A stretch of 52,660 bases of DNA, from the NCBI GenBank assembly GCA_025463005.1, contig JAOAPR010000117.1, positions 1-52,660 of the forward strand, read 5' to 3'. The notes beneath the pieces are model-generated. The model ran no database searches. It saw nothing but the letters and a program-made list of their open reading frames with translations, and was not told the origin of the DNA. The position numbers and the translations under genes are program-made. Positions 1 through 52,660 of this stretch are shown piece by piece. This stretch comes from Bryobacterales bacterium (GTDB taxonomy: Bacteria; Acidobacteriota; Terriglobia; Bryobacterales; Bryobacteraceae). Positions within the stretch are counted from its first letter, which is position 1; every line of letters starts with the position of its first letter.

Positions 1-959
1 GCGTAGTGATCCGGATCGGCCGCCTTTCTCTTTTGCAGGAACGTGTTGAGCGCTCCCGAATCCGGCTGATCTGGAAGCGTTTCGCCGTACTGCGCCGCCA
101 GTTCGACGATACGCGGCCAGCGCGCGGGCGTCTTGACCACGCGCCGGATCGAGCTCACACTTGCGTCCTTGAGTGCACGCGCCATCACGCCGTTGGCCGC
201 AACCATGAAATTCTCGATCAATTCACTGGCGCGATTCTTTCTGCGCGTGTTGATCCCCTCCACTTGTCCGTCGGAAACAACCGCTTCGAGCTCCACGCGA
301 TCGAGGTTCAATGCGCCCATCCTGCGACGCTCGTCTCCAAGAATCTGGGCAGCCTCGTCCTGCAGCTTCAGTTGCGCCGCCAGATCGCTGGACGCGCCCA
401 CTTTCGGTGGAGGATTGGCGGTCCCTTCCAGCCACGGCCCCACGCCGTTGTAAGTAAGCTGCGCCTGGTTGCGAACCAACGCCCGATAAACACCCGAGGA
501 CGAGATCGATCCATCCGGGCCCACCACCATCTCGATCACCATCGCCAGCCGGTCCGCGGCCTCGTTCAGCGACGTAAGGTCGGTTGAAAGTTCCAGCGGC
601 AGCATCGGGAAAGTTTCGACTCCGGTGTACACCGAGGTTGTTTGTTGGGCGGCGTGCCGGTCGATCGGAGAATCGACGGGCACAGCGGTATCCACGTCTG
701 CGATGGCAATCAGCACGCGAATCCCGCCGCTGACGCGCTCGGCTACCTCCGCCTGATCCAGATCGCGAGAGCTATCGTTATCGATGGACGACCACAGCAA
801 AGATCTGAGGTCCCGCACGCCGTTGGCCGGAACTGGGGCTTGCCGCGCCTGCAACGCCCTCACTTGCTGGTCGACTGCGGGAGGAAAATCCGGCTGAAAT
901 CCCTCGGCGAGCATTTCCTGATGAGCGGCGGTGTGAAGATCGAACGCAGGCTGAGTCAT
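1..959 (-). CDS. RNB-domain ribonuclease, 3' part cut by window edge
   Basis: This is an RNase II/RNase R superfamily exoribonuclease expected to degrade RNA 3' to 5' in the cytoplasm. The gene starts at ATG 959 and runs off the left edge, so about 319 residues are visible. The catalytic acidic cluster reads SIDNDSSRDLDQAEV at residues 58-72, and RVLIAIADVD follows shortly after, which is the usual order in RNB domains. E. coli RNase II has an Asp where this protein has Gln69. From memory, the DNDxSRDLDQ form is typical of the Deinococcus DrII-like subfamily, so Gln is not necessarily a defect. Only about 50 residues precede the RNB motif, so the N-terminal cold-shock domains of RNase II/R are absent. 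The C-terminal S1 region, if present, lies outside the window. Confidence 0.85.
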   Translation of the reverse strand, partial: MTQPAFDLHTAAHQEMLAEGFQPDFPPAVDQQVRALQARQAPVPANGVRDLRSLLWSSIDNDSSRDLDQAEVAERVSGGIRVLIAIADVDTAVPVDSPIDRHAAQQTTSVYTGVETFPMLPLELSTDLTSLNEAADRLAMVIEMVVGPDGSISSSGVYRALVRNQAQLTYNGVGPWLEGTANPPPKVGASSDLAAQLKLQDEAAQILGDERRRMGALNLDRVELEAVVSDGQVEGINTRRKNRASELIENFMVAANGVMARALKDASVSSIRRVVKTPARWPRIVELAAQYGETLPDQPDSGALNTFLQKRKAADPDHY

Positions 960-990
960 GAACCCAAAATCCTAGCATGCGTCGGTGTAG

Positions 991-1010
991 GGGCGAGGCA
1001 TGCCTCGCCC
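991..1010. repeat. Perfect 20-bp palindrome between genes
   Basis: The sequence GGGCGAGGCATGCCTCGCCC equals its own reverse complement. It sits 7 bases beyond the stop codon of the small secreted-protein gene at 1017-1385 and about 30 bases before the ribonuclease start. It could act as a terminator hairpin for the upstream leftward gene, although no T-run follows. It could equally be a copy of a dispersed palindromic element. Confidence 0.6.
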
Positions 1011-1016
1011 GGCTGA

Positions 1017-1385
1017 CTAATTCTCGTGAACTGAGTACTGAGACTGGGGCGTCTTTAGAACGATTTCGACCAGGCGTTCGTCTTCGTCGATATCGAACGT
1101 CTCGCCAAACGTCTGGTAGTTCCTGGCGCTGATCTGGATCAGGATCTTGCCCTTGGGAATCGGCGGGATCTTGGCCATGCCCTCCTGCGAGCTCTTCAGC
1201 TCCCAGGACAACCTTGCTTTTTTCAATCCAAGGGTTTTGAGGGGACGTCCACTTACGAACTTCACGATCACCGAGGCCCGATCCACCGGCTTGCCGCGTT
1301 CATTGGTCACGTGAATCTGTAGCCGCGTGAGATCGTCCGCCATCATCGGCAAACACAACGCCAGCAGAAGGACCAGTTTCCGCAT
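1017..1385 (-). CDS. Small secreted protein with carboxypeptidase-regulatory-like fold (hypothetical)
   Basis: This is a 122-residue protein with a signal peptide (MRKLVLLLALCLPMMA, cleavage near residue 16). The mature part, with segments such as LQIHVTNERGKPVDRASVIV and PKGKILIQISARNYQTF, resembles the Ig-like carboxypeptidase-regulatory or transthyretin-type beta-sandwich common in Acidobacteria. No catalytic residues are visible. It probably acts in the periplasm or at the cell surface, and its function is unknown. It follows hpnE on the same strand after about 38 bases, so the two may be co-transcribed. Confidence 0.7.
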   Translation of the reverse strand: MRKLVLLLALCLPMMADDLTRLQIHVTNERGKPVDRASVIVKFVSGRPLKTLGLKKARLSWELKSSQEGMAKIPPIPKGKILIQISARNYQTFGETFDIDEDERLVEIVLKTPQSQYSVHEN

Positions 1386-1423
1386 GCCCCGATTATCTCA
1401 CGCACCTATCTCAAGTATTTATC

Positions 1424-2746
1424 TCAAGCGATATCCGGCAGCAGAAACCGCCCAGGTTTTCCCGCCGCCTCCGCCACAGCCTCCGCCGCGAGGTACCCGC
1501 TGCGCACCGCGCCCTCCATCGTCGCAGGCCACCCCGACCGCGTCCAATCGCCGGCCAGGAACAGATTGCGAAGGTTGGTCCGGCTCGCCGGCCGGCGCGC
1601 TTCCAAACCCGGCCGCGCTGAAAACGTCGCCCGGATTTCCTTGACCACGTGTGCCTTCTCGAGCTTCGCGTCGCGAACCTCTGGAAAAAACTCGGCAAGC
1701 TCCCGCAGCGCCAGCGCGATCACCTCAGAGCGCGGCATGTCTACCAATCCGCGCGATGCGCTCACCACCAGTTGCACCGCGCGACCCTCACCCTTGTTGA
1801 ACATCCACTGAATTGTTCGATCGAGCAGGGTCGCATGCGGCAGATCGGTCACCGGTCGGTCGAACCATAGATGAATCCCCGTGATCGGCGAATGCTCGAA
1901 GCCCGCCAGATCGAGGTCCACATCCGGGGCCACCGCGCGAACGCGTTCAAAGGGCAGCGCGCAGACGTAGTAATCCGCCCGCAACTCGCCTCCCGCCGTC
2001 GCAACCGCTTGTACAGCGCCGTTTTCGACAACGATCCGCTCGGCAGGCGTGCTGGTCTCGATCGTTGCGTTCCCGATTTTCCGCCACGCATCGGCGCGGT
2101 AAAGCTGTCCCAGCGGAACCGCGGGCACGCCCATTTCATAGGAATTCTTGCGCCCCAGAAATCCCAGCCGGAACACCTGGAATCCGTGCAGGGCCGCCAT
2201 GCGATCGAGCTCTTCGTTGATAGCGCTCACCAGCACCTGGCGCCAGAAGCGCTCGATCGCGCGCGGCGGCTGGCGTTGCTCTTCCAGCCACTGCTGCATG
2301 GTAATCCGGTCCAGATCGGTGCGCCGCGCATATTGGCGGCGGATCGCCTGGATAGCTCGTACTACCGCCATTTTCTCAGCCAAGCTCAAAAACCGCAGGC
2401 TAAGGAAAGACTCGGTGAAGTGCGCCGGCGTCGGAAGCAGGCCCGCGCGCAGAACGCTGCGCCGCCCGCCCGGCTCAATAAAGGTAAATTCGCTGTGGAA
2501 CGCGATCTCGTTTCCGACCCCCAGGCGGCGATAAAAGTCCAAAAGGTTGACGCAGCAGCGCAGCAGGATGTGCTGGCAGTTATCGATGGTTTCGGCGGCT
2601 TCCCCGGTGCCGATTTCGTAGGAAGTCGCCCGGCCACCCAGGAATCGCCGCGATTCCAGCAGCCGCACCGTGTGGCCTGCGCCCGCCAGCGCTGCCGTGG
2701 ATGCCAGCCCCGCCAGCCCTCCGCCAATGACGATTACGTCCGCCAT
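1424..2746 (-). CDS. hpnE: Hydroxysqualene dehydroxylase (squalene-associated FAD-dependent desaturase)
   Basis: This 440-residue FAD amine-oxidase-fold protein has the dinucleotide signature VIVIGGGLAGLAS at residues 4-16. The segments NCQHILLRCCVNLLDFYRRLG and LFLAGDWTRSGWPATMEGAV (second FAD motif near the C terminus) match the HpnE group. HpnE reduces hydroxysqualene to squalene in the HpnC-HpnD-HpnE route to hopanoids. Length fits the family. The partner genes hpnC and hpnD are not in this window, so the call rests on sequence resemblance. A carotenoid-desaturase-like enzyme is the main alternative. An inverted repeat just upstream may control it. Confidence 0.82.
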   Translation of the reverse strand: MADVIVIGGGLAGLASTAALAGAGHTVRLLESRRFLGGRATSYEIGTGEAAETIDNCQHILLRCCVNLLDFYRRLGVGNEIAFHSEFTFIEPGGRRSVLRAGLLPTPAHFTESFLSLRFLSLAEKMAVVRAIQAIRRQYARRTDLDRITMQQWLEEQRQPPRAIERFWRQVLVSAINEELDRMAALHGFQVFRLGFLGRKNSYEMGVPAVPLGQLYRADAWRKIGNATIETSTPAERIVVENGAVQAVATAGGELRADYYVCALPFERVRAVAPDVDLDLAGFEHSPITGIHLWFDRPVTDLPHATLLDRTIQWMFNKGEGRAVQLVVSASRGLVDMPRSEVIALALRELAEFFPEVRDAKLEKAHVVKEIRATFSARPGLEARRPASRTNLRNLFLAGDWTRSGWPATMEGAVRSGYLAAEAVAEAAGKPGRFLLPDIA

Positions 2747-2763
2747 GCGGAGCCGTATCGACG

Positions 2764-2800
2764 AAACATAACAGTGCTATGTTTACACAACGTTATGTTT
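2764..2800 (-). promoter_or_regulatory. 9-bp inverted repeat upstream of hpnE, possible operator
   Basis: AAACATAAC (2764-2772) and GTTATGTTT (2792-2800) are perfect inverted repeats separated by 19 bases. A third, related half-site TATGTTTA lies between them at 2778-2785. The block ends 18 bases before the hpnE ATG. On the minus strand it also offers TTGTGT and TATGTT as weak -35/-10-like boxes. It is AT-rich in a GC-rich genome, as a promoter or operator would be. The regulator is unknown. Confidence 0.45.
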
Positions 2801-2906
2801 ATACGACAGGCACGCGGCCGCGCCGTCCGCCGCCCGAATCCCGATTAATAAGATCCAGTGCTACCAGCACGACTAAAACGATGAAGATGACGTCTTGCAA
2901 TTCCAT
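2799..2906 (-). CDS. Small single-span membrane protein, 35 residues (putative)
   Basis: This short ORF lies in the trpEG-hpnE gap and starts at ATG 2906. It encodes MELQDVIFIVLVVLVALD followed by the polar tail LINRDSGGGRRGRVPVV. It contains one hydrophobic helix (about residues 6-19) and a positively charged C-terminal tail, as in a membrane-anchored microprotein. A possible promoter (TTGCTG, 18 bases, CATACT) precedes it, but no strong ribosome-binding site is seen. It ends inside the hpnE inverted repeat. It may be a real small protein or chance. Conservation of the hydrophobic-then-basic pattern in relatives would decide. Confidence 0.4.
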   Translation of the reverse strand: MELQDVIFIVLVVLVALDLINRDSGGGRRGRVPVV

Positions 2907-2980
2907 ACTAAGAAGTTACAGTATGACCGCATACACGGCCACGCAGCAAGTCCCATGGGACCTAGTACTTAGCGAAATTG

Positions 2981-5155
2981 TTATGTACGCCCAGCGCTGG
3001 CGCGGGCACGGCCTAGGGTTTTGACGACGTTTTCCATCAGCCGTAAGCCACAATCGCCTTCCAGTGTCAGAATCGATTCGGGGTGAAACTGCACGGCTTC
3101 CATCGGCAATTCGCGATGGCGGACCCCCATGATGACGCCGTCTTCGCTCTCGGCAGTGACTTCCAGACAGGCGGGCAGCCGATCACGGATGGCGAATAAG
3201 GAATGGTACCTTCCCACTCGAAATGTTTCGGGCAGGCCTTCGAAAATACCTACGCCGCGATGGGTTACGGTGGACGGCTTGCCGTGCATAGGGTAGTCGA
3301 GCACCCCCAGTTCGCCCCCGAACGCCTCCACCATGCCCTGCAAACCCAGGCAAACGCCAAACACCGGGATTCCCAGCTTGGCGGCGTGGCGAACCAGAGC
3401 CGGCACGCCAAAATCCTCCGGGCGGCCCGGACCAGGCGAAACCAGGATCAGCGAGGGCGCCAGCCGCTCGATAAGCTCGGGCGGAAAACCGGCCCGATAC
3501 GTGACGACCTCCGCACCGGTCTGGCGAGCGTAATTCGCCAGCGTGTGGATGAAGCAGTCTTCGTTATCCACCAGCAGAAGACGAACGCCGCCTGCGTTGT
3601 CAGTTTTGGGCACGTAGTCGGTATTCTCGGCAGGGCCGGCATCCAGCGCCCGGAAGAATCCGGTGGCTTTCAGATGACACTCACGATCTTCCTGCTCCGG
3701 GACCGAATCATAGAGCAGCGTCGCGCCCGCGCCATACGCCGCCACCCCATCGCGCAGGTGAACCGTGCGAATGGTAATGCCTGTATTGATATCGCCGTCG
3801 AGCGAGATCATTCCAACCGCGCCGCCGTACCAGCCGCGTGCGTCTTTTTCCAGATCCTCCACGGCCTGCGCGGCCCACTTCTTCGGCGCTCCGATCACCG
3901 TCACGGCCCACATGTGCGTGAGGAACGCGTCCAGCGAATCGAACCCGTCCGCCAGCATTCCTTCTACGTGATCCACGGTGTGAAACACGCCCGCATAGCG
4001 TTCGATCAGCCGGCGTGCGATCACGCGGACCGTTCCCGGCTTGCAGACGCGCGATTTATCGTTGCGGTCCACGTCGGTGCACATGGTCAGCTCGGATTCC
4101 TCTTTGGCCGAAGACAGCAGCTCGCGGATGTTATCGGCGTCGCGCAGCGGATCCCCCGTGCGGCGCGCCGTCCCGGAAATGGGACAGGTTTCTACACGGC
4201 GGCCATCCTCCCTTTGTTCCACGCGCACGAACATTTCGGGCGATGCCCCTACCAACTGTTCATCCCCGAACTGGAGCAGAAACTGGTACGGGCTGGGACT
4301 TGCCTTTTGAATGCGCTCGAATAATTGTGCGGGACCACCGGCGTACGGGGCGCGAAAGGTTTGCCGCAGGACTACTTCGTAATAATTGCCACAGCGCATG
4401 CCTTCGCGAACGGTTTCGACGTTGGCAGCGTATTCGGCCGGCGTGTGGTCGCTGACGATGGGGCCCGGTTCCGGTTTCTTTTTGTGCTGTTTCACACGCT
4501 GGGCGGATCGCGGAAGTCCACGCGTGGTGTCTTCGCCGCGCGAGAAATCGAACCGGTAGCGCTCGATCTGTTCCTTCTTGCGATCCATGAAGTAGATGTC
4601 GTCGCACAGGAACAGGTGCAGATCCTTGACGCCCGACCGCGGGTGTTTGGTCTGGATCGGGTCGAAGCGAAACAGAAGATCGTATCCGAACGCGCCGACT
4701 AAGGCGAGGCGGGCGGCCAGGGGATGGTGAAACTCGGCCAGCAGCGTGCGCAGCAACGAGAATGCCGAGGGTTGCTTGCTGCGTTCCTCTTCAGGGAACA
4801 GGTCCGGCAGGGGCTTGAGCTTGCCGTGGATCGCACCGTTCTCCAGCGCAAATGATTCCCAGTAAGGATGCTCGCGCAGAACCGGCTCGAGCAGGCGGTT
4901 GAGAACCTCGCCCCGCGCGTTCAGCGGATGCAAGGTGAGGTCGCGATCGGCGGCAATTATCTCGAGAGGCGGCGCGATGGCCGCCACATCCCAACGCGAG
5001 TACCGCTCGGGGTATTCGTAACCGGAGGAAAGATAGATGCCCCGCTGCGTATCGAGCTTATGCAACAGCCCGCCCAGACCCTTTTCGTAAGCGACCTTGG
5101 AAAACGTGCGTTCGACAACGATGCCGCTGGGGGTGGAATAGCTGTCGGGGTGCAT
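2981..5155 (-). CDS. trpEG: Fused anthranilate synthase, components I and II
   Basis: This 724-residue protein fuses the chorismate-using TrpE domain (about residues 1-510) to a glutamine amidotransferase TrpG domain (about 520-720). It converts chorismate and glutamine to anthranilate, the first step of tryptophan synthesis. TrpE signatures include PISGTARRTGDPLRD, CTDVDRNDKSRVCKPG and GWYGGAVGM. The TrpG part starts at LLLVDNEDCFIHTLANYARQ. It keeps the nucleophile Cys in GVCLGLQGM (near residue 600) and the HPES of the catalytic triad (near 693). Length matches the fused enzymes of rhizobia and some other bacteria. A phenazine-type or aminodeoxychorismate synthase is less likely. The gene starts 32 bases from a divergent gene, so there is no room for a classical attenuator. 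Confidence 0.9.
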   Translation of the reverse strand: MHPDSYSTPSGIVVERTFSKVAYEKGLGGLLHKLDTQRGIYLSSGYEYPERYSRWDVAAIAPPLEIIAADRDLTLHPLNARGEVLNRLLEPVLREHPYWESFALENGAIHGKLKPLPDLFPEEERSKQPSAFSLLRTLLAEFHHPLAARLALVGAFGYDLLFRFDPIQTKHPRSGVKDLHLFLCDDIYFMDRKKEQIERYRFDFSRGEDTTRGLPRSAQRVKQHKKKPEPGPIVSDHTPAEYAANVETVREGMRCGNYYEVVLRQTFRAPYAGGPAQLFERIQKASPSPYQFLLQFGDEQLVGASPEMFVRVEQREDGRRVETCPISGTARRTGDPLRDADNIRELLSSAKEESELTMCTDVDRNDKSRVCKPGTVRVIARRLIERYAGVFHTVDHVEGMLADGFDSLDAFLTHMWAVTVIGAPKKWAAQAVEDLEKDARGWYGGAVGMISLDGDINTGITIRTVHLRDGVAAYGAGATLLYDSVPEQEDRECHLKATGFFRALDAGPAENTDYVPKTDNAGGVRLLLVDNEDCFIHTLANYARQTGAEVVTYRAGFPPELIERLAPSLILVSPGPGRPEDFGVPALVRHAAKLGIPVFGVCLGLQGMVEAFGGELGVLDYPMHGKPSTVTHRGVGIFEGLPETFRVGRYHSLFAIRDRLPACLEVTAESEDGVIMGVRHRELPMEAVQFHPESILTLEGDCGLRLMENVVKTLGRARASAGRT

Positions 5156-5187
5156 AAAATACCGCTGGGGAGTACCCCAAGGATATC

Positions 5188-5997
5188 ATGCGACTGGCGG
5201 TCTGCAGGTCCCCGGACCCGCGCTACAGGAGACGCTACACTCGTGCTGTGCGGGTTCCCCTCAGGACCACGATCGTCTTCTTCACCGCGTACGCACTCAA
5301 TACTCTCGCCCATGAGTTCGCCCACGCCCTCATGGCCTATTCCTTGGGCCTTCGGTCGACGGTTTTTCACTACTATGCCGATATCGATTTCACGGGCGCG
5401 GAAGCATATCCGAGAATTCTGGTCCCCCTTGCCGGACCCCTGTTCAGCCTGGGGTTCGGGCTGGTGTGCTGGCTGGTCTATCGAAAGACCCGCTCCAAGC
5501 CGTCGAAACTCCCCTGGCTGTACCTCGCGATCTTCGGGATCAGCATCTTTTTAGGCAACGTGTTTTCGACTTCGTCTGCTGGGGATTTTGGGACCGTGGC
5601 CACTATCATGAACGTGTCGCCAACCAGTCGCCTACTGATTGCCATCTCGGGTATGCTGCTCGCCGGCGCGTTTATGTACTCGATGGGCCAGGAGCTTGTG
5701 AAGTGGGCTCCGCCCGGCTCCGGCCGGACGATGGCGATGGTTCACATGGTCGTATTGCCGGCCTTGCTGGGAACTGGACTGGCGATATTGGCATTCTTGC
5801 CGATGCCCGCGCAGTTTATCGTGGGGTGGATCGCCACCTCATTTTTCTGGCTATTCGCCGCGGGGGGTGCATATTTTGCTCCTGAACATGCGACCGGCGG
5901 GGGAGATCTTCGGACACGACCAATCGAGTATGCCGCGGCAGCCGTGGTTCTGGCGACGGTGCGCATTCTCGTGATTGGCGTACGTATCACGCCGTGA
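5188..5997 (+). CDS. Polytopic membrane protein with HExxH motif, M50-like peptidase candidate
   Basis: This 269-residue protein has several hydrophobic spans. The first carries NTLAHEFAHALMAYSLG, an HExxH zinc-peptidase-like motif inside a membrane helix, as in site-2 proteases (M50). The downstream PLAGPLFSLGFGLV segment resembles the NPxAGP region, and an aspartate around the fifth span (SSAGDFG) could be the third ligand, though the classical LDG is not seen. It may therefore be a membrane metalloprotease or an M50-like non-peptidase. Start choice: ATG 5188 has AAGGA 5 bases upstream. GTG 5248 is the alternative and would drop an Arg-rich leader. It is divergent from trpEG. Confidence 0.65.
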   Translation: MRLAVCRSPDPRYRRRYTRAVRVPLRTTIVFFTAYALNTLAHEFAHALMAYSLGLRSTVFHYYADIDFTGAEAYPRILVPLAGPLFSLGFGLVCWLVYRKTRSKPSKLPWLYLAIFGISIFLGNVFSTSSAGDFGTVATIMNVSPTSRLLIAISGMLLAGAFMYSMGQELVKWAPPGSGRTMAMVHMVVLPALLGTGLAILAFLPMPAQFIVGWIATSFFWLFAAGGAYFAPEHATGGGDLRTRPIEYAAAAVVLATVRILVIGVRITP

Positions 5998-6049
5998 AAC
6001 TCCTGCTACACTGATCGGTTCCCCAGTGATTGCGCAACAACCCCTCCCC

Positions 6050-7252
6050 ATGTCCCGAAATCGCCATTTGGAACTGCTTTTTCTGCTGGGGATGCTGCAG
6101 GCATTCGCGCCGGTTTCCATCGACATGTATTTGCCGGCCATGCCTCAGATGGAGCAGGTCTTCCACACCTCCGCCGCGGCTGTCCAATACACGATGGTCA
6201 CGTTTCTGGTAGGTTTCGCGCTGGGCCAGAGCCTGTACGGACCCATCACCGATCGCTTCGGTCGCAAGCCGCCGCTGTACGCCAGCCTGGCGCTGTTCAT
6301 CGTCTCCTCAGCGGCATGCGCGCTGGCGCCGTCGATCCGCGTGATGTCGTTCTTCCGGCTGCTGCAAGCGATCGGCGCGTGCGGAGGAGCGGTCATCTCC
6401 CGTGCGATTGTTCGGGATCTGTTCCCGCCATCGGAACTGCGCCGCATCTTTTCGATGCTGATCTTAGTGGTGGGCGTTTCGCCGGTAATCGCGCCGCTTT
6501 TCGGCAGCTACCTGCTGTTGTGGTTCGGATGGAAAGCCGCGTTCGTGACGCAGGCGTTGATCGGCGTGATCTGCCTGATAGGGATGCACTTCCGACTTCC
6601 CGAATCGCTGCCCCCCGGCGCCCGGATGGCCTTGAGAGTCGACACGATTGTGTCGGCATATTCGCGGTTGATCAAAGACAAAACGTTTCTGGGAGCATCC
6701 GTGGTGTGCGGATTCAGCTCCGCGGGAACCTTCGCGTATATTACCAGCGCTCCCTTCGTGTTCATCAGCCTCTACAAAGTTCCCACCGAAAAGTTCGGCT
6801 GGCTGTTCGGATCGGTAGCCGCAGGCATGGTCGCGGCTTCCCAGATCAACGGCCGGATGTCACGAAAGGTTCCACTGTGGCAGGTGCTGCGATACGCGAA
6901 CCTGGTCCAGCTCGCCGCAGGTGTGCTGCTCTTGATTGCGGTGCTCACCGGCGTGGGCGGACTCGCTTCGGTTTTCGCGTGCGTCTTTGTGTATGTTGCC
7001 GCGCAGGGATTCGTATTCCCCAACGGCTCGGCGATCGCGATGATGCGGCATGGCGAAATCGCGGGAACGGCGTCCGCGCTGCTGGGGACCAACCAGTTCC
7101 TGCTCGCGGCGATCGCTGCGATCTTCCTGGGTCTGATCGAGAACCCGGCGATACCCATGGCGATGGTGATCGCAGCATGCGCGGCGGCGTCTACCCTGCT
7201 GAACTTCCTGACGCTGGGCGACCGGCTGGAGATCGCTCCTCAGGCGGTATAA
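6050..7252 (+). CDS. MFS drug-resistance transporter, Bcr/CflA family
   Basis: This 400-residue inner-membrane transporter has 12 predicted spans. The start APVSIDMYLPAMPQM is the hallmark of the Bcr/CflA (DHA1) family, and loop 2-3 carries GPITDRFGRKPPLY, the MFS signature A. Members export bicyclomycin, chloramphenicol or small metabolites using the proton gradient. The substrate cannot be read from sequence. I chose ATG 6050 because family members begin just before this helix. The open frame extends upstream to a TTG at 5975, but that overlaps the preceding gene. It converges with the arabinofuranosidase gene with 4 bases between stops. Confidence 0.88.
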   Translation: MSRNRHLELLFLLGMLQAFAPVSIDMYLPAMPQMEQVFHTSAAAVQYTMVTFLVGFALGQSLYGPITDRFGRKPPLYASLALFIVSSAACALAPSIRVMSFFRLLQAIGACGGAVISRAIVRDLFPPSELRRIFSMLILVVGVSPVIAPLFGSYLLLWFGWKAAFVTQALIGVICLIGMHFRLPESLPPGARMALRVDTIVSAYSRLIKDKTFLGASVVCGFSSAGTFAYITSAPFVFISLYKVPTEKFGWLFGSVAAGMVAASQINGRMSRKVPLWQVLRYANLVQLAAGVLLLIAVLTGVGGLASVFACVFVYVAAQGFVFPNGSAIAMMRHGEIAGTASALLGTNQFLLAAIAAIFLGLIENPAIPMAMVIAACAAASTLLNFLTLGDRLEIAPQAV

Positions 7253-7256
7253 ACAC

Positions 7257-8735
7257 CTAACTGACCTGAAGCGTAACTGTGGCCACCGACATCGCGGGAA
7301 GCGCGACGCGGATCCGGCCATTCTCAAATGCTACCGGATGCGGTCGGATCACCACGCGGTTCGGATCTTCAAAGCTGTTATGGGCGTTGATATCCGGATC
7401 GTACAGAATCTCCGCACGGCTCTGGCGAGGCGTCGCGCCCCGCACTTCACAATCCACCTGCATGTCGGCATCGTGGCGCGGATTGACCAGAGTCGCGACG
7501 AGTTCACCGCCCTGGCGCGAGGCGGAGAGCGAGAGATCAGGCAGCGTCTGCTGCTCCGATCCATCGGTTTCGACATGAACGGAAATCTTCGAGCGATGCG
7601 GCTTGAATAGCATGAACGCGTAGTAGCTGGTGGTACGAACGCAGTTCCGGCCCTCCGGACCATCGGTGATCAGGACTGCCTGCAGTACGTTTACTATCTG
7701 GGCGATGTTGCACATAGAAAGCTTGTCGGCCTGGCGGTTGAAGATATTCAGGCCGAGCCCGGCCGCCACGGCGCTGCGCATGGATCCCTGCTGCCACAGG
7801 CGACCATTCCGGTGCTCGTCTTCGGCGGTCATGCGATCCCACACGCCCCACTCATCGAGAAGTAGTCCGATGCGGCGATTCGGCTCGTGCTCGTCAAGCA
7901 GGTTGCGCTGCTGAATAATGCCCTGTTCCAAGCGCGGGAAAGAATTGAGCTGCGCGTACATCGCTTCAGCGGTGTATTGGAGCGGCGGCAGGGTGCCAGT
8001 CGAGTAAAAATGCATCGAGTAGCCGTCCATATGATATCCAGCGAGGGTATCCATGAACCCGCGGGTCCACTGAACGTTGTTGCCGTCAGGTCCGCAGCCG
8101 ATCAAATAAGGCTCCAGGCCGCCGACCGTGCGCGCGCACGCGGCGAACCGACGATACTCTTCCGCCGCACGCTGTGCAGTAAAGTGTCCGCCGCAACCCC
8201 ACAGTTCGTTGCCGACGCCCCAATACCGCACATTGAAGGGCTCGCGCGATCCGTTGGCGGCGCGTTCCTCTGCGAGCGTGGTCCCCGAGGGCTGGTTGCA
8301 ATACTCTATCCAGTCCCGCATCTCCTCTGGCGAGCCCGAACCGACATTGGCCGCGAAATACGGTTCAGCGCCGATAAGGCGGCAGAACTCGACAAATTCG
8401 TGGGAGCCGAAGCTATTGTCTTCGGTGTAGCCGCCCCAGTGTTTGTTCACCGTCTTAGGACGCTTCGCGGCGGGGCCGATGCCGTCGCGCCAGTGATAAC
8501 CGTCAGCGAAGCAGCCGCCGGGCCAGCGCAGCACGGGCACGCCAAGTTCCCTGACATAGTCGACCGCGGCGCGGCGAAAGCCGTTAACGTTCGGCACGGG
8601 CGAATTCTTACCGACCCAGATGCCGCCGTACACGCAGGAGCCCACATGTTCGGCGAAGTGCGAGTGCAGCTCAGGACGGATGACGCCGATTTCCTGGTCG
8701 GCATGGACCAGGGCTTTGCGATTCAAAGCCGCCAT
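7257..8735 (-). CDS. Alpha-L-arabinofuranosidase, GH51
   Basis: This 492-residue glycoside hydrolase family 51 enzyme releases terminal alpha-L-arabinofuranose from arabinoxylan or arabinan oligosaccharides. It keeps VLRWPGGCFADGYHW (residues 68-82), the acid/base Glu177 in GVGNELWG and the nucleophile Glu295 in LLLDEWGVWD. A beta-sandwich domain typical of the family closes the protein. There is no signal peptide, so it should act in the cytoplasm on imported oligosaccharides. Its ATG overlaps the end of the upstream cytochrome-like gene by 13 bases and lacks an obvious ribosome-binding site, which suggests translational coupling. Confidence 0.92.
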   Translation of the reverse strand: MAALNRKALVHADQEIGVIRPELHSHFAEHVGSCVYGGIWVGKNSPVPNVNGFRRAAVDYVRELGVPVLRWPGGCFADGYHWRDGIGPAAKRPKTVNKHWGGYTEDNSFGSHEFVEFCRLIGAEPYFAANVGSGSPEEMRDWIEYCNQPSGTTLAEERAANGSREPFNVRYWGVGNELWGCGGHFTAQRAAEEYRRFAACARTVGGLEPYLIGCGPDGNNVQWTRGFMDTLAGYHMDGYSMHFYSTGTLPPLQYTAEAMYAQLNSFPRLEQGIIQQRNLLDEHEPNRRIGLLLDEWGVWDRMTAEDEHRNGRLWQQGSMRSAVAAGLGLNIFNRQADKLSMCNIAQIVNVLQAVLITDGPEGRNCVRTTSYYAFMLFKPHRSKISVHVETDGSEQQTLPDLSLSASRQGGELVATLVNPRHDADMQVDCEVRGATPRQSRAEILYDPDINAHNSFEDPNRVVIRPHPVAFENGRIRVALPAMSVATVTLQVS

Positions 8736-9967
8736 TCATCGGGAAGATTCGGCTTGGTGGCGCGAACGATTTCGAGAATCGCGCCGCGAACTTCAGGCGA
8801 GAGATGCGCGAATGTTTTGCCGGTGTCCTTGCCGCTGAGAATCTCGTATAAGCGCCCGTAAACACGGTCGCGTACCTTGTCCGGCAGACCGTCGAACGCG
8901 GCGCTGTAAATCATGTAGGACAGCGGATAACGGAACAGCCGGGTCTTTAGGTCGAAATCGCGCAGGGAGCGGCCTTGCGGATCGCGCGGGCCGCGCTGCG
9001 GAAAAGTGTCGGTGAAAGTGGAGACGCCCTTAACGGGCTCACGCAGCGGCTCCTCGTCGGCAAAGAGCATGTACTTGAGCATTTCTTCGATTTCGGTGTT
9101 CAGCCGATCCGGCGCAACGCCGATGCGCGCGTCCCAGCCGATGCGGATCATCAGATTGGTCATGCGGGTCTGATGTTCGAGCGTCATCAGCGCGACGATG
9201 TCGCTGGTCGGCGCAAGATACCTGGACGTGTCGAACATCTCCGCCAGGCTCGTGAGATTCTGCGTGGGCTGCCTGGACGGGCCGCCGGAGCGAACCGGAT
9301 CGACCAGGTTGGTGTTATTCCCCAAATGAGTTTGCGAACCATGCGTGCCGGTGACGTACCAGCCTCCCCAGCGCCCGCTGAGTGGAGTGCGATGATCCGT
9401 CATGAAGGCATTGCCGTGTTCCGAGCGGGCTTGCGAGGCCGGATGGATCGAGCTGATGAGGAGTCCCGGGATTCCGAGTGTTACTGCGCCCTGATGACAG
9501 CGCAAGCAGCCGTCGCTGCGCGCGAAGGCCGGCTCAGGAGCATCGACCAGCACATAGAACTGGATGCCCTGTTTGGGATCGAGCGCGGCGATCTCCAGGA
9601 CATCGCTGTCGCGGACGAATCCGATGGTGACATCGTCATTGAAGTAGACGGCGCGCGGCGTTCGAGGACCGATCTTCTCCGACTGCGCGCTGGTTTTCGA
9701 AAATACCAGACCCTGGGAATCGGGATTGATGCCGAGCTGCTTGAGGACGGACGGAAGGTATCCCAAGCCGGAGGCGACTTCCAGTTTTGCCTTGCCGCTT
9801 TCCATCCGCTGCTGGAGGCGGGCGACCGGGTCATTGGCCGGTTGCTGGCCATACTGAATGGCCGGATCGTCGAGCGGGATGAAAAACGTGTCTTCGAGCT
9901 GCTGGGCTATCGCCCATGAAGCGGCGAGTAGGACGGCTGCAACAGCACACGTGGCCGGGCGGCTCAT
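8723..9967 (-). CDS. Secreted protein with one c-type haem motif (unknown function)
   Basis: This 414-residue protein has a signal peptide (MSRPATCAVAAVLLAASWAIAQ) and a single CLRCH haem-binding motif around residue 155. A long, family-less C-terminal part follows, with acidic and His-containing segments (HLGNNTNLVDP, LEHQTRMTNLMIRIGWD). It probably sits in the periplasm as a mono-haem protein. I do not recognise the family. It resembles accessory cytochromes common in Acidobacteria and Planctomycetes. It lies upstream of, and overlaps, the GH51 gene, but the biochemical link is not obvious. Its start codon is preceded by a -10-like box at a distance that suggests a leaderless transcript. 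Confidence 0.75.
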   Translation of the reverse strand: MSRPATCAVAAVLLAASWAIAQQLEDTFFIPLDDPAIQYGQQPANDPVARLQQRMESGKAKLEVASGLGYLPSVLKQLGINPDSQGLVFSKTSAQSEKIGPRTPRAVYFNDDVTIGFVRDSDVLEIAALDPKQGIQFYVLVDAPEPAFARSDGCLRCHQGAVTLGIPGLLISSIHPASQARSEHGNAFMTDHRTPLSGRWGGWYVTGTHGSQTHLGNNTNLVDPVRSGGPSRQPTQNLTSLAEMFDTSRYLAPTSDIVALMTLEHQTRMTNLMIRIGWDARIGVAPDRLNTEIEEMLKYMLFADEEPLREPVKGVSTFTDTFPQRGPRDPQGRSLRDFDLKTRLFRYPLSYMIYSAAFDGLPDKVRDRVYGRLYEILSGKDTGKTFAHLSPEVRGAILEIVRATKPNLPDEWRL

Positions 9968-9973
9968 ATTTCC

Positions 9974-9979
9974 AATATA
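9974..9979 (-). promoter_or_regulatory. -10-like box (TATATT) 6 bases before an ATG
   Basis: On the minus strand, TATATT is followed by GGAAAT and then the ATG at 9967. With the usual 6-8 bases from the -10 box to the transcript start, RNA would begin at or next to the start codon. GGAA might otherwise act as a short ribosome-binding site. No good -35 box is seen at the normal distance. Confidence 0.35.
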
Positions 9980-10040
9980 AACGTTGCGTTGCGCGCAAAA
10001 AATAGAAACGCGTGCCGCAATTCCTTCGTCTCATCACATT

Positions 10041-10511
10041 ATGAAATGCTTCAGCTTACTCGCAACCATTATGATTAGCGCGGTATTAGCTAAGGCTCAA
10101 GGGAACTTTACGCCACCCCAGCAGCACAATTCGAGTGTGGTGGGAATTACCAGCGGACAGACGGCGAGGTTGAACGTCCTATATCCTTCGATCCCGGCGC
10201 CTCTGCTGCAGGTGATGTGCGCTGTTACCTTCTCGATCGTGGATGACCAGGGGACGGTCCTGAAAAGTCAGGATTTCCAGATGCTGGGCGGCAAGACGGC
10301 CTCCGTAAGTCTCAATGCGGATACGGATCTGCCGGGCGGCCACGCCGCGCAGATCCACGCCCTCACGCTCACCCCGGCCACATCTTCCTCGGGTGGTTAT
10401 TGCTCTGTTCTCCCATCGCTCGATATCGTCGACAATGCGACGGGGAAGACGCTAGTGCATCTGGAGATGAGAGTCACCTATCCAAGACCGGCACTCATAC
10501 GAGCAAGATAG
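10041..10511 (+). CDS. Small secreted hypothetical protein
   Basis: This 156-residue protein starts at ATG 10041 with a signal peptide (MKCFSLLATIMISAVLAKAQ). The mature part is rich in Ser, Thr and beta-prone residues (TARLNVLYP, TFSIVDDQGTVLKSQDF, KTASVSLNADTDL) and holds two cysteines that could form a disulfide. It looks like a small periplasmic beta-sandwich of unknown role. An upstream in-frame extension to 9984 exists but would bury the signal peptide, so I reject it. It is divergent from the mono-haem protein gene and converges with the MFS gene. Confidence 0.65.
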   Translation: MKCFSLLATIMISAVLAKAQGNFTPPQQHNSSVVGITSGQTARLNVLYPSIPAPLLQVMCAVTFSIVDDQGTVLKSQDFQMLGGKTASVSLNADTDLPGGHAAQIHALTLTPATSSSGGYCSVLPSLDIVDNATGKTLVHLEMRVTYPRPALIRAR

Positions 10512-10580
10512 TCTTCTTGTGGACTTCGACCATCCCGCGATCTCCGTCCACTTTCACCCAGAGATCCGCGAATAAAGTCG

Positions 10581-11978
10581 TTAATGCGAAATCTCCTCCA
10601 ACGTCAGGTGGCGCGTTCTGGGTCCGAAGCGGCCGATAGTCACGATCATGATCGCCATGGCCCCAGCGATAAATAGGGCCACGGCCGGCGTGCCGCCCTC
10701 TTTCAGGAAGAAGCCGATCAGCAGCCCGGCGAAGGCCGCACTCACGCGGCTCCAGCTATAGACAAACCCGACCGCGCGCGCACGGATGCGGGTCGGAAAC
10801 AGCTCGCCTTGATAGTTGTGAAGCGAGAACGACATCCAGTTGTTCGAAAGCGTCACTAGCACTCCGAAAAGAATCACGAACGCGGCGCTTTGCTGGATGG
10901 CGAATAAATAGATGAAGGTTCCGATGCACAGACCGGCGCATACGATCTGCCACTTGCGCTCCATGCGGTCGGCTACCAGCATGCCGAGCAGCGGGCCGAT
11001 GGGATTCGCGATCGCGATGATGAAGGAGTATTCCAGGCTGGTAGTGATGTTGATTCCCTTGGCGATCAGCAGCGTCGGAACCCACGAACCGAAGCCATAG
11101 AAGCCGATGGTCTGCATCAGGTTGAAGATCGACAACACCAAAGTACGCTTTCCATGGGGCGGCCGAAAGATTTCCTGGAAATTGCCGGACCCGGCGCTTA
11201 CGGCGATCGGCGGACCCGTCGGCGGCAGCGGAGTTCCAGTGTCACGGACTACGCGCGATTCGAGTTCCATCATCACGCGCTCCGCATCCTTTTCGCGCCC
11301 ATGTAGAGCCAGCCAGCGCGGGCTTTCCGGCAAACTACGCCGGAGCCACCACCCGATAATCGCGCCCACCGCTCCGATCAGAGCCACCCAGCGCCAGCCT
11401 TCGAGTCCAAAGGGCCGCTTGGGAACCAGCAGCCAGCCCAGCAGCGCGACCACGGGCACGATGGAGAACGCGACGAACTGGTAAAACGCGAACGCTCTCC
11501 CGCGCCCCTGCGGCGGTACGAACTCGGGCAGGTAGGTGTCGATCGTGACCTGTTCCAGCCCCACTCCGATGCTCGCGATGAAGCGCCACGTGTCGACACC
11601 GGCAGCGGTGTTCTGGAACGCCATGATGGCGGTGCAAATGGAATACCACACCAACGAAGAAATGAAGATTGCGCGCCGGCCGAAGCGGTCGGCTACGAAA
11701 CCGAAGCCCATACAGCCCACGAACATCCCCGCGAAAGTGCAAAACACGAAAAACCCGATGCCGTTAATCGAAAAAAGGTTCGTGGCGCTGCTGGTGAACA
11801 TCCCGCTCGCCACCAATCCCGGTGCGATGTAGGTGCTGAGGAAAATATCGTAAAATTCGAACGCGCCGCCGAGCGAGATCAGGAATACCAGGCGCCACAA
11901 CGTCCGCGTCAGCGGCAACCGGTCGAGCCGCGCGGCGATGCGGCTGGCGAACTCCGGAGCGCCCTGTGACGATGCCAT
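10581..11978 (-). CDS. MFS transporter, metabolite:H+ symporter type
   Basis: This 465-residue 12-span permease has both sugar-porter-type MFS signatures, GFVADRFGRRAIF after span 2 and LPESPRWLALHGR after span 6. LLGMLVADRMERKW occurs in the second half. This pattern fits the YdjE/NiaP/aromatic-acid symporter branch. It is the last gene of a leftward set (VOC protein, substrate-binding protein, MFS) with a 39-base gap upstream. With pcaGH nearby, an aromatic or small organic acid is a reasonable guess for the substrate, but the sequence does not prove it. Confidence 0.82.
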   Translation of the reverse strand: MASSQGAPEFASRIAARLDRLPLTRTLWRLVFLISLGGAFEFYDIFLSTYIAPGLVASGMFTSSATNLFSINGIGFFVFCTFAGMFVGCMGFGFVADRFGRRAIFISSLVWYSICTAIMAFQNTAAGVDTWRFIASIGVGLEQVTIDTYLPEFVPPQGRGRAFAFYQFVAFSIVPVVALLGWLLVPKRPFGLEGWRWVALIGAVGAIIGWWLRRSLPESPRWLALHGREKDAERVMMELESRVVRDTGTPLPPTGPPIAVSAGSGNFQEIFRPPHGKRTLVLSIFNLMQTIGFYGFGSWVPTLLIAKGINITTSLEYSFIIAIANPIGPLLGMLVADRMERKWQIVCAGLCIGTFIYLFAIQQSAAFVILFGVLVTLSNNWMSFSLHNYQGELFPTRIRARAVGFVYSWSRVSAAFAGLLIGFFLKEGGTPAVALFIAGAMAIMIVTIGRFGPRTRHLTLEEISH

Positions 11979-12017
11979 CTAAACTCGGGAAACTGCCTCC
12001 GCGACGGGCGTCTCGTG

Positions 12018-12896
12018 CTACTCGGACGGCACCGAGACAGTGGCCTGTTCGTAATTGCACTCGCCCATGCCGCCTTCGGCAAAAATGGGACGCTCGGCGA
12101 TCCACTGGAACGATTCTTCGAACACGTCGCGCGTGTAGGGCTCGAAGACGATGCGCTCACCCGGTCCCCATCGTCGTGTGTCCATCTGATCCAGGAACCG
12201 CGCGGGAAATTCTTTCTTGTAGTAGTGCGTGTAAAGCTCGGGCCGCAGATCGATATCGCGTTGGGCGCGGCGCAGCGCCCGGAAGAATTTGCGCACGTCC
12301 TCCGGATCGGGATCGCCCGTGATGAGCGTCGCGATCATGAAGGTGCTGTCGATAATCTTCCGGAACCCGAGCTGTTCCACGAAATAATACGGACCGCTGA
12401 ACAGCGACGCCGCCGGAGATTTCCGGTCGATAAGCTGCTCCATGCGATGGAACAGCAGCCCTTCGGAGAATGACAGGTTGATCTGATCGGGCTTCAGGTA
12501 TTGCTCCAGCGCCTGGATGGTCGAATAATGACTGCCGGATTGAAACCCCACCGAGATCGGAACACCGGCCAGATCCGCGGGAGTCTGGATCGGCGAATCC
12601 GGCGGCACAAACACGCCGGCTGGCGAGACCGAATAAGCGTCGCGATACAGCTTGCCGTGCCCGTTGCTGGCCGCGACGTTCACCGTCCAGTGGCAGGCGC
12701 AACTGATATCACTGGTCCGTCCCTTTTCAAACGTTTGATACGCGCCGAACTTGTCGCCCAGGTCGTGCTTCTTGCCTTCTTTCGAGATCAGCTCGTCGCG
12801 GAACTCGTAATCCAAGCCCTCGGCGGCAAAATAGCCCTTCTCTTCGGCGACCCATTCCTGCAAACGCATGTGCGGCGCGATGACGAATTTAGCCAT
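12018..12896 (-). CDS. NMT1/TauA-type solute-binding protein without signal peptide
   Basis: This 292-residue periplasmic-binding-protein fold resembles NitT/TauT (NMT1) receptors. MRLQEWVAEEKGYFAAEGLD at the N terminus, PADLAGVPISVGFQSGSHYS and ALEQYLKPDQINLSF are typical. It begins directly with the fold and no export signal is visible, so it may be cytoplasmic. No ABC permease or ATPase gene lies nearby; the neighbour is an MFS permease. The Cys-rich CACH near residue 80 is not a haem motif. It follows the VOC gene by 20 bases, consistent with an operon. A sensor or binding role for an aromatic or heterocyclic ligand is possible. Confidence 0.7.
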   Translation of the reverse strand: MAKFVIAPHMRLQEWVAEEKGYFAAEGLDYEFRDELISKEGKKHDLGDKFGAYQTFEKGRTSDISCACHWTVNVAASNGHGKLYRDAYSVSPAGVFVPPDSPIQTPADLAGVPISVGFQSGSHYSTIQALEQYLKPDQINLSFSEGLLFHRMEQLIDRKSPAASLFSGPYYFVEQLGFRKIIDSTFMIATLITGDPDPEDVRKFFRALRRAQRDIDLRPELYTHYYKKEFPARFLDQMDTRRWGPGERIVFEPYTRDVFEESFQWIAERPIFAEGGMGECNYEQATVSVPSE

Positions 12897-12916
12897 AACC
12901 TATACATGATCGCAGA

Positions 12917-13789
12917 TCATTCGAACCCGAGCCACCAACCCGACTTCCCGGTATCCAGCCAGGAAATCGCGGCCCCAAACCAAGCAGTTTTCGACGACAG
13001 GCGGTACGATCCTGCGTTCCGCGCGTGCAAGATGAACGCAGATGGTCCTTCGCCGACACTATTGATCCGCGCCGCCAACCACGATGACGCATTCACCGGC
13101 ATCGCGAGCACCACCGGTGTCCCGGGGAACGCAGCGAGCCTTGCGCCAAAGCCGGCATCGTCTTGCTGGACCGGCGCCGGCAGCCCGTATGCCTTGCGAT
13201 AACGCTTCACCGAATCTTTCAGGTCGCGAACGGCGATGACCACTCGCGCCACGCCGGTGAAGTCCTGGGTGCTGGGCTTGCCGGCCGGAGTCGCGCGCTG
13301 CTCCCGCGGCGTGAAATCGCGAATCAGGAACGGGAAAAACATCCCGTTGGGCCCAGTGCCCACCGGCGCCGCTTCCCATTCCAGACGCACGCCATCCGGC
13401 CGGGCCCGGCCACTCCGCGCGGGCTGAACGGCGATGTTCCTCGCTTGCAGACGCTTTGCTTCGAAACCGAAATCCTGCGGCCGCACCGCCCACGCGCACG
13501 GCCCCGCATTGTTCTGCATGGATTTCGACCAGTAATGTGCCGCCACCGCCGCCGGATCGGCATTGGGCTGGATCGCGATCAGCTCCAGATACGAGCCGTC
13601 CGGAAAGCTGGTCAGCGCCATCTCAGTTGCATGATTGCTGTGCGGTCCGCCGTATTCCGAAGCGATCCCCAGCGCGGCAAGGCTCGCTCGCATCGCTTTC
13701 AAATCTCTGCCTGCCACGGTCACATGGTCAATCCTTAGATCCGCAGCGGGCAGCAACATAGGAAATAGAAGGAGCAAGGCGCAGCGCAC
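12917..13789 (-). CDS. Secreted VOC/glyoxalase-fold protein (Glyoxalase_3 type)
   Basis: This 290-residue protein has two vicinal-oxygen-chelate modules. DLRIDHVTVAGRDLKAMRAS opens the first and VARVVIAVRDLKDSVKRYRK the second. With GTG 13789 as start it begins MRCALLLLFPMLLPAA, a good signal peptide, so it should be exported. GTG 13810 or an ATG-like start further up would put 7-16 charged residues in front. A TATACT box sits 6 bases before GTG 13789, which favours that start and a leaderless message. No metal-ligand set is obvious, so the reaction is unknown. It heads the operon with the binding protein and MFS permease. Confidence 0.68.
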   Translation of the reverse strand: MRCALLLLFPMLLPAADLRIDHVTVAGRDLKAMRASLAALGIASEYGGPHSNHATEMALTSFPDGSYLELIAIQPNADPAAVAAHYWSKSMQNNAGPCAWAVRPQDFGFEAKRLQARNIAVQPARSGRARPDGVRLEWEAAPVGTGPNGMFFPFLIRDFTPREQRATPAGKPSTQDFTGVARVVIAVRDLKDSVKRYRKAYGLPAPVQQDDAGFGARLAAFPGTPVVLAMPVNASSWLAARINSVGEGPSAFILHARNAGSYRLSSKTAWFGAAISWLDTGKSGWWLGFE

Positions 13790-13795
13790 AAATCG

Positions 13796-13803
13796 AGTAT
13801 AAT
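13796..13803. promoter_or_regulatory. Overlapping divergent -10 boxes
   Basis: TATAAT at 13798-13803 reads rightward and ends 8 bases before ATG 13812 of the PQQ dehydrogenase. On the other strand TATACT (13801-13796) ends 6 bases before GTG 13789 of the VOC gene. Both spacings place transcript starts at or next to the start codons. No convincing -35 box is seen on either side. Confidence 0.5.
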
Positions 13804-13811
13804 TCGTCACG

Positions 13812-15524
13812 ATGACTCGCTTGCTGTACTTCCTCACATGTTCAGTTCTCTTGACCGCTCAGGTCCAGCGCTACGTGCCCGTCACTCAGCAGATGCTCGA
13901 AAACCCCAGCCCCGACGACTGGCTGATGTTCAGCCGGACCTACGACGCCCAGCGCTTCAGCCCGCTGAAGCAGATCAACAAGCAGAACGTGGGACAACTC
14001 CGCCTGGCCTGGGAACGCGGCATGGGCGCCGGCCAGACCGAAACCATCCCGCTCGTCCATAACGGCGTCATGTACGTCGTGAATCCTGGTGCGATCGTGC
14101 AGGCGCTGGATGCGGCTACGGGCGACGTTCTGTGGGAGTACAAGCGCGATGTTCCCGCTAACGTTGCCGGCCAGGCACGCACCAAATCGCTGGCGATTTA
14201 CCAGGACATCGTCGCCTACACAGCGCCCGATAGTTTCGTGGTCGGCTTGGACGCGCGCACCGGCGAGCTGCGCTGGCAGACCAAGGTCGATTCCCGCGGC
14301 AACACCTCCGGCCCGCTGATCGTCGAAGGCAAAGTTATTTCGGGCGGCGCCTGCGCCGGCAATCGCTCGAACTGCTATATCTCGGCTCACGACGCCCTCA
14401 CCGGCAAGGAAGCCTGGAGATTCTACACAACTCCCGCGCCGGGCGAGCCTGGCGACGAAAGCTGGGCCGGCGCACCTCTCGATAAGCGCCTGGCATCCAC
14501 CTGGGGACTTCCCGGGGCCTACGATCCGGTGCGGAAGATGCTCTACTGGGGCGTCGCGAATCCCATGCCCGACCAGCGCTCCGCACGGCATGACGGAAAT
14601 CCCGACGCGATCTCGCGCACCGCGCCCGCCGATCTCTACAGCAACTCGACCATCGCGATCGATCCGGCCACCGGGAAGCTGGCCTGGTATTACCAGCATC
14701 TCCCCGGCGACGATTGGGACTCCGACTACACCCATGAACGAACGCTGGTGCGCACGCGCCTGAACCCCGATCCCAAGTTCGTGAAGTGGATCAATCCCGA
14801 CATCCCACGCGGGCAGGAGCGCGATCTGGCGGTCACCATCGGCGAAGCGGGCGGCATCTTCGCGCTGGACCGCGCCACCGGACAGTTTCTGTGGGCCACG
14901 CCCTTCCCGTTTGACGCGCCGGAAAACGTCATATCGGGCATCGACGTGAAGACCGGTAAAACTTCCATCAACTGGGACAACGTGTTCAAGCAGCCGGGCG
15001 AGAAGCACACCATCTGCTACTGGAACACGCGCAGTTACTGGCCCACCTCGTATTCCCCAGCCACGAATTCGCTCTATACGTCCTATATCGACAACTGCCG
15101 CGAGCTGACCACTGCGGGCCCTGCCGGACGCGGCGGCTGGAAGGTAGTCCCGCGGCCCGGATCGGATCCCAAGGCGCTTACCGGCCTCGCCAAGATCAAC
15201 CTGTCCACCGGCGAAATCCTGCGCTTCGACCTGGGCCGCGCCCCGGGCAACGGGGCCATGTTGGCAACAGCGGGGGACCTCGTATTTCACGGTGACATGA
15301 ATCGCCGTTTCCGGGCCTTCGACGCGGAAACCGGAAAGCAAGTCTGGGAATCGATCCTGGGCGGAAACATTTCGGTCAGCACCATCAGCTACGCGGTCAA
15401 CGGGAAACAGTACATCGCGGTGATGACCGGCGACAATCTTAAGGTTCCCGAGTTGGCAGCCGAGGTGCCCGAGCTCAAGACACCGCGCGGGCACAACGCG
15501 ATCTACGTATTCAGCCTGCCGTAA
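13812..15524 (+). CDS. PQQ-dependent alcohol dehydrogenase, lanthanide-type active site
   Basis: This 570-residue quinoprotein has an eight-bladed propeller with repeated ALDAATGDVLWEY-type W-motifs and a signal peptide (MTRLLYFLTCSVLLTAQ). It oxidises alcohols in the periplasm with PQQ. The active-site loop reads PGDDWDSD. By analogy with XoxF and PedH, Asp303 is the catalytic base and Asp305 the extra lanthanide ligand, where calcium enzymes have Ala or Ser. The adjacent-cysteine pair found in most methanol/ethanol dehydrogenases is missing; separated cysteines occur in GGACAGNRSNCYIS. There is no haem motif, so electrons must leave through a separate cytochrome. The start is predicted to be leaderless. 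Confidence 0.88.
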   Translation: MTRLLYFLTCSVLLTAQVQRYVPVTQQMLENPSPDDWLMFSRTYDAQRFSPLKQINKQNVGQLRLAWERGMGAGQTETIPLVHNGVMYVVNPGAIVQALDAATGDVLWEYKRDVPANVAGQARTKSLAIYQDIVAYTAPDSFVVGLDARTGELRWQTKVDSRGNTSGPLIVEGKVISGGACAGNRSNCYISAHDALTGKEAWRFYTTPAPGEPGDESWAGAPLDKRLASTWGLPGAYDPVRKMLYWGVANPMPDQRSARHDGNPDAISRTAPADLYSNSTIAIDPATGKLAWYYQHLPGDDWDSDYTHERTLVRTRLNPDPKFVKWINPDIPRGQERDLAVTIGEAGGIFALDRATGQFLWATPFPFDAPENVISGIDVKTGKTSINWDNVFKQPGEKHTICYWNTRSYWPTSYSPATNSLYTSYIDNCRELTTAGPAGRGGWKVVPRPGSDPKALTGLAKINLSTGEILRFDLGRAPGNGAMLATAGDLVFHGDMNRRFRAFDAETGKQVWESILGGNISVSTISYAVNGKQYIAVMTGDNLKVPELAAEVPELKTPRGHNAIYVFSLP

Positions 15525-15535
15525 CGGTAGGGCCG

Positions 15536-15631
15536 GCAAACTGGGGACTGCCTACGAATTTTCGCGCCCGCAAGTCGCGAATTGTCTGACTCCATTGGGC
15601 GCGGAATTTCGCGGGCTGTCCCCAGGTTTGC
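15536..15631. repeat. Long imperfect palindrome between convergent genes
   Basis: GCAAACTGGGGAC (15536-15548) pairs with GTCCCCAGGTTTGC (15618-15631), with one bulged base. Inside, GCCCGC...GCGAATT and GGAATTTCGCGGGC form further imperfect inverted repeats. The element fills the 115-base gap between the stops of the PQQ dehydrogenase and pcaG. It may be a two-way terminator or a REP/MITE-like dispersed element. No transposase or long T-run accompanies it. Confidence 0.55.
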
Positions 15632-15639
15632 AGGGCGCG

Positions 15640-16203
15640 CTAATCCAGAAAAAACGGCGTTTCATTCTCGCCGCGAAGCACGAGATCGAATCGATACGAC
15701 TCGGGACCCTCGCGCGTGGCGAACAGCCGCTTGCGTGCGGTCGGATCGGTAATGCAATCCAGCACCGGATCCCGCACCGAATCGGGATTGTCGGCGAAGA
15801 ACACCGTCGTCACCAGACGCCGCGTTAGCCCGATCGCCAGGATCATCAGGTTCGCGTGCGGGCAGCGCGGACTCCCATCCTCGGCCGCATAGCTTCCCGG
15901 CAGCACCGTGCGGATTCTGTACCACCCCTCGGCGTCCGTACGCGCACGCCCCCAACCCGCGAACCCCGGATCCGCATCGCTGCAGCGCGGGTCACTTGAG
16001 TGGCGAAAGATCCCGCTGGCGTCGGGTTGCCAGATTTCGAGGATCGTGTTCCGAGTGGGAACACCGCCCTCCTGCAGAATCCGCCCGCTCAGGACAATGT
16101 GCTGGCCGCGCGCGACACCTCCCCGATAATGCGTCAGGTCGTCGTGACCCTCCACAAACGACGCCGGAAAAAAAGGACCAATGGTGCAGTAAGGCGAAAC
16201 CAT
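15640..16203 (-). CDS. pcaG: Protocatechuate 3,4-dioxygenase alpha chain
   Basis: This 187-residue protein begins MVSPYCTIGPFFPASF. It shares the intradiol-dioxygenase beta-sandwich (ARGQHIVLSGRILQEGG, ILEIWQPDASG, TDAEGWYRIRTVLPGSY) with PcaH but lacks the iron-ligand set, as alpha chains do. With PcaH it cleaves protocatechuate between the two hydroxyls to 3-carboxymuconate. The ATG at 16203 lies 2 bases after the pcaH stop. The frame stays open to 16458 but that stretch lies over pcaH, so I use the internal ATG. Confidence 0.88.
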   Translation of the reverse strand: MVSPYCTIGPFFPASFVEGHDDLTHYRGGVARGQHIVLSGRILQEGGVPTRNTILEIWQPDASGIFRHSSDPRCSDADPGFAGWGRARTDAEGWYRIRTVLPGSYAAEDGSPRCPHANLMILAIGLTRRLVTTVFFADNPDSVRDPVLDCITDPTARKRLFATREGPESYRFDLVLRGENETPFFLD

Positions 16204-16205
16204 CG

Positions 16206-16919
16206 TCAATCGAGCGCCGGCGTGCGCCGCCTCCCGCGCATGACGAAATCGCGACGAAACCCCATCGCATTCACCTCGCCCATCGACGTCCCCTCGAACT
16301 CGAAAATGAGCCGCTCGCGCACATCGCGGTCCGGCACGGCGTTGAGAAGCAGGTCGGTCTCGTTCAGGGGCTCGCCGGGGAAAAAAATCTGGGTCACGAA
16401 GCGGTCCATCCAGCTCCGGCCGAGGATCGAAAAGTGGATGTGCGGCGGCCGCCACCACCAGCCCGATTCGAGCACCGGGTAGGCTCCGGGCTTGATGGAG
16501 AAAAACTGATACCGACCCTCAGCGTCCGTAATCAGCCGGCCTTCCCCAGTGAAGTTCGGATCGATGGGCGCAGGGTGGCGATCGGCATCGTGGATATACT
16601 TGCCGGCCGAGTTGGCCTGCCAGATCTCGATTACCGCGCCCGAAATGGGCGAGCCGTCTTCATCCGCGATGCGGCCGCTGATCTGGATGAGCTGCCCTGT
16701 GGCCCTGGGTGCATCTGCGGCGAGCCTGGACAAGTCCATCGGCCCCACGTCGAACCTCTGGTCCAATTCGGCAGGGCCAGTCCGCTCTGAGAGCGTCAGC
16801 GGTCGCGCGATTAACGGCGCCGAAGGGGTGCGCGTGAAGCTGAGCGGATAGCGATCGATATAGCGCGCGAGCTGAGTACGATCGTCGTAGGGTTGGTAGT
16901 CGATACGCGGTGCGGGCAT
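16206..16919 (-). CDS. pcaH: Protocatechuate 3,4-dioxygenase beta chain
   Basis: This 237-residue iron-binding subunit has all four expected non-haem Fe(III) ligands: Tyr108 (GKYIH), Tyr147 (GAYPV), His160 and His162 (RPPHIHFS). They match Pseudomonas PcaH ligands 408, 447, 460 and 462 with a constant offset of 300. Length is normal for PcaH. It performs intradiol ring cleavage of protocatechuate in the beta-ketoadipate pathway. Later pathway genes (pcaB, C, D) are not in the window, so the rest must be elsewhere. pcaH is followed at once by pcaG. Confidence 0.93.
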   Translation of the reverse strand: MPAPRIDYQPYDDRTQLARYIDRYPLSFTRTPSAPLIARPLTLSERTGPAELDQRFDVGPMDLSRLAADAPRATGQLIQISGRIADEDGSPISGAVIEIWQANSAGKYIHDADRHPAPIDPNFTGEGRLITDAEGRYQFFSIKPGAYPVLESGWWWRPPHIHFSILGRSWMDRFVTQIFFPGEPLNETDLLLNAVPDRDVRERLIFEFEGTSMGEVNAMGFRRDFVMRGRRRTPALD

Positions 16920-16948
16920 GTGGCTCGTCTTTGCATTCTAAAACAGAA

Positions 16949-16984
16949 GCGCCAGAACCTGGGGTTCAACCCAGATCCTGGCGC
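16949..16984 (-). terminator. Rho-independent terminator of the TonB receptor gene
   Basis: GCGCCAG (16949-16955) pairs with CTGGCGC (16978-16984), and an inner CTGGG (16959-16963) pairs with CCCAG (16970-16974). The minus strand then reads TTCTGTTTT, a T-rich tail. It lies about 24 bases after the stop of the 17008-20862 gene and in front of pcaH, separating the two units. Confidence 0.75.
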
Positions 16985-17007
16985 GTGTATTGAGAGTGTC
17001 CTAACGC

Positions 17008-20000
17008 TTAGAACGTGAACCGCGCCACCATCAACCCAGTGCGGGGACCACCGCCGCACCCTACACAAGCGCCGTTAAGCGTGTTCACATACCCGAAGCC
17101 CGCATTCAACGTAACGTTCGGGTTGGTGCGGGTCGTAACCGTATTCGGATTCGCGACCGCACCTGTCGAGGGCGCCGCATAGAAGTGGCGATTGAAGATG
17201 TTCTGGAACTCGGCCCGGATCTGGAGGTTCATCTTGCCCTCGTGGCCAAGCTTGAAGTTCCTTCCGAAGTTCATGTTCTCCGAGGGCTGCCGCTGCCAGC
17301 GGAAGTTGTTGTAGTAAGCGGCAGTCGCCGCGAATTGTCCCGCGGGAGCGTCCTGGAACGCTGCTGGATTGAGCACTAACTCCTGCGTCGGGTCGAAGCA
17401 ATGGCAGTTAGGATCCTTCAGGAAGATGTCCCCAGGTCCTTTGCCCGGCGCGAAGTTCCAATAGGTGTTCGCTCCACCGAAAAGCTGGTTTTGCGGCGTT
17501 CTGTTCAATTGAGCATAGAGCTGATTCGCGGAGTCCGGCATGACCAGGAGTGCGCCGCTCTGATACCGCAGCACAGCGCCAATCTGCCAGTCGCGCAGCC
17601 CATAACTGACAGCTTTCATCGCCATTCCATCGCTCTTAATTCTCGGAGTGGTGTAGGTTCCGGAAATGACTAGCTGGAGGGGGCGACTCAGGGGCGAGAG
17701 CTGCTTGTTGCTGTCGCGATTGAATACATCGTTGATCCTGGTGGTCGCAGGGACTCCGGCATAGCCAGAATCGGAGTTAGCTCCGAGGCTCTCTTCCTTG
17801 CCCCATGTGAATGCTCCCTGCATGTCCAGACCGTGCGAGTAGCGCTTTGTGACGGTAGCTTGGAGCGAGTCATACCAGGTTTTGCCCAGCGGCGGTCCAA
17901 GGAACGGAGGGATGGCGGAGCCCCACTGCGGCCGGGGAACTAAAGCCGACGCCAGGCTCTGCGTGATCGGGAATCCCGCGTACGGCAGGTGCAAACCCTT
18001 GGCGACGACGCCGGCAGCCAACTGCCCCGTCAGGACATTCCCGATGGGACTAGTCAGCAGTAGACGGTCGGACGGGTTGTTGATATCGAGGCCATAGGCT
18101 TTGAGCGTATCGAAGGTAAGCGTGTTGTAGTTGTTCGTAGCCAGGGAAGGCGCTGTAAACCAAACGCCTCGATTGCCCACGTACGAGACTTCCACAACGA
18201 TGGATCTGGTGACCTCGCGTTGGATACCGATGCTGTACTGAAAAATGCGTGGCGGGCGCGAGTCTTCGTCGATCGAAATGAACGGCGACTGAGAAGCGTA
18301 ACATGCGGAGTTCGCAGTGCCAGGGCAAACCGTCCGAGTCGGGTACTTGTTGGGGTCGAAGTTCGGCCAGACCAGACTTGGATTACCGTAGGGATTCCCT
18401 GTGGCGTACGGATTTCCACCTTTCAGACCGTTAGGCAGTGCATTGCCACCGAACCCAGGTGCGTTGAAGGTATAGAAATCGGCGATGCTCAAGGACAAGA
18501 AAGAATTGTTGGAGGCGGTTCCGTAGGCAAAACCTGTTCCGCCGCGGAGAACCGTCTTGCTATTGATTTGGTAGGCTACACCCACCCGAGGCCCAAACGC
18601 CCACGGGTAATTATTAGAAAAGTTGCAATTGCAGCGTCCCGGACCGTAGCCCTCGTACTGCACGGTGCCAGGATAGCCGACATTCGGATTGATCGCGGTA
18701 AAGTTCGCGCTCTGCATGCGGCCGTACTGCTCTTTGAGATACGTCTGGAAGTCGTATCGTAAGCCGTAATCGAGGGTCAACTTGCGCGTCACTTTCCAGG
18801 TGTCCTGGGCATACCCCGAAATGGAGTGGTTCCCCAACCTCATATCCGCTTTAGGCGAAGTTTGCAAGCTTTGGACCTGCCCGAGCAGGAAGCTGGCGTA
18901 AGGGAATCCACTGTTGCTGCTCAAACCGGTTCTGCCGTTCTCCCAAAGATTGCGGGTTTGATCCGCGGAGAAGGAGAAGATGCCGTTAGCGCGAGCATCG
19001 GTTTTGTTAATGATTCCATCGATGACCAGCTCCCCACCAAATTTGAACGTGTGGCTATTTTTGACCCACGTTAAGGACACGTTCCCGGTAGGTTTCTGGT
19101 CCCACTGCTGTTGGTTGCCAAAAGTGCCGGCGCCAATGCCCACGGGGGCGAGAAAACCACCGCCCGTGGTGGGGTTGTTCAAACCGGTGATGTTCGGGAA
19201 CGTGTCGCTATAGAAACCGCTTAATCCGATGGTGCTTTGATCGAACCGGGCGGGCAACGCCGGAGCAGACAGATACAGGTATCCAGCCCCCACATGCAAG
19301 AGCACGGTCGGGGTGAGAGTTTGGTCGTAATTCACGCGAACGGTGGTGGAACGGTTGTTCGCCGCGTTAACACCGGTCAGCACTGGATCCAAGCCATTGT
19401 AGTTGGGCTGCTCCGTCAGAGTTCGCGACATATACCCGGAGATCTTGACAGTCGGGCTCAGCGAGTGATCGATCTTGATCGACGGAATGCTGGTCTTCTT
19501 GGGGTTCGTGTAGAAGGGAATGTTGTAGTTGTTGATCAGTTTGCTATTGGTCGGCAAGGGGAGCTTGTTCTGGATCGCCAACGCTACGGGATCGAACTTG
19601 CTACTCGGGATCTGCTGGCCGGGGAAGAGGTTGCGCGCGAGGCTTCCATCCGGCGCCGTGAACGTGCTGGTCGGATCGTAAACACCGAACTGCGGGATCA
19701 AACGGCCCAGCTGATCCCTCACGGGGACCGCTGCCGCGCCGACGCCCGTTGTCAGATAGACCACCCCGCCAGATCCGTCCTGACAAGCGGCTGCGGACGG
19801 TGCGGTGGCGCTAGTACACCTCGGAGTAGCCGTAGAGAAATCCCCACCTCGATAGGCCGTCGTGGGAACCGTCTGGAGACCGTTGCTGACGCCCTGGGTT
19901 TCCCGGAACTGTTCCCAGTTAAAGAAGAAAAAGCTCTTGTCATGACCATCGTAGACCTTCGGGATGGTGATCGGACCGCCCAGCGTAAATCCGTAATCAT

Positions 20001-20862
20001 TGCGGCGCTGCCGGTTCCGTACGTGCTCTCCTTGCCTGGCTGCGTTGGTATCGCCTGCGTTGGTGTAAGGCAAACCGGCGTTCAGGAATTCATTCACGTA
20101 GTAGTCGTACGCCGAGCTATGATATTGGTTGGTGCCGGACTTCATCGTGAAGTTGAAGTAGCCGCCCGCCGCCTGGCCGAATTCCGCGGCATAATTGCTG
20201 GTCTGAACGGCCACTTCCTGGACAGCATCCGTGCCTTGCTGGAGCTGGGAAGCCTGCTGCCGCCACAGACCGTTGCTCGCGTCCTGGCCTTCCACGCGAA
20301 TGGTTCCGGTGTTGCTTGGAAGCCCGTTGACGCGGAGATTGCTATCTGCCGCAAACTGCGTGCCAGGCAAGAGCGTGGTTACCTGGAGGGGGTTTCGAAT
20401 GGCCCCAAACCCCGTGCCCGTGCCAATAGTTAGCACCGGAAGGTTGTTCGCCCGGTCGGACGTAACGTTATAGCTGACGTCGCCGCTCTCGGTCTTGAGA
20501 AGAGGGGTCGTATCCGTGACGGTAACCGCTTCTGAGGTTGCGCCGACCTCGAGCTTCACGTCCCAGCGGACCGTCGTCGCGACCGGGACTTCAAGATTCT
20601 GGCGGACGTACTTCTTGAAGCCTGGCAGGGTTGCCGTCAGCTCATAAGTGCCGCGAGGCAGCGAGAACGTGTAATTTCCGGTGGCTGACGTGCCGCCTTG
20701 GAATACCGCACCTGTTTCCGTGTTCTTGACCTCAATCGAAGCATTCGCTACAACGGCGCCGGTAGGATCTGAAATGACCCCGGTGAGCGTTCCACGGTCG
20801 CTCTGGGCAAATGCAGTGAGCCCGAGCATAAAGACACACAGCGAACGGAGCAGTGTTTTCAT
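17008..20862 (-). CDS. TonB-dependent outer-membrane receptor with N-terminal CarboxypepD_reg domain
   Basis: This 1284-residue protein has a signal peptide (residues 1-20, ending AFAQ). A carboxypeptidase-regulatory-like beta-sandwich follows (about 24-105, GTLTGVISDPTGAVVANASI and GTYELTATLPGFKKY). A plug-like region then contains RVEGQDASNGLW and VAVQTSNYAAEFGQAAGGYF, and a large beta-barrel ends in the aromatic-terminated strand MVARFTF, a BAM recognition signal. This is the Oar/SusC-like type expanded in Acidobacteria, probably importing a polymer fragment or large complex. No SusD-like partner is present. It has its own promoter upstream and hairpin terminator downstream, so it is monocistronic. 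Confidence 0.9.
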   Translation of the reverse strand: MKTLLRSLCVFMLGLTAFAQSDRGTLTGVISDPTGAVVANASIEVKNTETGAVFQGGTSATGNYTFSLPRGTYELTATLPGFKKYVRQNLEVPVATTVRWDVKLEVGATSEAVTVTDTTPLLKTESGDVSYNVTSDRANNLPVLTIGTGTGFGAIRNPLQVTTLLPGTQFAADSNLRVNGLPSNTGTIRVEGQDASNGLWRQQASQLQQGTDAVQEVAVQTSNYAAEFGQAAGGYFNFTMKSGTNQYHSSAYDYYVNEFLNAGLPYTNAGDTNAARQGEHVRNRQRRNDYGFTLGGPITIPKVYDGHDKSFFFFNWEQFRETQGVSNGLQTVPTTAYRGGDFSTATPRCTSATAPSAAACQDGSGGVVYLTTGVGAAAVPVRDQLGRLIPQFGVYDPTSTFTAPDGSLARNLFPGQQIPSSKFDPVALAIQNKLPLPTNSKLINNYNIPFYTNPKKTSIPSIKIDHSLSPTVKISGYMSRTLTEQPNYNGLDPVLTGVNAANNRSTTVRVNYDQTLTPTVLLHVGAGYLYLSAPALPARFDQSTIGLSGFYSDTFPNITGLNNPTTGGGFLAPVGIGAGTFGNQQQWDQKPTGNVSLTWVKNSHTFKFGGELVIDGIINKTDARANGIFSFSADQTRNLWENGRTGLSSNSGFPYASFLLGQVQSLQTSPKADMRLGNHSISGYAQDTWKVTRKLTLDYGLRYDFQTYLKEQYGRMQSANFTAINPNVGYPGTVQYEGYGPGRCNCNFSNNYPWAFGPRVGVAYQINSKTVLRGGTGFAYGTASNNSFLSLSIADFYTFNAPGFGGNALPNGLKGGNPYATGNPYGNPSLVWPNFDPNKYPTRTVCPGTANSACYASQSPFISIDEDSRPPRIFQYSIGIQREVTRSIVVEVSYVGNRGVWFTAPSLATNNYNTLTFDTLKAYGLDINNPSDRLLLTSPIGNVLTGQLAAGVVAKGLHLPYAGFPITQSLASALVPRPQWGSAIPPFLGPPLGKTWYDSLQATVTKRYSHGLDMQGAFTWGKEESLGANSDSGYAGVPATTRINDVFNRDSNKQLSPLSRPLQLVISGTYTTPRIKSDGMAMKAVSYGLRDWQIGAVLRYQSGALLVMPDSANQLYAQLNRTPQNQLFGGANTYWNFAPGKGPGDIFLKDPNCHCFDPTQELVLNPAAFQDAPAGQFAATAAYYNNFRWQRQPSENMNFGRNFKLGHEGKMNLQIRAEFQNIFNRHFYAAPSTGAVANPNTVTTRTNPNVTLNAGFGYVNTLNGACVGCGGGPRTGLMVARFTF

Positions 20863-20932
20863 AATTCCTCTCTCGACTAACCGAAACGTACTGGGGTGTA
20901 AATGAGACTAACCCGCAAAACGCCGTTGCGGC

Positions 20933-20962
20933 AGTATAGTTCTGAAGTTACAGATAAGTCAA
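20933..20962 (-). promoter_or_regulatory. Sigma-70-like promoter of the TonB receptor
   Basis: The minus strand has TTGACT (-35, 20962-20957), an 18-base spacer and TATACT (-10, 20938-20933). Transcription would start near 20926, giving a leader of about 64 bases before the ATG at 20862. This is the best promoter match in the window. Confidence 0.7.
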
Positions 20963-20969
20963 CACTTAT
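20954..20969. promoter_or_regulatory. Operator-like palindrome over the -35 box
   Basis: ATAAGT (20954-20959), CAAC, ACTTAT (20964-20969) is a perfect 6+6 inverted repeat that overlaps the -35 element of the TonB receptor promoter. Its position would let a bound dimer block RNA polymerase. The regulator is unknown. The rest of the roughly 300-base gap to the leucine-rich-repeat gene shows nothing else clear. Confidence 0.5.
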
Positions 20970-21161
20970 GAGATTCGGTATGGACTTCCCTTATTTGGAA
21001 GCCGCCTAAACTTTCTACCTCACTGATAAATAATGACTTCACCCCTGATCGATCACCACCTCACACTTCACTCTTTCGACCGTCAGTATTCTCGGGCCGC
21101 TGATAGCTCTGGCTGTCGCGCTCGCCCTATAAATCATCATTCTTTCCGGAGGTGGAATCCG

Positions 21162-21986
21162 ATGAAACCGATCATCGGTGTCGTTCTGTTAAGCCTGATC
21201 GCCGTCGCGGCCGACGTACCGGCCCCGGTCTTTAAAGACCCCGGTCTGGAGGAAAACGTCAGGAAGTTCATTCATGGCGCGGACCCCGCCAAACCCCTTA
21301 GCCAAGACCAACTGGACCACGTTTATCTGGTCTCCGTCTCGAACCAGCCCATCCGGGACCTTGCGGGCCTCGAAAAATGTCCCAATCTGAACACCATCTA
21401 TCTATCTGCATCACAGGTATCCGATCTCACCCCTCTCAGCAAACTGACCAATCTCGAGCAGCTCACCATTACGGGCGGTCAGATCCGCGACCTGACGCCT
21501 TTGGCCGGTCTAACGCGCCTGCGTTTCCTGGATTTATCGCTAAATCAAATCTCGGATCTGACGCCGCTAACTAACTTGAAGGATCTCCAGACGCTGAACC
21601 TTAGAGGAAATGCGATCACGCAACTGGCCCCGATCCAAGGCTTGACCGCGCTCCAGTCTCTATACCTTGATGGCAACCAGGTGAGCGATCTCAAGCCGCT
21701 GGCCGGCCTTAAATCATTGCAGGTGCTGAGCGCCAAACAGAACCGCGTAGCCGATCTATCGCCGCTTACCAGTCTGAGCGCGTGGCGCGCCCTGTACCTG
21801 GATCAAAACCAGGTGAGCGATCTGGCTCCGCTGGTCGCGATGGTGCAGCCCGAGCGCCAGCCGATCAAGGGGCTCACGCCGTTCTGGATCCTGTCGCTGC
21901 GCGGAAACCCGCTAAGCGACGTGGCACGATCGCGTGATCTGCCGGAGTTACAGAAACGCGCGTTCGATGTGATTGCTGATCGTTAG
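21162..21986 (+). CDS. Secreted leucine-rich-repeat protein (internalin/SDS22-like)
   Basis: This 274-residue protein starts at ATG 21162 with CCGGAGGTGG upstream as ribosome-binding site and a signal peptide (MKPIIGVVLLSLIAVAAD). It carries about nine 22-residue repeats of the LTxLxxLxxLxLxxNQISDLxPL kind (for example FLDLSLNQISDLTPLTNL). These form a curved protein-binding surface. Its target is unknown; the protein is likely periplasmic or outer-surface. The frame extends upstream to 21033 but without signal peptide or ribosome-binding site. Its stop overlaps the convergent PHP gene by 4 bases. Confidence 0.82.
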   Translation: MKPIIGVVLLSLIAVAADVPAPVFKDPGLEENVRKFIHGADPAKPLSQDQLDHVYLVSVSNQPIRDLAGLEKCPNLNTIYLSASQVSDLTPLSKLTNLEQLTITGGQIRDLTPLAGLTRLRFLDLSLNQISDLTPLTNLKDLQTLNLRGNAITQLAPIQGLTALQSLYLDGNQVSDLKPLAGLKSLQVLSAKQNRVADLSPLTSLSAWRALYLDQNQVSDLAPLVAMVQPERQPIKGLTPFWILSLRGNPLSDVARSRDLPELQKRAFDVIADR

Positions 21987-22810
21987 ACAGCGGCCCGCAA
22001 CCGGTCGACCAGATCGTCCGGAACCTTGAGACTGCCGCCCCGGCCGGTGCCCAGCCGGATTTCAGGTTTCACCGCGCCATGGAAGTCCGAGCCGCCTGTG
22101 ACCAGTAACCCATGCTGCTCGGCCAGTTGCAGGTACAGCTCGGTCTGCGCCGGGCTGTGATCGCTATGGTAGGCTTCGATCGCGTTAAGCCCCGCCGAGC
22201 GCAAGTCCGGCAGTATGGCCGCGACGTCCTCCTGAAGACGAATCGGGTGCGCCAGCGAGGCGATCCCGCCCGCGTCGCGGATGTGCTGGGCCGCGTCGGA
22301 AAACTGGGGCTCGCGCCGGGTGACGTAGCCCTTCGCGGATTCGTCCAGATAGTCATCGAAGGCCTGTTGCAGGCTGCTCACGTAGCCTTTTTCGACCAGC
22401 AACTGCGCAAAGTGCGGTCGTCCGGTCATGCCGCCGCCATGGGCTTCCGCCTGCTCGAGCGTAATGTCCAGGCCGAGCTCGCGCAGGCGCGCCACCAGGC
22501 GGACATTGCGCTCGCGGCGCGACGCCTGCAAATCGCCGATCCAGCTCCGGAAGCCGGTAAGGGTGGAATCAGTCAAGAAATAGCCCAGAAGGTGCACGGA
22601 ATGGCCGTTCAGCTTCGTAGACAGCTCGATCCCGCACACTAAATCCAGCCCGGATTGGCGCGCCAGAGGCAAGGCCTGGTCATATCCGGAGAACGTGTCG
22701 TGATCGGTGATGCCGAGGGTACTGACCCCGGCGCGGCCCGCCTCGTCCAACAGTTGCGCCGGCGAATAGGTCCCGTCGGACGCTGTGGTGTGCGAGTGCA
22801 GATCAATCAT
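21983..22810 (-). CDS. PHP-domain phosphoesterase, pAp phosphatase candidate
   Basis: This 275-residue polymerase-and-histidinol-phosphatase domain protein carries the metal motifs MIDLHSHTTASDGTYSP (His5, His7), ITDHDT, CGIEL, LAHPIR and GGSDFHG in order. Its relatives YciV/RNase AM and Chromobacterium CV1693 hydrolyse 3',5'-nucleoside bisphosphates such as pAp. Here its ATG overlaps the end of cysC by 8 bases. A kinase that makes PAPS and a phosphatase that removes its by-product pAp would make a sensible pair. The substrate is inferred from family and context only. Confidence 0.85.
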   Translation of the reverse strand: MIDLHSHTTASDGTYSPAQLLDEAGRAGVSTLGITDHDTFSGYDQALPLARQSGLDLVCGIELSTKLNGHSVHLLGYFLTDSTLTGFRSWIGDLQASRRERNVRLVARLRELGLDITLEQAEAHGGGMTGRPHFAQLLVEKGYVSSLQQAFDDYLDESAKGYVTRREPQFSDAAQHIRDAGGIASLAHPIRLQEDVAAILPDLRSAGLNAIEAYHSDHSPAQTELYLQLAEQHGLLVTGGSDFHGAVKPEIRLGTGRGGSLKVPDDLVDRLRAAV

Positions 22811-23336
22811 AAGAGATCAGACCCAAGTCCTTGAGTGTAAGCCATACCCGATCCACACTCTTTTGAGGAGTTTCTCGCGAGGAATGAATTATCAGCTCAG
22901 GCGCCTCCGGAGGTTCATAGGGATCGGAGATGCCGGTGAAGTGTTCGATCTCACCAGCCAGGGCTTTCTTGTACAGACCTTTCACGTCGCGCCCGATCAG
23001 CACGTCCATGGGGCACTCCATGAACACTTCCACAAAGTTGGGAATGCGTGCGCGGACGCTCCGGCGGACCTCGCGGTAGGGCGAAATGGCGGCCGCGATC
23101 GCGATCACGCCGTTGCGCGAAAGCAGCTCGCAGACGAAGCCGATACGGCGAATGTTTTCGTCGCGGTCCTCGTGGCTGTAGCCCAGACCCTTGGAAAGAT
23201 GCGTCCGAACGACGTCGCCGTCGAGGAGTTCCACCTTCGCCCCCGCGGCGCATAGCCGCTGCTGCAGCATCGTCGAGATGGTACTCTTGCCCGCGCCGGA
23301 TAAACCGGTGAACCAAACCGTGCATCCCTTATGCAT
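22803..23336 (-). CDS. cysC: Adenylylsulfate (APS) kinase
   Basis: This 177-residue P-loop kinase has CTVWFTGLSGAGKSTIS at its N terminus, LLDGDVVRTHLSKGLGYS and FVEVFMECP, the CysC signatures. It phosphorylates APS to PAPS for sulfotransfer or assimilatory sulfate reduction. ATG 23336 follows GAAAGAA and gives the normal CysC length. An earlier ATG at 23384 would add 16 residues. No cysD/cysN sulfurylase genes are near, so it stands apart from a full assimilation operon. It is translationally coupled to the downstream PHP phosphatase gene. Confidence 0.92.
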   Translation of the reverse strand: MHKGCTVWFTGLSGAGKSTISTMLQQRLCAAGAKVELLDGDVVRTHLSKGLGYSHEDRDENIRRIGFVCELLSRNGVIAIAAAISPYREVRRSVRARIPNFVEVFMECPMDVLIGRDVKGLYKKALAGEIEHFTGISDPYEPPEAPELIIHSSRETPQKSVDRVWLTLKDLGLISYD

Positions 23337-23660
23337 GTTCTTTCGTTCTAGGATAGGCCACTCCCGCCGGTCGCGGTTCGGCACCGAACCACAAGCGGCC
23401 GCCAGCCACCGGGCCCGGGCGGTTTTGCCGCTCCTTTGACGCTAATTCGCTCATCTGTAACCTGTGGGCGATCCGGCACGCCGAGGCTATTGGGTCCCGA
23501 GTACGTCATTTGGCAAGGGTCCACATTTTCAACAGTTTGGTATATACTATGGTCGGACGCGGAATACGCACCGCCGCTCATTTCTTGGGGAAGTTTTGAG
23601 CGATGTGTAACGTCTTAGTTACGTTTTGTACGTCGCAAATTACTGAGGCTTAAACGAATC
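23337..23660. other. Intergenic region upstream of the DUF1592 triad
   Basis: This 324-base gap lies between divergent cysC and the DUF1592 gene. It contains a TATACT box at 23543-23548, without a good -35, and a small inverted repeat GTAAC-GTCTTA-GTTAC at 23607-23622, 38 bases before the ATG. I see no convincing small ORF or RNA. It likely holds promoters for both directions. Confidence 0.35.
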
Positions 23661-26084
23661 ATGCGAGCAAGAATCCTGATGGGCTGTGCTGCCATCATTT
23701 TGGGCGTAATAGGGATGTCGGGCCAGGCCCAGAAGCCCGCGCCAGGGTCCCCCGTGACCACGGCCGAGGCTGAGAAGACCTTTTTCACTCAATACTGCTA
23801 TGGGTGCCACAATCAGGCGGCGAAGACCCGTGGTTTGGAATCGGCGCTTCGCCTGACCCTCGATCAGCTCGATGCGGCGCACGTCGAGAAGGATGCCGCG
23901 ACCTGGGAAAAGGTCGTCCGCAAGCTCCGCGCGGGTATGATGCCGCCCTCCGGCATGCCGCGCCCCAAACCGGAGGTTCTGGAATCCGCGATCTTGTTTG
24001 CGGAAAACGAGCTGGATCGCACCGCCAAGCTCCATATTCCCCCGCCGGGCCTGCATCGCATGAACCGCACCGAATACGCGAACGCGATCCGGGATCTTCT
24101 CGATATCCAGATTGACCCCAGCAAGTTCCTGCCCTCTGACGATTCCACCCGGGGCTTCGATAACATCGCGGGCGCGCTGGGCATCTCGCCGACCCTGCTC
24201 GAAGGCTACGTTTCGGCCGCCGGGAAGATCAGCCGCCTGGCGATCGGCGACGTGAGCACCCCCACCCAGACCACCTATCGGGTGGCGGAGGACACCGATC
24301 AGGACTATCACATCGAAGGAATGCCGTTCGGCACCCGCGGCGGCATGCTCGCGGCCCACGAGTTCCCGGCCGATGGCGAGTACAGCATCAAGATCACGCC
24401 TATCAGCAAGGGCAATATGGGGAACACCAACCCGTTCGGTGAGATCCCCGGAGAAAAGCTGGAAGTGGTCCTCGATGGCGAGCGGCTCCACGTGTTCGAT
24501 TGGGACCGCGACCGCGAGCGCAGCGACGGAACGTTGAATGTGAAATTTCCGGCCACAGCGGGGCGCCACACAGTGGTCGTCACCTTCCTGGCGACGAATT
24601 ACGCGCCGGGAACCGATCTGAACCAGCACTTCCTGCGCAGCACGATCGAAACCGGCGGGCTCCCCGGCTATCGTTTTTTCCCGCACGTAGGCAAGTTCGT
24701 GATCGACGGCCCGTACAATGCCAAAGGAGCCAGCGACACCTCCGCGCGCCGCAAGATTTTCGTGTGCAAGCCTGCCAGCGCCGGCCAGGAAACAGCTTGC
24801 GCCCGGCAGATCATCACGAGTCTGGCGCGCAAAGCCTTCCGCCGGCCGTTAAGCGATAAGGACACCGAGGTCCTGCTGGGCTTCTACCAGCGCGGACGCA
24901 ATGAACGCGATTTCGACAACGGGATTGAAATGGCGCTGCGCCGGATCCTGGCGGATCCGGAATTCGTCTTCCGCCGCGAAGCCGAGCCAACCAATGTTGC
25001 CGCTGGGCAAACCTATCGGATCAGCGACCTGGAGCTGGCCTCGCGTTTGTCATTCTTCGTTTGGAGCAGCATCCCCGACGACGAGCTGCTAAATCTGGCC
25101 AGCCAGAACAAGCTGCGCGACACGGCGGTTCTCGAGCAGCAAGTCCGGCGGATGCTCAAGGATCCGCGCTCGCGGCAACTGGTGACGAACTTTGCCGGCC
25201 AGTGGCTCAGCTTGCGCGCTCTGCAATCGCAGACTCCGGTGCCCTCTGAGTATCCGGATTTCGACGACGTTCTGCGCCAGGCCATGCGGACTGAAACCGA
25301 GATGTTCGTGAACAGCGTGGTTCAGGAAGATCGTCCGGTGACGGATCTTCTCGACGCGAACTATACCTTCCTGAATGAGCGGCTGGCACAGCATTACGGG
25401 ATACCGAATATCTACGGCAGCAATTTCCGCCGGGTCACTCTGCCGCCGGAATTCGACATGCGGCGCGGGCTGATCGGAAAAGGGTCATTCCTGACCGTAT
25501 CCTCGGCGCCCAACCGGACTTCACCGGTCAACCGGGGCAAATTTACCCTGCAGATGTTCCTGGGGGTGGAACCTCCGGCTCCGCCGCCGAACGTCCCGGA
25601 CCTGCCCAAGCAGGAAAGTGCGATTCGCGGCGGTCTGAAGCCGACCATGCGTCAGCAGATGGAGCTGCACCGCAAGAACGAGCCGTGCGCGAGCTGCCAC
25701 AAGATCATGGATCCTATCGGGTTAGTCCTTGAGAACTTCGATGGAATCGGACAGTACCGCACCGAAGACGACGGCAGCCCCATTGATCCCTCCGGTCAAC
25801 TGGTGGATGGCACCAAGCTCAACAGCGTCACGGATTTGCGCGGGGCTTTGGTTAAATACTCCCCGCAGTTCGTACGTGTGGTCACCGAAAAGTTGATGAT
25901 CTACGGGCTGGGCCGAGGGACGGAATACTACGATATGCCGCTGGTGCGGTCCATCGTGCACTCGGCCGAGAAGGACAAGTACCGGTTCTCTTCACTGGTG
26001 ATTGGCGTGGTCAAGAGCCAGCCGTTTCAGATGAATCAGAAACTGGAATCAAGCGGGAATGGGCAGGAACGCGCCTCCCGCTAA
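23661..26084 (+). CDS. Planctomycete-type cytochrome with DUF1587/1592/1588/1585 domains
   Basis: This 807-residue exported protein has a signal peptide (to about residue 23), an N-terminal haem motif YCYGCH (Cys46, Cys49, His50), then HRMNRTEYANAIRDLLDI (DUF1587). DUF1595/1592 segments follow, including LSFFVWSSIPDDELL and LVTNFAGQWLSLRALQ. A second haem motif CASCH (Cys676, Cys679, His680) leads DPIGLVLENFDGIGQYRTED (DUF1588), and DUF1585 closes the protein. This PSD-type architecture is common in Planctomycetes and Solibacter. Its enzymatic role is not established, but an oxidative role on polysaccharide has been suggested. It leads an operon with DUF1552 and ankyrin genes. Confidence 0.9.
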   Translation: MRARILMGCAAIILGVIGMSGQAQKPAPGSPVTTAEAEKTFFTQYCYGCHNQAAKTRGLESALRLTLDQLDAAHVEKDAATWEKVVRKLRAGMMPPSGMPRPKPEVLESAILFAENELDRTAKLHIPPPGLHRMNRTEYANAIRDLLDIQIDPSKFLPSDDSTRGFDNIAGALGISPTLLEGYVSAAGKISRLAIGDVSTPTQTTYRVAEDTDQDYHIEGMPFGTRGGMLAAHEFPADGEYSIKITPISKGNMGNTNPFGEIPGEKLEVVLDGERLHVFDWDRDRERSDGTLNVKFPATAGRHTVVVTFLATNYAPGTDLNQHFLRSTIETGGLPGYRFFPHVGKFVIDGPYNAKGASDTSARRKIFVCKPASAGQETACARQIITSLARKAFRRPLSDKDTEVLLGFYQRGRNERDFDNGIEMALRRILADPEFVFRREAEPTNVAAGQTYRISDLELASRLSFFVWSSIPDDELLNLASQNKLRDTAVLEQQVRRMLKDPRSRQLVTNFAGQWLSLRALQSQTPVPSEYPDFDDVLRQAMRTETEMFVNSVVQEDRPVTDLLDANYTFLNERLAQHYGIPNIYGSNFRRVTLPPEFDMRRGLIGKGSFLTVSSAPNRTSPVNRGKFTLQMFLGVEPPAPPPNVPDLPKQESAIRGGLKPTMRQQMELHRKNEPCASCHKIMDPIGLVLENFDGIGQYRTEDDGSPIDPSGQLVDGTKLNSVTDLRGALVKYSPQFVRVVTEKLMIYGLGRGTEYYDMPLVRSIVHSAEKDKYRFSSLVIGVVKSQPFQMNQKLESSGNGQERASR

Positions 26085-26124
26085 GACGCGAGAGATTATA
26101 GAATTTAATAGGAGAGCGGAAACC

Positions 26125-27489
26125 ATGTTCGTTACTAAAAAGCACATTCCCCGTCGTACGTTTCTGCGGGCTGCAGGTGTCACGTTAGCGCTGCCGTTGC
26201 TGGATTCGATGATTCCTGCGCAGACGCCCTTGAGCAAAACAGCGGCGATTCCCAAGACCCGCTTCACCGGCCTTTTCGTTCCACACGGCATGGCGCCGGG
26301 CTACTGGATCCCTGAAGGAAATGTACTCGACGCTAAAAAGCTCACTCCTATCATGGAGCCGCTGGCTCCTTTTGTGGACCAAAGCGTAATCATTAGCGGG
26401 TTGTGGTCGAAATCAGCCGAACCGCCTCCGGGAGTTACGGGTGCGGATCACTGGGTCGCGGCAGCCTTTCTGGCGGGCGAAAAACCCAAGAAGGCTACCG
26501 GCTCGGACATCCACAACGGCGTTACGATTGACCAGATCATCGCCCAAAAGATCGGCCAGGAATCGTTGCTGCCTTCGCTGCAGCAGGCCATTGAGGATCC
26601 CGGCGCCAATTCGAGCAATTGCGGCGAGGGTTATAGTTGCGCCTACACGAATTCGATTTCGTGGGCAGCCACCAACCTTCCGCTTCCAATGGAGCTGAAC
26701 CCGCAAGTGGTGTTCGAGCGCCTTTTCGGTGACGTTCAAGCCAAGACTCCCGAGGAGCGCGCCGCCCGCAGGGAGCAGGACCGCAGCATTCTGGATTCGA
26801 TCACCAGCACTTTGGCGGCCTTCAAGAAGACCCTTCCAGCGAATGATCGGCTACGTGTGGATGAGTACGCCGACAGTGTTCGCGAGATCGAGCGGCGCCT
26901 GGAAATCGCCAAGAAGGCCAGCGGAACCATGGAAAACCACGAAGGCATCGTGGTGCCGGCCGGCGTTCCTGATTCCTTCGACGAACACATCAAGCTGCAG
27001 TTCGATCTGCAGGCCCTGGCGTATCAGGGCGACATCACACGCGTTTCGACGCTGCTCTACGCCCGCGATCTGACCGGCCGCAGCTTCCCGGCCAGCGGCA
27101 CCAACACCAGTTTCCATGGCGGATCGCATCACGCAGAGAATCCGGACCGCATCGCCGACTATTCAAAGATCAACCGCTATCACGTGGCCTGCCTGGCCTA
27201 CTTCCTGGACAAGCTCAAGAAGACCCAGGACGGCGATGGCACCCTGCTCGATCACACCCTGGTCCTCTACGGGACCAACATGGGCGACTCAAACCAGCAC
27301 CTGCATTACGACGTGCCGTACATCCTGGCCGGCGGAGCGGGCGGCAAACTCAAGGGCGGACGTCACCTGAACTTCCCGACCAAAACGGTCACCACGGCGA
27401 ATCTGCTGCTCAGCGTTCTGGACATGTTTGGAGTGCAACAGGACAAAATCGGCGACGACAGCACCGGCCGGCTCGCTGGTCTGGCTTAA
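26125..27489 (+). CDS. DUF1552 protein with Tat-type signal
   Basis: This 454-residue protein starts at ATG 26125, with AGGAGAG upstream. The N terminus RRTFLRAAGVTLALPLLDS contains a twin-arginine motif, so the folded protein should cross by Tat. The sequence matches DUF1552, a sulfatase/DUF1501-like fold found next to DUF1592 cytochromes (GLFVPHGMAPGYWIPEG, LVLYGTNMGDSNQH, HYDVPYILAGGAGG). The Asn/Asp/His residues recall alkaline-phosphatase-like metal sites, but catalytic residues are not proven. It lies 40 bases after the cytochrome gene. An ATG at 26059 would overlap that gene and break up the Tat signal. Confidence 0.87.
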   Translation: MFVTKKHIPRRTFLRAAGVTLALPLLDSMIPAQTPLSKTAAIPKTRFTGLFVPHGMAPGYWIPEGNVLDAKKLTPIMEPLAPFVDQSVIISGLWSKSAEPPPGVTGADHWVAAAFLAGEKPKKATGSDIHNGVTIDQIIAQKIGQESLLPSLQQAIEDPGANSSNCGEGYSCAYTNSISWAATNLPLPMELNPQVVFERLFGDVQAKTPEERAARREQDRSILDSITSTLAAFKKTLPANDRLRVDEYADSVREIERRLEIAKKASGTMENHEGIVVPAGVPDSFDEHIKLQFDLQALAYQGDITRVSTLLYARDLTGRSFPASGTNTSFHGGSHHAENPDRIADYSKINRYHVACLAYFLDKLKKTQDGDGTLLDHTLVLYGTNMGDSNQHLHYDVPYILAGGAGGKLKGGRHLNFPTKTVTTANLLLSVLDMFGVQQDKIGDDSTGRLAGLA

Positions 27490-27538
27490 CTCAACTCGTA
27501 TAACACTCATGCTCACGCTCACGAGGAGAAGACCGACG

Positions 27539-29353
27539 ATGCGCATCCGACACGCAATGGCAGCTTGTGCCGTAATCCTGGTTCCCGCGATTTATCTCAC
27601 GGTCCTGAACGCTGCCAACAGCCCGGTTGCCGATGCGGCCATGAAGGGCGATAAAGCGGCCGTGCAGACGCTGATTCAGCAGAAGGCTGATGTGAACGTT
27701 CCGCAGGCCGACGGAGCCACCGCCATCCAGTGGGCTGCGTATCGCAATGACCCCGAGATCGCGGACCTGCTGATCGCTGCCGGAGCCGACGTGAAGAAGC
27801 CGAATCACGATGGCGCGACGGCACTGCGCCTGGCCGCGACCAACGGAAGCGCAGCCATGATCCAGAAGCTGCTAAAGGCCGGCGCCGATCCCAACGAAGT
27901 CAGTCCCAATGGCGAAACACCTCTGATGTTTGTGGCGCGTAACGGGAGCGTAGACGCGGTCAAGGTCCTGGTCGAGGCGAAGGCCGATGTGAACGCGAAG
28001 GAAAAGCTGCGGGGCACCACGCCGTTGATGTGGGCCGCCGAGCAGTCGCATCCCGAAGCGATTAAGGTGCTGCTTGCCAGCGGCGCGGATTACAAAGCTA
28101 CCTCGTCGTTCGACACGAAAGGCGGTCGCGCGTACCTTGCTCCTACGGTTCGGCAGAGAGCGGAATCGGCGCAGGGAGCGGGCGGTATCGGCAACCAGGG
28201 CAAGCAGGGCGGCCGCGGGGCTGCGGGGCAAGCCAAGCAGGGTGGCGCAGGTCGTGGGCAAGGCAAGCAAGCGCAACAGGCCAAGGCCGGCGAAGCCGCT
28301 ACCGAAGAAGACGTCGTGGCTGCCGCCGACGCGGCTGCAGCAGACTTTTCCTTTGGCCGGCAACGCGACACAGACGGCGGCGGGATCACCTCGCTGGTGT
28401 TCGCAACCCGGCAGAATTGCCTGGAGTGCGTGAAAGCCCTGCTCGACGCAGGAGCCGACGTCAATCAGGTGACGCATTACGGGTGGACGCCGCTGCTGAC
28501 GGCGACGCACAACCGGCACTACAAAATTGCGGCGTATCTGCTCGATCACGGTGCCGATCCGAATATCAAGAATAACGGCGGCTGGTCGCCTCTGTACCTG
28601 GCGACCGATAACCGCAATATCGAGAGTGGCGATTACCCGGTCCGCAAGCCTGATATGGACCACATGGACTTTATCAAGCTCCTGCTGGCCAAGAACGCCG
28701 ATGTGAACGTCCGGGTCTGCGGAACGCAATCGACAGCCACCACCTGTGTAGGAGACAGCACCGAAACGCGCACGAACTTCACCATGCAGTGGCTCAATGA
28801 GGACGGGGCGACTCCTTTCCTGCGGGCCGCGCAATCGAGCGACGTCGAACTCATGAAGCTGTTACTGGCCCACGGCGCCGATCCCAAGATCGCCACGGCC
28901 CGCAACGTTACGCCGCTGGCTGTGGCCGCCGGAATCGCGTGGGTAGAGGGCGTGACCTTCGAAACGTCGCGTGAGCAGAATCAAGAAGCGGTCAAGATGC
29001 TGCTCGACCTCGGCATCGATCCCAACATTCACGACGAGGATGGGCGCACGTCGCTACATGGCGCCGCGCACAAGGGCCGCAACGAGATCGTTCAAATGCT
29101 GGTCGACCGCGGCGGCGATCTGACGGCTCACGACAACGGGAGCCGCGATACGGTCAACGGCGCGATGCGCGGCGTGACCTGGGTCCCGCTGCACTACTCG
29201 CAGGGCTTGGTCCGCGTGGGCGTGCAGTCGGCTATCGCGCATCCTGAGACCGCGGCCTTCATCAAGAAGCTGATGACGGACAAGGGGCTTCCGATTCCGC
29301 CCGATATCACGTCGTCCATCTGCTTGACCAAAGGCGTAAACGGCTGCCAATAG
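27539..29353 (+). CDS. Exported ankyrin-repeat protein with Gly/Gln/Ala-rich linker
   Basis: This 604-residue protein starts at ATG 27539 (ACGAGGAGAAG upstream) with a signal peptide (to about residue 25). Ankyrin repeats occupy about residues 30-190 and 280-560 (for example DGATALRLAATNGSAAMIQK, SLVFATRQNCLECVKALLDA). Between them, residues 205-272 form a low-complexity linker rich in Gly, Gln, Lys and Ala. This linker may be flexible or bind polyanions. It is the third gene of the DUF1592-DUF1552-ankyrin triad (49-base gap), so it may scaffold the two enzymes in the periplasm. It carries no haem motif. Confidence 0.85.
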   Translation: MRIRHAMAACAVILVPAIYLTVLNAANSPVADAAMKGDKAAVQTLIQQKADVNVPQADGATAIQWAAYRNDPEIADLLIAAGADVKKPNHDGATALRLAATNGSAAMIQKLLKAGADPNEVSPNGETPLMFVARNGSVDAVKVLVEAKADVNAKEKLRGTTPLMWAAEQSHPEAIKVLLASGADYKATSSFDTKGGRAYLAPTVRQRAESAQGAGGIGNQGKQGGRGAAGQAKQGGAGRGQGKQAQQAKAGEAATEEDVVAAADAAAADFSFGRQRDTDGGGITSLVFATRQNCLECVKALLDAGADVNQVTHYGWTPLLTATHNRHYKIAAYLLDHGADPNIKNNGGWSPLYLATDNRNIESGDYPVRKPDMDHMDFIKLLLAKNADVNVRVCGTQSTATTCVGDSTETRTNFTMQWLNEDGATPFLRAAQSSDVELMKLLLAHGADPKIATARNVTPLAVAAGIAWVEGVTFETSREQNQEAVKMLLDLGIDPNIHDEDGRTSLHGAAHKGRNEIVQMLVDRGGDLTAHDNGSRDTVNGAMRGVTWVPLHYSQGLVRVGVQSAIAHPETAAFIKKLMTDKGLPIPPDITSSICLTKGVNGCQ

Positions 29354-29357
29354 GCGC

Positions 29358-30323
29358 CTAAGCAACAACGAGGATCAGTTTACCGGTGGTCTTGCGCGCT
29401 TCGAGATCGCGGTGCGCCTGGGCTGCGTCCGCCAGCGGATATTCCCGGTCGATGCGCAGTCGCAGCTTCCGTTGCGCGATCCAGTGGAACACATCGCGCG
29501 AGCGCCACGCCAGTTCCTGAGGTTCCGAGATATGGCTATTCAGCGTCGGGCGCGCCAGGAACAGCGAGCCTCTGCTGCTGAGACCGCGCGTGTCGAACGG
29601 TTCGATCTGGCCGCTCGATACGCCGAAGTGGACCATCATGCCGCGCGGCTTCAGGCAATCCAAACCCTTCAGGAATGTCGCTTGGCCGACTGAGTCGTAG
29701 ACCACGTCGACGCCCGTACCTCCGGTAAGCCTCTTCACCTCGGCGACCCAGTCCTCCTTGTCATAGAGGATCGTGTGGCTGGCGCCGGCTTCGCGGGCCA
29801 GGTCGGCTTTCGCCGGAGTCCCCACCGTGCCGATCACGCGAGCCCCCAGCATCGCCGCCATCTGCACCAGTAACCGGCCGGTGCCGCCGGCGGCGGCGTG
29901 GATCAACGCGGTGTGGCCGCTCTTGAGAGGAAACGTCGCGTGCGACAAGTAGTGCGCGGTCATGCCCTGGAGCATGGCGGCTGCCGCCGTACGGAAGTCG
30001 ATGCCATCGGGGATTCGGACCAGCATGCGTGCGGGAACCGCTGCGTACTCTGCATATGACCCGCGCATCATGCACCAAGCCACGTAGTCGCCAGGCTTAA
30101 ACGAGGTTGACTCTGAGCGCTCCACGATCCCGGCGCCTTCTGATCCCAGGACCGCAGGAATCGGAATCTTATTGGTGCCGCTGCGTTGGTTGAGATCGGT
30201 GAAATTGACGCCCGAGGCCGCGACTTTCACCAGCACTTCGTCCTTGCCCAGGTCCGGTGTCGGGCGGTCGCTCAGACGCATTATCTCGGGGCCGCCGGTT
30301 TGCTCAATGTAGATAGCCTTCAT
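29358..30323 (-). CDS. NADPH:quinone reductase-type zinc-free MDR oxidoreductase
   Basis: This 321-residue medium-chain dehydrogenase/reductase of the quinone-oxidoreductase family contains VLGSEGAGIVERS, the cofactor motif AAAGGTGRLLVQMAAMLGA and VDVVYDSVGQATFLKGLDCL. Zinc ligands are absent, as in QorA-like enzymes. It would reduce quinones or enones with NADPH. ATG 30323 overlaps the enoyl-CoA hydratase stop (TGATG). A GTG one codon earlier is equally possible. It is the last gene of a three-gene CoA operon and may reduce an unsaturated intermediate. Confidence 0.85.
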   Translation of the reverse strand: MKAIYIEQTGGPEIMRLSDRPTPDLGKDEVLVKVAASGVNFTDLNQRSGTNKIPIPAVLGSEGAGIVERSESTSFKPGDYVAWCMMRGSYAEYAAVPARMLVRIPDGIDFRTAAAAMLQGMTAHYLSHATFPLKSGHTALIHAAAGGTGRLLVQMAAMLGARVIGTVGTPAKADLAREAGASHTILYDKEDWVAEVKRLTGGTGVDVVYDSVGQATFLKGLDCLKPRGMMVHFGVSSGQIEPFDTRGLSSRGSLFLARPTLNSHISEPQELAWRSRDVFHWIAQRKLRLRIDREYPLADAAQAHRDLEARKTTGKLILVVA

Positions 30324-31105
30324 CACACTCCACGAAAAATCGGTTTTCGCTTTTCAAGGAAAGCCTGCCGGCCCTCGCGATAGTCGGCGCTCTCGAAACA
30401 CTGCTTCACGAGCGCGTCACACGCGGCGACGTCAGCTTTCTCAGCATCGCGGCGCAACTCGCGCACGATGCGTTTTACGGCCTGGATCGTCAGCGGAGCA
30501 TTTCCGGCGATGGTCTCGGCCAGGTCGCGGACGTACTTCTCGATTTCAGCCTCCGGCACTACGTGATTCACCAGGCCGATTCGCGCAGCTTGGGCGGAAT
30601 CAAACTGACGCGCGGTCAAGAGCATCTCAGTCACGAACTGAGGGCCAACCAGGTCCATGATCCTCCGGACATTGGTGTATCCGTAGCCCAGCCCGAGTTT
30701 GGCCGCGGGAACTGCGAAGCGGGCCGCATCATTGGCGATGCGCAGGTCGCAGCACACCGCGATGCCGACGCCGCCGCCCAGGCAGTAGCCGCGAATCATG
30801 GCGATGGTGGGCTTCGAACACTCGCCCAATCCCTTGGAAAATTGGTCCACCGCGGCGTTGTATGCCGAAACAGCTTCCAGCGTGTCGCGTTCGCTCTCGA
30901 ATTTGGAAATGTCGGCCCCGGAAACGAAGGCTTTGCCGCCCGCGCCCGTCAGAACGATCACGCGCACCGCGGAGTCGTGTTCGAATTGATCCAGCACGGC
31001 GGCGGCGGCGCGCCACATATCCAGCGACATCGCGTTATGTCGTTCCGGATTATTGAACGTGAGGGTACCGATTGAGCCCTCGGTCGATGAAAGTATTTTG
31101 TCCAC
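30323..31105 (-). CDS. Enoyl-CoA hydratase/isomerase family protein
   Basis: This 260-residue crotonase-fold protein has the oxyanion-hole segments GGKAFVSGADI and RGYCLGGGVGIAV. In classical hydratases the first catalytic Glu lies in PEIKLGV; here the segment is VPAAKLGLGYGY, so that residue is Ala, while the second Glu (ATEMLLTARQF) remains. It may therefore be a variant isomerase, hydrolase or another crotonase. GTG 31105 lies 2 bases after the CoA-transferase stop. A longer frame to 31177 overlaps that gene. It sits between the CoA-transferase and the quinone reductase. Confidence 0.8.
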   Translation of the reverse strand: MDKILSSTEGSIGTLTFNNPERHNAMSLDMWRAAAAVLDQFEHDSAVRVIVLTGAGGKAFVSGADISKFESERDTLEAVSAYNAAVDQFSKGLGECSKPTIAMIRGYCLGGGVGIAVCCDLRIANDAARFAVPAAKLGLGYGYTNVRRIMDLVGPQFVTEMLLTARQFDSAQAARIGLVNHVVPEAEIEKYVRDLAETIAGNAPLTIQAVKRIVRELRRDAEKADVAACDALVKQCFESADYREGRQAFLEKRKPIFRGV

Positions 31106-31106
31106 G

Positions 31107-32282
31107 TTATACGATTTCCCGGCTGCGCAGATCGGCGATTTCCGCAGGAGCCATGCCCAGCGACCCGAGAATTTCATCGGTATGCTCGCCGTATTCCGGC
31201 GGCCGGCGGCGCATCTCGTGAGGTGTGCGCGACAGACGCACTGCCTGTGACACCACCTTCAGCGGGTGATAGTGCGGCGATTCGATCGTATCCACCATCT
31301 TCAACTGTTCCACCTGGGGATCGGCGAAAACCTGGTCTACGAAATAGATATGCCCGCACGGCACGCCGGCGTCGTTCAGCCGGTGAATCCAGGTGGCGCT
31401 ATCGGCCGAAGCCAGATGCTTCTCGATCTCCGCGGTGAGCGAGTCGCGATTCTTGGAACGCAAGTCCGCCGTGGTGTATCTGGGGTCATCGAGAAGCTGT
31501 GGAGCCCCGATCGCAGGGCACAATCGCTCCCACATTTTCTGGCCGCTGGCTCCGATATTTATATGGCCGTCGGCGGTCTTGAACGCGCCGGTCGGAATGT
31601 ACAGCGGGTGATTGTTGCCGGCCTGTTGCGGCACCTCGCCTGCGTTCAGCCACCGCGAGGCCTGGAAATCCAGCATGAAAATCTGCGCAGCCAGTAGCGA
31701 CGTAGTGACCCACTGGCCCTCCCCGGAAGTTTGCCGATCCACCAACGCCAGCAGAACGCCCTGCGCGCATAACAACCCCGCACACAGATCAGCAATAGGT
31801 ATTCCCGCACGCACTGGACCCTGGCCGGGAAGTCCTGTAACCGACATGAATCCGCCCATGCCCTGCGCGATCTGATCGAACCCGGGCCGGTCGCGATAGG
31901 GGCCCTCTTCGCCAAATCCGGAAATGCTGGCGTAGACCAGTCGCTTGTTGATCTCGCGCATGACTGGGTAATCGATGCCCAGCCGCCGTTTCACGTCCGG
32001 GCGATAGTTTTCGACCATCACATCGGCGCTCTCGGCCAAGCGCTTCAGAATCGCGAGACCCTCTGGTGCTTTGAGATTAAGAGTGAGGCTGCGCTTGTTG
32101 CGATGCAGATTCTGGAAATCCGGACTATGGCGCTCGCCGCCGCCGAAAGGATCTACGTCGTCCTGGCCGGGCTGTTCGATCTTGATGACGTCGGCGCCCC
32201 AGTCGGCAAGTTGGCGCACCGCCGTCGGCCCGGAGCGCACGCGCGTCAGATCGAGCACGCGAATGGAGGCGAGTGGTCCCAT
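31107..32282 (-). CDS. Class III CoA-transferase (CaiB/BaiF family)
   Basis: This 391-residue protein has the family start VLDLTRVRSGPTAVRQLADW, VENYRPDVKRRLGIDYPV and the catalytic Asp165 in AGIPIADLCAG. It moves CoA between carboxylic acids through an aspartyl-CoA anhydride. It leads the operon with enoyl-CoA hydratase and quinone reductase, which suggests activation of an organic acid followed by beta-oxidation-like steps. ATG 32282 is chosen because the long frame upstream runs antisense to RidA. A TATAAT box ends 9 bases before this ATG, so the message is probably leaderless. Confidence 0.88.
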   Translation of the reverse strand: MGPLASIRVLDLTRVRSGPTAVRQLADWGADVIKIEQPGQDDVDPFGGGERHSPDFQNLHRNKRSLTLNLKAPEGLAILKRLAESADVMVENYRPDVKRRLGIDYPVMREINKRLVYASISGFGEEGPYRDRPGFDQIAQGMGGFMSVTGLPGQGPVRAGIPIADLCAGLLCAQGVLLALVDRQTSGEGQWVTTSLLAAQIFMLDFQASRWLNAGEVPQQAGNNHPLYIPTGAFKTADGHINIGASGQKMWERLCPAIGAPQLLDDPRYTTADLRSKNRDSLTAEIEKHLASADSATWIHRLNDAGVPCGHIYFVDQVFADPQVEQLKMVDTIESPHYHPLKVVSQAVRLSRTPHEMRRRPPEYGEHTDEILGSLGMAPAEIADLRSREIV

Positions 32283-32290
32283 GCTTCGGC

Positions 32291-32299
32291 TATTATATA
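32291..32299. promoter_or_regulatory. Shared -10 region of divergent CoA-transferase and RidA genes
   Basis: The 30-base gap between the two start codons contains TATTATATA. On the minus strand it gives TATAAT (32297-32292), 9 bases before ATG 32282. On the plus strand it gives TATTAT or TATATA, 13-16 bases before ATG 32313. One AT-rich patch may therefore serve both directions. Confidence 0.45.
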
Positions 32300-32312
32300 G
32301 GGTCGTACGCAG

Positions 32313-32744
32313 ATGGGACGACGTGTCAGCATCGAAATACCGGGATTCGAGCACGATAATCCCATTCCAGCCGCATGCCGCGTGGGTCCGTTTCTGATAA
32401 CCAGCGGCGTCTCGGGCAAGGAGCCGTTTACTGGCAAATACCCGGATGGCATCGAGGCGCAGTGTGCCCAGATGTTCTCGTCGATCCGTGAGATTCTGAA
32501 AGTCGCGGGAGCCGCGCCGGTCGACATCGCCAAGATCAACGTCTGGATCAAGGATCGCGCCATGCGTCCGCACGTCAATAAAGAATGGCTGGCGATGTTC
32601 CCGGATCCGCACTCGCGGCCCGCTCGCCACACCTTTCAAGCGCCCGATCTGCCGCCGGGGATGCTGGTGCAATGCGAGGTAATCGCGTTCATTGGCGACA
32701 ACCTTAAGGACCCTCCGAGACGAAGTTCAGGCCGCTCTACTTAA
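32313..32744 (+). CDS. RidA/YjgF-family protein
   Basis: This 143-residue protein has the RidA fold markers GPFLITSGVSGKEPF, PVDIAKINVWIKD and RPARHTFQAPDLPPG, including the conserved Arg of the PAR motif. Canonical members deaminate reactive enamine/imine intermediates. This relative has several changed pocket residues, so another imine or enamine hydrolase role is possible. It is divergent from the CoA operon and overlaps the 3' end of the toxin gene by 8 bases. Confidence 0.8.
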   Translation: MGRRVSIEIPGFEHDNPIPAACRVGPFLITSGVSGKEPFTGKYPDGIEAQCAQMFSSIREILKVAGAAPVDIAKINVWIKDRAMRPHVNKEWLAMFPDPHSRPARHTFQAPDLPPGMLVQCEVIAFIGDNLKDPPRRSSGRST

Positions 32745-32997
32745 TCAGCCGCTCATATTCGTCATGGGGGCCGATCCAGAACCAAGTGAAGACGTTCGCT
32801 TCCCGGATAGCGAGAGCGCGGTAGGCATCGGTCACGCGAGCCGACCATAACTCACCGACTGGCTTCAGTTGAATCGATGGATGCTGCGGGTTATCAGTAA
32901 ACAGACTGAACTGTTTGTCAGCGCGCCATTGAATATCTTCAGGTAGGTCATTGTACTTGTCCCAAAACTCTGGGAGGGTTCGCGACTGAAAGATCAC
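32737..32997 (-). CDS. RelE/ParE-superfamily toxin (putative)
   Basis: This 86-residue basic protein contains FWDKYNDLPEDIQWRADKQF and LWSARVTDAYRALAIREAN near WFWIGPHDEYERLI. These match the beta-hairpin core and the C-terminal GxHdxYe-type motif of RelE/ParE toxins, which cut ribosome-bound mRNA or poison gyrase. It overlaps the upstream antitoxin gene by 4 bases (ATGA), the usual coupling. The specific target is unknown. Confidence 0.72.
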   Translation of the reverse strand: MIFQSRTLPEFWDKYNDLPEDIQWRADKQFSLFTDNPQHPSIQLKPVGELWSARVTDAYRALAIREANVFTWFWIGPHDEYERLIK

Positions 32998-33230
32998 GGG
33001 CGAGACTTACGGCGGCCGGCGAAACCCTCTTCCATGGGCCGAGCCTTACCCTCAGCGATGTCTCGCTTTACCTTTTCGACCAAGTGATGGCCGCGCCCGC
33101 CGGGCGAGAAATCCTTGACCATCTCCTTGTCCCACTCGTCGTAGTCGAGTTCGATGAGCCACGTGGCAAGAGAATGACGCTCGTCCTCTGGTAGTTCGCT
33201 GATCGCCGCTTTAATAGCTTCCACGGTCAT
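32994..33230 (-). CDS. Antitoxin partner of the RelE/ParE-like toxin
   Basis: This 78-residue protein has a helix-rich N-terminal part (MTVEAIKAAISELPEDERHS) and a polar C-terminal tail. It lacks a clear DNA-binding motif but has the length and position of an antitoxin, directly upstream of and overlapping the toxin gene. Antitoxins of this kind often carry the sequence AI..LP..ER near the start. It should bind and neutralise the toxin and may repress the operon. Confidence 0.68.
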   Translation of the reverse strand: MTVEAIKAAISELPEDERHSLATWLIELDYDEWDKEMVKDFSPGGRGHHLVEKVKRDIAEGKARPMEEGFAGRRKSRP

Positions 33231-33316
33231 ACCTCAAACGTAGCCTCTTTCTGAGTATCCGGCAAGTCCCACCTTCGCCTTGAGTATGAGACGATTCCTA
33301 GTGGAGATTTAACGCA

Positions 33317-34351
33317 ATGATCATCGATATTCACGCCCATGTCTGCGCGGCGCCCGAATTATACCAGTGGAAATCCGTGCAGATGTCGTCGCGCGGGGCG
33401 CATGGGTTCGCGCCTAAGAAATTCACCGACGAGTGGGTGCGCGATCACCCCGACACCAAGCGAAACCTGCGCATCATGGACACGGTCTGCACCGATGTAC
33501 AGTTTCTTTCACCGCGGCCCTTCCAGCTCATGCACGCCGAAAAGCCCGTCAAGGTGATGGAGGCGTGGGCGGTGGCGAATCACGATTACATCGCCCAACA
33601 GGTGAAGGCGTTCCCCGACCGTTTTCAGGGCGTGTGCGCGATCCCGCAGGCGCCCGGCCAGCCGATTTCGCTCGGGTTCGCGGAAGTCGATCGCTGCATC
33701 AACGATCTCGGCTTCGTCGGACTGTTGATCGACAGCGACCCAGGGGAAGGCGATAACAGCACACCCACGCTCGGCGACGAATACTGGTATCCGCTGTGGG
33801 AAAAGATGGTGCAGTTGGATGTCCCCGGCCTGATCCATTCCACCGGCTGCAAGCATGGACGCGAGACCTACAGCCAGCATTTCATCAGCGAGGAGAGCCT
33901 GGCGGCGCTCTCGATCATCAATTCCCGCGTGCTGCAGGATTTCCCGAAGCTGAAGATTATCGTTTCACACGGAGGCGGTTCGATTCCCTACCAGATCGGG
34001 CGCTGGCAGGCCGACTACGTGCTCAAAGGCGGCGGCACTGTCGACGAGTTTAATCGCCGGCTGGGTATGTTGTACTTCGATACGTGCTTGCACGCGCGCA
34101 AGTCGCTGGAACTGCTGCTGGGGATTGCCGGCATCCAGCACGTCATGTTCGGTACCGAGAATCCGGGCTCCGGATCGGCGCCGAATCCTGAGACCGGAAA
34201 GCCGTTCGACGATATCAAACCGCTCATTGATGCCATTCAAACGTTGACGGACGAAGACCGCCGCAACATTTTCGAAGACAACGCCCGGCGGCTGTTCCCG
34301 AGACTGCGGATTCCGCGAGCTCAGGAAACGGCGCAAACCGTCTCGAGGTAA
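33317..34351 (+). CDS. Amidohydrolase-family 4-oxalomesaconate hydratase-like enzyme
   Basis: This 344-residue TIM-barrel protein starts MIIDIHAHVC (metal ligands His6, His8). It aligns well with LigJ: VCAIPQAPGQ, YPLWEKMVQLDVPGLIHSTG, DFPKLKIIVSHGGGSIPY, FGTENPGS. LigJ hydrates 4-oxalomesaconate in the protocatechuate 4,5-cleavage pathway. Other ACMSD-like decarboxylases share the fold, so the substrate is not certain. The LigB-like dioxygenase gene starts 4 bases after its stop. GGAGA upstream supports the ATG. Confidence 0.83.
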   Translation: MIIDIHAHVCAAPELYQWKSVQMSSRGAHGFAPKKFTDEWVRDHPDTKRNLRIMDTVCTDVQFLSPRPFQLMHAEKPVKVMEAWAVANHDYIAQQVKAFPDRFQGVCAIPQAPGQPISLGFAEVDRCINDLGFVGLLIDSDPGEGDNSTPTLGDEYWYPLWEKMVQLDVPGLIHSTGCKHGRETYSQHFISEESLAALSIINSRVLQDFPKLKIIVSHGGGSIPYQIGRWQADYVLKGGGTVDEFNRRLGMLYFDTCLHARKSLELLLGIAGIQHVMFGTENPGSGSAPNPETGKPFDDIKPLIDAIQTLTDEDRRNIFEDNARRLFPRLRIPRAQETAQTVSR

Positions 34352-34354
34352 CAT

Positions 34355-35365
34355 ATGGCGCGAATCACTTTCGGACTCGGTACCTCGCATGGCCCGATGC
34401 TCTCGATTCCGCCGGAGTACTGGCAGGATCGAGTTTCGTTCGATCGCGAAAATCCCCGGCATTTCTACCAGGGCAAGACCTACAACTTCAACCAGATGGT
34501 GGAACTGCACAAGAACGCCAACCTGGCGGAGCAGATCACGCCTGAAGTCAGCCTGGAACGCCATACTCGTTGCCAGAATGCGATTCGACAGCTCGCCGAT
34601 TTCTTCGATCAGCACCGGCCGGACATCGCGGTGGTGGTGGGCAACGATCAAATGGAGATTTTCACCGATCAGCACGTGCCCGCATTCGCAGTGTTCTGGG
34701 GCGATCACGTCGAAGGGCACCCCAGGTCGCCTGAGTTTCTCGCGAAGCTTAATCCGGCCGTGGCACGAGCCGAAGCGGACCGCACGCCGCCCGTTCACAC
34801 GGATTATCCGTGCTCTCCCGAGCTCGGCAAGCACGTGATCGAGAGCGTAATCGCGGACGGCTTCGACGTTTCGCAACTGACGAAACTGCCGACCGTCGAG
34901 ATCGGATCGAACGCCGTGCCCCACGCCTACGGATTCGTCTACCGGCGCATCATGCGTGACAAAGTACCGATGCAGGTGCCGGTGTTCGTGAATACGTTCT
35001 ATCCGCCCAACCAGCCGCCTGCGGGCCGCTGCTTCGACTTCGGCCGAGCCCTTGCGCGCGCGATTACATCCTGGCCCGGCGACACCAAGGTCGCGTTCAT
35101 TGCCTCAGGCGGCATGACGCATTTCGTGCTGGACGAATCCTTGGATCACGAACTACTGGACGCGATGCAGGCGGGCGATGCGGCCAAGCTGGCCAGTGTT
35201 CCGGAAAACATGTTCCAGGCGGGGACCTCCGAGATCAAGAACTGGATCGTGGTGGCTGGCGTCATGGCGGAGGCGGGGCTCAAGATGAACCTCGTGGATT
35301 ACGTACCCTGCTACCGATCCGAAGCGGGAACCGGCAGCGCAATGGGTTTCGCCCGCTGGTGCTAA
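34355..35365 (+). CDS. LigB-like extradiol dioxygenase, changed iron ligand
   Basis: This 336-residue class III extradiol dioxygenase-like protein aligns with LigB through GTSHGPM (His12), GGMTHFV (catalytic His256), GTSEIKNW (Glu293) and VNTFYPPNQPPAGRCFDFG. Iron ligand His61 of LigB (in NDHAS) is Gln99 here, in GNDQMEIF. From memory, the NDQ/DDQ form occurs in other members, so this may be a subfamily with altered metal binding or substrate. There is no LigA-type small subunit nearby. The gene lies between the LigJ-like gene and a substrate-binding protein, consistent with aromatic-ring breakdown. Confidence 0.82.
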   Translation: MARITFGLGTSHGPMLSIPPEYWQDRVSFDRENPRHFYQGKTYNFNQMVELHKNANLAEQITPEVSLERHTRCQNAIRQLADFFDQHRPDIAVVVGNDQMEIFTDQHVPAFAVFWGDHVEGHPRSPEFLAKLNPAVARAEADRTPPVHTDYPCSPELGKHVIESVIADGFDVSQLTKLPTVEIGSNAVPHAYGFVYRRIMRDKVPMQVPVFVNTFYPPNQPPAGRCFDFGRALARAITSWPGDTKVAFIASGGMTHFVLDESLDHELLDAMQAGDAAKLASVPENMFQAGTSEIKNWIVVAGVMAEAGLKMNLVDYVPCYRSEAGTGSAMGFARWC

Positions 35366-35378
35366 CGTAAGGAGGTCC

Positions 35379-36410
35379 ATGTACCGGTTCTTCCGCGTTT
35401 CGTGCTTGCTCGCGATCGCTCACCTCGGCTGGGCCCAGCCGCTCCAGAAGATCACTATCAACTACGCCACCCGGACAGGCCAGGTCTGGCCGCTCTACAT
35501 CGCTAAGGAGGGCGGATATTACCAGAAGTACGGGCTGGACGCGACCCTGATTTTCGCCATTCATCCCGCCGGCATCGCGATGGTCGTGGGCGGCGAAGCG
35601 GTGATGACTCCCTACACGCTGGAGCAATCCATGACTGCCGCCTACAAAGACGGATCGCTGGTGGCCCTGGGGAGTCCCTTCAAGAAGAGCCTGTTTGCAT
35701 TGATGGCGAATAAGAGCATCACCCGCATTCAGGATCTCAAGGGGAAACGGATCGGCGTGAGCCAGGTCGGCGACGCGCCCTACAACTACACCAACGGCTT
35801 GATCGCCAAGGCCGGTCTGAAGCAGAGGGATGTGCAATGGGTGCCCACTGGCGGAGACGTCAGCACGCGAGCCACGGCTCTGCTGAGCGGACGCGTCGAC
35901 GCAACTATGATCACCGCGCCGGTGTACTTCAAGATCGAGCAGGAAGGCTACACCAACCTGGGCAACATCAGCGACTACGAGGATATCTACGCACCCTCCG
36001 TATACCTGTTCAAGAAGTCGACCGTCGCGGCCAATCCGAAGCTCCCCGAGTTGCTGGTCAAGGCCCACGCAGAGGCGATCAAGCGCTTCTACGACGACAA
36101 AGCGTTCGCACTCAAGGCGTATCAGACCTGGGACAAGCAGGACCCGGCCGATCTCGAGCGCACCTACGATCACTACTCGAGAGTGAACACCTACGAACGC
36201 GTGCCCTATATGCCCGCCGCCGCGGTGCAATATATCCTCGATCACGTCGCGGATCCGCAGATCTCCGCGCAGATGCGGGTGTTCGATTTTCGCAAGGTGA
36301 TCGATAACAGCCTGGTCGACCGGCTGGTGAAAGAAGGCTTCTTCGAAAACCTGTTTGGCCCTGGAATCAAGGCCGAAGAGGATCGCAAGGCAAAACTGGC
36401 CTTCCGGTGA
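35379..36410 (+). CDS. Periplasmic NMT1/TauA-type substrate-binding protein
   Basis: This 343-residue receptor has a signal peptide (MYRFFRVSCLLAIAHLGWAQ) and the NitT/TauT pattern (WPLYIAKEGGYYQKYGLD, DLKGKRIGVSQVGDAP, ALLSGRVDATMITAP). A perfect AAGGAGGTCC site lies just before the ATG, implying strong translation. It follows the LigB-like gene by 13 bases, so it likely binds the aromatic acid or a precursor. No permease or ATPase gene is in the window, so its transport partner is elsewhere or it acts as a sensor. Confidence 0.82.
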   Translation: MYRFFRVSCLLAIAHLGWAQPLQKITINYATRTGQVWPLYIAKEGGYYQKYGLDATLIFAIHPAGIAMVVGGEAVMTPYTLEQSMTAAYKDGSLVALGSPFKKSLFALMANKSITRIQDLKGKRIGVSQVGDAPYNYTNGLIAKAGLKQRDVQWVPTGGDVSTRATALLSGRVDATMITAPVYFKIEQEGYTNLGNISDYEDIYAPSVYLFKKSTVAANPKLPELLVKAHAEAIKRFYDDKAFALKAYQTWDKQDPADLERTYDHYSRVNTYERVPYMPAAAVQYILDHVADPQISAQMRVFDFRKVIDNSLVDRLVKEGFFENLFGPGIKAEEDRKAKLAFR

Positions 36411-36411
36411 T

Positions 36412-36499
36412 GGAGGGCGGGCTTCAGCCCGCGCGAGACTTTAGTCTGGCTGGTCGACGTGCTTGGCTATAGCCAAACGCGGCCTTAAGGCCGCCCTCC
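36412..36499. repeat. 88-bp multi-hairpin palindromic element
   Basis: Outer arms GGAGGGCGG (36412-36420) and CCGCCCTCC (36491-36499) are perfect inverted repeats. Inside lie four more hairpins: GCGGGCTTCAGCCCGC (36417-36432), AGACTTTAGTCT (36436-36447), TTGGCTATAGCCAA (36463-36476) and GCGGCCTTAAGGCCGC (36479-36494). The layout is cloverleaf-like. It lies 1 base after the binding-protein stop and 30 bases before the broken ankyrin gene. It may be a terminator or a dispersed REP-like element. No mobile-element gene is next to it. Confidence 0.7.
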
Positions 36500-36529
36500 T
36501 TGGTGTATCTTGCCTTAGGGAGGCTTTGC

Positions 36530-37860
36530 ATGCAGCTTCGCTATGTAGCGATTCTTGGGGCCATGGCCGTCTGCGTTCGCCTAGCCCAAACCCAACAACC
36601 CGCGCCTCCCGCGTCGCCCCGGGCATTCCTCGATCAGTATTGCGGGCGCTGATTGAAAAACTGCTCAAATCCGGGGCGGATCCGGATACGCTGTCGGCGC
36701 CGCAGGGCGAAACGGTGCTGATGGCCGCGGCGCGCGTGGGCAACGTAGAGGCGGTGAAGACGCTGCTCGACAACGGGGCTTATGCAGACGCTCGCGAGAA
36801 TTTTCGCGGCCAGACCGCGCTGATGTGGGCCGCCGCGGAGGGCCATCCTGATGTGATCAAGCTGCTGGTGGCCAAGGGCGCCAATATCAACGCCCGCTCC
36901 TCGGATCGCGATACGACTCCGCCCAAGATGGAGGCGGGAACGCCGTATGCGCCTATCGCGCGGGGCGGTCTATCGGCGCTGCAGTTCGCGGCTCGCCAGG
37001 GCCAGATAGATGCCGGCAAGGCGCTGCTCGAGGGCGGAGCCGATATCAACCAGAAGGATTCGGACGGAAACAACGCGCTGGTAGTAGCATTGCTGAACAG
37101 CCATTACGATTTCGCGCAGTTCTTAATCGATAGCAAGGCGGATCCGAACGTGGCGAATAAGGACGGCCGCACGGCGCTGTACACCGCTGTAGAGATGCAC
37201 GACGCCGACTGGTCGCCGTTGCCCGCGCGCAAGGTGGAGGAAAAAACTACAAGCCTGGAGATCATCCGATCGCTGCTGGCGCACGGCGCGAAAGTGAACG
37301 CGCAGCTTACGGCTCCGAGCCCGATCGTCAAGATGGCGCAGGATACTGGCGATCGCACTCTGGGCGCCGGCGCGACGGCGTTCATGCGGGCTGCCCGCAG
37401 CGCGGATACGGAAGTGATGCAGATGCTGCTGGAGAAGGGCGCCGATGCGAAGCTCGCCAACAAGGACGGCCTTAACGCGCTGATGGTGGCGTCGGGTGTG
37501 AGCTGGGCGGATAAGATCCGCGGAACGGAAGCGCAGGCCCTGGAAGCCGTGAAACTGTGCGCGGCGAGCGGTCTGGACGTCAATACCGCGACCGACAAGG
37601 GCGATACAGCTCTGCACGGAGCCGCCAACCGCGGCGCCGACTCGATCGTGAAGTATCTGGCCGAACAGGGCGCCACCCTGGATGTGAAGAACAAGCAGGG
37701 GATGACTCCTCTCGACCTCGCGATGGGCAAGACTCCGCGTACCCCGGAAGGCGGAGGTTCGCCTCGTCCGGCGCACGAGAGCACGGTCGCGCTGCTGCAG
37801 CAGTTGCTGGGAACTTCGACCGCCTCTGCCGCGAATAAGACCGAGCAGCAGGATCAATAA
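36530..37860 (+). pseudogene. Cytochrome c-ankyrin fusion gene broken inside the haem motif
   Basis: ATG 36530 follows AGGGAGG and begins a signal peptide (MQLRYVAILGAMAVCVRLAQ). The frame then reads PRAFLDQYCGR and stops at TGA 36650-36652. The last codons are TGC GGG CGC TGA, where a CxxCH cytochrome would give TGC-x-x-TGC-CAC. A different reading frame then continues without a break for about 400 codons of ankyrin repeats (KLLKSGADPDTLSAPQGE onward) to 37860. The simplest reading is a deletion from within the haem motif into the ankyrin part, perhaps through the short match GCGCTG. The ankyrin part has no good start of its own, so it may be untranslated. An assembly error is the alternative. 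Confidence 0.6.
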
Positions 37861-37873
37861 AGAGCCACGCGGC

Positions 37874-38545
37874 TCATTCCGCGCGAAGCGCGTAGCCGAT
37901 TCCGCGAACAGTTTGCAGAAGCTTGGATTCGCCAGGCAGCTCGATCTTGCTGCGCAGCAGACGCATAAATGCGTCCAGAGTGTTGCTCTCGATATCGGCG
38001 CCGTGTCCCCAAACGCTTTCGATCACCCGATCGCGCGGCAACACGCGGCCGGCGTGGCGCATGAGCAGTTCGAGGATGGCGAACTCGGTTCGGGTCAGCG
38101 ACAGAGTGCGCGAGCCGCGGCGGACTTCGCGCGTGCCGGGGTCGAGCGACAGATCGAGGGTTCGGAGGTGCGCCGGCTGCGGGATCGGCCCGCGCCGGGA
38201 CACAGCGCGGATGCGGGCGAACAGAACGTCGAAGGAAAACGGCTTGGTCAGGTAGTCATCGGCGCCCAGATTCAGGCCCTCGACGATATCTTTGGCGCTG
38301 TCGCGCGCAGTCAGCAGCAGGATCGGCGTGCGGTTCTTTTCCGCTCGGAGGCGGCGGACAACGGTGAAGCCGTCGGTTCCGGGGAGCAGAACATCGAGGA
38401 GGATCACGTCGAACTCTCCGCTTTGAGCCAGGGCCAAGCCGTTCGTGCCGTCGAGCGCAACGGTGACGGAATGCCCTTCCTCATGCAGAGCCTGGCGCAA
38501 CAGTTCGGCCAGCCTGCTTTCGTCTTCAACGACCAGGATCCGCAT
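37874..38545 (-). CDS. OmpR/PhoB-family response regulator, no adjacent kinase
   Basis: This 223-residue protein has a receiver domain with phospho-acceptor Asp51 (VILLDVLLPG), acidic Glu7/Asp8 and Lys101. A winged-helix DNA-binding domain follows (SLTRTEFAILELLMRHAG, VDAFMRLLRSKIE-type end). It should be a transcription factor activated by a histidine kinase, but no kinase gene is adjacent. The short spacing to the divergent DUF4159 gene (74 bases) makes that gene a possible target. Confidence 0.9.
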   Translation of the reverse strand: MRILVVEDESRLAELLRQALHEEGHSVTVALDGTNGLALAQSGEFDVILLDVLLPGTDGFTVVRRLRAEKNRTPILLLTARDSAKDIVEGLNLGADDYLTKPFSFDVLFARIRAVSRRGPIPQPAHLRTLDLSLDPGTREVRRGSRTLSLTRTEFAILELLMRHAGRVLPRDRVIESVWGHGADIESNTLDAFMRLLRSKIELPGESKLLQTVRGIGYALRAE

Positions 38546-38619
38546 CGCCTACCACCATCCTACGCTGGCGTATAAATGCCCGTGTCCACCTCGACCCGGC
38601 GCTACAATGAGTACACGAG

Positions 38620-39438
38620 ATGAGAATCGGTCCTGTTAAAGTTGCCCTGGTGGCGGCGGGCCTTCTGGGGCTTGCAGCAGTAGCCTATTCTCAGCGGTTC
38701 GGCCGTCGCGGATTTAGCTCCGAAGCTCCTCAATCGGAATTTTCACCCAACGCCGAATTTCACTTCCTGCGCGTCGAGTATACCGACTATACGCGCCGCG
38801 GATTCGGCAATGTTTCGCGCCGGGGAAGAGCTTCGGGCTGGTGGGCGCAGGATTGGCCCGATGCTGACGAACACTTCACAAGCGGAGTGAATCGGTTGAC
38901 GCGGATGGATGCGGGAGATCCGCAGCACGTGTCCCTGACCGATGAGAAGCTTTTCGATTATCCCTGGCTCTACGCGACGCAAACCGGCTACTGGACGCTC
39001 TCCGATGCGGAGACTTCGCAGCTCCGCGAATTTCTACTGCGGGGCGGCTTTATAATGACTGACGATTTCTGGCAGGAGCGGGAATGGGAAGTCTTCCAAG
39101 AGACCATGAATCGTGTTTTCCCCGGCCAGCCCATCACTGATATCGGGCTGGACGATTCGGTGATGCACGTACTGTACGACATCCAGCAGAAAGACCTGAC
39201 CTTCATCCCCGGATCGCGACATCTGGGTCCCGGAGGGGCCGTTTATCAGCCGGCAGGAACCACGCCTAAGTGGCGAGCCATGTATGACGAGAAGAACCGC
39301 ATGGTGGTCGCCGTCAATTTCAACACGGACATCGGCGACGCCTGGGAGTTCGCCGACGTCCCGTATTACCCTGAGGCGATGACCACGCTGGCCTATCGCT
39401 ACGGGATCAACTATTTGATCTACTCCGTCACGCATTAG
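38620..39438 (+). CDS. DUF4159 secreted protein
   Basis: This 272-residue protein has an N-terminal signal or anchor (VALVAAGLLGLAAVAYSQ) and the DUF4159 pattern (FHFLRVEYTDYTRRGFG, LSDAETSQLREFLLRGGFIM, NFNTDIGDAWEFAD). DUF4159 has a flavodoxin-like or ThuA-like fold of unknown activity and is often near AAA-ATPase/DUF58 sets; none are here. It is followed after 25 bases by the FHA-GAF-cyclase gene, so it may be in the same operon. Its role is unknown. Confidence 0.8.
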   Translation: MRIGPVKVALVAAGLLGLAAVAYSQRFGRRGFSSEAPQSEFSPNAEFHFLRVEYTDYTRRGFGNVSRRGRASGWWAQDWPDADEHFTSGVNRLTRMDAGDPQHVSLTDEKLFDYPWLYATQTGYWTLSDAETSQLREFLLRGGFIMTDDFWQEREWEVFQETMNRVFPGQPITDIGLDDSVMHVLYDIQQKDLTFIPGSRHLGPGGAVYQPAGTTPKWRAMYDEKNRMVVAVNFNTDIGDAWEFADVPYYPEAMTTLAYRYGINYLIYSVTH

Positions 39439-39463
39439 CCTCCGATATAACGGTTACTGCGTC

Positions 39464-41068
39464 ATGGGCGCCTGTTCCTTATTCATCAAAGAACCGGACG
39501 GTAAGAAGCGAGTGGTGCCGATCGAGCGGCCGACCTTGTCTCTGGGCAGGGCTCAAGACAATGATGTGGTTCTCACCGATAGCGAACTGCGGGTGTCCCG
39601 ACGCCACGCGGTGATCGAGTGGAATCCCGAGAGTGGCGCCACTCTTCGCGACGAACGCGCGGTGAACGGCACCTTCGTCAATAAACAGAAGGTCACGGCT
39701 CCGGTAGCACTGCATGGCGGCGATGTGATCAGCATCGGCCCGCATGAGATTGTGTTCCGGGAGGAGAAATCGGGCGGCTTGCCGTGGAAGATTGAAACGG
39801 GCGCGGTCGACTTGCGCGCGCTGCAAAAGCCGCAAGAGCCTGCCGAGGAAGCCCCGCGGCTCAAGGCATTGGAACTGTTGAATGAGGTCGGCTTGAAACT
39901 GGCGGGCACGCATACGCCGTCGGAAGTGATGAAGGAAGCGATCCAGTTGCTCTTCAGGATTGAAGGCGTGCAGCGCGCCACCTTATGGCCGTGGGATGAG
40001 AAGGAGCGCTGCTTTCATCAGATGCCACTGGAGACACGCGCCGGGTTCGATCAGCTTTCCGCGCCGATGTTCGATCCTCAGAATCTGGTCCTGAGCAGCA
40101 CCATCCTGAATCAGGTCCGGCAACAGAACAAGCCTCTGCTGATTCGCGATATCAAATCGTCGGAGTTCAGCCTTTCGAAAAGTATCGTGCGCGCCGGGAT
40201 TCAGGCTGCTTTTTGCTCGCCCGTCACGTCGCAAGGACGTTTGCTGGGGGTGATGTACGCCGACAATCTGATGCGCTCCGACGCCTTTTCGCAAGAGGAC
40301 TTCCAGACCTTTACGATCATCGCCGCTCAGGCGGGCATGGCCCTGGCGAACAGCCTGGCGCGCCAGGAAATTTCGCGACAAGACGTGGAGCGCGCGAATC
40401 TAAGCCGCTACCTGCCGCCCCAAGTGGTCGACTTGATCACCTCCAAGGGCGGATCGGTGGAATTGGGCGGAGTGCTGCAGCCAGTGACCGTGCTGTTCGC
40501 CGATATCCGCGGCTTCACGCGCCTTTCCGAGCAGATGGACGCGCGTGAGGTGGTGGACCTCCTGAATGACTTTTTCGCCGTAATGACGGGCGCAATTTTC
40601 CGATCGAATGGCACGCTCGACAAATTCATCGGCGATTGCGTGATGGCGCTGTTCGGCGCGCCGATCCCGTCCGAGCGCAGCCCGAGAAACGCGCTGGTCG
40701 CCGCGGTGCGGATGCAGCAACAAGTTTCGCGGCTGGGTGAAGAACGGGTCCAGCGCGGGCTGGCTCCCATGAGGATCGGAATCGGGCTGCACCACGGCCC
40801 GGCGGTCGTCGGCAACATCGGGTCGGCGGAGCGGATGCAATATACCGCGATCGGCGATACGGTGAACGTCGCAGCCAGGCTGGTTAGCCGGGCGGAACCG
40901 GGCCAGATTCTGATTTCTGAAACCATGTATGAATCGGCCGGCGGCGGCGATCTGTTCCACGACTTGGGCCAGATTAGCGTCAAGAACCGCGACGCGCAGT
41001 TGCGAGTGTACTCGGTGGACTGGGAACGCATTGTGCAGGGAACCCCGGCTGCCAGCTCCGCATCGTGA
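39464..41068 (+). CDS. FHA-GAF-class III nucleotidyl cyclase
   Basis: This 534-residue signalling protein has an FHA domain (residues 1-97; Gly28-Arg29, Ser45-Arg46-Arg47-His48, Asn68-Gly69-Thr70) that reads phosphothreonine. A GAF sensor domain follows (about 140-300), then a class III cyclase domain (about 335-520). Metal ligands Asp347 (LFADIRGF) and Asp391 (FIGDCVMALFGAP), Lys387 and YTAIGDTVNVAARL are all present. Thr461 is of the adenylate-cyclase type, so cAMP is the likely product, though cGMP is not excluded. The MBL-fold hydrolase gene follows after 6 bases. It is cytoplasmic. Confidence 0.92.
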   Translation: MGACSLFIKEPDGKKRVVPIERPTLSLGRAQDNDVVLTDSELRVSRRHAVIEWNPESGATLRDERAVNGTFVNKQKVTAPVALHGGDVISIGPHEIVFREEKSGGLPWKIETGAVDLRALQKPQEPAEEAPRLKALELLNEVGLKLAGTHTPSEVMKEAIQLLFRIEGVQRATLWPWDEKERCFHQMPLETRAGFDQLSAPMFDPQNLVLSSTILNQVRQQNKPLLIRDIKSSEFSLSKSIVRAGIQAAFCSPVTSQGRLLGVMYADNLMRSDAFSQEDFQTFTIIAAQAGMALANSLARQEISRQDVERANLSRYLPPQVVDLITSKGGSVELGGVLQPVTVLFADIRGFTRLSEQMDAREVVDLLNDFFAVMTGAIFRSNGTLDKFIGDCVMALFGAPIPSERSPRNALVAAVRMQQQVSRLGEERVQRGLAPMRIGIGLHHGPAVVGNIGSAERMQYTAIGDTVNVAARLVSRAEPGQILISETMYESAGGGDLFHDLGQISVKNRDAQLRVYSVDWERIVQGTPAASSAS

Positions 41069-41074
41069 GAAGCC

Positions 41075-41908
41075 ATGGAACCCGGCCACAAATTGCAGTT
41101 GCGATTCTGGGGAGTCCGCGGATCGACGCCCGCGCCCGGCAAGGACAAGCTGGTCTACGGTGGCAACACTCCGTGCGTAGAAATCCGGACGGCATCCAAC
41201 CAGGTTTTGGTATTCGACGCAGGATCGGGAATGCGCGAACTGGGGCATCAGCTCGCCAGTGAGTTCGCCGGGCAGGATCTCTCGGTACACCTGTTCCTGA
41301 CGCATTTTCACTGGGATCATATTCAGGGCCTTCCCTACTTCCAGCCGCTGTTCTCGCCGGACACGCGACTCAACGTTCACTCCTGGACGTCGGGCCAGGA
41401 AACCCGGCGCGTGCTGGAAGGTCAGATGGGGACTCCGTATTTTCCGGTAAACTTCGCAGACGTCTCGGCGCGGGTTCGCTTTGCGCAGATGAAATCCGAG
41501 CGCGTGAAGATCGGCGATGTCTCGGTGGAATCGTTCCCGCTGAATCATCCCCAGGGAGCTTATGGATACCGCATTGAGGCCGGCGGCAAGAGCATCGTCT
41601 ATGCAACGGATCTGGAGCATGGCGATGCCAAGTTCGATGGAGTATTGCGCGACTACGCGTCGGGTGCCGATGTCCTAATTTATGACGCGCAGTACAACGA
41701 TGAAGAGTACGCCTCACATCGCGGATGGGGCCACAGCACGTGGCACGAGGCGACCCGTGTTGCGCGGGACGCGGGCGTCGGGAGATTATTCCTGTTCCAC
41801 TTTGATCCGGCTCATACGGATGCTCGGGTAGCGGAATCCGAGCGGCTGGCGGCTGCGGAATTCGAGGCGGCTTGCGCGGCTCGGGAGGGATCGGTGCTGC
41901 TGCTTTGA
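41075..41908 (+). CDS. Metallo-beta-lactamase-fold hydrolase next to the cyclase
   Basis: This 277-residue MBL-fold protein has the metal motif LTHFHWDHIQG (His77, His79, Asp81, His82). It also has His158, Asp179 (YATDLEHGD) and the C-terminal GHSTWHEA region of the PhnP/RNase Z-like phosphodiesterase branch. There is no signal peptide. It starts 6 bases after the FHA-GAF-cyclase and is probably co-translated with it. Some MBL proteins of this branch cut cyclic phosphodiesters, so it may degrade the cyclase product. That link is inference. Confidence 0.85.
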   Translation: MEPGHKLQLRFWGVRGSTPAPGKDKLVYGGNTPCVEIRTASNQVLVFDAGSGMRELGHQLASEFAGQDLSVHLFLTHFHWDHIQGLPYFQPLFSPDTRLNVHSWTSGQETRRVLEGQMGTPYFPVNFADVSARVRFAQMKSERVKIGDVSVESFPLNHPQGAYGYRIEAGGKSIVYATDLEHGDAKFDGVLRDYASGADVLIYDAQYNDEEYASHRGWGHSTWHEATRVARDAGVGRLFLFHFDPAHTDARVAESERLAAAEFEAACAAREGSVLLL

Positions 41909-43363
41909 TTACTTGGTCGGATTACGCGGGAACTTCAGGTAGGGCATCCGTATGCCTTCGATGAACACGCGATCGGCACGAGAATCGGGAGCCGCTTCGA
42001 AGTCCTGCGCGGCAAGCGCCGTCACGTAGTCGTCCTGCTCCACGCCGTCGCCGCTGACGCCTAAGCCGCCTACAAGAACGCCGTTCTTGTATAGCGGCAG
42101 AGCACCAGGGAAGAATACGATCCCGTTCTGATTGGGATTGACCGGCTGCGATCCCTGCGTACATGGGTTCGTCGTGTCTTTCACGTACAAGTCGAAAAAC
42201 GGTCCCCGATCTGAGCCGTCAATGCCCGGCGGGAAAAACGGCTGCGCTCCGAAACCAATCGTTCGATTCGTGACGGCAGTGCCCGCGGGGATTCCCGGCA
42301 AATCTCCGGAGCCAGCAGGACTGCTGAAGTAGACCATGTTGCGCGCCTTGGCCACGGCCACATCAATGCTGAAAAAAGTCGCATCCGGCATGCGATGCAA
42401 GCCGAGGACGGTTCCGTCGAGATCTGTTACCGCGATCACCATGCGCGTACGGGAACCGATCGGCAAACGAATCACGGCTCGGGTTTTATTGGCTGTTTCT
42501 ATCGCGCGATCGAGGATCTGCCGGACTTCCAACGCGGAAAGCAGGGAACCGCTCTGGGGCGCGACCAGATCGCCTTCCGGCGCGGCCGCCGGACTATCGA
42601 GGGGGCCGATCAGGAAGTCTCCCTGTAGATCGCCTGCGGCGATTCCATCGGGCGTGGTGGTTTGACTCACGAAGGGGAGCTCGATTCCATCGATAAAAAT
42701 CACGCCAGGGGCAGCGGGAGTGGGGCCGAATCCTGCGCCGATGGCGCCTTGAAACGCCGCGTATTCGACAACGGGGGCGGATACGCCTGCGACGCCGATA
42801 CCGCCGACTACGACCCCGTTCCTGAACAACGGCACGCCACCAGGATTCACCGCGTCGGGATTGCTGTCGGTCAGATCCGCTTTGCCGGTCATGATTCCCA
42901 GGCCCGGTTGCGTTCCATCGATGGAGCGCGCCGGCGGAACTTCCTTGCCGGGGACGAATGTCGTATTGAACCCGCATCCGCGATTGGTGCTTTCGATCCC
43001 GTACAGCGCGGCGTTGGGGGTGAAGCTGATGCCCGGCGGGAAGTGCACGCCGCTGATGAAACGAACCGTGCGGCTGGAAAGCGGAGCCTGATTGTTGCTG
43101 AAGAACGACGCCGTTCGTGCCAGCGCGACCGCCAATTCATTGGTGTCCACGCTTGCGCCGAAGTTACCGGTGGCGGTATCGGGTGCGTCCGGAGCGCGGA
43201 ACAGCCCCAGAATACTACCCTGGCGATTGGTGACGGCGATGGCCACGCCTCGCGAGCCCACCGAGGTCGCGGCGTGTTCGACGATGGAGCGAACCTCGTC
43301 CGCGCTGAGCTCCTGTCCAAAGGCCGCGCACGCCACCAACGCCGCCCAAAGAATATGTTTCAC
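41909..43363 (-). CDS. Secreted protein with two GlcG/HbpS haem-binding-like domains
   Basis: This 484-residue protein has a signal peptide (MKHILWAALVACAAFGQ) and two copies of the DUF336 (GlcG/HbpS) fold. Each has the pattern VRSIVEHAATS...VAIAVTNRQGSILGLFR, then a G-rich loop (VGGIGVAGVSAPVVEY in the first, VGGLGVSGDGVEQDD in the second). HbpS binds haem in Streptomyces. Here the haem ligand cannot be assigned. Its ATG overlaps the stop of the five-haem cytochrome gene (ATGA), so the two are coupled. It converges with the MBL gene with no gap. Confidence 0.84.
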   Translation of the reverse strand: MKHILWAALVACAAFGQELSADEVRSIVEHAATSVGSRGVAIAVTNRQGSILGLFRAPDAPDTATGNFGASVDTNELAVALARTASFFSNNQAPLSSRTVRFISGVHFPPGISFTPNAALYGIESTNRGCGFNTTFVPGKEVPPARSIDGTQPGLGIMTGKADLTDSNPDAVNPGGVPLFRNGVVVGGIGVAGVSAPVVEYAAFQGAIGAGFGPTPAAPGVIFIDGIELPFVSQTTTPDGIAAGDLQGDFLIGPLDSPAAAPEGDLVAPQSGSLLSALEVRQILDRAIETANKTRAVIRLPIGSRTRMVIAVTDLDGTVLGLHRMPDATFFSIDVAVAKARNMVYFSSPAGSGDLPGIPAGTAVTNRTIGFGAQPFFPPGIDGSDRGPFFDLYVKDTTNPCTQGSQPVNPNQNGIVFFPGALPLYKNGVLVGGLGVSGDGVEQDDYVTALAAQDFEAAPDSRADRVFIEGIRMPYLKFPRNPTK

Positions 43364-44649
43364 GGCAGCACCTGGTTGAGCGCGCGCATCTGCTCGGCAA
43401 ATTTCGGGGCGTTGTACGCTGACGGATTCTCTACCTGCTGAAACAGCGCCCGCAGTCCGGCTCGGATCTGCGTATCGTTGGCCGCGGGCGTCTGAGATAC
43501 GGAGGCGAGGTAAAGCGCCTGGAGCGCCATGGCTGCCTGTTCCGCAGCACGCTCGCCCTGCCGCGAAATGTAGTCGCCATCCCGCGCGATGGCCTGAAGC
43601 AAGCGCTGGGTACGCGCCTGATCGAACGGTGCGGCCGCTATCTGCTGCGCCAGACGGCCCGCTATTTCGGACGTCGCTCGCGCTTGTGCGGCGGCCTGCG
43701 TGCGGTCCGCGTTTCCCGAGCTCATGATCGCGTACAGCTTTTCGACTTCCGTTTCCAGACGGCGGCCGCCCTCGCGATCCACCTCGTTTACGATCTGGCG
43801 GAGCACAGCGTACCTCGACACGTTCCAGGGCGGGTTTCCGGCGCGGCGTCCGGCGTATCCAAGCTCCTGGCGCCAGCTATTCTCGGCATTGGTCAGACTG
43901 TGGTGGCACGCGAAGCAATCGAGGTCAGCGAACTCGGGCCAGGCTTTCGCTTGGGCTTTGCTTTGGGTGTCGCGGGCGACGCGCTGCAACTGCTCGCGTA
44001 ATTGAACGGCCTGACCTGTTGCCAGCATGCGAACGTCGACGAAAGGATCCTCTTCCTTCCAGTGGCGCGGCATCGCAGCCGTGAACGACGCGAGTTCGAA
44101 GTACAAATCCGGATGTCCGGCGGCGATCATCTCATGGTCGACAGCCTTGTCCGCGCTGCCCAGGTGACAGGTGAGGCAATTCTCAGCGCGACGCACGGGA
44201 TCGCGCAGGTCGCGCATTCCGGCCGCGATAGAGCGTTCGTGCGTCCAGCCGCGCGTCGTGTGCGGACCCAGCCAGTTCGACGCTGGACCATGGCAGGATT
44301 CGCAACTCACGCCGTCAGTGGAATCGAACGTCCTCGCCCGCTCGGCCTCAGGGACGCTAAGCGCGTGGCACCCGAGACACTTCGGCGCGGCATCCGCTTT
44401 CTCGACCCCCAGAATCTTGGCCATGCGCACGGCCACGGGATTGGCCAGCGCCGCAAACGCGTGCGCGTGCTTGTCCTTGACCACCCACGTGCTGTACTCG
44501 TTCTGCTGTACGGAAGTGTTGGTGCGAATCTGCACTCCCCCGTGACAACTGGGCGAGGCACACGAACCGGGCCCGGTATATTTGGGCGGCTCCGCGGTCT
44601 GAGCGAGCAACATACCAGACCACAACACCAGCCATACAGCTAGATGCAT
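43360..44649 (-). CDS. Five-haem periplasmic cytochrome c (c554-like)
   Basis: This 429-residue protein has a signal peptide (ends near residue 18). It carries five haem-attachment sites: an unusual CX4CH (Cys30, Cys35, His36), CLGCH (91-95), CESCH (116-120), CLTCH (158-162) and CFACH near residue 226. The layout resembles the cytochrome c554 family. ATG 44649 follows GAGAGGAAAC. The frame continues open to 45774 but only on the antisense of the NuoEF gene. It is divergent from the redox operon (54 bases) and heads a unit with the GlcG-like gene, so it may exchange electrons with that system. Confidence 0.85.
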   Translation of the reverse strand: MHLAVWLVLWSGMLLAQTAEPPKYTGPGSCASPSCHGGVQIRTNTSVQQNEYSTWVVKDKHAHAFAALANPVAVRMAKILGVEKADAAPKCLGCHALSVPEAERARTFDSTDGVSCESCHGPASNWLGPHTTRGWTHERSIAAGMRDLRDPVRRAENCLTCHLGSADKAVDHEMIAAGHPDLYFELASFTAAMPRHWKEEDPFVDVRMLATGQAVQLREQLQRVARDTQSKAQAKAWPEFADLDCFACHHSLTNAENSWRQELGYAGRRAGNPPWNVSRYAVLRQIVNEVDREGGRRLETEVEKLYAIMSSGNADRTQAAAQARATSEIAGRLAQQIAAAPFDQARTQRLLQAIARDGDYISRQGERAAEQAAMALQALYLASVSQTPAANDTQIRAGLRALFQQVENPSAYNAPKFAEQMRALNQVLP

Positions 44650-44703
44650 GTTTCCTCTCACGATACTCGATGAGCCACGTCGACAACAAATGGCCCCGGG
44701 ATA

Positions 44704-46407
44704 ATGATCGGGGGTCCAGCCGACTATAATTACGGTTTGATCTTCGATGACCTGAGGGAGATTCAGCGCCAGTACGGCTATTTGCCTGCCGATCAACTGG
44801 AGGCTCTCTCGCGGCGCTCCCAAATTCCGCTGCCGCACATCAACGGAGTCGCCGATTTCTTTCCGCATTTTCACCTGTCGCCTCCGCCACGCGTCACGGT
44901 TCAGGTATGCGCGGATATGTCCTGCCATCTGCGCGGCGCCGACGAACTTCGCCGGGACTTGTCGCGGCGGTTCAATGTGATGAGCGACCGAGACATTGCC
45001 ATCACCGACGTCTCGTGTCTGGGCCAATGCGATGGCGCGCCGGCGGTGCGCATCAATGACCACTCCTTTCGCCACGTGAGCGCTCCGCAAGCCGAGGCGA
45101 TCGCGATCGGCGCGCTCGGCGGGAGTGAAATTCGGGCGTTGGACGCTGAGCCACGACGGAACTGCCTGGAGGCCGATCCCTACCAGAACTCGGAACCGTA
45201 TGGTGCGCTTCGAAAGCTGGCCGAAACGCGCGACTTCGATGGAGTGATCGCGCAGCTTAAGGCCGCCGGGCTGTCGGGCCTGGGCGGCGCTGGATTCCCA
45301 ACCGGCGTCAAATGGGAAGCGGTACGAAAAACGCCTGCCGCGGAAAAGTACGTCATCTGCAACGCCGATGAGAGCGAGCCGGGCACCATCAAGGACCGCT
45401 TCATCCTGGGAAATCTCACCCACCTGGTGATCGAAGGCATGATCGTCGCCGGGCTGGTGACGGGGGCGCGCAAAGGGATCCTGTACATTCGCCACGAATA
45501 CGAGCCACAGGAACACTTGATCGCGGAAGAGATTCGCCGGTGTTATGAAAACGGATTGCTCGGCCCGCGCGTTTGCGGTTCGGATCTGCAATTCGATCTG
45601 GAACTCTTTGTCAGTCCTGGGGGATATATCTGCGGCGAAGAGACAGCGCTGATCGAAGCAATCGAAGGCAAGCGCGCCGAGCCGCGCAATAAACCGCCGT
45701 TTCCCGTCTACGAAGGCTTGTGGGGCAAACCGACCGCGCTCAACAACGTCGAAACCTTTGCCAACGTCCCGCAAATCCTCGTCAATGGCGTGGACTGGTA
45801 CAAATCGCAGGGCGTGAACGGGTGCGCGGGGCTAAAATTTATCGGCGTCAGCGGCGACGTTCGCCAACCAGGCGTCTATCTGATCCCGATGGGAACGCCG
45901 ATGGAAGAGGTGATCTTTCAGCATGGCGGCGGAATTGAGGGCGGCAAGCGTCTCAAGGCGTTCGCACCATCGGGCCCCTCGTCTGGGTATTTGCCGGCAT
46001 CGATGGTAGACGTCCGAATCGACTTCAAGTCGCTGGCAGCAGCGGGCTCCATGATGGGATCGGCCGCGATCGTGGTCTGCGCCCAGGGCCGCTGCATGCT
46101 CGATATGGCGCTGAATGCGGTGCGCTTCTTTCGCAACGAATCCTGCGGGAAGTGCGTGCCGTGCCGCAACGGCTCGCAGAAGATGACCGATATTCTGATG
46201 GGTTGGACTCAGGGCAAGGGCGCCGCCGCCGACATGGCTTTGCTCGATGAACTAGCGGAAGCCATGAAGCTCGCTTCCATCTGCGGCCTTGGACAGTTCG
46301 CGCACTCGCCCATCACATCGGTGATCAAACATTTCAGGCCGGAAGTGGAAGCGCACATTTTGGAGCATCGTTGTCCAGAGGGCGTGTGCCCGATGCGAGA
46401 AGCATGA
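44704..46407 (+). CDS. NuoE-NuoF fusion: NAD(P)H-oxidising diaphorase subunit
   Basis: This 567-residue protein fuses a thioredoxin-like [2Fe-2S] NuoE domain (Cys69, Cys74, Cys105, Cys109) to a NuoF domain. The NuoF part has FMN and NAD(H) sites (GLGGAGFPTGVKW 192-204; NADESEPGTIKDR 220-232) and an N3-type [4Fe-4S] site (Cys481, Cys484, Cys487, Cys527). It lacks the C-terminal ferredoxin extensions of HydB. It should oxidise NADH or NADPH in the cytoplasm and pass electrons to the next protein. Its stop overlaps the next ATG by 4 bases. It leads a four-gene redox operon. Confidence 0.9.
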   Translation: MIGGPADYNYGLIFDDLREIQRQYGYLPADQLEALSRRSQIPLPHINGVADFFPHFHLSPPPRVTVQVCADMSCHLRGADELRRDLSRRFNVMSDRDIAITDVSCLGQCDGAPAVRINDHSFRHVSAPQAEAIAIGALGGSEIRALDAEPRRNCLEADPYQNSEPYGALRKLAETRDFDGVIAQLKAAGLSGLGGAGFPTGVKWEAVRKTPAAEKYVICNADESEPGTIKDRFILGNLTHLVIEGMIVAGLVTGARKGILYIRHEYEPQEHLIAEEIRRCYENGLLGPRVCGSDLQFDLELFVSPGGYICGEETALIEAIEGKRAEPRNKPPFPVYEGLWGKPTALNNVETFANVPQILVNGVDWYKSQGVNGCAGLKFIGVSGDVRQPGVYLIPMGTPMEEVIFQHGGGIEGGKRLKAFAPSGPSSGYLPASMVDVRIDFKSLAAAGSMMGSAAIVVCAQGRCMLDMALNAVRFFRNESCGKCVPCRNGSQKMTDILMGWTQGKGAAADMALLDELAEAMKLASICGLGQFAHSPITSVIKHFRPEVEAHILEHRCPEGVCPMREA

Positions 46408-48560
46408 GCGACCTGCGTCTTACCGATCTTCATCTCACAATCGATGGGCACGCTATCACGGTGCCGAGCGGCACGACCGTGTTCGATGCCGCGCGGCTCC
46501 AGGGCATCGCCATCCCGACGCTCTGTCATCAGCAAAACGAAACGCCGGTGGGCGTCTGCCGGCTATGCGTCGTGGAAGCGGGCGGACGTGTCTTGAGCGC
46601 GTCTTGCGTGCGGCCTGCCGAGGAAGGCATGACGGTCTCCACCAACTCCGACAAGGTTCGCAACGTGCGGCGCACGCTGCTCGAGCTGCTGATGGCGGAT
46701 CATCCTTCACCGTGCGCTCGTCAAAACCAGTCGGGCGACTGCGAGCTGGAAACGCTGGCTCGTCAGGAAGGTCTCAACGGCTCGCGCTTTTCGAAGCGCC
46801 TGTCGCCCCGCGGCCAGGACGATTCGTCGCCGGCCATCGCGGTGGATCACGAGGCCTGCATCCTCTGCGACCGCTGCATTCGAGGCTGCGGCGAGATCCG
46901 CAACAATTTCGTGCTGGGCCGCCGCGGCAAGGGTTTCAACGCGGGGATCGCCTTTGATCTGAACCGCCCGATGGGTAACTCGGCTTGCGTTTCCTGCGGC
47001 GAATGCGTGGTCTCTTGCCCCACCGGCGCGCTGACCAATAAGTTCGTAGTGCAGACAGAGCTCGGCGGCGAGCCGGCTGAGGTCGAGGACCTGCTCAAGC
47101 TTCCGTACTTCCAGAACATTTCGGGCACGTTCCTGGAGCTGAATCGTAACGCGGTGGTTCGTCGCCATTTTCGCGCCGGCGATATCATCTGCCGCGAAGG
47201 CGAGTACGGATCCACTGCGTTCTACATTTTGGATGGCACAGCCCAAGTGTTTCTCTCGACGCCCATCGCGCACGTTCACACCGAGGGCGGGGCTAATGGA
47301 TTCTTTCAGCGTCTGGGCAGCCGGCTGCTCGGCCGCAAGCAGGATCGCCGCGAAGGGGAAGTTAACCGGCGCACCATACCGATCGACGCCTCAGTAGATC
47401 TGCCGTACGACAACCCGGTAGCTGAACTCGGTCCCGGCGACCTGTTCGGCGAGATGACCTGCATGAGTCTCTACCCGCGCTCGGCGACTGTGCGAGCGTC
47501 GACGGACTGCATCATGTATGAAATGTTGCGGAACGTCCTCGACATCATGCAGCGCAACAAGAACATCAAGGGACGCTTGGATGAGAATTATCGGCGGCGT
47601 GCGCTGCAAGATCACCTCAAGAACGTTCCGCTGTTCGCTTCTCTCACTCCCGAATTCATCGATTCGCTGCGCGATCGCGTGGAGCTCGTGCGGTTTGGGA
47701 AGGGCGACGTGATTTGCCGGCAGGGCGACGTGGCCGACAGTTTCTATCTGATCCGCATCGGCTTCGTGAAGGTCTCCGAGGACCATCCGCAGGGCGAGCT
47801 GGTGCTCAATTATCTGGGACGCGGCGGGTATTTCGGCGAAATCGGCTTGTTGGGAATGGGGGTAGGGGGCGGTGGACGACGCACGGCCACCTGCGCGGCA
47901 CTCGATCACGTGGAGGTGGTCCGCATCGCAGCCGAAGACTTCCAACGCATGGTGGATTCCTTCCCCGACATCCGCCGCAGTCTGGAAACGGTTGCCGCCA
48001 AGAATCTGGAGCAGAATCGCCAGCGCATGGCGCGAACAATCGATGTGCCGCTCGATAAGTTCCTCGCGCAGGGATTGATGGAAGCGCAGAGCCTGCTGGT
48101 TCTGGATCTCGAAAAGTGCACCCGCTGCGACGCTTGTGTGCGCGCCTGCGCCGATGCGCATGATGGCGTCACGCGCCTGATCCGCGAAGGATTGCGCTTC
48201 GAAAACTACCTGGTCGCGACCTCCTGCCGCCAGTGCCGCGATCCGCTCTGCATGGTGGGGTGTCCAGTGGGCGCGATCCGGCGCCGCCAGTCTCTCGAGG
48301 TCATCATCGAGGACTGGTGCATCGGCTGTGGCCTGTGCGCGAAAAGCTGCCCCTATGGCAACATTACGCTGCATCCGTTCGAAGTGACCATCGATAATCC
48401 CGACGCGCCGGGCAAGCGGGCCGTGGTGACTAAGCAGAAGGCAACGTCGTGCGATCTCTGCACCGAACACGCCGAACCGAGCTGCGTATACGCCTGCCCA
48501 CACGATGCGGCTCATCGTGTGGATCCGAATCAGTTCTTCCAGTCCGTGATTTCCGGGTAA
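46404..48560 (+). CDS. NuoG-like / double cyclic-nucleotide-binding / ferredoxin fusion protein
   Basis: This 718-residue protein combines three parts. Residues 1-215 are NuoG/HydA-like: [2Fe-2S] Cys41, Cys52, Cys55, Cys68; a His-Cys3 site with His100, Cys104, Cys113 but Gln107 in place of its middle Cys; two [4Fe-4S] sites (Cys152/155/158/162 and Cys195/198/201/205). Residues 233-385 and 408-530 are cyclic-nucleotide-binding domains. Both keep the phosphate-cassette FGE (348-350, 477-479) and Arg (359, 493) followed by Ser/Thr-Ala; the first has a 50-residue insertion. Residues 565-718 are a DmsB/HybA-like ferredoxin with four [4Fe-4S] sites. No molybdenum or hydrogenase domain is present. 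Electron flow may be gated by cAMP or cGMP (inference). Confidence 0.9.
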   Translation: MSDLRLTDLHLTIDGHAITVPSGTTVFDAARLQGIAIPTLCHQQNETPVGVCRLCVVEAGGRVLSASCVRPAEEGMTVSTNSDKVRNVRRTLLELLMADHPSPCARQNQSGDCELETLARQEGLNGSRFSKRLSPRGQDDSSPAIAVDHEACILCDRCIRGCGEIRNNFVLGRRGKGFNAGIAFDLNRPMGNSACVSCGECVVSCPTGALTNKFVVQTELGGEPAEVEDLLKLPYFQNISGTFLELNRNAVVRRHFRAGDIICREGEYGSTAFYILDGTAQVFLSTPIAHVHTEGGANGFFQRLGSRLLGRKQDRREGEVNRRTIPIDASVDLPYDNPVAELGPGDLFGEMTCMSLYPRSATVRASTDCIMYEMLRNVLDIMQRNKNIKGRLDENYRRRALQDHLKNVPLFASLTPEFIDSLRDRVELVRFGKGDVICRQGDVADSFYLIRIGFVKVSEDHPQGELVLNYLGRGGYFGEIGLLGMGVGGGGRRTATCAALDHVEVVRIAAEDFQRMVDSFPDIRRSLETVAAKNLEQNRQRMARTIDVPLDKFLAQGLMEAQSLLVLDLEKCTRCDACVRACADAHDGVTRLIREGLRFENYLVATSCRQCRDPLCMVGCPVGAIRRRQSLEVIIEDWCIGCGLCAKSCPYGNITLHPFEVTIDNPDAPGKRAVVTKQKATSCDLCTEHAEPSCVYACPHDAAHRVDPNQFFQSVISG

Positions 48561-48561
48561 T

Positions 48562-49359
48562 ATGCGCATCGACCGCACACATCGGCCGTGGCTGGTGGGA
48601 ACGATCGTCGCGTTCCTCGCGGCGGTGATCGTCTATCTCCCGTACGTGTTACGGACACCCGGCGGACCGCGCGGCGGAACAGCGGTCGGCCTGGCCTTCG
48701 GAATCGCAGGATACGCCGTGATGCTGTTCGAAGGACTGCTGGGCGCGCGCAAGAAGGTTCCGGTATGGCGGTTGGGCCGGACTCAAAAGTGGATGCGCGG
48801 GCATCTGTGGCTGGGCGTTCTGACGTTGCCGCTCATCTTGTTTCACGCAGGCTTTGCTGTCCGGGGCGCGCTTACGGCCGTGCTGATGGTGCTTCTGGTC
48901 ATAGTGGTAGCGAGTGGGATTTTGGGCGCAATTCTGCAACACTACCTTCCCCGCTTGCTCACGACGCGAGTGCCCATGGAGACCATCTACGAAGAGATCC
49001 CGCACGTCCGCGCGCAGCTTCGTGAAGAGGCGGACCAGTTGGTGACAACACTGGCAGTCGAGGCCGAGCACGACGATAAAGTTCGATTTCGTGAAACCTA
49101 CGCTAATTCCATCCGGCCATTTCTGGAAGCTCCTGAGACGGCAGCATCTCCACTTTTCGAATCGTTGCGGCGAACAACACCCGCGGCTCTGCATCAAGCT
49201 CTGGAGGATCTGGAGAACATCTGCGAAGAGGAACGCCAGCTCAGCCGCCAGCGCCGTTTGTACCACTGGCTTCAAGCCTGGTTGTTAGTGCATGTCCCGC
49301 TTTCGGTCGGACTACTGGTGCTGGGCGGCATTCACGCCGTTATGGCGCTACGGTACTGA
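48562..49359 (+). CDS. Membrane cytochrome b-like protein, two predicted haems
   Basis: This 265-residue protein has about five membrane spans (near 10-30, 42-60, 82-100, 105-126, 238-262). Histidines His81 and His95 in one span and His244 and His258 in another are each 14 residues apart. Such bis-His pairs typically hold two b haems stacked across the membrane. The central loop (about 130-235) is charged and probably cytoplasmic. I do not recognise the family by name. It begins 1 base after the Fe-S fusion stop and would carry electrons between it and the periplasmic decahaem cytochrome, perhaps via quinone. Confidence 0.8.
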   Translation: MRIDRTHRPWLVGTIVAFLAAVIVYLPYVLRTPGGPRGGTAVGLAFGIAGYAVMLFEGLLGARKKVPVWRLGRTQKWMRGHLWLGVLTLPLILFHAGFAVRGALTAVLMVLLVIVVASGILGAILQHYLPRLLTTRVPMETIYEEIPHVRAQLREEADQLVTTLAVEAEHDDKVRFRETYANSIRPFLEAPETAASPLFESLRRTTPAALHQALEDLENICEEERQLSRQRRLYHWLQAWLLVHVPLSVGLLVLGGIHAVMALRY

Positions 49360-49362
49360 TCT

Positions 49363-50523
49363 ATGGCCGGACGAACCAGAACCACCAAGAAGCTAGCGCA
49401 GCGCATCGACCTGAATTATTTCAAGCGCACGTATCCGATCCCGCGCTGGAAGCGCATTTTGAGTATCGCCGCCGCCGGTCTGGGCGTCGCGTGGTTTGGC
49501 TGGGCCGGTCTGACCGGCAAGCAGAGCGCGTTCAACGCCGGACCCCTGGCGCAAGGCCACGCGATTCTCACCAACAACTGCTCGTCCTGTCACGTCGCCA
49601 CCGGTGGATTCGGAACCAAAGTCACCGAGACCGCGTGCCTGGTCTGTCATAACGCGCCGATGCATCAGGCCAAGCAAACGTTCACGCCGGCCTGCACATC
49701 TTGCCACGTCGAGCATCAGGGGGCGTTTCGTTTGGCTGCCACCAGCGAAGCTTCGTGTACGCAGTGCCACAGCAGTCTGAAAACCACCGACGGTCGGACC
49801 CGGTTCGCCGCCAGCATCGCGTCATTTAATAGTGGACATCCGGATTTCGACGCGGTGCGGTCCGGACACGCGCCTGATCCCGGGACGATCAAGCTTAGCC
49901 ACCAGGTCCACTTGAAGAACGACCTGAGGGGACCCGACGGACCCGTGCAGCTTCAGTGCGTCGACTGCCATCGTCCGGCTTCCCACACGCGCAACGCTCC
50001 GATGGCGGCAGTGAACTACACGACGCATTGCGCCAGTTGCCATCCGCTTGTGTTCGACAGCCGCTTCACGGAGCCTGCTCCGCATCAGGAGACGAAAATC
50101 GTGCACGACTATGTAGTTCGGAAATACACCGAAGCAAATCAAGGAAACATCGCGCAGAGGGTCGAGGAGGCTGAGCGGCTCTTATGGCAGAAGTCGTGCA
50201 AGGAATGCCACGTGCTTACGTATCCGGCTCCGGGCACGCGTCCTGAAATTCTGAAATCTGCGATTCCGATCCGATGGATGACGCACGCCAAGTTCGATCA
50301 CGAGGCTCACCAGCTCGTGACATGTACGGAGTGTCATGCGCAAGCCAAAACGAGCAACAATACCGCGGATGTGTTGCTCCCCGGCATCGCGACCTGCCAG
50401 AAGTGCCACAGCGGCGGGCGGGTAGCCGCGGATTCCCGGTGCTCGGAGTGCCACGATTATCACGATTGGTCGAAAGCTAAGCCCGCGTCGAGCGTGCACG
50501 CGATCACTGATTTCGCGCGTTAG
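49363..50523 (+). CDS. Ten-haem cytochrome c with N-terminal membrane anchor
   Basis: This 386-residue protein has an uncleaved-looking anchor (about residues 30-50, ILSIAAAGLGVAWFGWAG) and ten CxxCH motifs: CSSCH, CLVCH, CTSCH, CTQCH, CVDCH, CASCH, CKECH, CTECH, CQKCH, CSECH. The pairs and the many extra His suggest bis-His low-potential haems, like c3/c7 or NrfH-like modules. It should face the periplasm and accept electrons from the membrane protein, starting 3 bases before it. The final acceptor is unknown. It converges with the LVIVD gene (5-base gap). Confidence 0.88.
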   Translation: MAGRTRTTKKLAQRIDLNYFKRTYPIPRWKRILSIAAAGLGVAWFGWAGLTGKQSAFNAGPLAQGHAILTNNCSSCHVATGGFGTKVTETACLVCHNAPMHQAKQTFTPACTSCHVEHQGAFRLAATSEASCTQCHSSLKTTDGRTRFAASIASFNSGHPDFDAVRSGHAPDPGTIKLSHQVHLKNDLRGPDGPVQLQCVDCHRPASHTRNAPMAAVNYTTHCASCHPLVFDSRFTEPAPHQETKIVHDYVVRKYTEANQGNIAQRVEEAERLLWQKSCKECHVLTYPAPGTRPEILKSAIPIRWMTHAKFDHEAHQLVTCTECHAQAKTSNNTADVLLPGIATCQKCHSGGRVAADSRCSECHDYHDWSKAKPASSVHAITDFAR

Positions 50524-50528
50524 GGCCG

Positions 50529-52660
50529 TTAGCGCGGCGGGCCCGGCGGCGCGTCCGTGACCGTATAAACCTGCCCGTTGCGTAAAAACAGACGCTCGGC
50601 CTCTTGCTTGTTCAGCGGGCGCGACCCTCGGCGATTGAACACCGCCACCTGGTTCCCGCTCTCATCCACAGCGCGGTCGCGATCGACACCTTTCGAAATC
50701 GCCAGCGCCGGCCCGCGCGTGCGATACGTCGCGATCAGCTTGGGCGTCGGCCGCGGACTGAACCCGAGGTAATTGGGATTGTCGCTCGGCGCGAAAAGCT
50801 GCACGATTCGCATTCCGCCCGAGCCGTCGGCGAGATAAGCGAAGGCACTCGCCGCGGTCATGCCGAGCTTCACATCGTTGGTGTCATGTATCGCGCCGCC
50901 CGCGTTGAAAACCTGGTCGATCACTGGCCTTTCCGGCTTCTCCACATCCACGATCACCAGGCCCTGACTGCCGCCGGCCACGTAGGCGTAGGTGCGCGCG
51001 ACGTAAAGATTGCGCGCGTCGTTCAACTGGAGCCTGGCTCCTGGAAGAACCCGTGGATTCGCCAGCGACGTCACGTCGAGCACTTTCAGGCCATCGCGAT
51101 CGACGATGAACGCGTAGCGGAACTGGACGGCCACGCCGCGCGGATCCACTAAATCCGGCGCGCCGATCTGCGCCGTGACCCTCGGTTGCAGCGGATTGGC
51201 GATATCCACCACCACCAGTCCACGATCCGTCAGGATGTACGCGAACGTTCCTGCAATGGTGATCCGCCTTGCTCCGGTAAGAACACCCCCCGGATTGAAA
51301 GTCGCCGTGCGCTTCAGGAAATTATTGCGCGGATTGCCATCCAGCACGGTTAACACGCCCGGGCTGCGGCTCTTCAGATCGGGATCGCCGACCACGATCA
51401 GTCCCTCTTCGCGATCCGCGACGTACAGGAATCCATACATCAACGCAACGCGCTGCTCTTCATTCTCCTGAATGTGTGTGCGAAGGGGATCAATAGCCAT
51501 CGTCGACGGCGACGCAACCGCAGTGGCGTATTTTGTCTTCAAATAGAACTGCTGACCCAGCGGAGAAACAGGAGCCGTGGTCATCTTTTCGGAGAAGTTC
51601 TTGTTGTCGACATTGGCAACGTCGTAGATTCGAAACCCGTCCTTGCCGAGTGCCGCGTACAGATACTCCCCCCGGAGTTGAAGATCCAGAACGTTGCCGG
51701 CGTGATGATCGGCCTCGGCAATCTCCCGATTGTGTTTCTCAAACCTCGCGAAATCGTCCGGGTACGCGATCTTGTGCAGATCGCTGCCGAACACCGCGGG
51801 AGGATCGTCGTGCTCGGCCACAGTCACGGCATCGAATCCCTTCCCTCCCTCGGCGACAAAGACGTAGCGACCCATCATGTTCACCAGATTGGTCCCTTGC
51901 ATCAGGAGCTGGGCCATCCACGCATTGTTGTCGCCGGCACGCGAGATGTGGCAACTGGTGCAGGTTTTGGTCTCCTTGGCGCGCACCGTGTGCGGATAGT
52001 AGGAGCTGAAGCCGAATCCGCTGAAGCCTTCCGCCGAAATCGTCTGCTGCTGGTAATACAGCCAGTCGCGATTCGCATTCTGCGAGCTCACCACCACGGC
52101 ACAAGTGGAACGCGTCGGCGCAATGCGGCTGCCCGTAACTGTGCCATCCACTCCCAGCATGTAAATGTCGTCGCGCAAGACGTCGAAATTATAGGAAGTG
52201 TAGTTGCGCGTCTCCGTTCCTTCGTTGTGCAGCACTGCCGATTTCGCGTTCGCCCGCATCGGCAGATGGCAGCCGAAACAGCTCGTGGTCCAGGAAGAGT
52301 GGCAGGCGTAGCAGGTCATCCGGTCGTTGCCGTGCGCGAGTTGCTTTTCGTCTTTTTCATTGCCAGGCGCCGAGCCCCACGTGGTTCCGTCCTTCAGCAG
52401 AGTCTTGGCCAGGCGCGAGGCCTCGCTATAGTGCGGATTCCCCGGCGTGATGGTGTCCACCACTTGCACCACTTCCCAGGAACGGCCAGGATCCACGTTC
52501 GATCGCTGATAGATTTTCCCATTCTCCTGATAAAACCGCCGCTGTCCCGAGGCGGTTCGCTGCAGCGAGAGATCCGTTCCCCCAATCGGGGCAGCTGCCG
52601 CGGACGTTCGCAGATTTGCTTTCGACTTCACCGTTCCATGGCAATCCACGCAGTCGATCT
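50529..52660 (-). CDS. Multihaem LVIVD-repeat protein, 5' end cut by window edge
   Basis: At least 710 residues are visible; the start lies beyond the right edge, since CVDCH is read at the very end of the window. Visible haem motifs are CVDCH, CYACH, CFGCH and CTSCH. The C-terminal two-thirds is a beta-propeller of LVIVD-type repeats ([47 protein letters not shown]). It is likely an exported or surface redox protein. The substrate is unknown. It converges with the decahaem gene and may belong to the same electron-transfer setting. Confidence 0.82.

Follow-up and report, generated by a model that had tools for sequence, protein, structure and literature searches.

The window (the whole stretch of DNA analysed, 52,660 nt) carries an operon of four tightly packed genes on the + strand, 44704-50523, in the following setting:

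39464-41068, + strand: FHA-GAF-class III cyclase, 3.6 kb upstream of the operon
41075-41908, + strand: MBL-fold hydrolase, 6-base gap after the cyclase
41909-43363, - strand: HbpS-like protein
43360-44649, - strand: tetrahaem c554-like cytochrome (Pfam), divergent
44704-46407, + strand: gene 1, 567 aa, HoxF-like NuoE-NuoF fusion
46404-48560, + strand: gene 2 (product P0002), 718 aa, Fe-S protein with cyclic-nucleotide-binding (CNB) domains, 4-base overlap with gene 1
48562-49359, + strand: gene 3, 265 aa, membrane protein, 1-base gap after gene 2
49363-50523, + strand: gene 4, 386 aa, cytochrome with ten CXXCH motifs, 3-base gap after gene 3
50529-52658, - strand: LVIVD-repeat multihaem cytochrome, truncated at the contig end

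The coordinates and packing are those given in the preliminary description, and the search it proposed with the 718-aa protein recovered the same four genes in the same order in 71 of 80 fetched loci. The operon is therefore not a chance adjacency of four open reading frames. Five of the nine loci without the full order are cut by contig ends (L019, L048, L057, L067, L083), in one (L076) gene 4 is present as a fragment only, located on the other side, and three Planctomycetota loci show neither gene 3 nor gene 4 in the sequence behind gene 2 (8 kb in L081 and L082, 2.6 kb in L084). Genes were called in the relatives by a home-made GC-frame method, which overextends some starts (P0005, L107, L103) and misses some genes. 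The carriers are soil Acidobacteriota, with relatives also in Planctomycetota; P0002 had no match among viral contigs.

Gene 1 matches 2Fe-2S_thioredx, Complex1_51K, SLBB and NADH_4Fe-4S in Pfam, and its product is, by these domains, a HoxF-like electron input with a predicted FMN/NAD(P)H site, a [2Fe-2S] and a [4Fe-4S] cluster. The Pfam and NCBIfam matches and the motifs agree with a diaphorase of the HoxFU/NuoEFG type, although every match is under the NCBIfam equivalog cut-offs. Most homologues begin to align at residue 12-13, so the true start codon may be downstream of 44704. Complex I was rejected, as no NuoB, NuoC, NuoD, NuoI or membrane pump subunit occurs among the Pfam-scanned genes at 36463-52658, and so was an NAD-reducing hydrogenase or formate dehydrogenase, for which Pfam found no catalytic subunit among the same genes.

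P0002 would be the hub of the system. Its Pfam matches are Fer2_4, NADH-G_4Fe-4S_3, 4Fe-4S domains, cNMP_binding (E 5e-37) and C-terminal 4Fe-4S domains, arranged as follows:

46428-47054, + strand: HoxU/NuoG-N/HydA-type head, residues 9-217, one [2Fe-2S] and two [4Fe-4S]
47130-47558, + strand: CNB-A, residues about 243-385, cassette FGE...PRSAT, insertion at about 295-335
47631-48038, + strand: CNB-B, residues about 410-545, cassette FGE...RRTAT
48093-48524, + strand: DmsB/HydN-type C-terminal ferredoxin, residues 564-707, 16 Cys corresponding to four [4Fe-4S]

The head scores 187 bits with the HoxU model and matches HydA1 (7q4v) at E 3e-48. Conservation was counted in an alignment of 79 long, 3 middle and 7 deep rows. 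The counts exclude L083, which is cut by its contig end (Arg present in both cassettes), and L110, whose gene was missed by the gene caller; the long rows exclude the unrelated NuoG-like proteins L108 and L111, and L107, a short form with an over-long ORF. The Cys sets for the [2Fe-2S] and the two [4Fe-4S] clusters of the head are complete in 79/79 long-form rows. Among the 28 cluster-ligand Cys of P0002, all but Cys686 (74 of 79) are kept in at least 76 of 79. The N5-type site of the head has the His and two Cys, without the middle (second) Cys; residue 107 of this site is Q, E or H in all 79 rows.

Both CNB domains keep the FGE and Arg of the phosphate cassette that had been read from the window's sequence, at residues 348-350 and 359 in CNB-A and 477-479 and 493 in CNB-B, and thus show the CNB fold with cassette Gly-Glu and Arg that is expected of a cyclic-nucleotide receptor. 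Across the long-form rows Glu350 and Arg359 are invariant (79/79 each), Glu479 is kept in 78/79 and Arg493 in 77/79. A Cys also lies within cassette A in all 79 rows, and within cassette B in 75. The top Foldseek matches of the P0002 model are the tandem CNB domains of PKG I beta with cGMP (E 2e-17) and those of the PKA regulatory domain with cAMP (E 9e-17), for a model of modest confidence (pLDDT 72.8, pTM 0.55, with the head 4Fe-4S region below 50). The predicted ligand could be cAMP or cGMP, because CNB-B reads R-T-A, as do cGMP receptors.

Gene 3 has no Pfam or NCBIfam match at E 0.001. Cytochromes b with two bis-His haems show two His pairs on two membrane helices, 13-14 residues apart; H81/H95 and H244/H258 of gene 3 fit this pattern, are invariant in 36/36 sequences, and are placed in long helices by a haem-free model (pLDDT 89.9). 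Its product would thus be a di-haem b membrane protein. Foldseek found no PDB fold match better than E 0.39, and membership in the bc1/b6f or b561 families was rejected (no Pfam match; b561 4o7g at E 0.82 and TM 0.14). Gene 4 has cytochrome c7/c3-type matches in Pfam and ten CXXCH motifs, which points to a decahaem cytochrome c, probably held at the membrane by its N-terminal hydrophobic stretch.

Of the 71 loci that have the four genes in order, 63 also have a relative of the c554-like cytochrome, encoded on the opposite strand. The full relative of the LVIVD cytochrome in L006 has 1225 aa and 10 CXXCH; in L006 and other relatives it adjoins a barrel-like gene of 685 aa, whose position falls beyond the contig end of the window and which has no Pfam porin match above the cut-off. 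Among the genes scanned, none could be assigned as a terminal reductase. The HbpS-like protein has a close relative in 26/80 fetched loci. The closest solved relatives of the MBL-fold hydrolase are RNase Z types; that it acts as a cNMP phosphodiesterase is a guess.

The cyclase at 39464-41068 lies outside the region covered by the preliminary description, which does not mention it. It is the only PF00211 match (E 1e-28) in the 6.36-Mb genome and has the metal, adenine-type Lys and Thr/Ser motifs, so that it is predicted to be a class III adenylyl cyclase. A cyclase lies within 20 kb of the P0002 gene in 28 of 77 genomes, compared to 1.8 expected, and within 10 kb in 23, compared to 0.9 (uniform null, uncorrected for relatedness). 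The near cyclase recurs in 17/35 genomes that have a single cyclase, and in 12 of 31 clusters of P0002 at 80% identity (2 of 8 at 70%). In a control with rpoB, covering all 193 cyclase rows and weakened by short contigs and by the 15/77 genomes without an rpoB match, none of 62 genomes has a cyclase within 20 kb of rpoB (nearest 69 kb; Fisher 4e-9). The cyclases near the operon are of FHA-GAF-cyclase, CHASE2-cyclase (three subfamilies, about 25-32% alike) and cyclase-FHA architecture. In Granulicella aggregans M8UP14 (L085) a CHASE2-cyclase match is 7.2 kb from the gene of the Fe-S protein. Of 36 near and far cyclase rows, which include one repeat of the window's cyclase and two partial or degenerate ones, 31 have the metal motif, 34 the adenine-type Lys motif and 28 Thr/Ser, a motif set which presumably denotes class IIIb adenylyl cyclases.

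The presence of a cyclase also follows that of the operon: it is found in 6/6 genomes with full-length P0002 compared to 6/20 without P0002 in a sample of the family (P 0.004), and in 4/4 genomes with the operon compared to 1/5 without in the window's genus (P 0.04). G479 and G517, with full-length P0002, have cyclases on other contigs only. There is no cyclase within 20 kb of the P0002 gene in 49/77 genomes, many contigs being short; L008 and L014 have long contigs, yet no near cyclase. The nearest cyclase is 64-240 kb away in nine genomes. In six of these it is at 64-80 kb, so the distance is not fixed. PF00211 is absent altogether from 4/76 genomes (L021, L051, L058, L084). A near cyclase accompanies 28/77 long forms and 1/11 short forms (P 0.07). 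The three short forms whose cassettes are intact (G265, G132, G287) are all without one.

The short forms are not truncated gene calls: six form a separate deep branch, and a FAD/FHA/[2Fe-2S] reductase follows the cluster in 6/8 deep loci (L105, L106, L109, L110, L112, L113; domains confirmed by Pfam in L106, L109 and L113). A tblastn search did not detect it in L104, L107 or L101-L103. The preliminary description had considered that relatives lacking the cassette Arg would speak against cyclic-nucleotide control. Such relatives do exist in this sister clade, which keeps both CNB domains and has the cassette Arg of neither (0/7 rows), whereas the clade of the window keeps that of CNB-A in 79/79. 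Since the sister clade is also without the NuoEF/NuoG head, it marks where control changed; with the Arg and the NuoEF head missing and a reductase instead, head and control appear to be swappable modules.

Parts of this assembly are known from other systems. The NuoE-NuoF fusion and the HoxU/NuoG-N/HydA head are shared with the HoxFU diaphorase or NuoEFG input of NAD-reducing hydrogenases, NAD-dependent formate dehydrogenases and HydABC, but here the head shares one polypeptide with tandem CNB domains and a four-cluster ferredoxin, its N5-type site is one Cys short, and no hydrogenase or formate dehydrogenase subunit occurs among the genes scanned. In enzymes of the formate dehydrogenase-N and DMSO reductase types, a DmsB/HydN-type four-cluster ferredoxin is partnered with a membrane cytochrome b. 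The 16 Cys for four [4Fe-4S] and the adjoining membrane protein with two His pairs are common to both; the present system differs in having no molybdenum enzyme, a decahaem c as its output, and a membrane partner without Pfam family or significant PDB fold match. The tandem CNB with intact cassettes is that of the PKA and PKG regulatory domains, its best Foldseek matches, but is found in a redox protein, not a kinase.

Electron delivery to multihaem cytochromes is common to CymA, CbcL-MtoC-MtrH, ImcH and the Mtr porin-cytochrome conduits, and the barrel-like gene beside the LVIVD cytochrome in L006 and others parallels the latter. CymA, CbcL-MtoC-MtrH and ImcH are quinol oxidases or quinone reductases according to PMC6295460, whose Table 1 has 19 ImcH and 2 CbcL-type homologues in Acidobacteria. 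In contrast, NAD(P)H would here be wired by protein, through a carrier bearing a messenger receptor. CNB-thioredoxin reductases (PMC6544261), one of which is encoded in the window's genome, likewise combine an NAD(P)H redox enzyme with a CNB domain; these have a single CNB on a soluble disulphide reductase and no electron conduit. No CRP-type regulator was detected in this genome by a PF00027 search, whose three matches besides P0002 have DUF1003, thioredoxin-reductase and histidine-kinase partners and no HTH match. The control by cAMP-CRP in Shewanella is transcriptional. There, cAMP is reported to be linked to anaerobic respiration and cytochromes, while in the present operon the receptor resides in the electron carrier. 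Our search of open-access papers found no description of this operon, in line with the earlier remark that no described system has this make-up; absence from print is not implied.

The domains and motifs back the full path drawn on paper earlier, from NAD(P)H to FMN and Fe-S, the Fe-S/CNB protein, a di-haem b and a decahaem c. NAD(P)H would be oxidised at the FMN of the HoxF-like subunit. The Fe-S clusters of this subunit would hand the electrons to the 718-aa protein, which would accept them in its HoxU/NuoG-like head and relay them to the DmsB-type ferredoxin with four clusters at its C-terminus. From there they may cross the membrane through two stacked b haems of the 265-aa protein, reach the decahaem cytochrome, and continue to the tetrahaem c554-like and LVIVD multihaem cytochromes, possibly at the cell surface. 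The tandem CNB pair lies between the head, where electrons would enter, and the tail, where they would leave. The binding of cAMP (or cGMP) from the neighbouring cyclase could alter the spacing or the contact of these two parts, so that the wire would open or close with the messenger. The cassette conservation, the PKA/PKG-like tandem CNB model and the recurrent neighbouring cyclases all lend weight to the proposed cyclic-nucleotide control. We consider it rather probable that the operon encodes a trans-membrane conduit from NAD(P)H to the periplasm, gated by the messenger through its receptor-bearing Fe-S subunit, and perhaps feeding outer-membrane or extracellular cytochromes.

The CNB domains might instead steer assembly, oligomerisation or membrane docking, or sense a ligand other than a cyclic nucleotide, within a real conduit. 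CRP-fold domains that do not bind cyclic nucleotides are common, and since the sister clade retains both domains without the cassette Arg, such domains can have another role; the cassette Cys would suit a redox switch. However, hardly any long form has lost the cassette Glu or Arg, and the operon repeatedly has class III cyclases of differing architecture in its vicinity. We consider this reading unlikely, though not negligible. A role as quinone reductase or oxidase is improbable, and so is operation in reverse, from periplasmic cytochromes to NAD+, with the cyclic nucleotide as a brake. Multihaem cytochromes are reversible, a quinone site might exist in the b-haem protein and the genes scanned offer no terminal reductase, but they offer no proton-pumping subunit to pay for uphill transfer either, and the potentials of NADH and decahaem cytochromes would favour outward flow.

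The cyclase linkage might also be incidental, a neighbourhood common to related genomes in which the cyclase serves another target. The genomes are indeed related and mostly draft metagenome assemblies, most of them have no near cyclase (49/77), and six place it at 64-80 kb. Against this stand the three domain architectures, with differing placements and orientations, the near cyclases of single-cyclase genomes, the tracking of the operon by cyclase presence in genus and family sample, and the absence of any such proximity to rpoB (0/62), which leave little probability to an incidental linkage.

A broader version of the gated conduit could equally well hold or fail: a respiratory, probably extracellular, electron-transfer complex allosterically gated by cAMP via a PKA-like tandem receptor in the carrier, beside which cyclases were recruited more than once, and whose NAD(P)H heads and control domains were exchanged between lineages. 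To our knowledge, the cAMP control described for bacterial respiration acts through gene expression. Acidobacteriota abound in soils, and little is known of the electron outlets of this phylum. If the proposal is true, a second messenger would act on the electron carrier itself, the NADH outlet could be opened or shut at once, and the messenger would be a direct switch for respiration.

The preliminary description had proposed a redox chain gated by cyclic nucleotides, encoded by four tightly packed genes (44704-50523, forward strand). A re-reading of the window bore out their coordinates, the 4-base overlap and the gaps of one and three bases. Matches to Pfam and NCBIfam confirm that gene 1 encodes a NuoE-NuoF fusion and that the 718-residue product of gene 2, P0002, is composed of a HoxU/NuoG-N/HydA-like head, two cyclic-nucleotide-binding domains (CNB-A and CNB-B) and, at the C-terminus, a ferredoxin with 16 Cys. 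Gene 3, which encodes a membrane protein, has no Pfam or NCBIfam match, and the gene 4 cytochrome indeed contains ten CXXCH motifs. The genome of the window has one copy of full P0002; three other proteins match it by the head alone and one by a CNB domain alone. Elsewhere in the window, two small adjoining genes (32737-33230, reverse strand) look by eye like a toxin-antitoxin pair, and two long adjoining genes (23661-27489, forward strand), the first with a CXXCH near its N-terminus, look like a pair of the DUF1592/DUF1552 type.

One scan of genome contigs gave 139 relatives, of which 80 were fetched for analysis; all four genes are present in order in 71 of the 80. As far as flanks permit, these 71 loci have a relative of the c554-like cytochrome P0005 on the opposite strand in 63 cases, and an LVIVD cytochrome in 32. 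Most of the records carry the label Acidobacteriota or that of one of its subgroups; the others are assigned to Planctomycetota, Rokubacteria, Methylomirabilota and Actinobacteria. At E 1e-60, P0002 has a match in 16 of 297 genomes drawn from the phylum (at full length in 3, as a short form in 11, by the head alone in 2) and in 29 of 200 drawn from the class; a search of viral contigs returned no match. Three gene-bearing records are labelled Bordetella parapertussis (L068), Rhodanobacteraceae (L078) and Actinobacteria (L076). These labels or bins look wrong, since L078 falls among Acidobacteriota on the tree despite its label and the coordinates of the L068 locus are those of G187, a genome placed in the genus of the window.

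The cluster ligands are well conserved in the long form, the arrangement seen in the window. The Cys sets of the head [2Fe-2S] and of two [4Fe-4S] clusters are present in 79/79 long rows, as are His100, Cys104 and Cys113 of an N5-type site. Residue 107 is never Cys (Q in 68 rows, E in 6, H in 5), so that the N5-type cluster is either absent or differently bound. Each of the 16 C-terminal Cys is kept in 74 to 78 of the 79 rows, the misses being cut or gapped rows (L052, L061, L067) or changed residues (L064, L073, L076).

In the gene 3 protein, H81, H95, H244 and H258 are kept in all 36 aligned sequences, short forms among them, and form two pairs with a spacing of 14, similar to that of cytochrome b of bc1 complexes; no sequence or fold match places the protein in that family. 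The model (pLDDT 89.9) places the His pairs on long helices (74-96 and 208-264), and a fold search of the PDB with it gave no match with E below 0.39. Applying the positive-inside rule, we infer the topology and take helices 143-205 to be cytoplasmic.

Electrons would likely pass from NAD(P)H to FMN, the Fe-S head, the four-cluster tail, two b haems, the decahaem cytochrome c and further cytochromes. A putative outer-membrane barrel is encoded 3' of the LVIVD cytochrome in four loci (L006, L013, L018, L070), which suits an electron route to the surface; the contig of the window ends before any barrel position. The L006 protein (15760-17817) and its relatives, found behind the LVIVD multihaem gene, have 685 residues, a CarboxypepD_reg domain and a barrel-like C-terminal aromatic pattern; relatives of the L073 copy occur in 27 loci, L073 counted.

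Because the two CNB domains are placed between the head and the tail, binding of a nucleotide could shift head and tail relative to each other. The cassettes were counted in 79 long-form rows, 3 middle rows (short forms L101-L103) and 7 deep rows (a sister clade of short forms). The long form has Glu350, Arg359 and Ala361 in 79/79 rows for CNB-A, and Glu479 in 78/79, Arg493 in 77/79 and Ala495 in 79/79 for CNB-B; the exceptions are Arg493 to His in L035 and to Tyr in L055, and Glu479 to Val in L075. The middle rows keep all these residues (3/3). Relatives without the cassette Arg, which the preliminary description had counted against nucleotide gating, do exist: the seven deep rows have lost it from both domains (Q/V and W/S) and retain Gly-Glu, whereas the long form keeps it almost throughout. 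Two cysteines inside the cassettes, Cys353 (47460-47462) in CNB-A and Cys497 (47892-47894) in CNB-B, occur in 79/79 and 75/79 long rows and in 0/7 deep rows, and may possibly form a redox-sensitive switch. The P0002 model (mean pLDDT 72.8, pTM 0.55) has tandem PKG/PKA CNB structures as top structural matches, followed at lower rank by formate dehydrogenase and NiFe-hydrogenase A subunits.

A candidate source of nucleotide lies near the operon, identified by Pfam as the sole PF00211 match in the 6.36 Mb genome:

39464-41068, forward strand, FHA-GAF-class III cyclase

Linkage was measured in 77 genomes (76 that contain fetched loci, and the window's own) as the distance from P0002 to the nearest PF00211 match. 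This is within 20 kb in 28/77 and within 10 kb in 23/77, where random placement expects 1.8 and 0.9. The uniform-null P of 3e-29 ignores relatedness; after clustering of P0002, a near cyclase is found in 12/31 clusters at 80% identity and 2/8 at 70%. In genomes with a single cyclase, it is within 20 kb in 17/35. As a control, rpoB, found in 62/77, has a cyclase within 20 kb in 0/62 (nearest 69 kb). Against linkage, 49/77 genomes have no PF00211 match within 20 kb, 9 of them with a cyclase 64-240 kb off on the same contig; four gave no match at all. Relatives of the L017 CHASE2-cyclase lie 64-80 kb upstream, in one orientation, in L024, L032, L033, L036, L040 and L047, a conserved long-range spacing in six genomes.

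The near cyclases are diverse: FHA-GAF-cyclases in the window, L006 and L007, a cyclase-FHA architecture near L055 and L060, and CHASE2-cyclases of three subfamilies (about 25-32% alike), up- or downstream in either orientation. G023, a further full-form genome, has a cyclase 10.6 kb from P0002. Among short forms, one is within 20 kb in 1/11 (a weak double match in G015), versus 28/77 for the long form (P 0.07).

Co-occurrence was also counted. In the sample of the window's family, a class III cyclase is present in 6/6 genomes with full-length P0002 versus 6/20 listed without it (P 0.004; G408, with a diverged P0002 match and one weak cyclase match, was excluded), and in the genus in 4/4 versus 1/5 (P 0.04). 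Those four genus genomes have exactly one cyclase each, 5.4 to 9.1 kb from P0002; G479 and G517 have full-length P0002 and cyclases solely on other contigs.

Among possible receptors, PF00027 matches four proteins of the window's genome: P0002, a CNB-DUF1003 protein, a CNB-thioredoxin reductase and a CNB-histidine kinase. None of the four has an HTH match, and by reading the FGE...R-S/T-A cassette is absent from the three other than P0002. The assembly is 96.3% complete, so a CRP may have escaped it. Since a single cyclase and a single canonical receptor were found, the simplest wiring is that P0002 is controlled directly.

The short forms, found in 11 of the 297 phylum genomes, consist of a CNB and four-cluster ferredoxin protein, the membrane protein and the decahaem cytochrome, without NuoEF gene or NuoG head. 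In a midpoint-rooted tree of the C-terminal part of P0002 (44 rows), six form a deep clade (support 100/100); L101-L103 split off close to the base of the main clade, L102 grouping with two Planctomycetota. In the deep clade, a FAD/FHA/[2Fe-2S] reductase lies 3' of the cluster in 6/8 loci, and an additional FHA protein is found in L105, L106, L109, L110, L112 and L113. In L106, L110 and L113, the cluster is preceded by c554-type cytochromes with 5 and 8 haems and by a protein whose C-terminus has an outer-membrane-like aromatic pattern. The L113 reductase (13265-15562) is of the FAD pyridine-nucleotide type and combines FHA domains with a [2Fe-2S] domain at its C-terminus; another FHA protein accompanies it. 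Such a reductase seems to take the place of NuoEF in this clade, and the gene content hints at phospho-threonine rather than cyclic-nucleotide control. The Planctomycetota loci L081 and L082 have NuoEF and P0002, and no homologues of genes 3 and 4 were found within 8 kb on each side; L084, also from Planctomycetota, is a short contig. Taken together, the three forms show a CNB-ferredoxin core around which the NAD(P)H head and the output can each be exchanged as a module. In L073, the gene immediately downstream of the operon (12781-14385) encodes an NDH-2-like NADH dehydrogenase that carries a fused CNB domain.

The electron conduit is real and conserved, and it is not described in the literature searched. 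Strong comparative evidence argues for its control by cyclic nucleotides, a control mode that, to our knowledge, is known from no described respiratory system. The operon would be a variant of the same kind as known trans-membrane conduits, set apart by its control mode.
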